Of a stretch of DNA of 41,501 nucleotides, positions 1-41,501 are shown one piece after another. The stretch is from IMG/VR virus record IMGVR_UViG_3300048930_000438, positions 1-41,501 of that record; one strand, 5' to 3'. Source of the stretch: a virus. Both the position numbers and the translations under genes were made by a program. Positions within the stretch are counted from its first letter, which is position 1. Each line of letters opens with the position of its first letter. The notes beneath the pieces are model-generated. The model saw only the letters and a list, made by a program, of their open reading frames with translations, was not told the origin of the DNA and searched no databases.

Positions 1-487
1 TGGTTTCCTGACGGTTAACTGACGGTTCATATAAGGTGTCGCCTTCCAAAACGACGCCAGATGTCACCCTTTCAGTACCCTGGGTGTCACCCTTTATGGC
101 GCCAGATGTCACCCTTTCCTCGCCAGAAAGGGTGTCGTGGGCGTCACCCTTTCGATCAGCAGAAACGGTGTCGTGAATGTCACCCTTTACGGGGCGGGAA
201 AGGGTGTCGTGAGCGTCACCCTTTGCAAAGGTGAAGCGATAGACCCGGGAGCGGCCGCGACCGCCCTCCAGACGGTCGTCGATGACCAGGACGCCTCGGT
301 TCACCAGGTCGCGGAGATAGCGCTGCACCTGGCGATCGCCGATGCCCGTGGCATGAGCGATCTCTGCAACGCTGGGGTAGACATTGGTTCCGTCGTGGTG
401 GGCGTGATCAGCCAGCTTGAGCAGGATCAGCTTCTCGACAGGTTGGAAGGGCTGGTCCCAGACCCACCCGGCAACCTTCACTGACAT
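1..487 (-). CDS. Replication initiator, N-terminal part (runs off left end)
   Basis: Leftward reading frame from ATG at 487, open to base 1, 162 codons visible. Residues 1-75 look like the winged-helix domain of phage/plasmid replication proteins (MSVKVAGWVWDQP, then a helix-turn-helix around EIAHATGIGDRQVQRYLRDL). From about residue 88 the protein has 12-residue repeats of KGDAHDTLS type that come from DNA repeats, so this stretch is probably a flexible linker. The matching C-terminal domain is at the other window end (40952-41501), read in the same direction. I infer one gene of about 345 residues cut by linearisation. The start lies 2 bases after the stop of the preceding gene. It is the best candidate for the lytic replication initiator. 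Family assignment is by pattern only. Confidence 0.8.
   Translation of the reverse strand, partial: MSVKVAGWVWDQPFQPVEKLILLKLADHAHHDGTNVYPSVAEIAHATGIGDRQVQRYLRDLVNRGVLVIDDRLEGGRGRSRVYRFTFAKGDAHDTLSRPVKGDIHDTVSADRKGDAHDTLSGEERVTSGAIKGDTQGTERVTSGVVLEGDTLYEPSVNRQET
63..224. repeat. Iteron array inside the initiator gene, candidate origin
   Basis: GTCACCCTTT occurs at 63-72, 86-95, 108-117, 143-152, 179-188 and 215-224. The inverted form AAAGGGTGTC is at 127-136 and 199-208, with a variant AAACGGTGTC at 163-172. The three rightmost pairs form dyads (10 bp arm, 6 bp spacer, 10 bp arm) repeated every 36 bp; the left copies are spaced 22-23 bp. Copies fall in two reading frames of the host gene (K-G-D and R-V-T), so the DNA rather than the protein is conserved. 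The arrangement resembles the lambda origin, whose iterons lie inside gene O. Confidence 0.8.
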
Positions 488-489
488 GG

Positions 490-816
490 TTAGAACTGCC
501 CCCCGTCTCTCGCGACCTGGTGAAGCTCTTGGCCATTGACCGTCCGGTAGATCGACTCCTCGAGCAGGTTGCCGATCTCGCCATCGGCCTTGGCGTCCTG
601 GACCTTGTGCCAGGCTCGCAGCACGGCGGTGGAATAGCCGGCCGTCGATTCAGTGGTCTCGCGATAGTCGTAGAAGGTCCGGCCGGTGTGGCGTTCGACT
701 CGCACCCGGGCGACGTCGCCGCGCACCTTGTCCAGTCGCACCGCGAACCCTTCGGCCTCGAGGTCGTTCACCAGCTCCATGTACGGGGTGTTCCGGGGGT
801 CGGTGATGCTGGTCAT
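490..816 (-). CDS. Conserved hypothetical early protein
   Basis: 108 residues from ATG at 816, which overlaps the stop of the upstream gene as ATGA. The longer frame back to 1011 is the antisense of another gene and is rejected. Basic and acidic residues alternate in the N-terminal half (MELVNDLEAEGFAVRLDKVRGDVARVRVERHTGR), suggesting a small alpha/beta fold. No recognised domain, signal peptide or membrane segment. It sits just before the initiator in the early operon, so a role in replication or host takeover is possible but unsupported. Confidence 0.7.
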   Translation of the reverse strand: MTSITDPRNTPYMELVNDLEAEGFAVRLDKVRGDVARVRVERHTGRTFYDYRETTESTAGYSTAVLRAWHKVQDAKADGEIGNLLEESIYRTVNGQELHQVARDGGQF

Positions 817-1301
817 CGCTGCGGCCCTTCCATCGATCGCAAACTCAGGACGGCCACCACCAGACGCAGGTACCAGGGAAGTGATGGCAGGGGTGGCTGC
901 TTCTGAATCGGCGGTGGGGGAGGGGGTGGCACCAGCGCCTGACACCGCGCCGGGAGCTCCCCGATGTCCAGGAGGTATGAGCCGTTGGGAGACCGAACTT
1001 CCGGCCCGCACAAGGTCAGGACATCGATGTCTCCCAACGCCACCAGGGAAACCTGCACCTCGCGCAACGTCAGGTCGTGCTCAGCTGCAATAGCCGACAC
1101 CGCCGGCATCTCGCCCTCGCAGAGCCAGCCGTCCTCATGCCGCCACTGGGCGGCCGCCATCAGGTGCCAGACGACCGTGAGGTGCGGATCCCCGACGTCG
1201 CGTGTGGCCAGCCGGCGCTGGGCCAGTTCGTAGGGACTCAGGTGGGGGAGATCGAACTCGCGATGCATCAGCCGCAATAGGGGCCAGCTCACATCAGTCA
1301 T
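813..1301 (-). CDS. Putative winged-helix early protein with poly-proline linker
   Basis: 162 residues from ATG at 1301, preceded by a GAGG ribosome-binding site; overlaps the next gene by ATGA. Residues about 60-105 (EMPAVSAIAAEHDLTLREVQVSLVAL) look like a winged helix-turn-helix. A run of prolines near residue 125 leads to a hydrophobic C-terminal stretch (LPWYLRLVVAVLSL) that could be an amphipathic or membrane-associated helix. It lies in the early operon close to the initiator gene. It could be a replication accessory or a regulator; I cannot choose between them. Confidence 0.65.
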   Translation of the reverse strand: MTDVSWPLLRLMHREFDLPHLSPYELAQRRLATRDVGDPHLTVVWHLMAAAQWRHEDGWLCEGEMPAVSAIAAEHDLTLREVQVSLVALGDIDVLTLCGPEVRSPNGSYLLDIGELPARCQALVPPPPPPPIQKQPPLPSLPWYLRLVVAVLSLRSMEGPQR

Positions 1302-1519
1302 GCGGGGTTCCTCTCGATAGGGAGTTGCCAGTTCGCGGCCTCGCGGGCCGCACAGCTCGGGCCGATACCGGCCCGGATTGATTCCTTGGCCGTCAGGAGG
1401 CGATGGCATCGCCGGCACGGGCACGGCGTGGGATCAGCCGCCTGGGCTTCGGCGACGACGTCGGCCCATTCGCGCTCGGCGTAGAGCACGGTGGTGGCCA
1501 CTGACCAGATGTCATCCAC
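1298..1519 (-). CDS. DUF6011-like zinc-binding protein
   Basis: 73 residues from GTG at 1519, overlapping the preceding gene's stop by a few bases. The C-terminal half carries a Cys cluster of the form C-P-C-R-R-C-H-R-L-L-T-A-K-E-S-I-R-A-G-I-G-P-S-C. This matches the DUF6011 pattern (CxxC, then LTxxxS, then GIGPxC) found in many phage and actinobacterial proteins. Function of the family is unknown; metal binding is likely. A second copy of the motif occurs in the gene at 3774-4163. The exact start is uncertain because no clear Shine-Dalgarno site precedes it. Confidence 0.7.
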   Translation of the reverse strand: MDDIWSVATTVLYAEREWADVVAEAQAADPTPCPCRRCHRLLTAKESIRAGIGPSCAAREAANWQLPIERNPA

Positions 1520-1883
1520 TGATGACCATCCTTGCTTCGACCGAGATCCGGGTCCGGGTTGCTCGCATGGCTCCGGCCACCCGCGACCACCGGTCGATTT
1601 CCTCCTGGGGCACATCGTTCCAGCTGACGTGGGCCATGTCGGCGAGCTTGCGATCGCGGATCTCATCAGCCCGGACGTCCGGGTGCTCACACACCAGGTT
1701 GGCGGCGAGCTTCCAGCGATACCGCTCGTGCTCCTGCAGGTACTCCCAGGGCCGCTCAGCGCGGCCCATGGTGAACACCTGGTAGCCAGCACGAGCGATG
1801 GTCGCTTCGGTGTTGGTGAACTCGTGAGGGATGGGCCCGAGGGCGACCATTCTGGCGAAGGCAACAGGGGAACGGGGGATCAC
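1512..1883 (-). CDS. Hypothetical early protein
   Basis: 123 residues from ATG at 1883, coupled to the upstream gene by an ATGA overlap. Charged, mostly helical sequence with several Trp residues (ERPWEYLQEHERYRWKLAANL). No membrane segment or metal cluster. The repeated spacing of Trp and acidic residues is vaguely like RyR-type domains but too weak to claim. Translationally coupled between the annealing protein and the DUF6011 protein. Confidence 0.65.
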   Translation of the reverse strand: MIPRSPVAFARMVALGPIPHEFTNTEATIARAGYQVFTMGRAERPWEYLQEHERYRWKLAANLVCEHPDVRADEIRDRKLADMAHVSWNDVPQEEIDRWSRVAGAMRATRTRISVEARMVISG

Positions 1884-2494
1884 GCGGATCCTCCCAACTT
1901 CGCCTGGCCGCGCTCTTTCAGCGTTTCGATGAGGGTGGAGGCACTCCGCCGGGTGAGGGCGTCGAATGCGACCCCAACGACCTCCTGAGCCGTCGCCTCG
2001 AGATCCTGGCGGCTGAACTTCAGATCGCGTGCCAGGGAGGCGATCAGCTTCAGTTGACGATCGGTCGCCGCCGTGTCGTAGCCACCGCCACCACCCTGGT
2101 TGCGGTCCTGCTGGCCGCCGATCGCCCGGAACTGCACCGGGGCATCAACGACGCGGCCGCCAGCCGCGCCAAAGTCGAAGTCGCTGCAGAACTGGGTGCC
2201 ATATCCGAGGGCCGCAAGGGCCCGGCCGATCGCTTTCGTCTCGGCCTTCTCGAGGTAGTCGCCGAATCCCTGGGAGTCTTCCGACCCCCAGCCAGAGGCG
2301 GATCCACCATCCGGGATCTTCACGAAGGCCCGGAACACGGCCTCGTTATCGTGGTGCGAGACGAGCTCCGTTTCGATGATGGCGTCGGGATGCTCGGAGC
2401 GGATCCACACCAGGCGCCACTTGACCTCGAGGTATTCCTTGCCAGAGACGAGGGTGAGGTGACGGGCGGGATCGAACGCTTTGGGCTCAGTCAT
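1880..2494 (-). CDS. Putative single-strand annealing protein, Rad52/ERF-like
   Basis: 204 residues. The N-terminal 110 residues carry a conserved phage pattern: GKEYLEVKWRLVW, then ETELVSHHDNEAVFRAFVKI, then AETKAIGRALAALGYGTQF (residues about 84-102). The last motif resembles the A-x-T-x-A-x-x-R-A-L helix of Rad52, ERF and Sak proteins. Gly-rich linker at about 132-137, then a helical C-terminal domain with TDRQLKLIASLARDL, as in annealing proteins that recruit other factors. Location in the early replication operon fits recombination-dependent replication. Such proteins are often annotated only as hypothetical, so the family call is inference. Confidence 0.6.
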   Translation of the reverse strand: MTEPKAFDPARHLTLVSGKEYLEVKWRLVWIRSEHPDAIIETELVSHHDNEAVFRAFVKIPDGGSASGWGSEDSQGFGDYLEKAETKAIGRALAALGYGTQFCSDFDFGAAGGRVVDAPVQFRAIGGQQDRNQGGGGGYDTAATDRQLKLIASLARDLKFSRQDLEATAQEVVGVAFDALTRRSASTLIETLKERGQAKLGGSA

Positions 2495-2696
2495 CGGCTG
2501 CCCCCTCGTCGTCGATCAGCTCCAGCTCCCATGGCTCGAAGGCGTACATCCGCATGCCTTCGAGATCAAAGCGCACGCGATAGGGCAGGTCCGTGCGCTC
2601 GGGGTGATGGGTGTCGATCGTGCCGGTCGGCTCGCCAGGAAAATCGATGGCTATCACGCGGACCCGATCACCTTCCCGGAATTCAGGAATCGCCAC
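2487..2696 (-). CDS. Small SH3-like barrel protein
   Basis: 69 residues from ATG at 2696; its end overlaps the start of the annealing protein gene. Starts MAIPEFREGDRVRVIAIDF, with a second beta-rich part (DLPYRVRFDLEGMRMYAFEPWELELI). The G-D-R-V-R-V opening and turn spacing suggest an SH3-like or KOW-like barrel. First of a run of such proteins in the early operon (to 4163). No enzymatic motif. Confidence 0.65.
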   Translation of the reverse strand: MAIPEFREGDRVRVIAIDFPGEPTGTIDTHHPERTDLPYRVRFDLEGMRMYAFEPWELELIDDEGAADD

Positions 2697-2934
2697 GGGT
2701 CACCTCCGGCTCGATGTTGGCGAGCCAGCACCAGACTTCGCGCGAGCGGATCCCGGGGGCGCGGCGGGCAGACGCATCGAGCAGCACGATGGCGCTGCCG
2801 GCGATTTCGTTGAACCGCACCAGGCGGCCGCGGCGACCGCGATGGAATCCGCCGGTGATGCGCACCCGGGTGTTGGTTGGGCAGGGGGAGGGCACCCGCT
2901 TCTGGGCGGTCAGGGGGGCGTGGATCGCTACCAT
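2683..2934 (-). CDS. Small SH3/KOW-like protein
   Basis: 83 residues from ATG at 2934, overlapping the next gene by 14 bases. The central part TRVRITGGFHRGRRGRLVRFNEIAGSAIVLLD has the Gly-centred turn (G-x-x-x-G-R-x-G) of KOW motifs seen in NusG-like and ribosomal proteins. Very basic, so nucleic-acid binding is plausible. Overlapping genes and shared fold suggest duplication within the operon. Confidence 0.65.
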   Translation of the reverse strand: MVAIHAPLTAQKRVPSPCPTNTRVRITGGFHRGRRGRLVRFNEIAGSAIVLLDASARRAPGIRSREVWCWLANIEPEVTRGDS

Positions 2935-3305
2935 GCGGCACCTCCATCAGCGAGGGCTGCTTCCAGGGCCAGGAGTGGCGATGCCGCGATGCCGGCACCG
3001 TAGTAGTGGGGCTCGTCACGATCGACGCTCTGCACCTCACAGAAGGTGCCACCCTCTGAGAGCTCCACGAACCGCAGGTCATTGCCGTGGCGCAGGACCT
3101 CCACCATCAGCGTGGTGAGGCTCGCCTCGTGGTTCTCGACGGCCGGCACCAGCTCGACCTGCATGGATCCGTAGGTGAAGACGTTGTGATAGTCATCAAA
3201 TTGCACCCGGATCCAGTCACCATCCGGATTGAAGGCGCGAACGACGCCGACACGACCGTCCGTCTTGCGGCGGACGCGGTTGCCAATGGCAAATGCAGGC
3301 GTCAT
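2928..3305 (-). CDS. SH3-like N-terminal domain protein
   Basis: 125 residues from ATG at 3305 (MTPAFAIGNRVRRK), which shares ATGA with the upstream stop. The longer frame to 3347 extends into the upstream gene and is not needed. Residues 6-50 (GNRVRRKTDGRVGVVRAFNPDGDWIRVQFDD) look like another SH3/KOW barrel. The C-terminal half (EVLRHGNDLRFVELSEGGTF) is alpha/beta and resembles no family I recognise. Confidence 0.65.
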   Translation of the reverse strand: MTPAFAIGNRVRRKTDGRVGVVRAFNPDGDWIRVQFDDYHNVFTYGSMQVELVPAVENHEASLTTLMVEVLRHGNDLRFVELSEGGTFCEVQSVDRDEPHYYGAGIAASPLLALEAALADGGAAW

Positions 3306-3529
3306 CGGGCACCACCTTCCAACCAGCGCAGGCTCTCCGCCGTGCACAGCTGGCGAACATCGTTGGCGAACTGCACGACGATGGGGTAGTGACGGATGGA
3401 ATGCTCGAAGCCAATCACTGTGGCGATCTGGCCCTCATGGCCGAGGACGCTGTTCACGATCAGGACGCGATCGCCGACGTTGAAAATGCCAGCCCAGGGG
3501 GTGGCGGGCCGCTCGGTGCGAACATTCAT
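3302..3529 (-). CDS. Small SH3-like protein
   Basis: 75 residues from ATG at 3529, overlapping the zinc-ribbon gene stop by ATGA. Contains GDRVLIVNSVLGHEGQIATVIGFEH followed by YPIVVQFANDVRQLC, again the pattern of a small five-stranded barrel. Consecutive with three similar genes. No catalytic motif visible. Confidence 0.65.
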   Translation of the reverse strand: MNVRTERPATPWAGIFNVGDRVLIVNSVLGHEGQIATVIGFEHSIRHYPIVVQFANDVRQLCTAESLRWLEGGAR

Positions 3530-3777
3530 TGGGCACCACCATTCGCCGGCGACATGTCCAGCAGGTCCGAGAGATTGAATCCTTCGTTGCACCAGTCCTG
3601 GACAACCCGCATACAAACCGTGCACCGAAAGAAACTGGATCCAAACCCGACCGGCTCATCCTGAACGAGTTCCCAACCTTCACCCGCTACCTGCCAATAG
3701 GTGAGCGCCATCAGTGGTTCCTCGAAACGGAGATTCGTGGGGAATTCAGCATTGCAGTGCGGACATTCGAGTCTCAT
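3526..3777 (-). CDS. Small zinc-ribbon protein
   Basis: 83 residues. Starts MRLECPHCNAEFP and has a second pair CTVC at about residue 52-55, so one four-cysteine zinc ribbon split by a Trp-rich insertion. Possible adaptor or transcription-related protein. Translationally coupled on both sides (ATGA at 3526-3529 and at 3774-3777). Confidence 0.65.
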   Translation of the reverse strand: MRLECPHCNAEFPTNLRFEEPLMALTYWQVAGEGWELVQDEPVGFGSSFFRCTVCMRVVQDWCNEGFNLSDLLDMSPANGGAQ

Positions 3778-4163
3778 GCCTGCACCTCTTCCACGAGTCG
3801 CACCTGGTCGATGGCGAACCTCTCCTCGACGCCCAGGGCCCCAAGTCGAACCGTGACCGGGGTGCGCGATCGTCGCCCCTTCCGGATCGCATGGAACCCG
3901 CTCACCACGCCATGGACCTCACGCCACCCGGGGGCATCCACGATCACACGAGCGCCGCGCACGAACCGGGCTTTCGCCGAGGCGAGCTCGGCCTCCTTCA
4001 CCCGGCATTCAGGACCGATTCCGAGGTGCACCGACTCAGGGTCGGAGAGCAGCTGACCGCACATCCGGCAGTAGCGGGTGGGCAGAGTGCCGGCGGCGCG
4101 CCTCGCCTCTCGGCCGCGCTCGAGCAAATGGCGTTGGGAGTGGGGTATACTCTGGTTGTTCAT
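3774..4163 (-). CDS. DUF6011-like zinc motif fused to SH3-like domain
   Basis: 129 residues from ATG at 4163. Residues about 30-60 carry RYCRMCGQLLSDPESVHLGIGPEC, the DUF6011 pattern also present in the gene at 1298-1519. Residues 70-125 (FVRGARVIVDAPGWREVHGVVSGF, later TPVTVRLG) look like an SH3/KOW barrel, so this protein joins the two small-domain types of the operon. Start chosen because upstream codons belong to the intergenic hairpin region; an AAGG lies about 10 bases before the ATG. Confidence 0.7.
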   Translation of the reverse strand: MNNQSIPHSQRHLLERGREARRAAGTLPTRYCRMCGQLLSDPESVHLGIGPECRVKEAELASAKARFVRGARVIVDAPGWREVHGVVSGFHAIRKGRRSRTPVTVRLGALGVEERFAIDQVRLVEEVQA

Positions 4164-4170
4164 TTCAAAA

Positions 4171-4222
4171 CCTTGGGGCCCGATTGGGGCCGCGAGAGGC
4201 CCGCCTGGCAGCGGGTCTTTTC
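4171..4222. promoter_or_regulatory. Phased GGCC boxes and hairpin between early genes 1 and 2
   Basis: GGGCCC at 4176, GGGCCG at 4187 and AGGCCC at 4197 are spaced 11 and 10 bp. The last box overlaps a hairpin (AGGCCCGC, CTGGCA, GCGGGTCT) followed by TTTT on the plus strand. No rightward gene ends here. The element sits in the 106-base gap between the Cro-like gene and the rest of the early operon, so it may regulate read-through of leftward RNA polymerase. Mechanism unknown. Confidence 0.45.
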
Positions 4223-4269
4223 GTGTGCGCCTTGCTTTACTTCCAGAAATAAAGCGATGTTTAGGGCCG

Positions 4270-4512
4270 TCATGGGCCCACCGGTTCGAAGAGCTCCGAG
4301 ACGGGTCGGCCGATGAATGACGCAATTCGCTCTGCGCGCTCAATCGGCATGTGCCGGTAGCCGTTGCAGTACTGGTTCACCACCGGCCGGGTCACTCCAA
4401 GATCGCGAGCGACTTCCGCTTGCGCGATATCCAACTCAACCAACACCTCCCGCAGTCGCGTGGCTCTGTACGGCCGGCGATCGCGTGGTGGTCGAGCAGG
4501 TGCAGAGATCAT
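4270..4512 (-). CDS. XRE-family Cro-like regulator
   Basis: 80 residues from ATG at 4512, which has AAGGAG seven bases upstream; the in-frame ATG at 4527 lacks a ribosome-binding site. The helix-turn-helix is VELDIAQAEVARDLGVTRPVVNQYCNGYRHMP. Transcribed away from the repressor gene at 4670, with operator-like repeats between them, the layout of Cro/CI switches. First gene of the leftward early operon. Likely a DNA-binding dimer acting on the 4547-4578 repeats. Confidence 0.8.
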   Translation of the reverse strand: MISAPARPPRDRRPYRATRLREVLVELDIAQAEVARDLGVTRPVVNQYCNGYRHMPIERAERIASFIGRPVSELFEPVGP

Positions 4513-4541
4513 GGACACTCCTTTCATCGGTGGAACTCTCG

Positions 4542-4569
4542 CCCATATGGAACCATGTCGTGGTGACAA
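4542..4569 (-). promoter_or_regulatory. Candidate leftward early promoter
   Basis: On the minus strand TTGTCA (4569-4564), a 16 bp spacer and TATGGG (4547-4542). The -10 element overlaps one copy of the ATGGAACCAT repeat, so a bound repressor would block it. It lies about 30 bases upstream of the Cro-like start codon. The -10 is only a moderate match. Confidence 0.45.
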
Positions 4570-4578
4570 TGGAACCAT
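4547..4578. promoter_or_regulatory. Operator-like repeats in the immunity region
   Basis: ATGGAACCAT occurs at 4547-4556 and again at 4569-4578, 22 bp (about two helical turns) apart. Each copy is a short dyad (ATGG, AA, CCAT). A partial copy TACCAT is at 4625-4630. They lie in the gap between divergent regulator genes, as expected for binding sites of the Cro-like and CI-like proteins. Confidence 0.65.
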
Positions 4579-4669
4579 ACTACGACCCGGTTTCAATGTA
4601 AAGCACCGCGCAACGGCACATGTGTACCATCGAAGGGACGATTCCCCAGGGCCGCAAGCGGCCCCAACG

Positions 4670-5029
4670 ATGGACACATCTGTGGTGAGTGACATCTTTT
4701 TCGGGCAATGGCTATCCGGGTTGCTGAAGGTGCGAGGAATGAGCCAAGGGGAACTGGCTCGTCGTATCGAGGTACCCAGATCGACGGTCTCGAAATGGGT
4801 ACGAGGTGAGCACGTCCCGTCTCGGGACAGCTGCGACAAGATCGCTCTCGCCTTGGGGATTCCGTTCGAAGAGGTTGCGGCCGCTGCTGGTCACATGGTG
4901 CCAACAGAGACCTTCTCGCGGGGTCCGGTAAAAGATCGACTGGTGGAGCTGATCGAGCGGATTCCGAGTGAACAGCTCGCAGCGTTCATTCCGGTATTCG
5001 AGCAGTTGGCAGGGGAGGGGAGATCCTAA
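4670..5029 (+). CDS. XRE-family prophage repressor (CI-like, no peptidase domain)
   Basis: 119 residues. Helix-turn-helix at about 20-55 (MSQGELARRIEVPRSTVSKWVRGEHVP), followed by ALGIPFEEVAAAAGHM and a short C-terminal helix region (RLVELIERIPSEQLAAFIPVFEQLAGE). It lacks the S24-type self-cleavage domain of lambda CI, so RecA-triggered autocleavage is not expected. Start taken at ATG 4670; GTG at 4682 is an alternative and no strong ribosome-binding site precedes either. First gene of the rightward block, directly abutting the next gene at 5030. Paralogous in layout to the protein at 6093. Confidence 0.75.
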   Translation: MDTSVVSDIFFGQWLSGLLKVRGMSQGELARRIEVPRSTVSKWVRGEHVPSRDSCDKIALALGIPFEEVAAAAGHMVPTETFSRGPVKDRLVELIERIPSEQLAAFIPVFEQLAGEGRS

Positions 5030-5608
5030 ATGCGCATTGCAGTTCTGATCATTGGCCTGTTGCTTGGCGCCGTGATGTTTCTGCAGACCGTTTTGGTGTC
5101 TGGTCTGAGTGACGCAGCCAACGATGAAGCAAGTGCTCAATCGGGGGCTGTTGGCGTCTTCATGTCGTTGCTTTGGCTTGCTGCCTGCGCGTTCGTTATT
5201 CCGTTCCCCATGATTTCTGTCGTGGTGTTCGCTCTCGCTGGTGTGCTGGGGTTTGCTGCGAGCGGGGACTTCCCAGACCTGGCGATCTGGGGCGGCATCT
5301 CTCTGGTACTCGCTGTGCTCTCGCTTCTTGGCTGGCGAGGAAAGAGACGGGATCGTCGCGAGGCGGATGCGGAGCGGCAACGCCAGGTCGAACGAGACGA
5401 GCGCATGGAAGCCCTGTTACGCGGACAGACAGCCACGGCCAGCGCGGGAATTGCCGCTGCACCTTCTACGTGGATACCAGCACCTACCAGTACCGCCCCC
5501 GTCACCTTCCCGACGTTCTGTGCCAGTTGTAAGAGCCGCCTCGATCCAGGGGCGAAGTTCTGCATGGAATGCGGAACACCAGTTGCATCCTCGGAGAACA
5601 TGGCATGA
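5030..5608 (+). CDS. Membrane protein with C-terminal zinc ribbon
   Basis: 192 residues; ATG follows the repressor stop without a gap. About four hydrophobic segments (residues about 3-24, 42-58, 60-76, 84-99), then a charged helix (GKRRDRREADAERQRQVERDERMEALL) and a C-terminal zinc ribbon with CASC and CMECG. Zinc-ribbon plus membrane proteins are common prophage cargo. Co-transcription with the repressor suggests expression in the lysogen, so superinfection exclusion or a membrane-sensing role are possible. No direct evidence for either. Confidence 0.7.
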   Translation: MRIAVLIIGLLLGAVMFLQTVLVSGLSDAANDEASAQSGAVGVFMSLLWLAACAFVIPFPMISVVVFALAGVLGFAASGDFPDLAIWGGISLVLAVLSLLGWRGKRRDRREADAERQRQVERDERMEALLRGQTATASAGIAAAPSTWIPAPTSTAPVTFPTFCASCKSRLDPGAKFCMECGTPVASSENMA

Positions 5609-6096
5609 CCACACGTCGCACGTTTCTTGTCGGCAGTCTGCTGGCCCTAATGCTCACCCAGCGGGCCACGGCCCAGGACACGGCCCCTCGCATAGAACTG
5701 GTGCAGGTGCTCCTTCCCGAGTCGTTGGCGACACCAGACCAGACCGGAACTCCTGACGTGTATGCCGGCGACGATCCGATCCAGGACCTCTGGTGGGAAC
5801 CGTGGTTGATCGGTGACCAGGTGATCGACGCCGGCGGCACGATCATCCAGCGCTTCCCCGGCACAGACACCCAAGGCTACGAACTCGGGACAGATGGTCT
5901 GATTGTCCGATCGGCGCTGCTCATGTTCAACCGGCCCATCTACTTCCTGCTCGCCACAAATACTGACCTCTCCGAAATTCCAGAGTCTCAGAAGTCGATC
6001 GGCTTCCTTGGCGGGTACGGGGGTGTCCATTACGCGCCGGAAATGGGACTAGAGCTGCCTATCGTCATTGCGCACGAGCTTGTGACTCCGGAGTGA
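5605..6096 (+). CDS. Exported protein with twin-arginine-like signal
   Basis: 163 residues from ATG at 5605, overlapping the upstream stop (ATGA). The N-terminus MTTRRTFLVGSLLALMLTQRATAQ has the RR-x-F-L pattern of Tat signals and a likely cleavage after ATAQ. The mature part begins with a linker containing TPDQTGTPD, a composition common in Chloroflexota secreted proteins. No lipobox Cys. The rest (DLWWEPWLIGDQVIDAGGTIIQRF) is beta-rich and unrecognised. Probable lysogenic-conversion gene acting outside the cell membrane. Confidence 0.65.
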   Translation: MTTRRTFLVGSLLALMLTQRATAQDTAPRIELVQVLLPESLATPDQTGTPDVYAGDDPIQDLWWEPWLIGDQVIDAGGTIIQRFPGTDTQGYELGTDGLIVRSALLMFNRPIYFLLATNTDLSEIPESQKSIGFLGGYGGVHYAPEMGLELPIVIAHELVTPE

Positions 6097-6506
6097 CCAT
6101 GACCGATCGCGAGATCTTCTTCCACGATGACCGCGACGACCACGGCATCGACCACCGGCGATCGCCCTTCGCCCGCTGGTTCCTCGCCATGCTAAAGACC
6201 CGGCACATGAGCCGTACCGAATTCGCCACCCGCATCGGTGTCGACCTGGCCTATATCAATCACTGGGCGCTCGATCGGCTGCCCAATCCCCAGAGCTGCC
6301 TGAAGATCGCCGAGGGCTTCGGTATTCCCAAGGCCGATGTCCTGATCGCTGCCGGCTACCTGGACGATACCCACGAGATCGATGACCGTAACCCGACCCG
6401 GGCCCGGCTTCATCACCTGATCGATCAGCTGGATCCCGAACTGCTCGAGCCGCACCTGGTCATCCTGGAGCGCACCGCGGCGATCCTGGGCATGAGCGAT
6501 GACTGA
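6093..6506 (+). CDS. Second XRE-family regulator
   Basis: Up to 137 residues. The start may be GTG at 6093 (GTGA overlap) or ATG at 6099. It has the same layout as the repressor at 4670: FARWFLAMLKTRHMSRTEFATRIGVDLAYINHW as the helix-turn-helix, then FGIPKADVLIAAGYL and a C-terminal helix LLEPHLVILERTAAIL. The recognition helix differs, so it probably binds other sites. Duplicate regulators in one rightward operon suggest a second control circuit, perhaps plasmid maintenance or the initiator at 7226. Confidence 0.7.
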   Translation: MTMTDREIFFHDDRDDHGIDHRRSPFARWFLAMLKTRHMSRTEFATRIGVDLAYINHWALDRLPNPQSCLKIAEGFGIPKADVLIAAGYLDDTHEIDDRNPTRARLHHLIDQLDPELLEPHLVILERTAAILGMSDD

Positions 6507-7095
6507 CGAGACGACGACCCCGGACGGGCCCGACGCGGCCCTCGATAGGCCGGAAGAGGCCCCCACTGACGAAACGGTCCTGATCGACACCGCCGCGGCT
6601 GCCATCTTCCACAACGTGCACCCGCGTACGATTCGCAAATGGATCGAAGCGGAGCGGATCCCGGCTGAAAAAATCGGCAACACCTACTTCATTCCGGTGA
6701 CCCGGGCGGAGCTGCTGGCGAAGGGACTGGATCCCGACGAGGTGGGCCGCGGCCGCGATGGGGAGTTCCCTGGCGACGACCATGCGCTTGTGGTGCGGCG
6801 ACCCACCATGCCAGCAGTCCAGTCGATCGACCTCGAACCGCTGGCCCAGACAATCAGGGAACTCACGGAGCGGAACGTGCAGCTGGCGGCCGCAGAAGCT
6901 GAGGCCCGGGGCCGTGAGGCCCTGGCCCTGGAGCGGGTCTTTCATGCAGAGGAACGGGCCGCTGCGGCCCAGCTGGCGGCCGACGAGGCGAAGGCGCGAG
7001 CGGAGGGCCTCGACCGGGAGTTGACGGCGTCTCGGAGCGCGTTGGTGGTGCGAGACGATCGGCCGGGGTGGAAGAGGTTCTTGGGGATCAAGTAG
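6499..7095 (+). CDS. Excisionase-type HTH protein with coiled coil
   Basis: 198 residues, overlapping the previous gene by 8 bases. Residues 28-75 form a MerR/excisionase-like helix-turn-helix (IDTAAAAIFHNVHPRTIRKWIEAERIPAEKIGNTYFIP). Residues about 110-185 are a long Ala/Glu/Arg-rich coiled coil. The C-terminus PGWKRFLGIK is a short amphipathic tail. This layout occurs in plasmid and phage DNA-organising proteins of high-GC bacteria. It might be a partition or centromere-binding protein or a transcription regulator. The family is not assigned. Confidence 0.65.
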   Translation: MTDETTTPDGPDAALDRPEEAPTDETVLIDTAAAAIFHNVHPRTIRKWIEAERIPAEKIGNTYFIPVTRAELLAKGLDPDEVGRGRDGEFPGDDHALVVRRPTMPAVQSIDLEPLAQTIRELTERNVQLAAAEAEARGREALALERVFHAEERAAAAQLAADEAKARAEGLDRELTASRSALVVRDDRPGWKRFLGIK

Positions 7096-7225
7096 ACACT
7101 TTCCACACACGGCGAATTCGTGCCTGAGATTGCGGAAAAGCGCTGGAAAATATTACAGAAATTATTACTGTGACGTTCCACGATGCCAAAATCCGACCAC
7201 AAATGTGGAGCCGTTTTGGCATCGC
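7096..7225. other. AT-rich gap with long interrupted palindrome
   Basis: Gap between convergent genes. Arms CGATGCCAAAA (7181-7191) and TTTTGGCATCG (7214-7224) are perfect 11-base inverted repeats. The loop holds a second small hairpin (CCAC, AAAT, GTGG). Just left of it is an AT-rich stretch (about 7147-7171) containing ACAG...CTGT. A sequence close to a DnaA box, CTTTCCACA, is at 7099-7107. There is no T-run after the palindrome on either strand, so a simple terminator is not the best reading. A binding site or origin/partition element is possible. Confidence 0.5.
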
Positions 7226-7882
7226 TCACCGGCCCTTGCCCCAGCGCACATCCCAGTCTCGCTGGGCATCCAGCCACGCCGCCGCCTGCTGTGGATCCCT
7301 GCCCATGGCCGGGGTGATCTCAGGACGCTTGTCTCGGTTCCCCACGATCAACGCACGGTCCCTGACCGGGTCCAATTCTCCAAAATCCAAAATGGGCAAT
7401 CTCTTGTTAACTGTTTGTTGTAAGACTGTTTCTTGTGTGTTCGATTTTCGGACACGGGGGGTGGAGTCTTTCGGTACCCCCCCTGTTTGATTTTCGGACA
7501 CGGGTGTCCGGTCTTTTTCGCCAGCAAATCGAAGCTTGTAAGTGGTCGGCTGATCACCCTGTTCGATGTCGGTATTGCGCGCGGTGACGATTATGCCGCG
7601 GTCGACCAGGGACTTGATCGCTGTCACAGCTGTCGACTTCGAAAGGCCCGTGCCGCTGTCCATGCGCTCACCGTCGCGCTTGACGATGCCCTCACAGATC
7701 TGCTTCAGGCTGATGTCGTCGGCATCCTTCTTGAACCCGAACGTCCGCCGGAAGATATAGAGCAGCACCTTGACCTCTGACCCCGAGAGGGTGGCCAGGA
7801 GTTGGTCGAAGAACTCGTCAGGGACCTGGGTGTAGTTGGGGGAGGCGAAGCCGGCGAACTGTTCAGGTGGTGGCTTCGTCAT
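7226..7882 (-). CDS. RepO-like replication initiator (second replicon gene)
   Basis: 218 residues from ATG at 7882. The N-terminal domain matches phage replication protein O types: FASPNYTQVPDEFFDQLLATLSGSEVKVLLYIFRRTFGFKK, then SLKQICEG, then GTGLSKSTAVTAIKSLVDRGII, a winged helix. Residues 140-165 are a linker encoded by DNA repeats. The C-terminus ends AWLDAQRDWDVRWGKGR. It stands alone, far from the early operon with its own initiator. This is why I suggest it serves plasmid-state replication. The start lies in an inverted repeat (7882-7901). Confidence 0.7.
   Translation of the reverse strand: MTKPPPEQFAGFASPNYTQVPDEFFDQLLATLSGSEVKVLLYIFRRTFGFKKDADDISLKQICEGIVKRDGERMDSGTGLSKSTAVTAIKSLVDRGIIVTARNTDIEQGDQPTTYKLRFAGEKDRTPVSENQTGGVPKDSTPRVRKSNTQETVLQQTVNKRLPILDFGELDPVRDRALIVGNRDKRPEITPAMGRDPQQAAAWLDAQRDWDVRWGKGR
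7438..7504. repeat. In-gene direct repeats and AT-rich element, candidate second origin
   Basis: A 21-base repeat at 7438-7458 and 7484-7504 differs at one base (position 5). The copies are 46 bases apart, not a multiple of three, so they are read in different frames (PVSENQT and RVRKSNT). Between them lies a dyad GGGGGGT...ACCCCCC, and copy 2 ends in GGACAC-GG-GTGTCC. On the side toward the gene end, about 7380-7440 is clearly AT-richer than the genome and could be the unwinding region. Confidence 0.65.
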
Positions 7883-7901
7883 GACCGGACCAACCCGGTC
7901 A
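7882..7901. promoter_or_regulatory. Inverted repeat over the second initiator start
   Basis: TGACCGG (7882-7888) and CCGGTCA (7895-7901) flank a 6-base spacer directly upstream of the ATG. On the mRNA this hairpin would hold the GGTTGGT region upstream of the start. It could be an autoregulatory operator or a translation-limiting hairpin. CCGGTCA occurs again near 7970-7976. Confidence 0.45.
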
Positions 7902-8223
7902 GGGGGGTGCACAGGGTACGATGTCGCGTGCTACGATGCTCTACAGACACGAGATGCCTCCCTCAAGGCTCCGGTCAGACCCTCGGATGGTGTGTCCAGC
8001 ACCGCCGGGGGTCGACTCTTTGACTGTCATTGAGGGCGGGTGAACCAACTGAGCAATCAACGGTGATCGACTCGTTAGGCCTCAGTACCCTCGGATGTGG
8101 TCACAGTGTCGCTTTAGGGCAGGGGATAAAGCAACCCGTTTGCCCACAGTCACGCACGCGCGACGCTGCTTTGCGGATAAGAGTAATTACGCGCATCGTC
8201 CACCAGGGGCCAGATTCCGCCAC
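7902..8223. other. Intergenic region upstream of second initiator
   Basis: No convincing gene. It holds repeats: TACGATG twice about 15 bases apart near 7917-7937, CCCTCGGATG twice (near 7980 and 8090), and a dyad GCTTTA...TAAAGC near 8111-8131. No tRNA-like fold was found. Probably the promoter/control region of the gene at 7226-7882. Confidence 0.4.
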
Positions 8224-8535
8224 TCAGAGGAACGCTTCGTGCTCCACCCGCGAGGCGGACAGCTTCCCGGTCTCCGTGGCCGGCTCCCATTCCACCAGCC
8301 AGCCCAGGTTGGCACCCAGGGCGAAGATCGTTCCCGCACACACCGAGTTCACCCCAGGGCCGTAGCAGGCATCCATTTCCAGCGCCCCTTTCGGCTCGGC
8401 GATCAGGATCACCCCGCTGTACCTGGCATCCCCCTGCAGCTGTTTCGCCAGCGCCTTGCAGGCCCGGCGCATGACGAGGTTGATCCGGTCCTGGTCCGGT
8501 GGCCACGGTCCCCAGTCTCTCGGTGCGCTCGCCAT
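8224..8535 (-). CDS. Hypothetical protein of SOS-boxed operon
   Basis: 103 residues from ATG at 8535, overlapping the upstream stop by one base (TGATG). Sequence MASAPRDWGPWPPDQDRINLVMRRACKALAKQL then GVILIAEPKGALEMDACYGPG suggests an alpha/beta protein. No known family. It is the second gene of a leftward pair behind a LexA-type box and next to the immunity/second-replicon region, so it is a candidate antirepressor or induction factor. This is inference from position only. Confidence 0.55.
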   Translation of the reverse strand: MASAPRDWGPWPPDQDRINLVMRRACKALAKQLQGDARYSGVILIAEPKGALEMDACYGPGVNSVCAGTIFALGANLGWLVEWEPATETGKLSASRVEHEAFL

Positions 8536-8753
8536 CAGGATCCCGCCAGTCGGCGCTTCGGCGCTCGGCGGGGCTGCAGCTGGGCCTCGGCCTGATCGAG
8601 CAGCTCGTCGACCGTCATCGTTGACGGACCTTCCACGAGGGCTCGAGGGCCGACTCCGTCTACCGGTGTGAGGCTCAAAAACACTCTCCCCTCCCCGCGC
8701 TCAAAGCGCTGCCAGTAGCGTCGACCATCGGCCAGGACCAGCGTGCCATTCAT
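8535..8753 (-). CDS. Hypothetical first gene of SOS-boxed operon
   Basis: 72 residues from ATG at 8753 (MNGTLVLADGRRYWQRFERG). The frame stays open to 8834, but those codons include the promoter. A short upstream frame, MHRLRDPA, has a GGAAGG site and ends in TGATG overlapping this start, so translation may be coupled. The C-terminal half (MTVDELLDQAEAQLQPRRAPKRRL) is helical and basic. No recognised domain. Confidence 0.55.
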   Translation of the reverse strand: MNGTLVLADGRRYWQRFERGEGRVFLSLTPVDGVGPRALVEGPSTMTVDELLDQAEAQLQPRRAPKRRLAGS

Positions 8754-8833
8754 CACGCCGGATCTCGCAGTCGATGCATTCCGGCCGTCCTTCCCGCTGT
8801 TTCTGTCCCACAAAATCGGTTTCCCTTCCCCCA

Positions 8834-8862
8834 AAAGTAGAACATACGTTCTTAAAACGCAA
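8834..8862 (-). promoter_or_regulatory. Promoter with LexA-type SOS box in the spacer
   Basis: On the minus strand TTGCGT (8862-8857), a 17 bp spacer and TACTTT (8839-8834). The spacer contains GAACATACGTTC (8840-8851, plus-strand reading), which fits the Gram-positive LexA consensus GAACRNRYGTTY at every position. A LexA site exactly between -35 and -10 is the usual repression geometry. It drives the genes at 8753-8224. Confidence 0.65.
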
Positions 8863-8872
8863 GACGAAAGAA

Positions 8873-8920
8873 GAAAAAAGCCGTACGGACGGGCTCAGGC
8901 GGACAATTGCTGTCCGCCTG
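8873..8920 (-). terminator. Terminator of the lysis/late operon
   Basis: Perfect 10-base arms CAGGCGGACA (8896-8905) and TGTCCGCCTG (8911-8920) with a 5-base loop. On the minus strand a short CCGTACGG dyad and a run of six T (complement of 8874-8879) follow. It lies after the holin gene and before the SOS-boxed promoter. A second dyad, AACGCGCCC (8933-8941) with GGGCGCGTT (8956-8964), lies just before it. Confidence 0.6.
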
Positions 8921-9002
8921 ATGGCCTACAGCAACGCGCCCCCATGCTGAGCTGAGGGCGCGTTCTTGGAGTTCGGAGAGGTCGACGGGTGAGGTCAGGA
9001 GA

Positions 9003-9281
9003 TCAGGGCGGGCCTCCAGTCAGACCGTAGGTTTTCTTTTCCGCCGCCGGCGTGGCCGGTTCCTTCAGGACGGTCTTGATTTTGCCGGCGTCCTCGAGTT
9101 CGTTTTGGGCCCAGGACACCAGAGCGGGGCCGAGCACGATCGTCACCACCGCGGCGATCACGGGATCGATCTGGTGGTTTTCCGTGACGACGTTCCAGAT
9201 GGAGACGAAACCGCCGGCGGCGATGATGGCCAGAACGGACTGGAAGAGGGTGCGAATGGATCGTTGCGCGCGATCGGACAT
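9003..9281 (-). CDS. Putative holin
   Basis: 92 residues from ATG at 9281 with GGAGG upstream. Two hydrophobic segments: about residues 12-31 (FQSVLAIIAAGGFVSIWNVV) and 40-58 (PVIAAVVTIVLGPALVSWA), with a charged, lysine-containing C-terminal tail. Small size, two membrane spans and position directly after the endolysin in the leftward operon fit a holin that lets endolysin reach the cell wall. No family signature beyond this. Confidence 0.6.
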   Translation of the reverse strand: MSDRAQRSIRTLFQSVLAIIAAGGFVSIWNVVTENHQIDPVIAAVVTIVLGPALVSWAQNELEDAGKIKTVLKEPATPAAEKKTYGLTGGPP

Positions 9282-9365
9282 GGTGTTGCCTCCGGTAATT
9301 GCGCCGCTTGAGCGCCAGGTTACGAACAGGCCATACGCGAATCGTGGGATGTGGCATGCGATCCC

Positions 9366-10529
9366 CTAGGCGAGCTTCAACACGTCTCCACCAACCGACC
9401 GGATGATCCGCGAGAGGTCGAAGTCCGGGCCCGGGCAGTAACTCCGACCTTCGGAATCGATGTCGGCATGCCGGCCGAGGAACCCGCGAATCTTCTTGAT
9501 CGATTTGCCGTAGACATCGGGGTGGGTGAAGTATTTCGTCCACGCCTCTCCGGTTTTGTATTGCGCCTCGGTTGGCGGCACCGACGGCGTGGCAACGAAC
9601 TCCAGCGTGATGCTGCCGTTGTTGAAGTTGACGCCCCGCTTGCGCATCTCCTGGACGTAGCCGATCTTCAGGTTCGGGCTTCGCACGACGCCGTTCGTCC
9701 AGGGGGCGTTCTTCGAGCTCACGCACTGGTAAGTCTTGCCGTCCCGATCGATGACCAGCGTGGAGCTGGCGTTGGAGGTCGGGTTCTGGAACCAGCTGAG
9801 GGTGTTGGCCAGGTTCAGGTCGTCGGTGCAGTGGAAGATCATGGCGATCGGGTCCATGCCCCGGGCGTGGTAGTTCGGGGAGCCGATCCAGATTACGGGC
9901 GGCATGATCGCCTTGATGATGTCCGGGATGGTCGGGTCCTCTTCGGTGCCCTCATCCGGTGGGACCGGCTGCGCGGAGCCCTGGATCTGCGCCATCAGCG
10001 CCAGGATGCCCTTGGCGTAGATCGCCTTGTCCTGGGTGGCCCATTTCCCCGAGCCGAGATCCTCGACGTTCCGGACCGTGCCCATGAGCCGCGACTGCAG
10101 GAGGGCTGACCAGCGGGGATCGAGGTACTTGTAGATCGTGTATTCGAGCCACCCCTGACCCGGTCCCTCGAGGTAGCCGCCCATGTGCACGGTGTGGACC
10201 CGGGCGGCGTCGACCCCGTCGTGATAGGCGCGGTAGTCCTGCTTGCCGGCGTCGGTGGCCCCGATCCCGGCCGGGTTGAGGTCGTTCTTCCAGAGCTCCG
10301 ATTCGAACGGGCCCTTGCCCGGGACGCCGGTCTCGTAAGCGGCCTGGGCGAAGAGGACGACCGGGTCGTAGCCGATCGCGGTGCAGAGTCGCCAGAGTTC
10401 GGCGGCGTAGGTGAGGACGTCGGATTCTCGCTGCGGTTGGGTGTTCTTCACCCAGGTGACGGCCTGCTGGAGTGTGGCGGACGGGGAGCGCTTGATCGGC
10501 GTGGTGGTCTTGATCGCGGTGGTGACCAT
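9366..10529 (-). CDS. Endolysin: glucosaminidase-like plus amidase domains
   Basis: 387 residues from ATG at 10529, preceded by GAGG; upstream codons lack a better site. Residues about 20-165 resemble the glucosaminidase/lysozyme-like fold (VVLFAQAAYETGVPGKGPF...NPAGIGATDAG...AARVHTVHMGGYL). After a linker rich in Pro, Glu and Asp, residues about 215-375 resemble N-acetylmuramoyl-L-alanine amidase type 2 (MIFHCTDD, then ITLEFVATPSVPPTEAQ, then GFLGRHADID). Two cell-wall cleaving domains in one protein are usual for phages of hosts with peptidoglycan. It has no signal peptide, so it depends on a holin. Confidence 0.8.
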   Translation of the reverse strand: MVTTAIKTTTPIKRSPSATLQQAVTWVKNTQPQRESDVLTYAAELWRLCTAIGYDPVVLFAQAAYETGVPGKGPFESELWKNDLNPAGIGATDAGKQDYRAYHDGVDAARVHTVHMGGYLEGPGQGWLEYTIYKYLDPRWSALLQSRLMGTVRNVEDLGSGKWATQDKAIYAKGILALMAQIQGSAQPVPPDEGTEEDPTIPDIIKAIMPPVIWIGSPNYHARGMDPIAMIFHCTDDLNLANTLSWFQNPTSNASSTLVIDRDGKTYQCVSSKNAPWTNGVVRSPNLKIGYVQEMRKRGVNFNNGSITLEFVATPSVPPTEAQYKTGEAWTKYFTHPDVYGKSIKKIRGFLGRHADIDSEGRSYCPGPDFDLSRIIRSVGGDVLKLA

Positions 10530-10575
10530 GGGGAATACCTCGCTCTGGAGCCTCAGTGGCCCTGTAATCAATCAC

Positions 10576-10641
10576 ATCATAGCGTGTAGTGCTTTGCATC
10601 GTGTGGGCCCACTGCGGCCCAGGGAGGGCCGTTTCCGGCCC
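10576..10641 (-). promoter_or_regulatory. Candidate lysis promoter with phased GGCC boxes
   Basis: On the minus strand TATGATG starts at 10581. Upstream of it are four boxes GGGCCC/CGGCCC/GGGCCG/CGGCCC starting at 10605, 10615, 10626 and 10636, spaced 10-11 bp. The last two can pair as a hairpin with a 4-base loop and may end transcription from the gene at 10650. TATGATG also occurs before the scaffold gene and before the accessory gene at 36091. Confidence 0.45.
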
Positions 10642-10649
10642 ATGGCGCT

Positions 10650-11075
10650 CTATGTACGACGTACAGGGATGTCGCCGATCGCGTGGGTGGGTGTGCCCTC
10701 CAGCGCTTCGGCCGTGCGCTGGTCCAGGGCCCGCATGGTGCGCCAGCGCCAGTATTTGTTCACGATGAGCGCTGACAGCGCCCCCACTCGAATGAGCAGG
10801 GCCAGCCAGCGAGGCTCATTCCACCCCGGCACGCCGCGGATCAGGAACACGAGGCCCAACGCCAGGATGAGCCAGCCGAGCGTCAGACCCTTGTTGCGCA
10901 GGGCCCAGCCGAGTTCGGTCCGGGAGGTGACTTTGGTCAGGCGGTCGGAGGCCCGGACGATCCGGAACTCGTCGCGCGCCTTGTCCAGGAAGGCGAAGCC
11001 GAACAGGAAGATCAGCAGGCCGTCCAGCGTGGAAATGGTGAGCAGTGAGCTCCAGTCAAGGTCGTGCAGGCTCAT
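10650..11075 (-). CDS. Membrane protein in lysis region
   Basis: 141 residues; ATG overlaps the upstream stop (TAATG). Hydrophobic segments at about residues 18-30 (LDGLLIFLFGFAF), 63-80 (LTLGWLILALGLVFLIRG) and 89-106. The region between the first two is basic and charged. Located between tail genes and endolysin, so it may be part of the lysis module (second holin or antiholin). Not assigned to a family. Confidence 0.6.
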   Translation of the reverse strand: MSLHDLDWSSLLTISTLDGLLIFLFGFAFLDKARDEFRIVRASDRLTKVTSRTELGWALRNKGLTLGWLILALGLVFLIRGVPGWNEPRWLALLIRVGALSALIVNKYWRWRTMRALDQRTAEALEGTPTHAIGDIPVRRT

Positions 11076-11236
11076 TAGTCACCCCCCAGCGTCGTCAGGT
11101 CGTCCAGGAAGTCACCAGTGCGGATGCGCTCGGTGCGCAACTTCGCTGCCCGCTCCTCCTCCTCCTGGGCCTTGAGCCGGCCCAGGTCGACGATGCCCAA
11201 CGCACTGAAGACGCGCAGCCAGAAGCGCCCGATCAT
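11075..11236 (-). CDS. Small protein, tail/lysis junction
   Basis: 53 residues from ATG at 11236 (MIGRFWLRVFSALGIVDLGRLKAQEEEERAAKL), ATGA overlap with the upstream gene. An N-terminal amphipathic or membrane-skimming helix is followed by a charged helix. Coupled on both sides to membrane-protein genes, so a lysis accessory role is possible. Confidence 0.6.
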   Translation of the reverse strand: MIGRFWLRVFSALGIVDLGRLKAQEEEERAAKLRTERIRTGDFLDDLTTLGGD

Positions 11237-11433
11237 GTGCCGTGCTCCCGTTTGCAGAGGGCGAGCTGATCCTTGAGGGCCTTGTTCTCCTCCCGGAGAG
11301 CGGCGATTGTGCGCTCCGACTGGGTCTGGACCAGGCCAATCACGTAGCTTGCCGCCTTGCCAATGGCCGTGCTCAGCGCGACGAACAGGCCTGTCCCGGC
11401 TGTAATGATTAGTGCCCATTCCGTGCCGCTCAT
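11233..11433 (-). CDS. Small membrane protein with coiled-coil tail
   Basis: 66 residues. One membrane span at about 6-32 (WALIITAGTGLFVALSTAIGKAASYVIG), then a coiled coil (SERTIAALREENKALKDQLALCKREHG). One span plus periplasm- or cytoplasm-facing coil resembles phage Rz-like spanins or haemolysin XhlA-type proteins, without clear homology. First of three short coupled genes before the endolysin. Confidence 0.6.
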   Translation of the reverse strand: MSGTEWALIITAGTGLFVALSTAIGKAASYVIGLVQTQSERTIAALREENKALKDQLALCKREHGT

Positions 11434-11478
11434 CGAACTCGCCTTGAATCGTCGTCTGCATTGCTTGCCTCCACGAAT

Positions 11479-11766
11479 CTACTCCACTGGTTCCCGGGCC
11501 GACAGGTTGCCGGTCACAATCCAGCCGGTTGCCAGCCGGGTCACCATCACCTCATCGCCTACGCTGGCGACCACATGGGCGAGGGCCGGCAGGCTCGCTT
11601 CGGGCCCTCCCTCGATTCCCTGCACCGTGATCCGCCGGCCGCTGAACCCGGTCACCCGGCGCACGTCATTCAGGGCGGCGAGATCCTGAGCCCGCCGTTG
11701 CTCACCTTCGGCCTCGAGGGCGATGAACATTCCCAGGAACTCATCGTCACCGTGCCCTACTGCCAT
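11479..11766 (-). CDS. Small tail-tip associated protein
   Basis: 95 residues from ATG at 11766 with AGGAGGG upstream; it overlaps the end of the large tail protein gene by 10 bases. A helical N-terminus (EDEFLGMFIALEAEGEQRR-like) is followed by a beta-rich part (VGDEVMVTRLATGWIVTGNL), suggesting a small OB or SH3 barrel. Position after the receptor-binding/tail-tip gene suggests a structural or assembly role. Confidence 0.6.
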   Translation of the reverse strand: MAVGHGDDEFLGMFIALEAEGEQRRAQDLAALNDVRRVTGFSGRRITVQGIEGGPEASLPALAHVVASVGDEVMVTRLATGWIVTGNLSAREPVE

Positions 11767-14144
11767 GGCTCCACCCTCCTGAGCTCGAGGCTCATCGTCG
11801 TGTTGGCTCCGTCCAGGCGGAGGGTGTAGCCGGTCCGCCACCACCGGCCGCTGTAGGTCACCCGATCGCCGTGCCGGATCTCGAGGCCCACGGTCTGGTG
11901 CACCTCGGCGAATGGATCCGGGAAGACGGGCAGGCTCAGCTTGCGCAGCCGACTCGCACGATCGGAGAGCAGGGCTTGCCCCTTTTCACGCATCCAGGCG
12001 CGTTTCTCTGCCTCCGTGTCGATCCCGTCCGGCCATTCAGTGATGTCGTCATACGGGGGATTCGCCCGGGTGTAGCCGAGTGACAAGGTCGACACCGGGG
12101 ACGTCGGGTTGTCGTTGACCAGCGTTTCTGCCAACGTCGGTTCCTCGCCATAGCCGAGCTTGCGAACGGTGACCCGGTTGGCCAGTCGGTCGGTGTCGGG
12201 TTGCTCAACGATCGCCCCCTCGATCTCGGCCGCGTCGGCGTCCGTGGCATTCGAATAGGTCTTCACCGGCGGGAGCTCGGTTTGCGGTCGATAAGGGCTG
12301 CTCACGAGGATCCCGCCCAGCAAGCACCAGGGGGCGTAGTGATTGCCCTCCACCATCACCTCACTCATCGCGGTGTAGACGGTAGTGCCTTGTGGCCAGG
12401 TGCGATCGCTCGCGGCCGAGACACCGGTATCCGGGATGCTGACCTGGTCAGGGCGCCAGCCCGCCTCATAGGCGAGCTGCCGGCAGAAGGCACCACCATC
12501 GACCCCAGTCCGCCAGACCAGGTCGTCACGGGTGGCCACCGCCAGCAGGTAGGTGCTGTCGCGGTTGTCGAGCGTGAGCTCCATGCCCGCGGCGTCGGTG
12601 GAGGCCGGGCCGGACTGCACCAGGTAGCGGCCCTGCGGCCCACTGATCTTGCTCCCGGCCGGATCCGTGATGGTGAGAACTGGCACGATCCAGTCGGTGA
12701 GCTGGGCGAGCAGGCCCGGATTCCCGAGGCTCAGACTCAACACCCGCTTCGGTGTGGCGTCTTCGTTCATCGTGATCGTGCCCCCCTCGATCCAGGCGGG
12801 GTCGATCTGGCCGAGGTGGTTACCGTAGCGATCGGTTCGCCACCACTCCACCGCGATCCCGTAGGCACCAGGCGTGACGAAGGGCACCATCCGCACGTAT
12901 TGCGGGATCTCGATGCTCGAGGTCTCGGCTCCATCGGCGGCCGAGACCGTGCCCGCATCCGCAACCCCCAGGGTGCTGCCGATCGTGCTGCCCTCGGTGG
13001 CCGAGATCGTGCCGCTGTCACTCATGGTTGCCGTGCCGGCGAGAGCCGAGGTTTCGGCGGCGGAGATCGTCCCTGCATCCGTCAACTCAACCAGCGTCGT
13101 CGTGGCGATCGTGATGGATTCGGTGACCGAAACGATTGCGTCGTCACTAACGTCGGCCGTCGTGGCCGTCGCGATCTCGATGGCTTCCGTGGCGCTGATC
13201 GTGCCGGTGTCCGTCAGGTCGACGGTGCCGGCAATCGCCAGGCCTTCTGTGGCCGAGACGGTCGCGCTGTCGCTGATGGCCGTGGTGGCCGCGATCACAG
13301 CAGCTTCGGTGGCCGAGACTGTTCCACTGTCAGCGAGATTGAAGGTGACCGCAACGTCGATCACCTCGGTGGCGGACATCGTCCCCGAATCGCCCACCGT
13401 CACCGTGCTGCCAAGCTCGATCGCTTCCGCTACCGAGACGGTTCCTGAGTCCGTGGCGTCCAGGGCCGACACCATCGCCACGGATTCCGCGTCCAGTGTT
13501 ACGGTGCCGGATTCCGTGATGTCGACCGTGGTTGGCCCGGCGGACTCATTCCCGAACGCCGCGACCACATGCGCTCTGGCCGCGGATAGCCCGCCCCGCT
13601 CGGTCATGGTGGTGGCGCCGGCCGCAGCCTGGATCACGTAGGAACAGGCCGTGATCCAGGCCCCTTGATCCGTGTCATTCAGGGTCACTTGCGGCGAATC
13701 CACCGCCGCGCCACTGGAATCAGACTCAGAGGTCATGCCAGACAAAATCAGGGAGGCCACGGTGGTGGTGACCTCTACGTCCGAACTGGTCACCGTGCCG
13801 GTGGCGCTATTCGTTGGCCCGGTCAACCACGCGTCATCGTTTTGGTAGGTGGAGGCAATTGTCCAGTACGAATCAATGCCGGACGCGGTCCAGCCCAGCG
13901 TATTGGAACCGGAGGCTGGCTCAATCAGATACCAGATTTGCGAACGGACGCCGGAGGCCCCGGCGTCCACCGCTTTTGTGAGCGAAACACCGCCATAGGT
14001 CATCGCGGTGATGGTATCCGTACTGTCCCGGATGCCCATGAACACCACTAGCAAGCGGTTGGCCCCACTCCCCGCGTCGTAGGCGAATGAACTAGACGAG
14101 GATGACGCCCCGCCAGCCGTCAGGCCAATCTTGCTAATGGCCAT
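11757..14144 (-). CDS. Tail-tip/receptor-binding protein with 20-residue repeats
   Basis: 795 residues. Residues 1-205 form a beta-rich domain common at phage tail ends (MAISKIGLTAGGASSSSSSF, AMTYGGVSLTKA). Residues about 211-413 contain about ten repeats of 20-22 residues of the form DSGTVSATEAxxIAxT. Residues 415-795 resemble the phage tail-tip protein type with EWWRTDRYGNHLGQ, LLAQLTDWIVPVLTI and VRKLGYGEE. It is likely the tail spike or adhesion protein contacting the host surface. The repeat region probably forms a solenoid or extended stalk. Confidence 0.65.
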   Translation of the reverse strand: MAISKIGLTAGGASSSSSSFAYDAGSGANRLLVVFMGIRDSTDTITAMTYGGVSLTKAVDAGASGVRSQIWYLIEPASGSNTLGWTASGIDSYWTIASTYQNDDAWLTGPTNSATGTVTSSDVEVTTTVASLILSGMTSESDSSGAAVDSPQVTLNDTDQGAWITACSYVIQAAAGATTMTERGGLSAARAHVVAAFGNESAGPTTVDITESGTVTLDAESVAMVSALDATDSGTVSVAEAIELGSTVTVGDSGTMSATEVIDVAVTFNLADSGTVSATEAAVIAATTAISDSATVSATEGLAIAGTVDLTDTGTISATEAIEIATATTADVSDDAIVSVTESITIATTTLVELTDAGTISAAETSALAGTATMSDSGTISATEGSTIGSTLGVADAGTVSAADGAETSSIEIPQYVRMVPFVTPGAYGIAVEWWRTDRYGNHLGQIDPAWIEGGTITMNEDATPKRVLSLSLGNPGLLAQLTDWIVPVLTITDPAGSKISGPQGRYLVQSGPASTDAAGMELTLDNRDSTYLLAVATRDDLVWRTGVDGGAFCRQLAYEAGWRPDQVSIPDTGVSAASDRTWPQGTTVYTAMSEVMVEGNHYAPWCLLGGILVSSPYRPQTELPPVKTYSNATDADAAEIEGAIVEQPDTDRLANRVTVRKLGYGEEPTLAETLVNDNPTSPVSTLSLGYTRANPPYDDITEWPDGIDTEAEKRAWMREKGQALLSDRASRLRKLSLPVFPDPFAEVHQTVGLEIRHGDRVTYSGRWWRTGYTLRLDGANTTMSLELRRVEPWQ
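12906..13514 (-). repeat. About ten 60-66 bp repeats in tail-tip gene
   Basis: Tandem coding repeats of about 20 residues with the core (D/E)SGTVSATE; two units are 22 residues. Units are diverged, so the array is old or under diversifying selection. The repeat number may vary between related phages. Confidence 0.75.
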
Positions 14145-14146
14145 GG

Positions 14147-14527
14147 TTACGCCACGGCCAAGGTGATCGTAGCGGTCACCTGCTTGGTCTCGGCGCTGGA
14201 TTTGGTCCCCAGGGCTTCAACCTTGCGTGACATCATCACACCACTGCTGGAGGCGTTGAAGATCCCCCATTCGGCCCAGGCAAAGTTGGCATCGCCGGTC
14301 GCGAAGGTTGAGCGGAAGGTGATGACGTTGGTGGCCACGGTCGGATAGGTGGCGTCCATCGCCTTGCGGAACTTGTTGGTCGCGGCCTGCAGGTCGGTGT
14401 GGGCGGCCGAGAAGGCGGTCGAAGAGTCGCCGACCCCGATGTAGGAATTAGCGTTACTGAAGGCAGTGAACGCCCCGCCGGTGATGGCGAGGGCGAGCGC
14501 GTTGCGAAAGGCAGTGGTAAGGGCCAT
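14147..14527 (-). CDS. Phage tail protein (small, tip-associated family)
   Basis: 126 residues from ATG at 14527 with AAGGAG upstream. The pattern SYIGVGDSSTAFSAAHTDLQAATNKFRKAMDATYPT, then ITFRSTFATGDANFAWAEWGIFNASS, is widely seen in siphovirus tail proteins that lie beside fibre genes. Probably a structural tail component. Stop is followed 2 bases later by the start of the large tail-tip gene. Confidence 0.75.
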   Translation of the reverse strand: MALTTAFRNALALAITGGAFTAFSNANSYIGVGDSSTAFSAAHTDLQAATNKFRKAMDATYPTVATNVITFRSTFATGDANFAWAEWGIFNASSSGVMMSRKVEALGTKSSAETKQVTATITLAVA

Positions 14528-14530
14528 GGG

Positions 14531-14740
14531 TTACTCCTTGGAGGTGGTTGCTTCGAGTGCGTCGATCCGGAGCGGATCGACGATTTCCTTCGAGCCAGCC
14601 GGTCCCGGCTCGTACCACGTTTCCGTGATCGTGATGGTGGGGGTGCCGGCCTCCCCGGCGGCGATCTGCTCGGCGGTCCATTCGCCCTGGTAGGTGGCGA
14701 CCTCGATGCGGATCTTGTGCGGAACGGTGATGGTGTCCAT
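14531..14740 (-). CDS. Small tail-region protein
   Basis: 69 residues from ATG at 14740 preceded by AAGGAGGG. Beta-rich N-terminus (DTITVPHKIRIEVATYQGEW), acidic C-terminus ending ALEATTSKE. No known family. Its place between two tail genes suggests a minor structural or chaperone role. Confidence 0.65.
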   Translation of the reverse strand: MDTITVPHKIRIEVATYQGEWTAEQIAAGEAGTPTITITETWYEPGPAGSKEIVDPLRIDALEATTSKE

Positions 14741-14756
14741 GGCGGGTGATCCCTCC

Positions 14757-17450
14757 TTACGTGGTTGCTGGTGTCCATGCGACTTCGATCAGGTCGAAAT
14801 CGACCTCGTGCACGTTGCCGAAGGTGTTGCGCTCCCACTGCACGGAGAGCACCGAGTAGTAGCCCAGGTCACCGAGGTCATCGCGCAGACAGACCACCTT
14901 GGGCACGAGCTGACCGGCCGCGTCGCGGTAGCCGCGGCCGAGATCGTCAGCTGCGGCAATCAGATCGGTCGGCGTGAAGGTCGCACCCTGCTCCTGGAAG
15001 ACGCGCGCGGTCGCTCGCCAGCGGCGGTAGTCAGTCGCGCCGGCCGTGATCCGGGGCTTTGCTGACCACGACTTGCGCACCACGCGATCCCGCTGCGGGG
15101 CGACCTGGGGTGCCTTGGCGAAGTAGCGGAGGGCGACCCGTCCCTCACCGCCGGCGACGACGTCCATCACGACACCCCCGATCACCACAGCGGCCTGATC
15201 GAGCGCGGGATCCGACGTCACCTGATCGAGATCCTGTCTGACCGTGTAGGCCGCGCTGTACTCGTAGACGTGGCCACCCAACGCGGTGTCATCCCACCAG
15301 GTCGTTGTTGCCCGCGCCCTGTTCTCGCCGAGGGTTTCGACCTCATCGGTGGCCAGGTCGCGCCGCCGGTACTCGTAGCCGCCGAACTCCGCATCGCTCG
15401 CCCAGGGCGTGCCAGGCGCACCCGCTGATGCCGGCACGGGATCATGGCTGAGCAGGATCCGGCTCGGGGTAGAATCCAGGTCGAAGGCGGCGGACACGGC
15501 CGTGGCGGTGAAGTTCGTCACGGCCGGCCGCGGATCGTACTCGAGACGGAAACCACTCAGTGTTTCCGAGGTCAGACCATCGCTCGTCGTGACCTGGTTG
15601 ACGATCGTGTAGTCGAGCAGGTTGCGCAGCTTCCCACTGGGGATCGCCCAGGAGCCAACCGAGCTCGCCACTACGTCGGAGTCGATCAAGACCGGTGGCC
15701 GCACAAAAGTCTCACCACCCAGGACCTCGCCCAGGACACCTATGAACCAGTCCACGAAGCTGATCTGGTAGACCCGGGCCCGGAAGCTGACCTGGGTGCG
15801 ATCGACTGTCCAGCCCAAGGAGGGGGTGGCGGTCGCGATCACAGCAGTGGGATCGGTGGGGGAGGCCGGCGGGACGGGCAACGTCCAGACAATGTTGACC
15901 GGTGTCACGCGGGTGATCGCCGTCCAGGCGCTATACGTGCCAGCCGTGCCGGCCGCATCGGTGGCCACGCAACGCCACTCGTAGGCCCCCACCGCGGGAA
16001 AATCTCCGCTGTCCGTGGGGATCGCCCAGACACCGTTGCCTTGGTATGTGCGCGTGTCGGTGACTTGGGCACCGGATCCACTGCCACCGGACCGCACAAA
16101 CCACACCGGAAGCAGGATGCTGGGGTCGTCGTCGTTGTCACTGAAGACTGCCCGCAAGATTGGGTAGCTGTCCGAGGTGAAGGCCTTGCCTGCTGGAGGA
16201 TCCAGGGCGACCGGTACGTTGGGGGCAGCGTTCACGATGAACCAGGGGCCGGGGTTCCATCCTGACCACGTCGTTCCGTCGAATCCCTGCACCTCGTAGC
16301 GGTAGACCTTACCCCGAGGGAGAGCCGTCCAGCTGAGCCCGGCGAAGAGCGTCGCGCCCGTGATCGTTTCGGTGGCGTTGTTGGCGATCGCGTTGACGTA
16401 GGTGCCCGCGGCCCGGACGATCGTATCGGTGTCCTGCTGCCGGATCCGGAACTGCTGCTGGGTGCCAGCAGTTCCGGATCCGTGGTGCCAGGTGATGGTC
16501 ACCCCGGGGGTTGGGCTGGTGGTGCGCAACGGACTCGCGATCGCAATGTCGGCAGCCGCGATCGCAACATCGACGCTCGAGGCGTTGACGCTGAACGACC
16601 AGACATGCCAGTCACTCGGTTCGCCGGCCTTGTTCCACACTCGCGCCTTGGCGATCGCCAGCCCGTTGCTGAGGGTGACCGAGGTCGTCCAGGAGGCCCG
16701 TCGGTTGCTCTGCTCCGTGGGGCTGGCCGTCACGAAACCGGAATCGTCGACCTTGACGGTGCCGGCGCCGTTCCAGAGCTGGATCTGATAATTGGTCAAC
16801 TCGTCGAGCTCGCCGAACGTGAAGCCCTCGAGTTCCTCTTCGGTGGAGCGGAAGTCCACTCCGACCGTCGGCGTGGTGTCGGTGGTAAATCCGCCGCTCG
16901 GTGGGATGAGGGTTTCCAGAGGGATCGTCGGCGCCGTGGTGTCGTACCCGATCCCCCAAAGTGCCATGTTGCCTTGTGGGGTACCCGGCGGTCCCCCAAA
17001 GGGGTCAGGGGGATCCGTGAGACCGGTCCGCTGGTGCATCGTCGCCCCGGAGAGATCCTGGCCGGCCGACCAGTCGCCGCCTTCACCGTAGGCCGCAAGC
17101 GTGACCGGCATGCCAGCAGGGATCAGGATCGGCGTCAGCACGGTGGCTTCGACGTTGGCGCCGGTCGCCCCACCCCAGGATGCATCACCGAAGGTGGTGA
17201 TCGTGATCGGTGCGGTTTCGGCGAGCTTGTCTTCCGGTCGCCAGGTCGTTTTATTCGCCTCATAGGCCAGGAAGGCCACGTTGGGATTCGGCCCACCCTG
17301 CACCTTGTCGCCGACGCGGCCGCCGAGCCGCAGCAGCCACCAGGCTTTCGCCCGGCCGGCGCGGGTCGTGCCCCGGATCACGCCGCTATTGGTATAGCCG
17401 GCGCCGCTGGGATTGCCGGTAGGTTTCGAGCCATAGACGAACCTGGCCAT
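14757..17450 (-). CDS. Large tail protein with fibronectin-like domains
   Basis: 897 residues; its ATG overlaps the tape measure stop (TGATG). Beta-rich throughout, with repeated blocks typical of fibronectin type III-like folds (IPPSGGFTTDTTPTVGVDF; VALDPPAGKAFTSDSYPIL; PVPPASPTDPTAVIATATPSLGW). The C-terminal 200 residues (GYRDAAGQLVPKVVCLRDDLGDLGYYSVLSVQW) resemble the end of distal tail/minor tail proteins. Directly downstream of the tape measure, the position of distal tail and baseplate hub proteins. Likely forms the tail tip. Confidence 0.65.
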   Translation of the reverse strand: MARFVYGSKPTGNPSGAGYTNSGVIRGTTRAGRAKAWWLLRLGGRVGDKVQGGPNPNVAFLAYEANKTTWRPEDKLAETAPITITTFGDASWGGATGANVEATVLTPILIPAGMPVTLAAYGEGGDWSAGQDLSGATMHQRTGLTDPPDPFGGPPGTPQGNMALWGIGYDTTAPTIPLETLIPPSGGFTTDTTPTVGVDFRSTEEELEGFTFGELDELTNYQIQLWNGAGTVKVDDSGFVTASPTEQSNRRASWTTSVTLSNGLAIAKARVWNKAGEPSDWHVWSFSVNASSVDVAIAAADIAIASPLRTTSPTPGVTITWHHGSGTAGTQQQFRIRQQDTDTIVRAAGTYVNAIANNATETITGATLFAGLSWTALPRGKVYRYEVQGFDGTTWSGWNPGPWFIVNAAPNVPVALDPPAGKAFTSDSYPILRAVFSDNDDDPSILLPVWFVRSGGSGSGAQVTDTRTYQGNGVWAIPTDSGDFPAVGAYEWRCVATDAAGTAGTYSAWTAITRVTPVNIVWTLPVPPASPTDPTAVIATATPSLGWTVDRTQVSFRARVYQISFVDWFIGVLGEVLGGETFVRPPVLIDSDVVASSVGSWAIPSGKLRNLLDYTIVNQVTTSDGLTSETLSGFRLEYDPRPAVTNFTATAVSAAFDLDSTPSRILLSHDPVPASAGAPGTPWASDAEFGGYEYRRRDLATDEVETLGENRARATTTWWDDTALGGHVYEYSAAYTVRQDLDQVTSDPALDQAAVVIGGVVMDVVAGGEGRVALRYFAKAPQVAPQRDRVVRKSWSAKPRITAGATDYRRWRATARVFQEQGATFTPTDLIAAADDLGRGYRDAAGQLVPKVVCLRDDLGDLGYYSVLSVQWERNTFGNVHEVDFDLIEVAWTPATT

Positions 17451-20400
17451 CAGAGGCCTCCTGTGGTGGTTGTGGTGGTGGTCAGGGATTTGGCTTTCTT
17501 GAACAGGGCCGCCACGCGCTCCGGAGCGGCCTTGCCGGCCTCAGCGTTGCGCACGACTTCGAGCCACTCTTCCGAGGGCATGGCCAGCAAGAGGGTCTGG
17601 TGCGTGACGTGGCTGACCTGGGGGGCCGTTCCATAGCCACCGAGGGCCATTGGCGGCCCGGTGAGGCCAATGCCGCCCCCGATCGCGGCCGGGTGGCTGT
17701 AGGTGCTGAACATGTCACCAATGGCCGTGGTCACCGAAGGAATCCCGTCGCGGATGGCGCCGACCACCCCGCGGGGGATCCACTTCGCGATGCCGTAGAA
17801 GAGCTTCGAGGGACTGGAGATGATGGCCTTGGCGATCATGGCGGTGGCTGCGGCCGAAACCATGGCGTTGGCTGCAGCCTGGATCCGCCCCAGCTGGGAC
17901 TCCATACCTGAGGCGAAGGCGCTGCCGATGTTGGCACCGATGCCGCGCGCGACACCGACCGCCTGCCCACCGACGCTGGACACGATGCCCGGGATCCGGC
18001 CCAGTCCGGCCGACACGCCAGCGGCGGCCGCCGCGGCCCCTGCGGTCAGCACCTGGCGCATCGCGTTGGCCGAGCTCGTGGCGCTCTGCACCATCACGAG
18101 GCCCTGCACCTTGACGGCGGCGGCCATGGCAGCGCTTTGCAGGGCGACCGCCATCTGTGTCCCGGCCATCGCCAGGGACACATTCGACTTCATGGTGTTG
18201 GCGTTGGCGCTCACCGCCGCCTGCATCCCCGAGGACGCCGAGGTGGCATTGGTTCGCATCGTGCTGGTGTTGGCAGTTACTGCGGCCTGCATGCCGGCCG
18301 AGGCCGCAGCGGCCACGGCCTGGGCCCCACCAAAGGCAGCCTGGGTGATCGGCGGCAGCGGCATCAGGTTCGCGTTGAATGCGCCCTGAATGGCTGCCAG
18401 GGAGGCCGTGGGGGCGATCGACCAGGTGGGTGGCGCCTGCTGGAAGCCAAGCGAGATCGGCGGGATGTTGACGTCGTAGGCGGCCTTCAGGGCAGCGAAG
18501 GCCCCAGCCACGCCGGCGAGCTGCTCTTTCGCTCCGGCGAGCCCGCTGAAGTCGATGGGAGCAGAGACACGGCCTTGGCTCGGCCTGACGATGGTGCCGC
18601 CGGCAGCACCGCCGCCATCATCGTCATTGTCGCCACCCGTAGTTGTTCCGTTGCCATCGTCTCCACCCATCGGGTTGCCGGGAACTGCAGCATTGACGAT
18701 GGCCGCAAGAATTTCTTCCCTACTTGGCCAGCCTGGGAAATCCGGAATGTCGATCTGGCCTGTGATCCAGTCGAGGAGTCCCTGGGCGACGTCGATCGCC
18801 TCACCGAAGAGCGCGGTCCAGTCGACCGATGTGACGAGGCTCTTGATGTGGCCGAGGAACCCGGTGCCAATCTCGGCTGCCTTGGTGAAGATGGCCGTCC
18901 AGTCAACCGAGGCGATCAAGCTCGTGATATGGCCGCCCACCGTAGCACCAAGTGATCCTGCCTTGGTGAAGAGCGCTTTCCAGTCGACCGCAGTGATGAG
19001 CGAGACGATATGACCGCCAACGGTGGCCCCCAGGGATCCTGCCTTGGTGAAGAGCGCTTTCCAGTCGACTGCGGTGATGAGTGAAACGATGTGGCCGCCT
19101 ACCGTGGCGGCGAGAGATCCCGCTTTCGTGAACAGCGCCATCCAGTCGACCGCGGTGATCAGAGAGATGATGTGGCTGGCTACCGCGCCACCGATCTCGG
19201 CCGCCCTGGTGAAGAGCTGTAGCCAGTCAACGGAGGCAATCAGACTCACGATGTGGGCAGCGATGGTCCCACCAATCTCGCCTGCTTTCGTGAAGAGCTG
19301 CAGCCAGTCGACGGAAGCAATGAGACCGATGATGTGGTCGCCGACCTTCGAGGCCAGCGAACCTCCCTTCGTGAAGAGTTCTTTCCAATCCACCGAGCCG
19401 ATCAGACTGACGATGTGGTCGCCGATTTTGGAGGCCAGAGATCCTGCCCTGGTGAAGAGTTCCTTCCAGTCCACCGCCGCGATGAGGCCGGTGATGTGGT
19501 CCCCGACCTTCCCAGCGAGGGAGCCGGCTTTGGTGAAGAGCTCTTTCCAGTCGACCGCGGTAATCAGGCCGACGATGTGCCCGCCGATCTGGGCACCAAT
19601 GGACCCGGCCTTGGTGAACAGGTCCATCCAGTCGACGTCGGTGATGAAACTCTTGATGTGGTTGAAGAGCTTGACCCCGATGTCGCCGGCCTTGCCGAGG
19701 ATGCCGGCCCAGTCGACGTTGGGGATGAACTGCGACCAGTCGATCGAGGTGATGGCATCCCAGGCGAACTGCAGCCCGGTCTGGATCGCTGACCACGCTC
19801 CGGAGAGGAAGCCACCCCAGTCGATATTGCTGATCGAGCTGACAATGTCGCCGATCGCCGATTTGATGACCGCGAACGCCGCACTGGCGGCCGTCCTCAG
19901 CGTGTCCCAGACACCGGACCAGCCGTCGGCCGCGAACGCGGCTTTCAGCGCATCCATCAGGCCGATGAGCGCCTGGATGCCGGGCATCAGGAAGTCGATC
20001 GCCGCTCGCACGCCATCGGCGAAGCCCAGGAAGTTCGTCTGGTAGGCGACGTAGAGGCCCGCGATCGCCGCGACGATCAGGGTGATGGGTGAGAAGAGGA
20101 CGGCCATCACGCCGGCTAGGACACCGGTGGCAGCAGCGGCAACCAGCGAGGCAGCGGCGACCACCCCAAGGCCGATCGCGACCCCCTGCAGGACCATCTT
20201 GACCGTGTCGCCGTGGTCAGCCAGGAACCCGAAGGCGTTCATAAGGCCATCGAGGGCGATCCCCTTGATGGCGGACGCCACCTGGCGGCCGACACTGACG
20301 ATTTTCTGGAATCCGGAGATCAGGTCCCGGACGAATTTCATGATTTGAGCCGCGGTCTGCCGGCCGAACGCCTTGAAGAGGACGTTCTGCAGCTCGGTCA

Positions 20401-21265
20401 TCGCCGTCTCGAACGGCTTCGGGCTCGCCGCGATGCGCCCGAATATGTCGATCGCGCTGATCGCCCACCCGGTCAGGGCCGTCGCGGCCGGCAGGAGCCC
20501 CGCGCCAATCTTCGCCGCGAGGTTCGAGAACATCGCCTGGAGGGTGCGGACCCGGTTGGCCATGCCGTCCGAGGTCCGGGCGTAATCACCCTGAACGTTG
20601 GAGGTGTTTTCGAGCACCAGCCCGTAGACGGCGGTCGCCCGCTCCGCCTCCGTCATCGCATCGACGCCGTCCCAGATGCCGTTGTTGAGCGCGTACTGTT
20701 CCACGGCGGCAGCGTTGATCGGGATGCCGAGGCGCTGAAGAGCGTCGTACTCCCCCACAAAGGCGCTGGTGATCGCGTTGATGGCTTCCGGGGAGCTGAT
20801 GTTGAAGAACGACGCCATGTCGCCCGAAAGACCGATCATCGACGTGGACATGGTGGCGGCGACATCCCGCCCGAACCCCATGTTGGTGAAGAGGTTCCCC
20901 ATCGCGCCGGCGGTGCTCAAAGCCTCTGCCCGGCTGACACCGAACGCTTTGGCGGCGGAGTCGGCCCAGGTGGAGACTACGCCGGACGATTCACCAAAGA
21001 CCTGGTTGACCTGGGACTGCGCCTCGGCGGTGTCACTGGCCCCGAAGATGAACGACTTGCCGAGATTGACGACCTGGCTACCGATACCGGTGAGGATCCC
21101 GGCGCCGAGGAACCCGGTCATGGTGCTGAAGGCACCCTTCAGGAACCCCGAACCCTTGCGGTCGGTGTCCTGGACGGCGTTGCCCACCCGGCGAATATCG
21201 CGCTCGGTGGGATCCGCGCCCGTGGTTGTGAAGTCGACGCTGAGTTGCGCAGCTGAGAGGGCCAT
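17450..21265 (-). CDS. Tape measure protein
   Basis: 1271 residues from ATG at 21265. Determines tail length and is ejected during DNA entry. The N-terminus has the typical tape measure start (MALSAAQLSVDFTTTGADPTERDIRRV) and an Ala/Gly/Ser-rich region with FGESSGVVSTWADSAAKAFGVSRAEALSTAGAMG. Hydrophobic segments at about residues 350-405. Residues 534-830 are eleven 27-residue repeats with the core DWKELFTKAGS. The C-terminal part is rich in Ala, Gly and Met and predicted helical. An in-frame ATG at 21331 would add 22 residues encoded by a hairpin; I prefer 21265, though neither has a good ribosome-binding site. Confidence 0.85.
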   Translation of the reverse strand: MALSAAQLSVDFTTTGADPTERDIRRVGNAVQDTDRKGSGFLKGAFSTMTGFLGAGILTGIGSQVVNLGKSFIFGASDTAEAQSQVNQVFGESSGVVSTWADSAAKAFGVSRAEALSTAGAMGNLFTNMGFGRDVAATMSTSMIGLSGDMASFFNISSPEAINAITSAFVGEYDALQRLGIPINAAAVEQYALNNGIWDGVDAMTEAERATAVYGLVLENTSNVQGDYARTSDGMANRVRTLQAMFSNLAAKIGAGLLPAATALTGWAISAIDIFGRIAASPKPFETAMTELQNVLFKAFGRQTAAQIMKFVRDLISGFQKIVSVGRQVASAIKGIALDGLMNAFGFLADHGDTVKMVLQGVAIGLGVVAAASLVAAAATGVLAGVMAVLFSPITLIVAAIAGLYVAYQTNFLGFADGVRAAIDFLMPGIQALIGLMDALKAAFAADGWSGVWDTLRTAASAAFAVIKSAIGDIVSSISNIDWGGFLSGAWSAIQTGLQFAWDAITSIDWSQFIPNVDWAGILGKAGDIGVKLFNHIKSFITDVDWMDLFTKAGSIGAQIGGHIVGLITAVDWKELFTKAGSLAGKVGDHITGLIAAVDWKELFTRAGSLASKIGDHIVSLIGSVDWKELFTKGGSLASKVGDHIIGLIASVDWLQLFTKAGEIGGTIAAHIVSLIASVDWLQLFTRAAEIGGAVASHIISLITAVDWMALFTKAGSLAATVGGHIVSLITAVDWKALFTKAGSLGATVGGHIVSLITAVDWKALFTKAGSLGATVGGHITSLIASVDWTAIFTKAAEIGTGFLGHIKSLVTSVDWTALFGEAIDVAQGLLDWITGQIDIPDFPGWPSREEILAAIVNAAVPGNPMGGDDGNGTTTGGDNDDDGGGAAGGTIVRPSQGRVSAPIDFSGLAGAKEQLAGVAGAFAALKAAYDVNIPPISLGFQQAPPTWSIAPTASLAAIQGAFNANLMPLPPITQAAFGGAQAVAAAASAGMQAAVTANTSTMRTNATSASSGMQAAVSANANTMKSNVSLAMAGTQMAVALQSAAMAAAVKVQGLVMVQSATSSANAMRQVLTAGAAAAAAGVSAGLGRIPGIVSSVGGQAVGVARGIGANIGSAFASGMESQLGRIQAAANAMVSAAATAMIAKAIISSPSKLFYGIAKWIPRGVVGAIRDGIPSVTTAIGDMFSTYSHPAAIGGGIGLTGPPMALGGYGTAPQVSHVTHQTLLLAMPSEEWLEVVRNAEAGKAAPERVAALFKKAKSLTTTTTTTGGL
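18776..19666 (-). repeat. Eleven 81-bp tandem repeats in tape measure gene
   Basis: Units of exactly 27 codons with core G-x-H-I-x-x-L-I-x-x-V-D-W-x-x-L-F-T-K-A. Units 8 and 9 encode identical peptides and are nearly identical as DNA, indicating recent duplication. The preceding 60 residues hold degenerate VDW/IDW copies. Unit number would directly change tail length. Confidence 0.85.
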
Positions 21266-21329
21266 AAAAAGCGGCTCGGACCGTCGTACCAAGGCCGCGT
21301 GATGGGCCCTGCCACGCGGTCCGAGCCGC
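21266..21329 (-). terminator. Strong hairpin with T-run just before the tape measure start
   Basis: Perfect 13-base arms at 21271-21283 and 21317-21329 (GCGGCTCGGACCG paired with CGGTCCGAGCCGC). On the minus strand the stem is followed by TTTTT and at once by ATG. An inner CGCGTG/CACGCG stem makes it branched. It has the form of an intrinsic terminator but sits inside a structural operon, so it probably lowers tape measure expression relative to the tail tube. Confidence 0.7.
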
Positions 21330-21367
21330 ATCCCTCATGGGGGCATTAGGGGTAGATTAGCACACCC

Positions 21368-21595
21368 TCAATCATGGTCCTGTCGGTCCCACCGTTCCAC
21401 CCGGTCCTTCAGTCGTTCCCCGGAAAGGTCCCACCGGTGGTAGACGGTCCGCCGGATCCTGGGTGTCGATCGATGCCGGCTGCAGCTGCGACAGATCCGC
21501 TCCGAAATGACGGCGCGTTCAAGGCTGCGCTCGAGGTGGGTGGGCCGTTCGATGATGCCATGGCCCTGACGGCTGCAGGTGAGCTCGAGAATCAT
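21368..21595 (-). CDS. Small basic protein between chaperone and tape measure
   Basis: 75 residues from ATG at 21595, overlapping the stop of the GT frame by ATGA. Contains a CRSC pair and a basic C-terminal half (RHRSTPRIRRTVYHRWDLSGERLKDRVERWDRQDHD). No recognised family. It might be a further tail assembly factor. Confidence 0.55.
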   Translation of the reverse strand: MILELTCSRQGHGIIERPTHLERSLERAVISERICRSCSRHRSTPRIRRTVYHRWDLSGERLKDRVERWDRQDHD

Positions 21596-22223
21596 CGCTT
21601 CTGCTTCTCCCGCTCTCTTTGCACGATGGCCCGGGCCGAGAAAAAGACCTGGTAGCGCTGGTACCAGCCGAGGGGGATGGCATCGATTTCCCACGCCTTG
21701 ATCCCGATGGCTTCGGCCAGCTCGATGTCACTGGTCCAGTCGGGGAGCGGGACACCGCGTCCCTCTCGCAACTCGAGCGTGGCCACGTGAGGGGCCAACC
21801 ACCAACCCGCGATCATCTCGGCGGTCGCCGTCGCGTTGTCTATCCCGCCAGCTTTCCCAGAGCCTCACCGATCTTGGTGAAGACCGCGATATCGAGGGTA
21901 TCGACCGTCGATTCGTTGAGCGGCCAGGGCTCACCCTCGGCATCCAGGATCGGCACAAACTCGCCGGCCTCATCCACCGTGCCCCAGTCGTCGGCGATCT
22001 CGAGGAAGGTGGCCACGATCGCGTCGACGTCACCCGCATTCCCGGCGCTGACGAAGCGACGAGCCGTACCGACCGACAGATCGCGGCACTGCAGCACCAG
22101 CACTTCGCCGTTGCCGAGGGGGACATCGATTCGCTGGGAGGTAACGCTGGAGACCAGCGAGGATAGCTGGGCTCGCTGAGGAGTGGGTTTCTTGTTCTTC
22201 GCAATTGTTGCTGGCTTAGGCAT
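21592..22223 (-). CDS. Tail assembly chaperone GT fusion (by -1 frameshift)
   Basis: Fusion produced when ribosomes slip -1 at GGGAAAG (21852-21858) near the end of the 21840-22223 frame. The new frame is open from 21864 to 21592 and adds about 88 residues (AGGIDNATATAEMIAGWWLAPHVATLEL ... REREKQKR). In lambda the same heptamer makes gpGT, which binds the tape measure protein during tail assembly. Gene order (tail tube, G/GT, tape measure) is the same. The second frame also has its own ATG at 21816. Confidence 0.8.
21840..22223 (-). CDS. Tail assembly chaperone, G-like
   Basis: 127 residues from ATG at 22223 with GGAG upstream; the GTG at 22238 is less likely. Begins MPKPATIAKNKKPTPQRAQLSSL; the middle has VLQCRDLSVGTARRFVSAGNAGDVDAIVATFLEIADDW, the pattern of phage tail chaperones (residue recognition by position and fold, low identity). 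Ends EALGKLAG. Expected to be the more abundant form that coats the tape measure protein before tube polymerisation. Confidence 0.75.
   Translation of the reverse strand: MPKPATIAKNKKPTPQRAQLSSLVSSVTSQRIDVPLGNGEVLVLQCRDLSVGTARRFVSAGNAGDVDAIVATFLEIADDWGTVDEAGEFVPILDAEGEPWPLNESTVDTLDIAVFTKIGEALGKLAG
21852..21858 (-). promoter_or_regulatory. Slippery heptamer for -1 frameshift
   Basis: Minus-strand GGGAAAG in the phase G GGA AAG, 12 bases before the zero-frame TAG (21842-21840). Identical to the lambda G-T slippery site. Shifted reading GGG AAA GCT continues without stop to 21592. Confidence 0.85.
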
Positions 22224-22266
22224 GTGAGAGGTCTCCACGCGCTCTGAGGCGCATCAGGGGGAGGAA

Positions 22267-22304
22267 AGGGCCGAGGACGGGCACTGCGGCCCATCTACGG
22301 CCCT
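22267..22304. promoter_or_regulatory. GGCC-box hairpin after the tail tube gene
   Basis: AGGGCCG (22267-22273) and CGGCCCT (22298-22304) can pair; another CGGCCC is at 22287, 11 bp from the last. Lies between the tail tube stop and the chaperone start. Could reduce transcription after the highly expressed tube gene, like the other GGCC clusters. Confidence 0.45.
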
Positions 22305-22324
22305 CTGGCGCGAGCTGGCATAAC

Positions 22325-23323
22325 CTAGAGGGATGCCAGGGTATTGACGAGGGTGACCTTGATCAACGGATTCGAGCCGTCCGGCGTCAGCTCGTAGTCG
22401 AACGGCAGAACGACCACCGGCGAATTGGGGGCGGTGCCGAACTCCCCTGTCTTGATGATCTTGATGGCGTAGTCGATCCAGAGCTTGTAGCGGATGGTGC
22501 CACCGATGATCGGGCCATCCACGGCCTGGCGGATGAACTTGGTCGCCCCGTTGCGGAAGTTGGCCCGCAAGGCGCTGGACACCGAGTCGAAGGCCACCAG
22601 CATCGCACCGTTGTATTCGACCTCTTCGTTTTCCAACAGCTGCAGGAACGACACCAGCGCGCTGTTGATCGGCGCATCCCGGCCATAGGTCTCACCCAGA
22701 GCCACCGAGGCGTCGTAGCAGGCGAGCAGCTTCGTCGTGCCCGTAGCGGCGTAGGTGTCATCGGCGAAGACGTTGTACTGGTTGGAGGCAATCGGCACGG
22801 CGGGAATGTCGGTGATGCCGGTCGACGCCAGGGTGATGGTGTCGTCCGGCGCCTTGCTCAAGCCCGAGGTTTCGAACGTGAGCTCCGATCGCTTCACCCC
22901 CATGGTGAGGGAGTTGAAGACGAAATAGAGCAGCTGCAGGGCCTTGGAGGTATCGCCCCACTGGACCGTGAAGGTGACCGGCGTGCGGGAGCCGCGGCCG
23001 GCCAGGGTGAAGACGTGCTGCCGGGCGGAAGGCGCGTTGACGTTGTCCGGCGTGGTGGTGACTGGCGTGCCCAGCAGGGAGCCCAGGACCAGGATGATCG
23101 CCTGGAAGTCCTGGATCCCTTCCACGGCATGCGCGCCGTATTCATCGCCGAGCACTCGGGCCGACGTCCCCCGCCACCCGGTCCCGGTGAACGATGAGCC
23201 ACCGTCTTCCCCGTATCCCGGCCGCAGCTTGAGCGACTGGAAGGACCGCATGGCGTTCACCGCGGCCACGCCGGGGGACGTCTCCTTCTGGATGAGTAGT
23301 TGCTGGTTCTGGATCGATCCCAT
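22325..23323 (-). CDS. Major tail tube protein
   Basis: 332 residues from ATG at 23323 with GAGGAG upstream. Starts MGSIQNQQLLIQKETSPGVAAVNAMRSFQSLKL, typical of siphovirus tube proteins (stretch naming the ETSPG motif after a beta strand). Beta-rich with TFETSGLSKAPDD and the C-terminal VVVLPFDYELTPDGSNPLIKVTLVNTL. Upstream of the chaperone pair and downstream of tail completion genes, the standard place. Polymerises as the tail tube around the tape measure. Confidence 0.8.
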   Translation of the reverse strand: MGSIQNQQLLIQKETSPGVAAVNAMRSFQSLKLRPGYGEDGGSSFTGTGWRGTSARVLGDEYGAHAVEGIQDFQAIILVLGSLLGTPVTTTPDNVNAPSARQHVFTLAGRGSRTPVTFTVQWGDTSKALQLLYFVFNSLTMGVKRSELTFETSGLSKAPDDTITLASTGITDIPAVPIASNQYNVFADDTYAATGTTKLLACYDASVALGETYGRDAPINSALVSFLQLLENEEVEYNGAMLVAFDSVSSALRANFRNGATKFIRQAVDGPIIGGTIRYKLWIDYAIKIIKTGEFGTAPNSPVVVLPFDYELTPDGSNPLIKVTLVNTLASL

Positions 23324-23327
23324 GGGA

Positions 23328-23768
23328 TCACGCTCCTCGCGTCACGTTGACGCTGTAGATGGTTCCAAGTTGTCGATAGGGCTGATCACGGACGGTGACC
23401 GTGGGGAGTGGGTACTCCTGCATGGCATCGACCGTGACCAGCCACATGTGCCCCCGGTGCTCGAGATCGAAGCGCTTGCCATGCAAGGCCTCGAACTGGG
23501 CATAGGCGGCGTCCTCGAGCGGGAGAAAGGATTCCCCGTCATCGATCATGCGCACGACACCGCGGAGGGTCTGCCCGGTGGGCAGGGCCCCGTTGCCGAT
23601 CGGCGTCGTGTATTGCGGGTTCTCGAAGTAGAAGAGGCCAGCCGGCAACGCGATGTCGGCCGGCACGACCATGTCATAGAGCAGGCGAGCGCCGGTCAGG
23701 GCGATCACCTCTGGAACACCGGTCAGCACCGAGGCGAGGATCCTGGCGGCGACCACTGAGGCAAACAT
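23328..23768 (-). CDS. Putative tail terminator / tail completion protein
   Basis: 146 residues from ATG at 23768, overlapping the stop of the preceding gene (TGATG). The frame further upstream is antisense of other genes. MFASVVAARILASVLTGVPEVIALTGARLLYDMVVP followed by beta-rich segments (LFYFENPQYTTPIG, HMWLVTVDAMQEYPLPTVTVRD). Gene order places the tail terminator just before the tube gene. Family recognised by context only. Confidence 0.6.
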   Translation of the reverse strand: MFASVVAARILASVLTGVPEVIALTGARLLYDMVVPADIALPAGLFYFENPQYTTPIGNGALPTGQTLRGVVRMIDDGESFLPLEDAAYAQFEALHGKRFDLEHRGHMWLVTVDAMQEYPLPTVTVRDQPYRQLGTIYSVNVTRGA

Positions 23769-24118
23769 CAGGCCCCTCCCAGCGCAGCTGCGCGAATGCT
23801 TGCCACGTACTCGGAAGCCATGGCGTCGACGATCGTGCTGGCCCAGGGCCGGGGTGGCTGGAAGATCGTGCCCTCGTGAACGTAGGCCGAGTAGTCCTCG
23901 ATGTACCCCACCGACCCCTCGAGATCGCCCGGACTGGCGTACTGGATGTCCAGGTTGCCGGCCATCGCCCCGGTGTCCCGCGGGATGATCTGGCTCGAGG
24001 CATCGATGTAGTTGTCGACCCCGTTGTTGATCGCCCGGGCCACGTTGGGCCTGAACTCCTGAGCCAGCTGGGGCAACTGGTTCCGGATGACCCGGACCCC
24101 CACCCGCACACCGCTCAT
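23768..24118 (-). CDS. HK97 gp10-like head-tail joining protein
   Basis: 116 residues from ATG at 24118. Pattern QLPQLAQEFRPNVARAINNGVDNYIDASSQIIPRDTGAMAGNLDIQ, then YIEDYSAYVHEGTIF, matches HK97 gp10/minor tail family (helix, PxDTGxLxxxI, YxxxVHxG). Acts at neck or tail completion. Coupled to neighbours on both sides. Confidence 0.75.
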   Translation of the reverse strand: MSGVRVGVRVIRNQLPQLAQEFRPNVARAINNGVDNYIDASSQIIPRDTGAMAGNLDIQYASPGDLEGSVGYIEDYSAYVHEGTIFQPPRPWASTIVDAMASEYVASIRAAALGGA

Positions 24119-24531
24119 CGGTCCAGCTCCAGGTAGACCGTGATGAACATCTCGGAGTCGTCACCTTTGAGCGGTTGGCCGATGATGTTGAACGTCCGGA
24201 TCTCGTTTTCTCCGACTTCCGGCCGGTTCGGCACCGTGATCCGCACCTTGTGCGAGGCCTTCACCTTCGAGGTGATCGGCAACTCGGCCATATACGCGCC
24301 CTCGGCGATCGCCACGCTGACCTCCTGGCGATCCTGGCCGCGGATGTCCGACTGATCGAGGGAGCAGCGCCCCGTCTCGATCACCGCCGGCGTCCTGATG
24401 CGCCCACCCTGCCCGTCGTTGCTCTTCGTCGGGTCGAGCAGCTCGTACCGGGCCACATGGAAGTTCTTCGCGATCAGGGGCGCGGCCTTTTCCCGGAAGA
24501 TCGCGGCGATCTTGTCGGCCGGCGTGCTCAC
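24115..24531 (-). CDS. Putative head-tail stopper protein
   Basis: 138 residues from GTG at 24531 (GTGA overlap with upstream stop). Beta-rich with RIRTPAVIETGRCSLDQSDIRGQDRQEVSVAIAEGAYMAELP and ITVPNRPEVGENEIRTFNIIG, consistent with small barrel stopper proteins (SPP1 gp16-like). Position between connector and gp10-like gene supports this. Confidence 0.6.
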   Translation of the reverse strand: MSTPADKIAAIFREKAAPLIAKNFHVARYELLDPTKSNDGQGGRIRTPAVIETGRCSLDQSDIRGQDRQEVSVAIAEGAYMAELPITSKVKASHKVRITVPNRPEVGENEIRTFNIIGQPLKGDDSEMFITVYLELDR

Positions 24532-24941
24532 AGTGGGAACTCCGCGGCGAGGCTCGAAATCATCCGCGCGGATCCGCTCGAGGGACCGTTGCCGGCCGGG
24601 ATCCCGCCCAGGACGTCGGCGCGACCCGTGAGGTAGTCCCCCGCGAAACCGCGCCACCGTTCCGCCAGGCCGACGGGGCGACGGAGGTACTTGCCCCGGC
24701 CGCCGCCCAGGTCGTCGTATTCCCCGGAGGCCAGCGCGGCCTTCTGGCGCCAGCCCTGGGCCGCTGCGGCATTGAGGGAATCGGAGGTGTAGACCGGGCT
24801 GGGCCCGACCTCCACCACGACGGCCGCCTGGGTCAGCAGGCGGGTCACCTGGTTCTCATCGATGTCCGGGTCGGTCTTCCCGAACGCCAGCGCATCCTTG
24901 AGCAGCTGCAGGGCAAGGGCCCCATCACTCAGCGTTGCCAT
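24528..24941 (-). CDS. Putative head-tail connector protein
   Basis: 137 residues from ATG at 24941 (MATLSDGALALQLLKDALAFGKTDPDIDENQVTRLLTQAAVVVE). Helical N-terminus as in HK97 gp6/SPP1 gp15 adaptors. The C-terminal part has GGGRGKYLRRPVGLAERW. Overlaps the upstream gene by 17 bases. Confidence 0.6.
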   Translation of the reverse strand: MATLSDGALALQLLKDALAFGKTDPDIDENQVTRLLTQAAVVVEVGPSPVYTSDSLNAAAAQGWRQKAALASGEYDDLGGGRGKYLRRPVGLAERWRGFAGDYLTGRADVLGGIPAGNGPSSGSARMISSLAAEFPL

Positions 24942-25161
24942 CGCCCTCCCCTTCCGGGGTGACCGCCGGGGGAGCCGGCTGCTTGGCGCGGGACTTGCGC
25001 ACCCGCTTCGGCTTCGGTGCCTCCTCTTCGTAGGGTGTGCCGTCCTGGTGGCCGATGATCTTGGCGTCGGGATAGACACGTCTGGCGACGGCGGCACTCG
25101 CTACCCCGTAGGTGGCGCCATCGGCGAGTTCGATGATGACGGGCTTGACTGGCTGGGTCAT
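24925..25161 (-). CDS. Small head-region protein
   Basis: 78 residues. Starts MTQPVKPVIIELADGATYGVASAAVARRVYPDAKIIGHQDG and ends in a charged Lys/Pro/Glu tail (EEEAPKPKRVRKSRAKQPAPPAVTPEGEGDG). The C-terminal part is likely disordered. Perhaps a capsid accessory or assembly factor. Start ATGA-coupled to the upstream gene. Confidence 0.6.
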   Translation of the reverse strand: MTQPVKPVIIELADGATYGVASAAVARRVYPDAKIIGHQDGTPYEEEAPKPKRVRKSRAKQPAPPAVTPEGEGDGNAE

Positions 25162-25727
25162 GCAGTGGGGCCCTCCAGCGGCGCCGGCGTGACGGTGTGC
25201 TTGCCGGTGTCGATGTTGCGGGTGACCTTCACCCGCTGGCCGTTGGGGCGATGCGTGAACCAGGTCTCGATGCGCTGGCCCTCACCGTCGACCGGCTCGG
25301 TTGGCTGCTCGATGAGATTGGCCGTCTGGGCCTTGGGATCCCGGCCCTCAAGGACGGCCCGGTATTCCTCCACCGTCATACCGGCGGCCCTGGCTTCGGC
25401 GATCAGGGCCTCTTCGGCGTCGTGGGGTGGAGCGTCCTGGTTATCGAGAGCGGCGATCTGGTCGGAGCTGAGCACCTGGTCAGCGGCAACCACGACGGTG
25501 TTGGGGACGACCGAAGGGGATGGATGCTCCGTAGGGCCGGGATCCGCCGCGGTCTGATGTTGGAGAATCGCGGTGATCACGTCCTCCTTTCTGGCCATGC
25601 TTTTGACGCCCTCGATCTTCAACTCGCCGGCTATCTCCTCGAGCTGGGGGCGGGTGAAATTCTTGTCGAGCTGCTCGGGATCGAGGTCCCCAAGTCGAAC
25701 CTCGGGGTCGGTCTGGGATTCAGCCAT
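25158..25727 (-). CDS. SAP/HeH-like domain protein after capsid gene
   Basis: 189 residues from ATG at 25727 (MAESQTDPEVRLGDLDPEQLDKN). Residues about 20-58 (FTRPQLEEIAGELKIEGVKSMARKEDVITAILQH) match the SAP/HeH/Rho-N helix-extended-loop-helix pattern found in proteins next to phage capsid genes. The rest is acidic, mostly disordered, with a C-terminal TWFTHRPNGQRVKVTRNIDTG strand pair. Probably a head accessory protein. Confidence 0.65.
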   Translation of the reverse strand: MAESQTDPEVRLGDLDPEQLDKNFTRPQLEEIAGELKIEGVKSMARKEDVITAILQHQTAADPGPTEHPSPSVVPNTVVVAADQVLSSDQIAALDNQDAPPHDAEEALIAEARAAGMTVEEYRAVLEGRDPKAQTANLIEQPTEPVDGEGQRIETWFTHRPNGQRVKVTRNIDTGKHTVTPAPLEGPTA

Positions 25728-25804
25728 GGTGTGGGTCTCCTGGCGATCGGCGGCCGACATCCGGCCGCCGATGCGATCAGTTCACTAAGGCGTGGAAAAG
25801 AGGA

Positions 25805-26749
25805 TCAGGCGTTGAGCACGCCGGTCAGCCGGGCCGCAGCCTTGCCTCCGAAGAGGGCCATCCCGCAGAAGAACTCGATGCGGGTGCGCCAGGCTGGCTT
25901 GGCCTGCAGCTCGCCGAGGTCCTTCACCTGGACACCACCATTGGTGAGGCCGGTGACACCGCGGTCGGTTTCGTCCTGGCCGTAGCGGACGGCGTAGATC
26001 GAGCTTGCAACGTTGCTCGATCCCTGGGTTTCGGTTTGGGGCAGGATGGGGGTGCCAGCCGCGTTCTTACCGATGTCCAGCAACGGGATCCCGTTGTACG
26101 TGGTGATCGTCTTGCCGAAGGAATCGGTGGTCTGGTCGAACATCGTGAGCCGGCGGGCCGAGCTCTTGATCTTCGCCAGGATGGACTGGTTCAGGTAGAA
26201 CGCATCAGGCCCACCTTCAACGGCGGCCGCCAGCTCATCGAGCTTGTCGAAGAACGCATGACGGGCAGCATCGTCGGCGCCGAGGACAGCGAGGCCGTTG
26301 GTGCCGGCCGAGATGACCTGGTTGCCAGTGAGACGCTTCTTCAATCCGTCGAAGGAATTGACGTCGACGGCCACATCGCCATTGATGAAGGTGTCCTGGA
26401 ACTTGTAGGTGGCTGCCTTGACCTTGAGCCGGGTCTGGACGGCCCGCTGGTCATTGAGGTCGGAGCGCACTTGCTGGATGAAGGTGTCGACGTCGGCTTC
26501 ACCACCGAGGATCACGAGGGTCTCGGTTTTCTGGTTCACCGCGCCGGTCGACTCGGTGTAGGAGCCGTTCACTGCCCGGAACTCAATGCCCGGCAGCGTG
26601 CTCTCTTCGTTGTAGGCGTAGGCATTGCCGAGGATCTCGAGCAGTGGAATCCGGTCCAGGATCACCGACTCGATGATGAAGGTCTCAATCACGCCGCGCT
26701 GCAATTTCGTTTCCGACAGCAGCGCGGACTGGGACAGGGTTACGGCCAT
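25805..26749 (-). CDS. Major capsid protein
   Basis: 314 residues from ATG at 26749 with GAGGG upstream. Sequence features of HK97-fold coat proteins: an N-terminal segment (LSETKLQRGVIETFIIESVILDRIPLLEILGNAYAY), a central alpha/beta part (DEFRLNDQRAVQ-like helix; FYLNQSILAKIKSSARRL) and a C-terminal ETDRGVTGLTNGGVQVKDLGELQAKPAWRTRIEFFCGMALF. Lies directly downstream of the scaffold gene. Forms the icosahedral shell. Confidence 0.85.
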   Translation of the reverse strand: MAVTLSQSALLSETKLQRGVIETFIIESVILDRIPLLEILGNAYAYNEESTLPGIEFRAVNGSYTESTGAVNQKTETLVILGGEADVDTFIQQVRSDLNDQRAVQTRLKVKAATYKFQDTFINGDVAVDVNSFDGLKKRLTGNQVISAGTNGLAVLGADDAARHAFFDKLDELAAAVEGGPDAFYLNQSILAKIKSSARRLTMFDQTTDSFGKTITTYNGIPLLDIGKNAAGTPILPQTETQGSSNVASSIYAVRYGQDETDRGVTGLTNGGVQVKDLGELQAKPAWRTRIEFFCGMALFGGKAAARLTGVLNA

Positions 26750-26790
26750 GTCAGGTTCCCTCGATCAGATGGACCATGGCCGCCGCTGGG

Positions 26791-27444
26791 TCAGCGAATG
26801 TTGGCCGTGGTCGATTCGGTTGCGTAGGCGTCGGCCATGCGATCGACGCCGGGCTTGATGTCTGCGTCCTTGCGCGCGGGGCGCCCGCCATCGATGCGGT
26901 CACCGACGTTGAAGAGGCCAGGATCCGCCTTGCGGAGCCCCTCGATCGCTTCAGCGACACCGACTGGCTTGCCATCGGCGTCGATCGTGATCCCATCCTT
27001 CAGGAGGGCAACCACCGCGGCGGTGCTGCGTGCCTTGGCATTGGTGGCGGCGGTGGTCAGCTCGGCGGTGATGATTGCCTGCTGGGCCTTGCGCTCGCTT
27101 TCCTCTGCCGACCTGGTCAGCGCATCGACTTTTTCCTGCATGGCCTTGAGGGCCGCTGCAGTCTGGTCATCAGGCTTCGTCTCGTCAGGTTTCGGGGTAC
27201 CACTGAGCGATGCAATCAGGTCCGCCACGCTTACACCCTTATCGGCGGCTAATCGCTTGATCTCTGCATTGAGACCTCGCTCGGAAGTAAGAGCCCCCTT
27301 CAGCCGATCGATGTCAGCCTGGGTTGGTCCCTCTCCGGTGCCACCGCCCTCGCCGCCGCCCGGATCACCCGTGCCGCCGCCAGAGCCGCCGCCTTCGCCG
27401 TCGAGAAACTGATAAATGGCCGGTCGGAACAAGTGCCGTAGCAT
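26791..27444 (-). CDS. Capsid scaffolding protein
   Basis: 217 residues from ATG at 27444 with GGAGAG upstream. Gly/Glu-rich linker at residues about 16-40, then a long charged helix (AALKAMQEKVDALTRSAEESERKAQQAIITAELTTAATNAKA) and a C-terminal region with the motif VGVAEAIEGLRKADPGLF common in phage scaffold proteins. Immediately upstream of the capsid gene, the standard position. Assembles the prohead and is lost before packaging. Confidence 0.8.
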   Translation of the reverse strand: MLRHLFRPAIYQFLDGEGGGSGGGTGDPGGGEGGGTGEGPTQADIDRLKGALTSERGLNAEIKRLAADKGVSVADLIASLSGTPKPDETKPDDQTAAALKAMQEKVDALTRSAEESERKAQQAIITAELTTAATNAKARSTAAVVALLKDGITIDADGKPVGVAEAIEGLRKADPGLFNVGDRIDGGRPARKDADIKPGVDRMADAYATESTTANIR

Positions 27445-27521
27445 CACGCTCTCCGCGCTTGGTTGGCTGGGATCATCCCGCGCCTCGTTTCGGAAACACT
27501 CCGAAGTGCCGTGCAATTGGC

Positions 27522-27584
27522 ATCATAGCATCGTGTTGCATGATACATAGACCGCTTTCGGCCCTGGTGGGCCGCTGGCGGCCC
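27522..27584 (-). promoter_or_regulatory. Candidate capsid-operon promoter with phased GGCC boxes
   Basis: Minus-strand TATGATG from 27527 with TGC before it, an extended -10 (TGCTATGAT). Upstream are CGGCCC (27559), GGGCCG (27569) and CGGCCC (27579), each 10 bp apart with 4-base gaps. The scaffold start is about 80 bases downstream. Each neighbouring pair could also form an RNA hairpin. Confidence 0.5.
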
Positions 27585-27594
27585 TAAAGACACA

Positions 27595-27624
27595 GAGAGG
27601 CCCCGGAGTATTCCGGGGCCTCTC
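27595..27624. terminator. Perfect 13-bp hairpin, probable terminator
   Basis: Arms 27595-27607 and 27612-27624 (GAGAGGCCCCGGA with TCCGGGGCCTCTC), 4-base loop. On the minus strand TGTGTCTTT follows. Lies after the secreted-protein gene and before the scaffold promoter. The rest of the gap up to 27749 contains another dyad (GGCCGCT, C, AGCGGCC at about 27639-27653) and no gene that I can see. Confidence 0.6.
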
Positions 27625-27749
27625 ATAGCTGCGTGGGTGGCCGCTCAGCGGCCTGGTAGCAATCCTGGGGAAATGCGAAGGGCCAGTTTGGCGCGCTGAC
27701 CCGTCACATCGGCAGAAATAAGCGGCTGGGGCCGCGGTCAGTAGTCGGC

Positions 27750-28079
27750 TTAGGCGGAGTTGAGGATCTCCGTCAGGATCGCGATCAGTTCGGCGATCAG
27801 TTGGGCGATGGGGTCCGGCGTTGGCGTGGGGCTGATGCTCGCCAGGATCTCGGTGAGGACATCGATCAGCTCGTCGATGATCTCCTGACCTGGTGGAGCT
27901 TCGGTCGCGGTCGGCGTTTCGGTGACCGGGACCGCAGTGGGCTCAGGCGTCTCCACGATCGGCGTCGCGAAGGGGCCAGCGGCATCGTCGGCGGTGACCG
28001 GAGAGACGCCGGCAACACCGAACGCCATCGCGAGGATCAGGGCGACGAGACCGAACCGGAGACTCCGCAGACGTTCCAT
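27750..28079 (-). CDS. Secreted Thr-Pro-rich protein (late-region moron)
   Basis: 109 residues from ATG at 28079 with AGGAGG upstream. Sec signal peptide MERLRSLRFGLVALILAMAFGVAGVSPVTA, cleavage probably after VTA. The mature part is a linker (ATPIVETPEPTAVPVTETPTATE) and two related amphipathic helices (IIDELIDVLTEILASI; AQLIAELIAILTEILNSA) separated by SPTPTPDP. Own promoter and terminators set it off from flanking head genes, as for a moron. May act at the host surface or membrane; function unknown. Confidence 0.65.
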   Translation of the reverse strand: MERLRSLRFGLVALILAMAFGVAGVSPVTADDAAGPFATPIVETPEPTAVPVTETPTATEAPPGQEIIDELIDVLTEILASISPTPTPDPIAQLIAELIAILTEILNSA

Positions 28080-28126
28080 GTGACCTCCTGGCCATGACGA
28101 CGGGTCAGCACGCATGTGCAAGTCAC

Positions 28127-28179
28127 AGCATATCAGCATGTAGGTATTTGCATATGATGGGGCCGATGGGGCCCGGCCC
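28127..28179 (-). promoter_or_regulatory. Candidate promoter of the secreted-protein gene
   Basis: Minus-strand TGATATGCT at about 28135-28127 forms an extended -10. Boxes GGGCCG (28160), GGGCCC (28169) and CGGCCC (28174) lie upstream. TGCAAAT sits between boxes and -10, like TGCAAC before the capsid promoter. Confidence 0.4.
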
Positions 28180-28188
28180 GGAACGCAA

Positions 28189-28220
28189 CGAGGCCCCGGG
28201 GTGACGTCACCGGGGCCTCG
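28189..28220. terminator. Hairpin terminator after head genes
   Basis: Arms CGAGGCCCCGG (28189-28199) and CCGGGGCCTCG (28210-28220), inner TGACGTCA palindrome. On the minus strand TTGCGTT follows. Shares the GGCCCCGG core with the hairpin at 27595, suggesting duplication around the secreted-protein gene. Confidence 0.6.
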
Positions 28221-28245
28221 TCTGGATTGCAGTATATGGGCTCGC

Positions 28246-28458
28246 TTAGTCGGCCGCGTCTCGCCCAGTGGAGGGTTCTGGATAGTCTGGGAGGCCGGCC
28301 GATCGGCGGAGATCGATCATCAGCTTACGGGCATAGGGGTCGTCGGTTTGGCTTGGATCGAACTCTTCGGCGGACTGGGGAGGCTGTGAATAGATCCATT
28401 CGGGGTCGCTTTCGGGACCAACGTCCAGACCCTTCACGAGAGGTTCTCTGGTACTCAT
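28246..28458 (-). CDS. Small acidic protein
   Basis: 70 residues from ATG at 28458 with AAGGAG 8 bases upstream and ATGA overlap with the MuF gene stop. Sequence MSTREPLVKGLDVGPESDPEWIYSQPPQSAEEFDPSQTDDPY is acidic and Pro-rich, likely disordered. Coupled to the MuF protein gene; it could be an immunity or accessory partner of its C-terminal domain (inference). Confidence 0.6.
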   Translation of the reverse strand: MSTREPLVKGLDVGPESDPEWIYSQPPQSAEEFDPSQTDDPYARKLMIDLRRSAGLPDYPEPSTGRDAAD

Positions 28459-30143
28459 GGAATCCACTCCTTTCGCTCGTATTCTACACCCCAGGCAACG
28501 ACCAACTCGCGCATCACCAGATCGGCATGATTCGCTTCTGCCTGCTCCCTGGTGAGCGGATCACCTGGGTCGTTGACGCGCTGCTGGTTGTGATAGCGAA
28601 CGATGTCACTGAAGACTTGCGTGCGATTCAGGATAGTGCGGTAGTCGTCTTTCGAGATGCGGGCTCGGTATTGCTCGGCCTGCGGGCTTCGATCGTTGGC
28701 ACTGGGTGGCCGCAAGATGTGCAGGTACTTCGGACTGATCGCCCGGATTTCGGCCAGCTGACCGGTCACCATCATGGCGACATCGGCTGAAGAGAATGAA
28801 CTGCCGGCGCTGCGTGGATCATCTGCAGGGTATCTCCACCCGAGGGGATGATTGTGCGTGAGCACCTGGCCTCGCATCTGGGCGATCTCGGCCGCGTTGA
28901 AGTCGACCGATGCCTGCTGGCCATCCTTCCGCCACACCACGGCCCCAGTCGCACTGTCGATCAGGATCGCTTCCTCGTGATCAGCAATGGAGCGGATGCG
29001 AGCCTCTTCGATGGCGGCCGTGTCCTGAGGTGACTGGCGTGGCCCTGGTGCTGGTGGTTGTTGTGGTGGCATTGGGCCCTGGTTACTCGGTTCACGAAGA
29101 CGGCGCAACTGGAGCGGGATCCCGGCGTCGACCAGGGCGGCCTTGCCCGATCGCTGGTAGCCTGTCCTCCCCCACGCGCTCGAGCTGCGTTCGCCGGCGA
29201 AGTTGGCCAGGGTCAGCTTACCGTCCCGGAAGGCATCCACGGCCTGGCGATTGCCACCGATCATGTCCAGCTGCACGTCGATCGGCTGCCGGCGGAGCCA
29301 GGCCTCACCCGACTCGTAGAACTGCTGCAGGGAGGCGTAGGCGACCCGCGGGACGGGAGTCAGCGTGCACCGGCAATTGGGATGCTGGCTGGTCGGCGCC
29401 TCATCGATCGGGAAGGTCTGGTTGTGCATGTGCAGGCAGTAGAGGCATGTTCGCTGGGAGAGGGCCGCAACCCACCGCACCCGTTGCACATCCCCTGATC
29501 GCCGGTACTGGTCGACCTGGGCCCCACGGAAGGCCCGCATCGACTCGGTCCGCACGATCCGCTCCACCGCGGATCTGGTCCCTTGCCCTGCCAACTGCTG
29601 GTGCAATCGCCGCGCCGTCTTCCGGAGTCCGTGTCCCTCGGTGATGCCGGCGCCGATCGTCTGCTCGAAGATCTGTACCGCCTGGGATCCCCACCGGCTG
29701 AAGACGTCGTTGAGTGGGCTGCCTAGGGTAGTCGCGGAGGCGAACCGGTTGACGGCCTCAGCGGGCACCTCTCCCGTGGCGAAGGCGATCGTGGATCCTG
29801 GCATGGTCAGGTCCAGGAGATCACCAGCCACCTGGTAGCCGTGAAGGGCCCCGATGCGCTGGGCCTCGGCCGTCAGGGTTGCGGCCCGGCCCCCGGCGGC
29901 CTCGTAGACCTCGGTGATATTGGCCAGCAGCTTGCGGTAGCGGGCCTGTCGGCGGAGCCAGTCAGGCGAGATCTCTTCCCCGTCCCGTTGGGCGCGATCG
30001 ATCTTCCGCAGCAACACCTCGAGGTCGGTGGACACCGAGCGGTAGGCCTGCTCGTAGACGGCCTGCACCTTGCGGATAACGTCGGCCTCACCCGCCTCGA
30101 GATCGCCGAGCCCCGCGGTGATGGCGCGATCGATCTCACTCAC
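28455..30143 (-). CDS. MuF/SPP1 gp7-like minor head protein with JAB-like C-terminus
   Basis: 562 residues. The N-terminal 270 residues match phage minor head proteins: IVRTESMRAFRGAQVDQYRR, then RVRWVAALSQRTCLYCLHMHNQTFPIDEAPTSQHPNCRCTLTPV, the MuF Cys/His motif. Pro/Gln-rich linker at about 355-370. The C-terminal 190 residues contain DHEEAILIDSATGAVVW and VLTHNHP...SSFSSADV. This resembles the JAMM motif of JAB/RadC-like domains (E, HxHP, SxxD) with a longer insertion. MuF proteins often carry C-terminal effector domains delivered with DNA. Enzyme activity is not established. Confidence 0.75.
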   Translation of the reverse strand: MSEIDRAITAGLGDLEAGEADVIRKVQAVYEQAYRSVSTDLEVLLRKIDRAQRDGEEISPDWLRRQARYRKLLANITEVYEAAGGRAATLTAEAQRIGALHGYQVAGDLLDLTMPGSTIAFATGEVPAEAVNRFASATTLGSPLNDVFSRWGSQAVQIFEQTIGAGITEGHGLRKTARRLHQQLAGQGTRSAVERIVRTESMRAFRGAQVDQYRRSGDVQRVRWVAALSQRTCLYCLHMHNQTFPIDEAPTSQHPNCRCTLTPVPRVAYASLQQFYESGEAWLRRQPIDVQLDMIGGNRQAVDAFRDGKLTLANFAGERSSSAWGRTGYQRSGKAALVDAGIPLQLRRLREPSNQGPMPPQQPPAPGPRQSPQDTAAIEEARIRSIADHEEAILIDSATGAVVWRKDGQQASVDFNAAEIAQMRGQVLTHNHPLGWRYPADDPRSAGSSFSSADVAMMVTGQLAEIRAISPKYLHILRPPSANDRSPQAEQYRARISKDDYRTILNRTQVFSDIVRYHNQQRVNDPGDPLTREQAEANHADLVMRELVVAWGVEYERKEWIP

Positions 30144-31564
30144 GCCAGGCTACCGATGCCGGCCCCCAGTGGCAGCAACCCCTGCCCGGTGAGCCGCTCC
30201 TGACGAGCAGACTCGGCTGCCCGATCGGCGTTGGCGTTGGTGACGATCCGGGTGATGTCGTCCGGTGCCTTCCCCATCTCTCGCAGGTTGTCCTCGAAGC
30301 TGTAGCCGAGCGCCTGGCGATCGAGCGCCATGGCCAGCGTCTCCTCGTCGGAGAGTGGCGCCACGGGTTCCCACTTCACCTGGACCTGACCCGGCTCGAT
30401 CTTGTGCCCCCGCAGTCGGCCGACGTAGCGCATCGCATCGGACCAGGTGGCACCAGCTGCTCGCTGTCGGTCGGTCATCTTGCGAGCAAACTGAGCGTCG
30501 GCCATGCGCTGGGAGATGCCATTGGGGAAGCTGGACGTCATCTGCAGGTGGTGCACGGGCACGCGGGAGACGCGGCTGATCAGCTTGTCCAGGAACTCGG
30601 CGGCATCCTCGAAGCCCTTGATGTTGGCGGCGGCGAACTGGCCCACTGTGGGGGTCACCCGCTCGCCGTCTTCACCCGTTACGCTGTAGAGCTCGAGGAT
30701 CCGGTTGATGCCGGTCTGGAAGGCTGCCACCGCCGCGTCGTGGCCCTGGCCGTTCTGGGCGATATCGATCATGTAGCGCTGTGGATAGGCAGCGAACTCC
30801 ATCGCGACCATCATGTCCAGGAGCGTTTTGTTGAGCGCATCCTGGAGCGGGATCACGTCCTGCAGCTCGGAGATTCCGTAGCGGCCGATCGGCGCGTTGT
30901 TGGCGAAGTGGAAGACGGGCACCGTGTCCGTGATTGGTTGGACTACCGTGCCCTCATCACCGTCGATCAGAGTGTAGGCCTGGCCGGCGTCACCGAAGCC
31001 CTCAAGGGCCCCGATCACCCGACCGGAGATGTAGCGCTCCACGCGATCCTCGAAGTAGAGCGTGATGCGCCGGTTCCCCTCATCGTCGACCCAGCGCTTT
31101 GCGGCCATGATCACGTGGCCCGGGCGCTCGTAGGAGTACCGCACCCGCACCGAGTCCGCCTCCTGGGGCCACATCAGCGGGATCCCGGTTGCCGGATCCA
31201 TCTCCACCACCAGCCAGGCATCACCGAGGCCGAACTGCTCGCGCTCGATTTGCCCCTCCTGGACGTCCATGCGATTGGCCTGCCAGACCATCTCCAGGTC
31301 TTTGGCGATGGGATCGTTCTCCTTGGCCCCGGCGAGGGTGAAGCCGGCAATCTGCAGCCGATCGGCGTGGGCGTCGACCACCACGTTGCAGCGGTTGTAG
31401 GCAAAGGCCTCGAAGGTGCGGCCGAAGGCGTCCCGGAACTTCGGCGAGGCGAAGCCCAGCGGGTGATTGCCGTTCAGGTAGTCGTTGCGCCGTTGGTAGG
31501 CCGCAGAGCGGCGGCCGCTGAAGGCCCGTACGGCCCAGGAGATCGGTGTGACGTCGGTGGCCAT
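30140..31564 (-). CDS. Portal protein, SPP1 gp6-like
   Basis: 474 residues from ATG at 31564 with AAAGGA upstream. Typical start region YQRRNDYLNGNHPLGFASPKFRDAFGRTFEAFAYNRCNVVVDAHADRLQIAGF, then WQANRMDVQEGQIEREQFGLGDAWLVVEMDP, and IPLQDALNKTLLDMMVAMEFAAYPQRYMI. These match portal proteins of the SPP1 gp6 family. Forms the dodecameric DNA entry channel at one capsid vertex. Next to the large terminase, coupled to the MuF gene by ATGA. Confidence 0.85.
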   Translation of the reverse strand: MATDVTPISWAVRAFSGRRSAAYQRRNDYLNGNHPLGFASPKFRDAFGRTFEAFAYNRCNVVVDAHADRLQIAGFTLAGAKENDPIAKDLEMVWQANRMDVQEGQIEREQFGLGDAWLVVEMDPATGIPLMWPQEADSVRVRYSYERPGHVIMAAKRWVDDEGNRRITLYFEDRVERYISGRVIGALEGFGDAGQAYTLIDGDEGTVVQPITDTVPVFHFANNAPIGRYGISELQDVIPLQDALNKTLLDMMVAMEFAAYPQRYMIDIAQNGQGHDAAVAAFQTGINRILELYSVTGEDGERVTPTVGQFAAANIKGFEDAAEFLDKLISRVSRVPVHHLQMTSSFPNGISQRMADAQFARKMTDRQRAAGATWSDAMRYVGRLRGHKIEPGQVQVKWEPVAPLSDEETLAMALDRQALGYSFEDNLREMGKAPDDITRIVTNANADRAAESARQERLTGQGLLPLGAGIGSLA

Positions 31565-31566
31565 GA

Positions 31567-32871
31567 TCAGTGTCCTTTCGTCTGGCCCTTGGGCCGTGGC
31601 TTGCGATTGCGGGCCTTGGTAACGGCATGCACCAGCGCGTCAACGATGTCGTCCTCTTCGTCGAGCGTCGGATCGCCAGTGAAGCTGCTCATCTGGTCCT
31701 CGAGTTCGGGTAGTTGGCCGACGACATGTCCCCTCCCCTGCTCCCATAGGGCTGAGACGGGCTCGGCGCGAATCCGCTTGCCGACCTTGGCGTGCTCGAG
31801 GTGCACCGCGACGTCGACCCCCATTTCCTTCGCGGTGTCCAGGATCGTTTTCCGCACCATCTCGCCGCCCTGGTTGGACTCGGCGGTGATGCAGTCGGCT
31901 TCGAGATCGAGATAGAGCTGGATCGCCGATCGGGCCCAGGCATCGGGCGAGACCCGCAACCCGTAACCGGCGAAGACGTAGACGTGTTCGGAGTCACTGA
32001 CGCCGGCGGCCGCGATACCGGTCAGGTCGGCCCCCGGGCCATAGGTTGTCGCCGGATCCACGGCCACCACGATCCGCTTCATGTTGGCCCGCAGGTAGGC
32101 GGCGATCACCGGGTTGTGGATTCGGGTCTCATCGATGCGTGAGCTCTGCCAGAGGGCCCCTTCCACATCCTCGATCAGCTGGCCCATGAGCTCCTGGCGG
32201 CCCATGTTGGTGCCCTCGTATTGCTCGAGCAGCTCGTGGAAGGTTTCGTCCAGGTTGCCGAAGTTCTCGTACGTGGTGCCGGTGGTCATCCTCGTCGACG
32301 TGTTGGCGATGATGGCCTTCAGGGCCTTGAGTGGCCGCGGCGTCGTGGTGGCCACGATCTGGGGCGGTCCACCCGGAAGGCGAGCACCGAACACCAGCTG
32401 TGACCAGGCGTACGCGAGATACCTCCAGGCGGCGATCTCGTCGGCCCAGACCGTGTCGTGCTGCAGGCCGCGGAAGCGATCCGGATGCTCGGCCGAGACC
32501 AGCACGATTTCGGCCCGATAGGTGGGAATCGAGACCGACTTGTCCTGGACGTAGTGGTAGTCGATGCCCTCGCGATCGAGGATGGTCAGCAGGCCCGATT
32601 CACCGCGCAACATGACCTTGTGGATGTCACCTGATGTCGGGCCGGCGAGGGTGATGCGATGGGTGCGGGTGAGCTGCCAATTCTGGAGTCGCCAGCGGAT
32701 GAACTCGGCGCCGGTGCGGGTCTTCCCGAACCCACGGCCGGCCATGATCAGCCAGGTCTTCCACTTTCCGTCTGGGGGCCGCTGGGCCGGCCGGGAGGCC
32801 CCGTTGGGCCCGAACCAGGGATCGAGTTCGGGATCAGGCGTCGGGATCGGTGCCAGGCGATCGAGCACCAT
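31567..32871 (-). CDS. Terminase large subunit
   Basis: 434 residues if started at ATG 32871 (MVLDRLAPIPTPDPELD); the open frame extends to 32934 within the small subunit gene. Walker A AGRGFGKT (residues 44-51), Walker B VWADE (141-145), nuclease motif VVAVDPATTYGPGADLTGIA and a late acidic motif EEDDIVDALVHAV. ATPase drives DNA into the prohead and the nuclease cuts concatemers. Overlaps the small subunit gene by about 38 bases. Confidence 0.9.
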   Translation of the reverse strand: MVLDRLAPIPTPDPELDPWFGPNGASRPAQRPPDGKWKTWLIMAGRGFGKTRTGAEFIRWRLQNWQLTRTHRITLAGPTSGDIHKVMLRGESGLLTILDREGIDYHYVQDKSVSIPTYRAEIVLVSAEHPDRFRGLQHDTVWADEIAAWRYLAYAWSQLVFGARLPGGPPQIVATTTPRPLKALKAIIANTSTRMTTGTTYENFGNLDETFHELLEQYEGTNMGRQELMGQLIEDVEGALWQSSRIDETRIHNPVIAAYLRANMKRIVVAVDPATTYGPGADLTGIAAAGVSDSEHVYVFAGYGLRVSPDAWARSAIQLYLDLEADCITAESNQGGEMVRKTILDTAKEMGVDVAVHLEHAKVGKRIRAEPVSALWEQGRGHVVGQLPELEDQMSSFTGDPTLDEEDDIVDALVHAVTKARNRKPRPKGQTKGH

Positions 32872-33499
32872 CGTCGCCAATGATGCGCGCAAAGTCGGCG
32901 CGGATCGCCGCAAGGGCACGGGCATCATCGACATTGCGCACGACCGAATCCAGGAGCGCCCCGGCGAAGGCGATCGCCTCGCGAACTGGCAGACTCTGCT
33001 GGGCCTCCACCAGGCGCCGGCGCTCCGACGTCACGACCCGCTCCCGCTTTTCGATGAGCCGGATGATGTCGTTCCATGCCGCCAGGTCGTCGACTCCGCG
33101 GTCGATCAGTTCGAGCAACTCGATCACGGCCGCCTTGAAGTCCGCTGCACCACCCTTCTTGCGCTCGGCCGCTCGCACCACCTTCGCCGCGGCCCTCAGG
33201 TCCTCCCAGAGCCGGCCGGACTCGCCCGAATCGACCCGGGCGAGCAGCTCCCCTTTCCGGGCATCGATCAGGGCGATGTCCTCGAGGGAGCTGAGCAGCT
33301 GCGGATCCGTCAGCGACTCCTCGTACCTGGAGAGCAACCGCTGTGGCAGATCCTTCGAGTAGCGGCCACTGCGGAATGTCGGGGAGTCGACCCCGGCCAG
33401 GGATTTCGAGCCATGCGACGCGCACGTTTTCTTGCCCGGGGTGGCAGTGCGTTTGCACCGCTTTCCACTCTGCTTGCTGGTGGCTGTGCACTGGGCCAT
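32834..33499 (-). CDS. Terminase small subunit
   Basis: 221 residues from ATG at 33499 with GGAGG upstream. N-terminal zinc-finger-like motif (CTATSKQSGKRCKR ... KTCASHG) followed by helices (LLSRYEESLTDPQLLSSLEDIALIDARKGELLARV), a combination known in phage small terminases. Recognises packaging-site DNA and recruits the large subunit. Directly upstream of the large subunit. Confidence 0.75.
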   Translation of the reverse strand: MAQCTATSKQSGKRCKRTATPGKKTCASHGSKSLAGVDSPTFRSGRYSKDLPQRLLSRYEESLTDPQLLSSLEDIALIDARKGELLARVDSGESGRLWEDLRAAAKVVRAAERKKGGAADFKAAVIELLELIDRGVDDLAAWNDIIRLIEKRERVVTSERRRLVEAQQSLPVREAIAFAGALLDSVVRNVDDARALAAIRADFARIIGDDGARSPGTDPDA

Positions 33500-33542
33500 T
33501 TACAGAGCCTCCATGGGGTGTCCCGACATCCATGGGGTGACC

Positions 33543-34736
33543 CTAGCCACGGATCGCAGGAAGGCCGCTCAGGGCCTCCCACCTGGCCACGATGACATCG
33601 CAGTACCCTGGATCGATCTCCATCGCTCTGACGGGCCGCTGGAGGCGCTCGCCGGCGAGGATCGCCGTGCCAGAGCCCGCATAGACGTCGGCGATCATTT
33701 CTCCGCTCTTGCTGAATCGCTCGATGAACCACTCGGCCAGCTGGATCGGCTTCTGGGTCGGATGCTCCCGCGGCCGCGATCGGTCGGCCGAGGCGAACCC
33801 ACGGTGGAACACCCGCACGATCTGGCGCTGATGGCGCTGCTTCGACCAGACGAGCTCGAAGCTCGAGCCGATCATCCGCTCGGCCCCCTCCGACACGCGA
33901 CCCTCGGCCGTCACACACTTGTCCCAGACGAACATGCCGCCGTTTCGGGGGAGCTGGCTGGCGTAGTAGTCGGCTCCGAACAGGAAGATCTCCGACGTCT
34001 TCCGGAAGGCGCGCAGCAGCGGCCGCGGATCGAAAGGCCGGTCGTCACCCTCCACGGCCTCGAAGGCCCGGCCCCGGATCCCCTCCCCCGTCGCCCCACG
34101 AGCGCGGCCGGTGTAGTCGGTCTCGAGATCCATCCCGTACGGTGGATCCGTCCACACCATTGCCGGGTTATGTCCATCGAGTAGGCGAGCCAGGTCGTCG
34201 GCCGACGTCGCATCACCGCACAGCAATCGGTGATCGCCCAGGGTCCAGAGGTCACCTGGTTGGGTGATCGGCTCGGCCGGAACCTCAGGGGCCTCATCTG
34301 GCCCAGGCGGGGCCGGGTCCGGCCCCTCTTCCTCATCAGGGCCGAGCAACGCCGCCAACTCGTCATCAGTGAAGCCCCAGGACAGGTCGGCACCGTCGTC
34401 GAGCGCCAGCTGCAGCTCCTCAAGGTCCCATTCGCTGGTCTCGGTGGTGCGGTTGTCGGCAATGGCCAGCTCCCGCTTCGCCTCATCGGAGAGGCCCACC
34501 AGGCGCACGGCGGTGATCGTGCCGGGTTTCGCATCGATCACCTGCACGTCAGTGAAGCCGGCACGTTTCGCGGCCTCGGTGACGCCGTGGCCGGCGATGA
34601 TCTGGTCGTTTTCATCGATCAGGATCGAGCGGCCGCCGCCGTGGTGCTCGAGGGAGTGCTGGATCATCCCAAGGTTGCGCTCGTCGTGCTTGCGGGCGTT
34701 GTGGGGATCCGGGGTCAGGTCCTCAAGCCTGGTCAT
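33543..34736 (-). CDS. ParB-domain DNA methyltransferase
   Basis: 397 residues from ATG at 34736. Residues 1-95 form a ParB/Srx-like domain (LTPDPHNARKHDERNLG, IIAGHGVTEAAKRAG). The methyltransferase follows: DPPYGMD at 197-203 and YAGSGT at 352-357, in the order catalytic motif then SAM-binding motif, a beta-class arrangement for N6-adenine or N4-cytosine. No linked restriction gene. Probably protects phage DNA from host restriction or marks packaging/replication; the target is unknown. First large gene of the late operon. Confidence 0.85.
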   Translation of the reverse strand: MTRLEDLTPDPHNARKHDERNLGMIQHSLEHHGGGRSILIDENDQIIAGHGVTEAAKRAGFTDVQVIDAKPGTITAVRLVGLSDEAKRELAIADNRTTETSEWDLEELQLALDDGADLSWGFTDDELAALLGPDEEEGPDPAPPGPDEAPEVPAEPITQPGDLWTLGDHRLLCGDATSADDLARLLDGHNPAMVWTDPPYGMDLETDYTGRARGATGEGIRGRAFEAVEGDDRPFDPRPLLRAFRKTSEIFLFGADYYASQLPRNGGMFVWDKCVTAEGRVSEGAERMIGSSFELVWSKQRHQRQIVRVFHRGFASADRSRPREHPTQKPIQLAEWFIERFSKSGEMIADVYAGSGTAILAGERLQRPVRAMEIDPGYCDVIVARWEALSGLPAIRG

Positions 34737-34974
34737 CGTCGCCGCTGTCTGCAGGTAGCGCCGGCTCAAGAGCCGTCTCGACAATCTGGGCCGGGCCCTC
34801 GTAGACGAACGGTGTGTCCAGGTGCAGCACCACGGTCGGTGACGGCCGGCTGAAATCGAGCTGGATCCGGTAGACGTTGAGCAGCTTTTCGCCGGTCTCC
34901 AGGTCAAAGACCTCAGCGGTGCGACCGCTGCCCTGGGACACGAGGCGGACGCCACGGGTGGGAAGCTCTGACAT
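34723..34974 (-). CDS. Small protein upstream of methyltransferase
   Basis: 83 residues from ATG at 34974 with AGGAG upstream; longer frames cross the promoter. MSELPTRGVRLVSQGSGRTAEVFDLETGEKLLNVYRIQLDF then PTVVLHLDTPFVYEGPAQIVE is a beta-rich small protein that resembles small phage proteins placed beside methyltransferases. No family name assigned. Overlaps the methyltransferase start by 14 bases. Confidence 0.6.
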   Translation of the reverse strand: MSELPTRGVRLVSQGSGRTAEVFDLETGEKLLNVYRIQLDFSRPSPTVVLHLDTPFVYEGPAQIVETALEPALPADSGDDDQA

Positions 34975-35001
34975 GGGGGCTCCTGCTTCGATGCAACAGA
35001 C

Positions 35002-35104
35002 GTCATATGCACATGACGCAATAAGCACAGAATAGCAGGGTATGAAACTCGCAACCCAGAGCCAACCAGACAGATCCCCGGGAGCTATGCGCTCACCGGG
35101 GATC
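35002..35104 (-). promoter_or_regulatory. Late-operon control region with hairpin
   Basis: Perfect arms GATCCCCGG (35073-35081) and CCGGGGATC (35096-35104) with an inner GAGC/GCTC stem, probably ending transcription of the accessory gene at 35156. Downstream on the minus strand is TATGACG (from 35007), similar to TATGATG at other units, within a dyad GTCAT...ATGAC. The start codon at 34974 follows about 30 bases later. Confidence 0.45.
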
Positions 35105-35155
35105 GTCATCAAACAGAGTGAATCAGAGGTGGGGAATTGCTACGGGATATGTTGC

Positions 35156-36091
35156 TCAGAGGGAGCTCGGAATGATTACGCGCTCAAGTGTCTTTTTGAT
35201 CCGAGCATCAAGTTGATCTCTTAGTGCGAAGCCACCTTGCACGTCTGGCTTATAGAGAATTGCAGCCAGACTATAGGTATCGAACATCCGTTTTCTGGGC
35301 TCCTGCGTGGATTCTTCCTCGATCAGAATGACCTCTTTGCCAAGGGTGTGAGCAATACCGAGTTCGTAGAAAACGTTCGCGTTGCCTTCAGTAAGATCCG
35401 CAATTACGAAATGGGCTTCGCAGAGTGAATGCCAAATCGTCTGCGTAATCGCACGGTTCTCGTGTGTTTCATCCACCCGCTGACACGAACAACCGTTTGC
35501 CTCTACGGTGGGTTTGATCACTGTGTTGTAGATGATCGTTCGGGCCGCATTGAACGGCCCAATCACGAAGCACTGGTTGGGTTTCAGAATCGGCGATGGA
35601 GGCCCAAAGAGCGGGCTGAAGTGGAATTGTGCTAGAGAATTTCGATGGCGCCGGTATTCGTCAACGATGAGCTGAGCTGCAATACCTTCCAGCTTGGCGT
35701 CAACCGTTGCTGGATCGTCGGCAAGGTCAGTGAGAAGCGACAGAGGGATTTGAACGACGAATGGGTCCACCAATCCCAGCTCCCGTTGTCCGACAAGCGC
35801 CATCCTTTCCCGGGTCTTGGGTTCGTCATTCCCAAACGACACACCTCGAGTGCATGGCATGCCGTGTGCTTCTTCTCCCAGGAACCAAAGATTCTCTCGA
35901 TCAAGTATGTAGACCATGTTGAGAGGTCGAGAGGGACGCACGATCCAAGCGTTGATACCTGGTTCCATCATCTTGCGAGTGAGCACTACGTTGAAGCGGT
36001 CAAGCAAGACATTGAGCTCACGAAGTAGCGGGAGATTTTTCGCGTCCGCTGTGAATCTCATGACTTCGCCAGGCATAGGGATACCGAACAT
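35156..36091 (-). CDS. Accessory protein with deoxyribosyltransferase/TIR-like domain
   Basis: 311 residues. Residues 172-285: NQCFVIGPF, then TVEANGCSCQRVDET, then IWHSLCEAHFVIADLTEGNANVFYELGIAHTLGKEVILI. This is the pattern of nucleoside 2-deoxyribosyltransferase-like and related TIR-like domains found in antiphage effectors. Glu243 (in NVFYELG) is a candidate catalytic residue. The N-terminal 170 residues are not recognised. Base composition is clearly lower in GC than all neighbours, and the gene has its own promoter and terminator, so it is recently acquired. It may act in superinfection defence. Function is inferred from domain type only. Confidence 0.75.
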   Translation of the reverse strand: MFGIPMPGEVMRFTADAKNLPLLRELNVLLDRFNVVLTRKMMEPGINAWIVRPSRPLNMVYILDRENLWFLGEEAHGMPCTRGVSFGNDEPKTRERMALVGQRELGLVDPFVVQIPLSLLTDLADDPATVDAKLEGIAAQLIVDEYRRHRNSLAQFHFSPLFGPPSPILKPNQCFVIGPFNAARTIIYNTVIKPTVEANGCSCQRVDETHENRAITQTIWHSLCEAHFVIADLTEGNANVFYELGIAHTLGKEVILIEEESTQEPRKRMFDTYSLAAILYKPDVQGGFALRDQLDARIKKTLERVIIPSSL

Positions 36092-36135
36092 ACGGTTCTC
36101 TCATTTCACTGGATTCGCAACCGACCCGCTCCAGC

Positions 36136-36141
36136 ATCATA
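36136..36141 (-). promoter_or_regulatory. Candidate promoter of accessory gene
   Basis: Minus-strand TATGATG with TATGAT at 36141-36136, the same heptamer as at 10581 and 27527. About 45 bases before the start codon at 36091. No good -35 is visible at the usual distance. Confidence 0.4.
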
Positions 36142-36146
36142 CCGGA

Positions 36147-36722
36147 TCAACTGAGTGACGTCGCCGCCTGATAGGCCTCCTGGACAGCGTGGAATTGCTC
36201 GGGCGTCCCGCCGACGTCAGGATGGTGCCTTTTCAGCTGGGCCCGGTAGGCCGCATCGATCTCTGCCCGCGAGGCCCCAAGCTCCACCTCAAGCACGGTC
36301 CACCAATCAGGGCCAGCCGGGGCGGGGAGGGCAGCGAAGCCACGGAAGGCCGCGTCCAGCATCTCCTGGGATCCCCAGCGTTCAACCCCGCGCAAGGCTT
36401 CGATCGTGAGACCGATCGCCCGGATGTTGTCATCGACGGTGGTCCAGCGATCGCAGCTGATGCAAACGTCCACCCCCTTGCGCTCGAAGTAGACCGCCAC
36501 GCCGGGATCCTGCAGAGCCGCTTTGCCAGCGCCGAAGTGCGGTCGGCCGAGTTTTGTCACCGGCAGATTGCTCGTCACATTGAGCATCTTCCCGCCGAGG
36601 CGCTGCACCTCGGCCACCAGGTGCTCGTAAGCCTTGGCGCCGGTCATCTGGAATGATGCCGGGTGGCGCTTGGTGGTGCGCTGCTGGCCCGCCGGCCAGA
36701 AGAGGGGACTGGTAGCGGTCAT
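36147..36722 (-). CDS. J-domain protein
   Basis: 191 residues from ATG at 36722, 4 bases after the upstream stop. C-terminal J domain at about 139-187 (DWWTVLEVELGASRAEIDAAYRAQLKRHHPDVGGTPEQFHAVQEAYQAA) with HPD at 167-169. The N-terminal half is compact (AYEHLVAEVQRLGGKMLNVTSN...YFERKGVDVCISCDRW). J proteins stimulate DnaK; lambda needs host DnaJ/DnaK to remodel its replication complex. A phage-coded J protein at the end of the replication operon may serve a similar role. Confidence 0.8.
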   Translation of the reverse strand: MTATSPLFWPAGQQRTTKRHPASFQMTGAKAYEHLVAEVQRLGGKMLNVTSNLPVTKLGRPHFGAGKAALQDPGVAVYFERKGVDVCISCDRWTTVDDNIRAIGLTIEALRGVERWGSQEMLDAAFRGFAALPAPAGPDWWTVLEVELGASRAEIDAAYRAQLKRHHPDVGGTPEQFHAVQEAYQAATSLS

Positions 36723-36726
36723 CTCG

Positions 36727-37122
36727 TCATAACTCCTCGGGTAGTCGGACCCGCAGCACAGGATCCCGGTGGTCGTAGAAGAACTCGACTTCACGGCCGG
36801 CCAGCAACTCGTCGACGGCCGAGAGGTCCTCGGGGTAGGCGACGATCGCAGTCGCCCCGCGGGTCTGGTTGATGATCTCGAGCATTTCGACCTGGGCCGG
36901 CTTGGGCCGGCCCTTGGGGCCCTTGACTTCGATCCAGAGTGGATCGAATCCTGGGCGGAAGAGGGTGAGGTCGGGATACCCCGGATTGGCGCCGATCGAG
37001 TAGGGGTGATGAGTGACCGTCCAGCCGCACAGCTTGGCCATGTTGACGATCTTTCGCTGCCAGAGCTTCTCGGCTCCCTTCTGGGCTTCCTGCTTCCGGA
37101 ACTGCTCGGCCGACATGCTCAC
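36727..37122 (-). CDS. VRR-NUC domain nuclease
   Basis: 131 residues; GTG at 37122 (GTGA overlap) or ATG at 37116. Motif GYPDLTLFRPGFDPLWIEVKGPKGRPKPAQVEMLEII with the D...E-V-K catalytic set of the PD-(D/E)XK superfamily, VRR-NUC type. Common in phage replication regions, thought to cut branched or flap DNA. Acts in recombination or replication-intermediate processing. Confidence 0.85.
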   Translation of the reverse strand: MSMSAEQFRKQEAQKGAEKLWQRKIVNMAKLCGWTVTHHPYSIGANPGYPDLTLFRPGFDPLWIEVKGPKGRPKPAQVEMLEIINQTRGATAIVAYPEDLSAVDELLAGREVEFFYDHRDPVLRVRLPEEL

Positions 37123-38030
37123 GATTGGCCGTCCTGAGCCAGCTGCTCACGGATCCACTGGTGCCCCTCGGCGGGTTGCACACCCTGCAATTCGGCGACG
37201 GCCTCCTGGAGCTCGTGCACCTGGTCCTCGAGATCTCGCACCCGCTGCCGTTTCCGCCATTCCGGCTCGTCAGGTGGGATCCCCTCGGCCACCGCACACG
37301 CCGAGCAGAGGTCCGGTTCGATCCAGTAGCAGCCACCCTCGCAGGCAGCCTCATCGGTGCAGCCGCAGACGCGACAGAACGGGCCGTAGCACGCCGCCAT
37401 GGCCTCCAGCACCTCAGGCTCGGCTTGATCCCGGCCCATCTCAATCGCGGACACCTCAGAGGGGGAGAGGCCCAGCATGTCGCCGGCATCTCGCAGGCTG
37501 ATGCGCTGATTGCAGCGGGCCCGGCGAAGAACGTCCTGGGGTGGGAAGCGTGGTGTGTCCGGGTCGCACCTGGTGCAGTAGCTCTCCCAGATCCCGAACT
37601 CAACGCCGTGCTCGTCAATCCCATCGGCGAAGCGGCCGGCGTTCATCGGCTGGTTGCACGTCTGGCACCAGTGCAGCGGGATCGGGGCAGCCGCCATGGC
37701 CCGGAGTTCGTCGTCGGTGTTGTCGTTGAGCAGGCTCACCAGGACGTCACCGTGACACCAGAGATCAGCCGACCAGGGCACACCATCATGGCGACACCAG
37801 CAGGCAAGGGGCTTGTCTCGCAGGGCCGGGAGGTCCGCCAACAGGGGCCGCAGCGGGCCCTCGGTGATGTCGATCTCGTACATGTCGATCGCCAACTGGC
37901 GGTCACCCTTCACCTTGTGGGGATTGGCGAAGGGGCTGGCGGCGAGCTTCTTCCGGCCATTGGCCCTGCCGATGTAGACCGCGCCTTCGATGTGATCGTT
38001 GACGTGGCAAACGTTGGTGGTTGTGGTCAT
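37119..38030 (-). CDS. DUF4326 protein with HTH and zinc cluster
   Basis: 303 residues from ATG at 38030 (ATGA overlap). Residues 15-100: YIGRANGRKKLAASPFANPHKVKG and LACWCRHDG, the DUF4326 pattern. Residues about 180-215 look like an XRE-type helix-turn-helix (ISLRDAGDMLGLSPSEVSAIEMGRDQ). Residues about 220-260: FCRVCGCTDEAACEGGCYWIEPDLCSAC, a Cys-rich motif frequent in phage proteins. Coiled coil at the C-terminus. A fusion of three small modules. Role unknown, perhaps nucleotide or DNA related. Confidence 0.75.
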   Translation of the reverse strand: MTTTTNVCHVNDHIEGAVYIGRANGRKKLAASPFANPHKVKGDRQLAIDMYEIDITEGPLRPLLADLPALRDKPLACWCRHDGVPWSADLWCHGDVLVSLLNDNTDDELRAMAAAPIPLHWCQTCNQPMNAGRFADGIDEHGVEFGIWESYCTRCDPDTPRFPPQDVLRRARCNQRISLRDAGDMLGLSPSEVSAIEMGRDQAEPEVLEAMAACYGPFCRVCGCTDEAACEGGCYWIEPDLCSACAVAEGIPPDEPEWRKRQRVRDLEDQVHELQEAVAELQGVQPAEGHQWIREQLAQDGQS

Positions 38031-38365
38031 GGGGTTACTCCACTGGGTGGCCACCAAGCCAGCGCTCCCTTGAGTGAGTAGAGCGCTGCCTGGCGGATGG
38101 TGTGGTGATCAGGGGCTCCGTTCGCCGTGAGGGTGATGCCGACAACGTCGGACGTCCACACGATCGAGTAAGTGAGGACCCGTTCCGGCCCGCGGTAGTC
38201 CGCTGGATAGCCATCGAACCGGGCATGCGTGCGGATCTCAATACACCCCACCAACCGACTCAACTCGCCCAGGAGGGCTTCAGTGTCGAGGGATTCGTAG
38301 TCAGGGAACGCCGCCTCGATCTCGCCGATCCGCGCTTGGTACTCCTGGGCGGTGACTGTTTTCAC
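38027..38365 (-). CDS. Hypothetical early protein
   Basis: 112 residues from GTG at 38365, which has GGAGG six bases upstream. Helical N-terminus (TAQEYQARIGEIEAAFPDYESLDTEALLGELSRLVGCIEI) and beta-rich second half (VLTYSIVWTSDVVGITLTANGAP). No known family. Coupled to neighbours by GTGA and ATGA. Confidence 0.65.
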   Translation of the reverse strand: MKTVTAQEYQARIGEIEAAFPDYESLDTEALLGELSRLVGCIEIRTHARFDGYPADYRGPERVLTYSIVWTSDVVGITLTANGAPDHHTIRQAALYSLKGALAWWPPSGVTP

Positions 38366-38778
38366 GTGCAGCCTCCCACCGTCTCGATCAGGCCCAGAAC
38401 GAACTGCCGCTCAAGCTCGAGCAGCTCCGGCAGCCGCGCTTCCACTTCGGCGCGGGTCAGGTCGACGTGCAGGTACTTCCGCGCGTAATACCCCGCGACA
38501 TATGGGTGAAACCAGTCCGTGTGAGGAGTCATCACCCAGGGCCGATCCATGTTCACGCGGGCCTGGATGCTCAGGTGGCAGCGCTGGCAGAGGGGGACCA
38601 GGTTGAACCAGGCACAGTCGCTCTTGTCCAGGTTCAGGTGATGGACAGTCAGCATGTACCCGGCCGCGATGTCGTGCGGGTGCTTGCAGCGGACACAGCA
38701 CCAGCCAGCCTCCGCCTTGACCGCCGTGGCGATCGCCTGCCAGTCAGCGGGATATTCCCCGCGACTCGGCCGGCTCAC
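38362..38778 (-). CDS. HNH endonuclease
   Basis: 138 residues from GTG at 38778. Cys pair WCCVRC (residues 27-31), catalytic VHHLNLDKSDCAWFNLVPLC with HH at 46-47, and LCQRCH (64-68): a zinc-stabilised HNH fold. Small HNH proteins near replication or packaging genes can be free nucleases acting in DNA processing or homing. Here it lies inside a tightly coupled early operon, so a phage DNA-metabolism role is likelier than homing. Confidence 0.8.
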   Translation of the reverse strand: MSRPSRGEYPADWQAIATAVKAEAGWCCVRCKHPHDIAAGYMLTVHHLNLDKSDCAWFNLVPLCQRCHLSIQARVNMDRPWVMTPHTDWFHPYVAGYYARKYLHVDLTRAEVEARLPELLELERQFVLGLIETVGGCT

Positions 38779-39011
38779 AGCGCACCGCCGAACATGTCCT
38801 GCTGGCCCTGGGCGCGAAGCAGTCGATCAGGATGGTCAGCCCAGCCCTGCATCTCTTCCAGAAGCGCAGAGCAGGTGCGGACGTCCATAGCGGTCGGCTC
38901 GGAACCGTAGGTGGCAATGCAGTAACCGGCGAACCAGTCGGCCGAGAGGTGGAGGCGCAACGTCAGCGCCTCCACGTACTCGAGCTGGCGTTCCGTGGCG
39001 GGGTAGCTCAC
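38775..39011 (-). CDS. Small early protein
   Basis: 78 residues from GTG at 39011 (GTGA overlap with upstream stop). VSYPATERQLEYVEALTLRLHLSADWFAGYCIATYG then AMDVRTCSALLEEMQGW is the short helical pattern (RQLxYVxxLxxRL ... SxLIExL) often found at the C-terminus of phage recombination proteins, here as a free protein. No catalytic motif. Confidence 0.6.
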   Translation of the reverse strand: MSYPATERQLEYVEALTLRLHLSADWFAGYCIATYGSEPTAMDVRTCSALLEEMQGWADHPDRLLRAQGQQDMFGGAL

Positions 39012-39766
39012 GACCGCCTCCCGTTCACCCACGAGTTGCGCACATGGATCGCCTGCACCTGGGGCAAGCACTCGGCCAGCAGCTCGGCCATGGCCGGGTG
39101 GGGGAGGCGGCGGCGATGAACCGGCTCATCGAGCGGGAAGCCCATCGTGGCCCGGACCACCACCCCAAATCGCCGGCACACACCCTCAACCGGTCGCTTT
39201 GTCTCACCTCGCTCCCACTTCAGCAGGCTTCCGAAGCTGGTATCGGTCAGGCGCACGATCTCGGCCTTGGAGAGACCCCGCCGGCGGAGCAGCAGAATCG
39301 AGTCCTGGAGGAATTTGCGGCGCTCCGCAAACACCTTTCGCTGCTGCTTCTGTTTGCGCTTGAGGCGACGTTCCTGATCGGCGATAGCCCGCTCCAGAGT
39401 CGAGGTTCGCTTCGCATACCGGTCCCGGTCGATCTCCCGGGTGCAGGGCTTGCAGTAGGCCCAGAACGTATGTGGCCGATTCGGGTGGCGCTTGAAGTCC
39501 TCGGCCCCCCGATAGCTCTGGCAGCGGTTGCACCAGACGTCACCACGAGCGTTGTACCGAGGGTGTCGATCGCGACCGCCACGGGCTTTCCTGGTCCGGC
39601 GCTGAGCATCGGCGATGCACCGCTTGCAGGTCCGCCGGCGGCCGGCCGTGTGGTTGCCCGAGCGGTGAAAGAACTCGAGGTGCAGGGTGCGGTGGCAGAC
39701 CTCACAGACGCGCGTCTCCGGGCTCATACGAACCTCTGACTCGTGGAGGATCTCGATGGTCATCAT
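39008..39766 (-). CDS. Zinc-finger protein with XRE-like C-terminal region
   Basis: About 252 residues from ATG at 39766 (ATG 39763 also possible). Three Cys clusters in the first 110 residues (CEVCHRTLHLEFFHRSG; CKRCIADAQRR; CNRCQSYRGAEDF; CKPCTREIDRDRY), in the style of phage HNH-linked zinc fingers. Then a long basic coiled coil (QERRLKRKQKQQRKVFAERRKF). The C-terminus has LSKAEIVRLTDTSFGSLLKWERGETKRP, an XRE-like helix-turn-helix. Possible DNA-binding early regulator. Confidence 0.65.
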   Translation of the reverse strand: MMTIEILHESEVRMSPETRVCEVCHRTLHLEFFHRSGNHTAGRRRTCKRCIADAQRRTRKARGGRDRHPRYNARGDVWCNRCQSYRGAEDFKRHPNRPHTFWAYCKPCTREIDRDRYAKRTSTLERAIADQERRLKRKQKQQRKVFAERRKFLQDSILLLRRRGLSKAEIVRLTDTSFGSLLKWERGETKRPVEGVCRRFGVVVRATMGFPLDEPVHRRRLPHPAMAELLAECLPQVQAIHVRNSWVNGRRS

Positions 39767-40080
39767 CGCCGCACCCCCCGCTGCCGACGTCGATTGCCGG
39801 CACAACGCCGCATGACGTGAGCCACCTCGAGCAAGGTCCGACTGGTCGGATCCGGCGCAATCCGTGCTCGAGCTGCGAGGGCATCGTGGGTGTGGTTGGC
39901 GCCAGCCAGCTGGCGACGTCGCAAGGTCGCCAGCCCCTCGGGTGTGATATGGGTCTCCAAATCACCCGTGACGCGGGAGATGCGCCGGAAGACTCCCGGC
40001 GCGATCTCGATCGGTCCACTGGCCTGGATCCGGAATCGCTGAACATACGGAGCTTCGGGTGCCAGATGGGTCGCCATCAC
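39763..40080 (-). CDS. Hypothetical early protein
   Basis: 105 residues from GTG at 40080 or ATG at 40077, coupled to the upstream stop. N-terminal beta strands (YVQRFRIQASGPIEIAPGVFRRISRVTGDLETHITPEGLATLRRR) and a basic, Arg-rich C-terminus (MRRCAGNRRRQRGVRR) that could bind nucleic acid. No family recognised. Confidence 0.6.
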   Translation of the reverse strand: MMATHLAPEAPYVQRFRIQASGPIEIAPGVFRRISRVTGDLETHITPEGLATLRRRQLAGANHTHDALAARARIAPDPTSRTLLEVAHVMRRCAGNRRRQRGVRR

Positions 40081-40931
40081 ACAGCGCCCTTCACCGGATC
40101 AGTCACGGCCTCGAAAAGCCGCTGCTGACTGATCACCTGGCCGACTTCCGTCGCCCCGGTGTGCCACAGCCCGAACCGCTTGAGGTTGGCGGGGTGCACG
40201 GCGATCGGCCGTACCAGGCGCGGCCGGCGCTCCCCGTCCTTGGTGGTCCGGAACCCGACGTCACAGAGCCGGTGGTGCATCAGGGCCTTGTAAGTGTCGT
40301 CATCGAGGCCGGCGTCCTTGCAGTTGTCCGCGGCGAACCAGATCAGGATGTGCGCCTCGGAATCGTGTCGGCCGAGCCCGCCCAGGACCGTGGTCCCCGA
40401 CAGGACACCTTCACCAGCCTTCGTGCCACCCTTCTGGCGCCACATAATCCGGTACTTGAAACCCCGGATCTTTTCGAACTCCGCACACTCGGCGAGCAAC
40501 TGGTTGGCAAGCTCCGTCAGCTTCGGAGCCTCGGCGAACGGCGACTCGTCACCCGTCTTCAGCCGCTTCCAGGTGATCGGCTCATACAGCCCGCTGGTGG
40601 AATCGATGACCTTGTTGCGGTGGGTCTCACCGAACTTCGGCGGGCCCTCTGGCTCAGCCTCTTCGGCCTCGGCGTGGGCGCTCAGCTCTGCCTCGAGCTG
40701 CTCATCGTGCGCTTCGTCCTGATCGATCACCGCATCACGCACCGCGTCGAAGGTGACGTCGGCGGGATCCGGGGCCGTCTCTGGCCCGGGCTGGGCCGGC
40801 AGCGGCCCCTTGAAGTCAGCCGGCGGTCCGTCTGGAGCTGGTCCGTCCGGCGCCGGCGTGATCGGGTTGCGGAGCGATCGAGTACCAGTGCGCTTGCCGG
40901 GCTTGGGATCGTGGGGGAGGGTCGTGGCCAT
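40077..40931 (-). CDS. Phage metallopeptidase-like protein with degenerate active site
   Basis: 284 residues from ATG at 40931 with AAAGGA upstream. Residues 1-110 are Pro/Ala/Glu-rich and disordered. The C-terminal 150 residues follow the putative phage metallopeptidase family in order: KYRIMWRQKG, then EAHILIWFAADNC, then YKALMHHRLCDV (residues 214-225) and HPANLKRFGLW. Family members usually have HELxH where this protein has HHRLCD, so the zinc/catalytic Glu is missing. Probably a non-catalytic relative with a binding role. Confidence 0.65.
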   Translation of the reverse strand: MATTLPHDPKPGKRTGTRSLRNPITPAPDGPAPDGPPADFKGPLPAQPGPETAPDPADVTFDAVRDAVIDQDEAHDEQLEAELSAHAEAEEAEPEGPPKFGETHRNKVIDSTSGLYEPITWKRLKTGDESPFAEAPKLTELANQLLAECAEFEKIRGFKYRIMWRQKGGTKAGEGVLSGTTVLGGLGRHDSEAHILIWFAADNCKDAGLDDDTYKALMHHRLCDVGFRTTKDGERRPRLVRPIAVHPANLKRFGLWHTGATEVGQVISQQRLFEAVTDPVKGAV

Positions 40932-40951
40932 GATGGGAATCCTTTCGGGGG

Positions 40952-41501
40952 TCAACGGTTGTGCTGGTCCCAGTCCTTCTGGAGCTTCAGCCAGGCAGCG
41001 AACTCTTCGGCCGATACGGTGCCAACCGGGGGGACGATGGGGCGGTGGATCCGGTCGCGCAGCATGTCGCCACGATCACGGATCGGGTGCTTCCCAGCGA
41101 ACCAGACCTCAGGCGGCATCGGCGATGGCACGGCTAATCGCCGGCCTTCGCTGGGTTGTGCCTTGGGTGCAGACGTCGGGGGAGGGGTCGGCGGCCGCGA
41201 GCTCGATCGACGGGAGCGGGTACGGGGGATCTGGGCCCCACCACGTTGTTCGCGCCTCTTGGCCTCGTTGCGAATCCACACGCGCCAGGTCGCTTCCCAG
41301 TCCAGGTGGGTCTTCGAGCTCGATCGCCAGTAATCCACGAACTGCTCGAATTCGAACTCGATCTCGTCATCGGTGAAGTTGAGGGCCTCTCCCACCGCGG
41401 CCATGGCACTGGTGAGGCTGAAGTTGTCGGGGATCCGCGTGGGCTGGTTTTTCGGAGTCGCTTTTCTGCCCGATTTCGTCTCGGATTTGGTGGGGCGTTC
41501 A
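40952..41501 (-). CDS. Replication initiator, C-terminal part (runs off right end)
   Basis: Leftward frame open from the window end to TGA at 40952, 182 residues visible. It contains TRIPDNFSLTSAMAAVGEALNF, then EFEFEQFVDYWRSSSKTHLDWEATWRVWIRNEAKRREQ. This F-x-x-Y-W ... D-W-x-x-T-W-x-x-W-I-R-N pattern is the C-terminal domain of phage HTH replication proteins. The upstream residues (ERPTKSETKSGRKATPKNQ) are linker-like and fit the end of the left-hand part (EPSVNRQET). Joining the ends directly leaves the frame one base short. The downstream gene starts 20 bases later. Confidence 0.75.
   Translation of the reverse strand, partial: ERPTKSETKSGRKATPKNQPTRIPDNFSLTSAMAAVGEALNFTDDEIEFEFEQFVDYWRSSSKTHLDWEATWRVWIRNEAKRREQRGGAQIPRTRSRRSSSRPPTPPPTSAPKAQPSEGRRLAVPSPMPPEVWFAGKHPIRDRGDMLRDRIHRPIVPPVGTVSAEEFAAWLKLQKDWDQHNR

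Follow-up and report, generated by a model that had tools for sequence, protein, structure and literature searches.

A putative lambda-type replication origin with dyad-forming iterons inside the O-like initiator gene of a phage

Introduction

Why would a gene for a phage replication initiator carry a short DNA word repeated many times, on both strands, within its own coding sequence? The question is raised by positions 63-224 of the virus record analysed here, which we call the window: the whole record of 41,501 bases, classed as linear. Origins embedded in initiator genes have been described before. The origin of lambda and the Stx phages occupies the central part of gene O and consists of iterons and an AT-rich tract, with binding shown (PMC7466680). 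The origin oriL of SPP1 lies inside gene 38 (PMC6316719), and in the staphylococcal plasmid pSK41 the winged-helix N-terminal domain of Rep binds four boxes located centrally within rep, the encoded linker being dispensable (PMC5703833). We asked what the repeats of the window are, whether they are kept as DNA or as peptide, and how far the same arrangement extends among other initiators.

Results

The initiator gene that carries the repeats (P0001) appears to be divided between the two ends of the contig:

2-487, minus strand: 5' part of the O-like initiator gene, start codon 485-487, running off the left contig edge; matches HTH_36, phrog_391 and phrog_1032
233-487, minus strand: winged-helix DNA-binding domain, residues 1-85, by AlphaFold2 pLDDT; Pfam match at residues 16-65
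40952-41500, minus strand: probable C-terminal part of the same gene; matches phrog_1408 (1.5e-9), phrog_3992 (2.2e-9) and positions 182-260 of phrog_1032

Judged by its family matches (phrog_391, 1.2e-17; phrog_1032, 8.1e-17; HTH_36, PF13730, 1.5e-12), P0001 is a winged-helix, O-like phage replication initiator. Its Pfam matches included HTH_36 instead of Phage_rep_O (PF04492), in which its N-terminal domain is unlike that of lambda O, and the RepA_N domain (PF06970) was absent from them up to E=1. AlphaFold2, run with a 45-row alignment of loci, predicted a confident winged helix over residues 1-85, with pLDDT mostly above 90 over residues 1-70, and a disordered stretch (pLDDT about 50-58) where the repeats are encoded. 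A sequence search found no solved structure for the initiator, Foldseek returned generic winged helices only (E>0.007), and neither a DNA search with the window nor a protein search with the whole of P0001 found close relatives. The C-terminal part additionally has a weak DnaT-like match (PF17948), below the cutoff.

The two halves of the gene lie on the same strand with the reading frame off by one base across the contig join, and a search for a terminal repeat of the contig found none. With the gene apparently split in this way, it is probable that the genome is circular and that the contig opens it within the initiator gene, in the origin region, a few bases having been dropped or misread there. 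A protein matching Lar-like restriction alleviation and endonuclease VII/HNH families is encoded beside the initiator region (39008-39805, minus strand). The gene at 33543-35054 (minus strand) encodes a ParB-like partition/nuclease domain fused to a DNA methyltransferase (phrog_498, phrog_620).

The repeats themselves are arranged as follows:

63-72, minus strand: iteron AAAGGGTGAC, single direct copy, read R-V-T
86-95, minus strand: iteron AAAGGGTGAC, single direct copy, read K-G-D
108-117, minus strand: iteron AAAGGGTGAC, single direct copy, read R-V-T
127-152: dyad, arms 127-136 (AAAGGGTGTC on the plus strand) and 143-152 (AAAGGGTGAC on the minus strand), 6 bp between them
163-188: dyad with one degenerate arm, 163-172 (AAACGGTGTC on the plus strand), and an exact arm, 179-188
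199-224: dyad, arms 199-208 (plus strand) and 215-224 (minus strand)
1-60: AT-richer tract, candidate unwinding region, downstream of the iterons in the gene and ending at the contig edge

Six exact copies of GTCACCCTTT start at 63, 86, 108, 143, 179 and 215. The initial annotation had counted six direct and three inverted copies; the six direct ones stand, and two inverted copies (127-136 and 199-208) have one mismatch each, so that a third is reached only if AAACGGTGTC at 163-172, with one further mismatch (two in all), is counted. On the gene strand, three 26-bp dyads, each built of AAAGGGTGAC, 6 bp and GACACCCTTT, come first (199-224, 163-188 and 127-152), followed by the three single copies of AAAGGGTGAC (108, 86 and 63). 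The spacing given earlier, 36 bp for the dyads and about 22 bp for the single copies, was confirmed: the D1 copies (126, 162 and 198) are 36 bp apart and the D2 copies (55, 78 and 100) are 23 and 22 bp apart. With at most one mismatch the iteron occurs nine times in the 41.5-kb window, eight of these within the 162-bp array, against a mean of 1.45 and a largest count of 6 when the whole window was dinucleotide-shuffled 100 times. The tract at 1-60 is 50% AT over 60 bp, which is the 97.7th percentile of the contig, and is then cut by the contig end. Just past the iterons, at 9-28, stands a direct repeat TGACGGTT around GTTAAC that codes for E-P-S-V-N-R-Q; similar peptide runs occur at the same place in several relatives, which makes this repeat a possible second DNA element.

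The encoded protein does contain three repeated 12-residue units, and the DNA repeats could accordingly be a side effect of selection acting on a peptide repeat, K-G-D-x-H-D-T. This explanation is very unlikely. Of the six direct copies, four are in phase 2 (K-G-D) and two in phase 1 (R-V-T), while the inverted copies, on the opposite strand, read D-T-L/V in the gene frame. In 300 codon shuffles that preserve the protein, no 8-mer exceeded 5 copies, compared with 8 observed; for 10-mers the shuffles gave at most 4 copies (mean 1.96) and the gene has 6. The gene O of lambda, used as a positive control, gave p=0.004 in the codon-shuffle test. Because the shuffles never recreate the repeats and the stretch they encode is predicted to be a disordered linker, selection of the array as DNA, not as peptide, is well supported. 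This is what the initial annotation had proposed from the K-G-D and R-V-T readings, and its view of the 12-residue peptide repeats as a by-product is borne out in the same way. The relatives described below likewise keep the DNA word with R-V-T, K-G-D, K-G-C or K-G-W; conserved peptide over scrambled DNA, sought among them as the refuting case, was found reversed, with the DNA kept and the peptide phases changing.

To see how common such repeats are, initiators were chosen by protein only, from a winged-helix alignment (A1) compared with viral contigs, from tblastn hits and from phrog families in genomes; since A1 was itself built from repeat-bearing genes, this sample leans to their winged-helix type. 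A 7-mer repeated beyond codon shuffles (p<0.01) was present in 35 of the 59 non-redundant initiators so selected. With the longest ORF neighbouring each locus as a control, the same test was positive in one of 55. Copies in two or more codon phases of a single strand were found in 32 of the 35 genes, which further argues against selection for a peptide. Allowing one mismatch, about 15 of the protein-selected genes have at least four copies of AAAGGGTGNC, frequently a single dyad with direct copies after it; other genes have different words, many of which are built on GGGTG (GGGTGACA, GGGTGCA, GGGTGAA) or on GGGCGAC.

Scanning DNA for pairs of AAAGGGTGNC words at a spacing of 21-23 bp, together with dyad scans, gave 107 winged-helix ORFs overlapping AAAGGGTGNC repeats, 82 of them non-redundant. 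The dyad-only scan was of little use as a locus finder, most of its hits being unrelated hairpins that lie outside initiator genes and are probably terminators; consequently, only loci with an initiator domain were kept. Nineteen loci lie in bacterial genome contigs of seven phyla, mostly Pseudomonadota and then Chloroflexota, with single loci in Acidobacteriota, Actinomycetota, Bacillota, Spirochaetota and Verrucomicrobiota, although several of these contigs are metagenome bins and the phylum assignments may therefore be wrong in places. On the sense strand of AAAGGGTGNC-bearing initiator genes, which were partly picked for having the repeat, 189 copies read K-G-D, 99 read R-V-T and 16 are in the third phase. 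Several phases are used in 63 of the 82 non-redundant genes. The free base is A in 235 of the 288 K-G-D and R-V-T copies, and in third-phase copies, where A would make TGA, it is always T, G or C. The modal spacing is 21-22 bp, and the 50 bp past the last iteron have an AT content of 0.50-0.56 against a baseline of about 0.39. A search for the dyads inside the initiator genes of related phages, suggested in the initial annotation, shows that they do recur there, usually one per gene; at least two are found in 13 of the 107 genes, the window gene included, and L147/L290 show the 36-bp dyad period independently.

Iteron type showed a strong raw association with residues of the wing and recognition helix (a GGRG wing and one recognition-helix Arg); with relatedness controlled it was unconfirmed, as only three independent pairs on supported branches remained. 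Direct AAAGGGTGNC repeats at 21-23 bp spacing were also seen in L135, L210, L212 (a Tannerella bin) and many Omnitrophota loci (e.g. L138), at several places per single genome, and a search found no initiator domain there; these may be another repeat family.

Two isolate phages picked by protein only, Mesorhizobium phage vB_MseS-P1 and Bordetella phage vB_BbrS_PHB09, have genes of the same family with AAGGGTGAC and AAAGGGTGCA arrays. As in the window, these combine opposed copies with direct copies in two phases; they differ in the last bases of the iteron (GCA in PHB09) and in having no triple dyads. Such arrays bear on the possibility that the repeats of the window arose by neutral local tandem duplication or are an assembly artefact of the contig end. 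The array does adjoin the contig edge and does contain identical 19-nt units (GAAAGGGTGACATCTGGCG); yet the same word and spacing are found, the sequence between the copies having diverged, in dozens of unrelated contigs and in these isolates, and we regard this origin of the array as extremely unlikely.

The window encodes a second, different initiator (P0004):

7226-7912, minus strand: second initiator, Phage_rep_O (PF04492, above the cutoff) and phrog_678
7438-7458, minus strand: repeat CCCGTGTCCGAAAATCGAACA, read R-V-R-K-S-N
7484-7504, minus strand: repeat CCCGTGTCCGAAAATCAAACA, read V-S-E-N-Q

Within this gene the 16-nt sequence CCCGTGTCCGAAAATC is repeated exactly, its copies lying in two codon phases; the longest repeat in 500 codon shuffles was 12 nt. 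The most AT-rich stretches of the contig (7147 and 7389) lie in or beside it and not at the 63-224 array. Among 30 records with a AAAGGGTG-type initiator, the window counted, the window alone had two O-like matches to phrog_678 (E of at most 1e-8). In an unrelated contig (L446, 1676-1732), the GTGTCCGAAAATC word of the second initiator occurs three times inside another HTH gene, and the repeat there, GTGTCCGAAAATCGGAC, uses all three codon phases (V-S-E-N-R, R-V-R-K-S-D and C-P-K-I-G). The window may hold either a pair of origins or a single origin accompanied by a regulatory or defunct module.

Discussion

The repeats at 63-224 are very probably the initiator-binding array of a lambda-type origin located within the coding sequence of the initiator itself. 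The O-like family match and a repetition beyond codon expectation both speak for the lambda layout proposed in the initial annotation. We are less confident that the array is the main origin of the phage, because the most AT-rich DNA lies in or beside the second initiator. The GC skew, suggested earlier as a way to map the start of replication, does not turn at the array: its cumulative minimum is at 8943 and the detrended one at 14278, in a genome where skew is weak.

What follows on binding and its stoichiometry, on melting and helicase loading, and on the actual use of the array as an origin is inferred. The N-terminal winged helix would bind each 10-bp AAAGGGTGNC site, with two protomers per dyad and one per single copy, the single copies recurring on one face of the helix at intervals of roughly two turns. 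The resulting nucleoprotein array would strain the AT-richer DNA just downstream, and the DnaT-like C-terminal part may help to load the replicative helicase. As the encoded linker peptide would be free to vary, iterons could occupy any codon phase that gives no stop. The mechanism proposed is the same as in the lambda, SPP1 and pSK41 precedents.

As in the lambda origin, the iterons are placed centrally in the initiator gene at intervals of about 20-24 bp and in several phases; the AT-richer DNA after them is a candidate counterpart of the lambda AT tract. The four annotated iterons of lambda themselves are in codon phases 0, 2, 2 and 1, with the AT tract just past iteron 4; therefore multi-phase use is not special to the phage of the window. 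The Stx-phage origins have 4-6 iterons inside gene O. The lambda iteron is an 18-bp imperfect palindrome of another sequence, whereas that of the window is a 10-bp asymmetric word arranged in dyads and single copies, so the description of the layout as that of lambda with a different, dyad-based repeat holds, the dyads being present in relatives as well. SPP1 oriL is similar in having its repeats inside the initiator gene, there direct repeats with an AT-rich unwinding element (PMC6316719); SPP1 differs in possessing a second origin, oriR, outside that gene. pSK41 differs in being a plasmid with a Rep of the RepA_N family, whose C-terminal domain contacts DnaG.

An alternative is that the sites are operators through which the winged-helix protein represses or times its own gene, replication starting elsewhere, for example at the second initiator. 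Winged helices do resemble repressors, and the second Phage_rep_O gene has its own two-phase repeat and, at 7147-7500, the most AT-rich DNA of the contig. The sites, however, lie 260-425 bp inside the coding sequence and not at a promoter, the protein belongs to O-like initiator families with a DnaT-like C-terminal part, and in relatives the AT peak follows the array. We consider regulation of this kind unlikely, and prefer the intragenic origin.

A literature search of partial coverage found no paper naming the AAAGGGTGNC iteron and, among the papers listed, no phage origin paper by its letters. What is new here is how widely a single iteron is shared, the expansion of the dyads and the second initiator with its own two-phase repeat. 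A bolder proposal can be made only tentatively, and we hold it to be doubtful as a whole: that a very large family of winged-helix initiators, from phages across many bacterial phyla, has AAAGGGTGNC as its ancestral or near-universal specificity, and that the phage has two complete intragenic origins with unrelated iterons which it uses alternatively. If this were true, the gene would have retained the word while its codon phase changed, and the choice between the origins might depend, for example, on the host or the stage of the life cycle.

Codon-independent, multi-phase repeats inside O-like genes may allow origins to be placed from sequence in many uncultured phages. One DNA word becomes tied to a large initiator family, so that its specificity, and the drift of that specificity through GGGTGAC, GGGTGCA, GGGTGAA and GGGCGAC, would be directly testable by binding assays. 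If a phage does carry two intragenic initiator/origin modules, it would, in turn, offer a natural test case for the use of two origins by a single genome.

Follow-up and report, generated by a model that had tools for sequence, protein, structure and literature searches.

The gene at 7226–7882 raises the question of how a tailed phage with a repressor block, but with no integrase that an earlier note could recognise, is kept in its dormant state. The note had taken two initiators and the repressor block as a sign of a phage-plasmid in which the lytic and the plasmid states use different origins. The window, i.e. the whole stretch of 41,501 bp analysed (an IMG/VR record classed as linear), carries terminase, portal, capsid and tail genes and no tRNA genes. 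The features discussed are collected in Table 1.

Table 1. Coordinates of the features in the window and, in the last three rows, in contigs carrying RepO relatives.
Feature	Coordinates	Strand	Basis
Initiator 1, N-terminal half (HTH_36/DnaD_N), runs off the contig end	2–487	minus	HTH_36, E 1.5e-12
Six exact AAAGGGTGAC iterons within initiator 1, spacing 22–36 bp	63–224	minus	motif count
cro-like HTH_3 gene	4270–4512	minus	PF01381, E 9e-11
cI-like repressor, divergent from the cro-like gene	4670–5029	plus	HTH_3, E 2e-12, in ORF 4364–5029
Rest of the lysogeny block: zinc-ribbon, secreted-looking, second HTH_3 and HTH-coiled-coil proteins	5030–7095	plus	ORF map
Excisionase/MerR-type HTH-coiled-coil protein	6499–7095	plus	HTH_17, phrog_66, structure model
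RepO-type initiator gene	7226–7882	minus	218 aa from ATG; PF04492 and phrog_678 matches
C-terminal tail of RepO, P-V-RDR..RP...AAWL..QRDWD, common to initiator 1	7250–7396	minus	shuffle-tested alignment
AT-rich stretch 3' of the RepO iterons	7374–7433	minus	67% AT
Strong iteron unit GTGTCCGAAAATCGAACAC, near-palindromic	7438–7458	minus	direct repeat, 23-bp rows
Degenerate iteron unit GGTACCGAAAGACTCC, 23-bp register	7460–7482	minus	by-eye reading of 23-bp rows
Strong iteron unit GTGTCCGAAAATCAAACA	7484–7504	minus	direct repeat, 23-bp rows
Degenerate iteron unit GGCGAAAAAGACCGGAC, 23-bp register	7506–7528	minus	by-eye reading of 23-bp rows
Perfect inverted repeat TGACCGG-N6-CCGGTCA at the RepO start codon	7882–7901		search of window
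Initiator 1, C-terminal half: DnaT-like segment and shared tail (40967–41113)	40952–41500	minus	DnaT, phrog_1032
RepO-PF11638 fusion, L083	9992–10741		E 6.8e-12
RepO-PF11638 fusion, L113	4734–5738		E 2e-12
RepO-PF11638 fusion, L086	883–1926		E 5.7e-9

The RepO-like gene that the earlier note had placed beside the lysogeny block was confirmed by matches to PF04492 (Phage_rep_O, E 1.6e-10, over the Pfam cutoff) and to the PHROG 'replication initiation O-like' family phrog_678 (E 8e-16); the TIGR01610 match stayed below the cutoff of that family. The ORF is intact and the conserved residues of the RepO family are present. In the AlphaFold model the protein consists of a confidently predicted winged-helix N domain, a linker predicted to be without structure (residues 126–203, low confidence) and a short C-terminal helix (209–217). 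None of the fold-search matches fell below 0.001. The search upstream of RepO for a sigma-70-like promoter was negative, and no P-type loader was identified among the genes scanned. The inverted repeat noted earlier at the start codon was recovered as the single perfect copy in the whole window and is possibly an autoregulatory site for RepO. Another perfect inverted repeat, of 11 bp (CGATGCCAAAA/TTTTGGCATCG, 7181–7191 and 7214–7224), is situated between the stop codon of RepO and the HTH-coiled-coil gene that converges on it.

The in-gene repeats described earlier also held up. The two copies of the 21-bp direct repeat in the RepO linker are identical at 20 of 21 positions and are placed at gene nt 379–399 and 425–445, i.e. 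46 bp (2 x 23) apart, so that they are read in different frames. The best repeat score was 18, compared with maxima of 13 in 200 dinucleotide shuffles and 14 in 200 synonymous-codon shuffles, and none of the shuffles of either kind reached it. The linker can be laid out in a 23-bp register of four units, two of them strong and two degenerate, the latter being read by eye. The AT maximum of the gene, 67% over gene nt 450–509 as against a gene mean of 41%, adjoins these units and is likely to be an unwinding element. Across the whole 41.5 kb, close near-identical 20-mers (pairs with at most one mismatch, within 120 nt) were confined to the two initiator genes and the tape-measure gene, the latter having an 81-nt in-frame repeat at 18951–19290. 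DnaA boxes (TTWTNCACA) were absent from the window. A terminator-like palindrome at 7494–7511, which overlaps the iteron DNA, was dropped because such sites were about as common in shuffled sequence.

The arrangement resembles that of lambdoid origins, which are placed in the middle of gene O with iterons followed by an AT-rich tract (PMC7466680). The annotated iterons of lambda O occupy gene nt 349–433 as four units whose starts are spaced by 20, 24 and 23 bp, and the AT maximum lies at 438–497, which is nearly the same gene position as in RepO. Both systems have an O-type initiator, linker iterons about 23 bp apart and a near-palindromic unit. In contrast to lambda O, RepO is probably the prophage replicator, stands outside the cro-side gene run and lacks an identified P-type loader, and the protein similarity is weak, with a local score of 66 compared with 232–360 for closer RepO relatives.

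The second initiator named in the earlier note (initiator 1) proved to be real, but it is split over the contig ends. The phrog_1032 match covers family positions 1–113 in one contig end and 182–260 in the other; the DnaT match in the C-terminal half (E 7e-4) was below the cutoff. Since the gene is divided between both ends, a circular or permuted genome is probable, with a slight defect where the ends come together. No terminal overlap of the ends was detected, and because the reading frame is off by one base between the two halves, a small unsequenced gap is possible, which would lie inside initiator 1. Six exact copies of AAAGGGTGAC were counted in the gene with 0.06 expected. The last 50 residues of initiator 1 aligned with the tail of RepO (score 88, maximum of 2000 shuffles 55), and no further copies of this tail motif were present in the sequences compared. 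Neither half of initiator 1, used as a query, returned viral relatives.

The immunity region is of the cro/cI type, the start of the cI-like gene at 4670 being our reading within the longer ORF. On the minus strand, the cro-like gene is accompanied by ORFs down to initiator 1. On the plus strand, the cI-like gene and four more genes reach up to 7095, and RepO, on the minus strand, converges on them. Initiator 1 is accordingly inside the cro-strand gene run and RepO is outside it. The ORFs of the 5030–7095 block overlap or abut. The last of them, the HTH-coiled-coil protein, matched HTH_17 below the cutoff (E 5.5e-5) and also phrog_66; its model contains a 69-residue helix (113–181) and a short C-terminal helix, and Foldseek gave weak matches to BldC, RacA and Xis, none under 0.001. 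Neither viral relatives nor a plasmid match were found for it. It may be considered a candidate segregation or copy-control protein, a partition role being a guess. A search for an operator motif common to RepO and the immunity region was negative; the comparison of 4513–4690 with 7880–8240 returned a single 13-mer, with two mismatches. The early region also contains two DUF6011 genes, at 1298–1864 and 3774–4343 (E 2e-11 and 3e-11), and at 37119–38057 DUF4326 and HTH_3 are joined within one ORF.

The absence of a recognisable integrase, on which the earlier note relied, was corroborated: six-frame searches of the window with PF00589 and PF00239 were negative with positive controls, and the Pfam and PHROG scans of the main ORFs did not reveal an integrase either. 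The closest full-length structural relative, G005 (43.3 kb, terminase at 55%), is collinear with this phage from the terminase to the lysin, with 10 alignments spanning 9 genes whose order is conserved. Between its lysin and HTH repressor, G005 encodes a tyrosine integrase (PF00589, E 3.3e-28) that also has arm-binding and SAM-like domains, and in the window RepO and the plus-strand block occupy the corresponding slot. This comparison concerns one pair of phages; G003, also a close structural relative, is a partial record. Other terminase relatives vary, and PF04492 was absent from ten terminase relatives. The presence of RepO in the integrase slot of a close relative suggests that the dormant phage is probably a free plasmid.

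The relatives of RepO were sought with two queries. RepO alone had no matches in viral contigs, and an alignment of its Chloroflexota relatives gave the matches described here; from these relatives the host phylum is probably Chloroflexota. Among the 18 virus records searched that contain a PF04492-type RepO, the window included, PF13614 was detected in 3. In these three (G412, G414 and G415; RepO identity 61%, 54% and 47%, respectively) ParA is located within about 1.3 kb of RepO, phage head or packaging/terminase genes are present by annotation or reading, and PF00589 and PF00239 had no match. A phrog_1032-type second initiator was not found in them. They share with this phage the RepO family with in-gene repeats, a tailed-phage gene content and the lack of integrase matches, but they differ in the ParA next to RepO, in the missing second initiator and in structural genes that are unrelated or weakly related. 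G412 is the nearest RepO relative (60.5% identity); its RepO has about five units 22–23 bp apart in two frames, followed by the same ACACAAGAAACAGT as in this phage. Linker direct repeats occurred in most further Chloroflexota relatives read and were absent in G085 and G413 at the word length used. In the window itself there was no partition ATPase beside RepO, and both PF13614 and a Walker A regex were negative for ParA, a type of partition system that many but not all phage-plasmids have.

Outside the phages, a RepO relative adjoins ParA/ParB on L084, a 42.7 kb plasmid-like contig of Chloroflexia, and on a Miltoncostaea plasmid (circular, 815 kb) a weaker relative has an AAA ATPase and DnaB as neighbours. 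RepO relatives were also found on large chromosomal contigs, which indicates that the family is not plasmid-only. In the RepO tree, the backbone of which is poorly resolved, the gene pairs weakly (84/64) with that of G413, a record with an integrase within 2 kb, and it was not placed in the ParA group.

On the basis of the sequence, we regard it as fairly probable that this temperate tailed phage is a phage-plasmid with an extrachromosomal prophage. This part of the earlier proposal is favoured by the two initiators, the cro/cI-type block, the lack of an integrase, the exchanged slot and the ParA-linked relatives. The other part, that the prophage and the lytic state use different origins, we infer from gene placement only. 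The failure to find ParA and a shared operator speaks against the proposal as a whole. By analogy with P1, taken together with the gene placement, RepO would replicate the prophage and initiator 1 would serve lytic growth. In P1 the prophage replicon is distinct from the lytic one, which is under repressor control and has its oriL placed inside repL (PMC9948254). The likeness lies in two replicons within one phage, apparently divided between the prophage and the lytic state, and in a lytic origin presumed to be located within the gene of its initiator. Unlike P1, this phage had no RepA or RepL match in the family scans and no ParAB was found, and both of its origins are in-gene iteron arrays whose initiators have a common tail. 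In about 20% of cluster A mycobacteriophages parABS replaces the integration cassette (PMC7157519). RedRock and Miko are comparable in that extrachromosomal maintenance has replaced the integration cassette in otherwise related phages, but they use parABS with RepA or RNA-based origins, whereas here a lambda-type RepO without parABS is present.

In the mechanism proposed, the winged-helix domain of RepO would bind the iterons that its own gene carries in the part encoding the linker, the adjoining AT-rich stretch would melt, and the C-terminal tail would recruit a host helicase or loader. Once the repressor is off, initiator 1 would start lytic replication from its own, different in-gene iterons. 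As the tail is common to both initiators, they would recruit the same machinery and differ in the DNA bound and in the time of their synthesis. It is a tentative proposal, to which we give somewhat less than an even chance, that the phage has two lambda-type in-gene origins with different iterons and with initiators sharing a helicase-recruiting tail, that the DNA-binding domain used decides between lytic and plasmid replication, and that the prophage replicon arose when a single initiator gene took the place of an integrase cassette. If it is right, one compact gene with an internal origin can substitute for the integration cassette, so that a phage which integrated becomes a phage-plasmid. 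The different iterons and the common tail make the switch testable through domain swaps. A literature search turned up no dedicated report of a phage-plasmid for Chloroflexota.

An unlikely alternative is that the phage integrates by an unrecognised route, such as a divergent recombinase, a gene located in the gap or the action of host Xer recombinases on a dif-like site, and that RepO is an acquired module or serves as another lytic initiator. Small ORFs outside the scans and the possible gap at the contig ends leave room for such a gene; moreover, the closest structural relative integrates, and G413, grouped weakly with this RepO, has its integrase nearby. These points are opposed by the controlled six-frame searches, by the occupation of the integrase slot by RepO and by the pairing of RepO with ParA in three integrase-free phage records.

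Improbable, in our opinion, is an exchange or sharing of roles, in which RepO would be lytic and initiator 1 would serve the prophage, or both would act in both states. Lambda O is a lytic initiator, and the RepO of G412, G414 and G415, which have no phrog_1032-type initiator, may serve both states there. However, it is initiator 1 and not RepO that lies on the strand of cro in the downstream gene run, and it is the relatives of RepO that are linked to ParA. Very improbable is a RepO unused for replication, either a relic or a decoy origin in incompatibility or exclusion: only two of the four iteron units are well conserved, but the ORF is intact with the conserved residues of the family, and the repeats exceed all shuffles, the synonymous ones included.

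Several observations were made on the RepO relatives in passing. In L083, L113 and L086 the DnaA N-terminal domain (PF11638) is fused C-terminally to Chloroflexota RepO proteins, and the alignment profile also matches the solved DnaA domain I. Two winged-helix units occur, in tandem or in neighbouring ORFs, in the RepO relatives of L084 (9914–10765), L089, L102 and G416 (10619–12090). In G415, an ATPase-like ORF at 22877–25201 reads by eye as interrupted by an intein-type insert.
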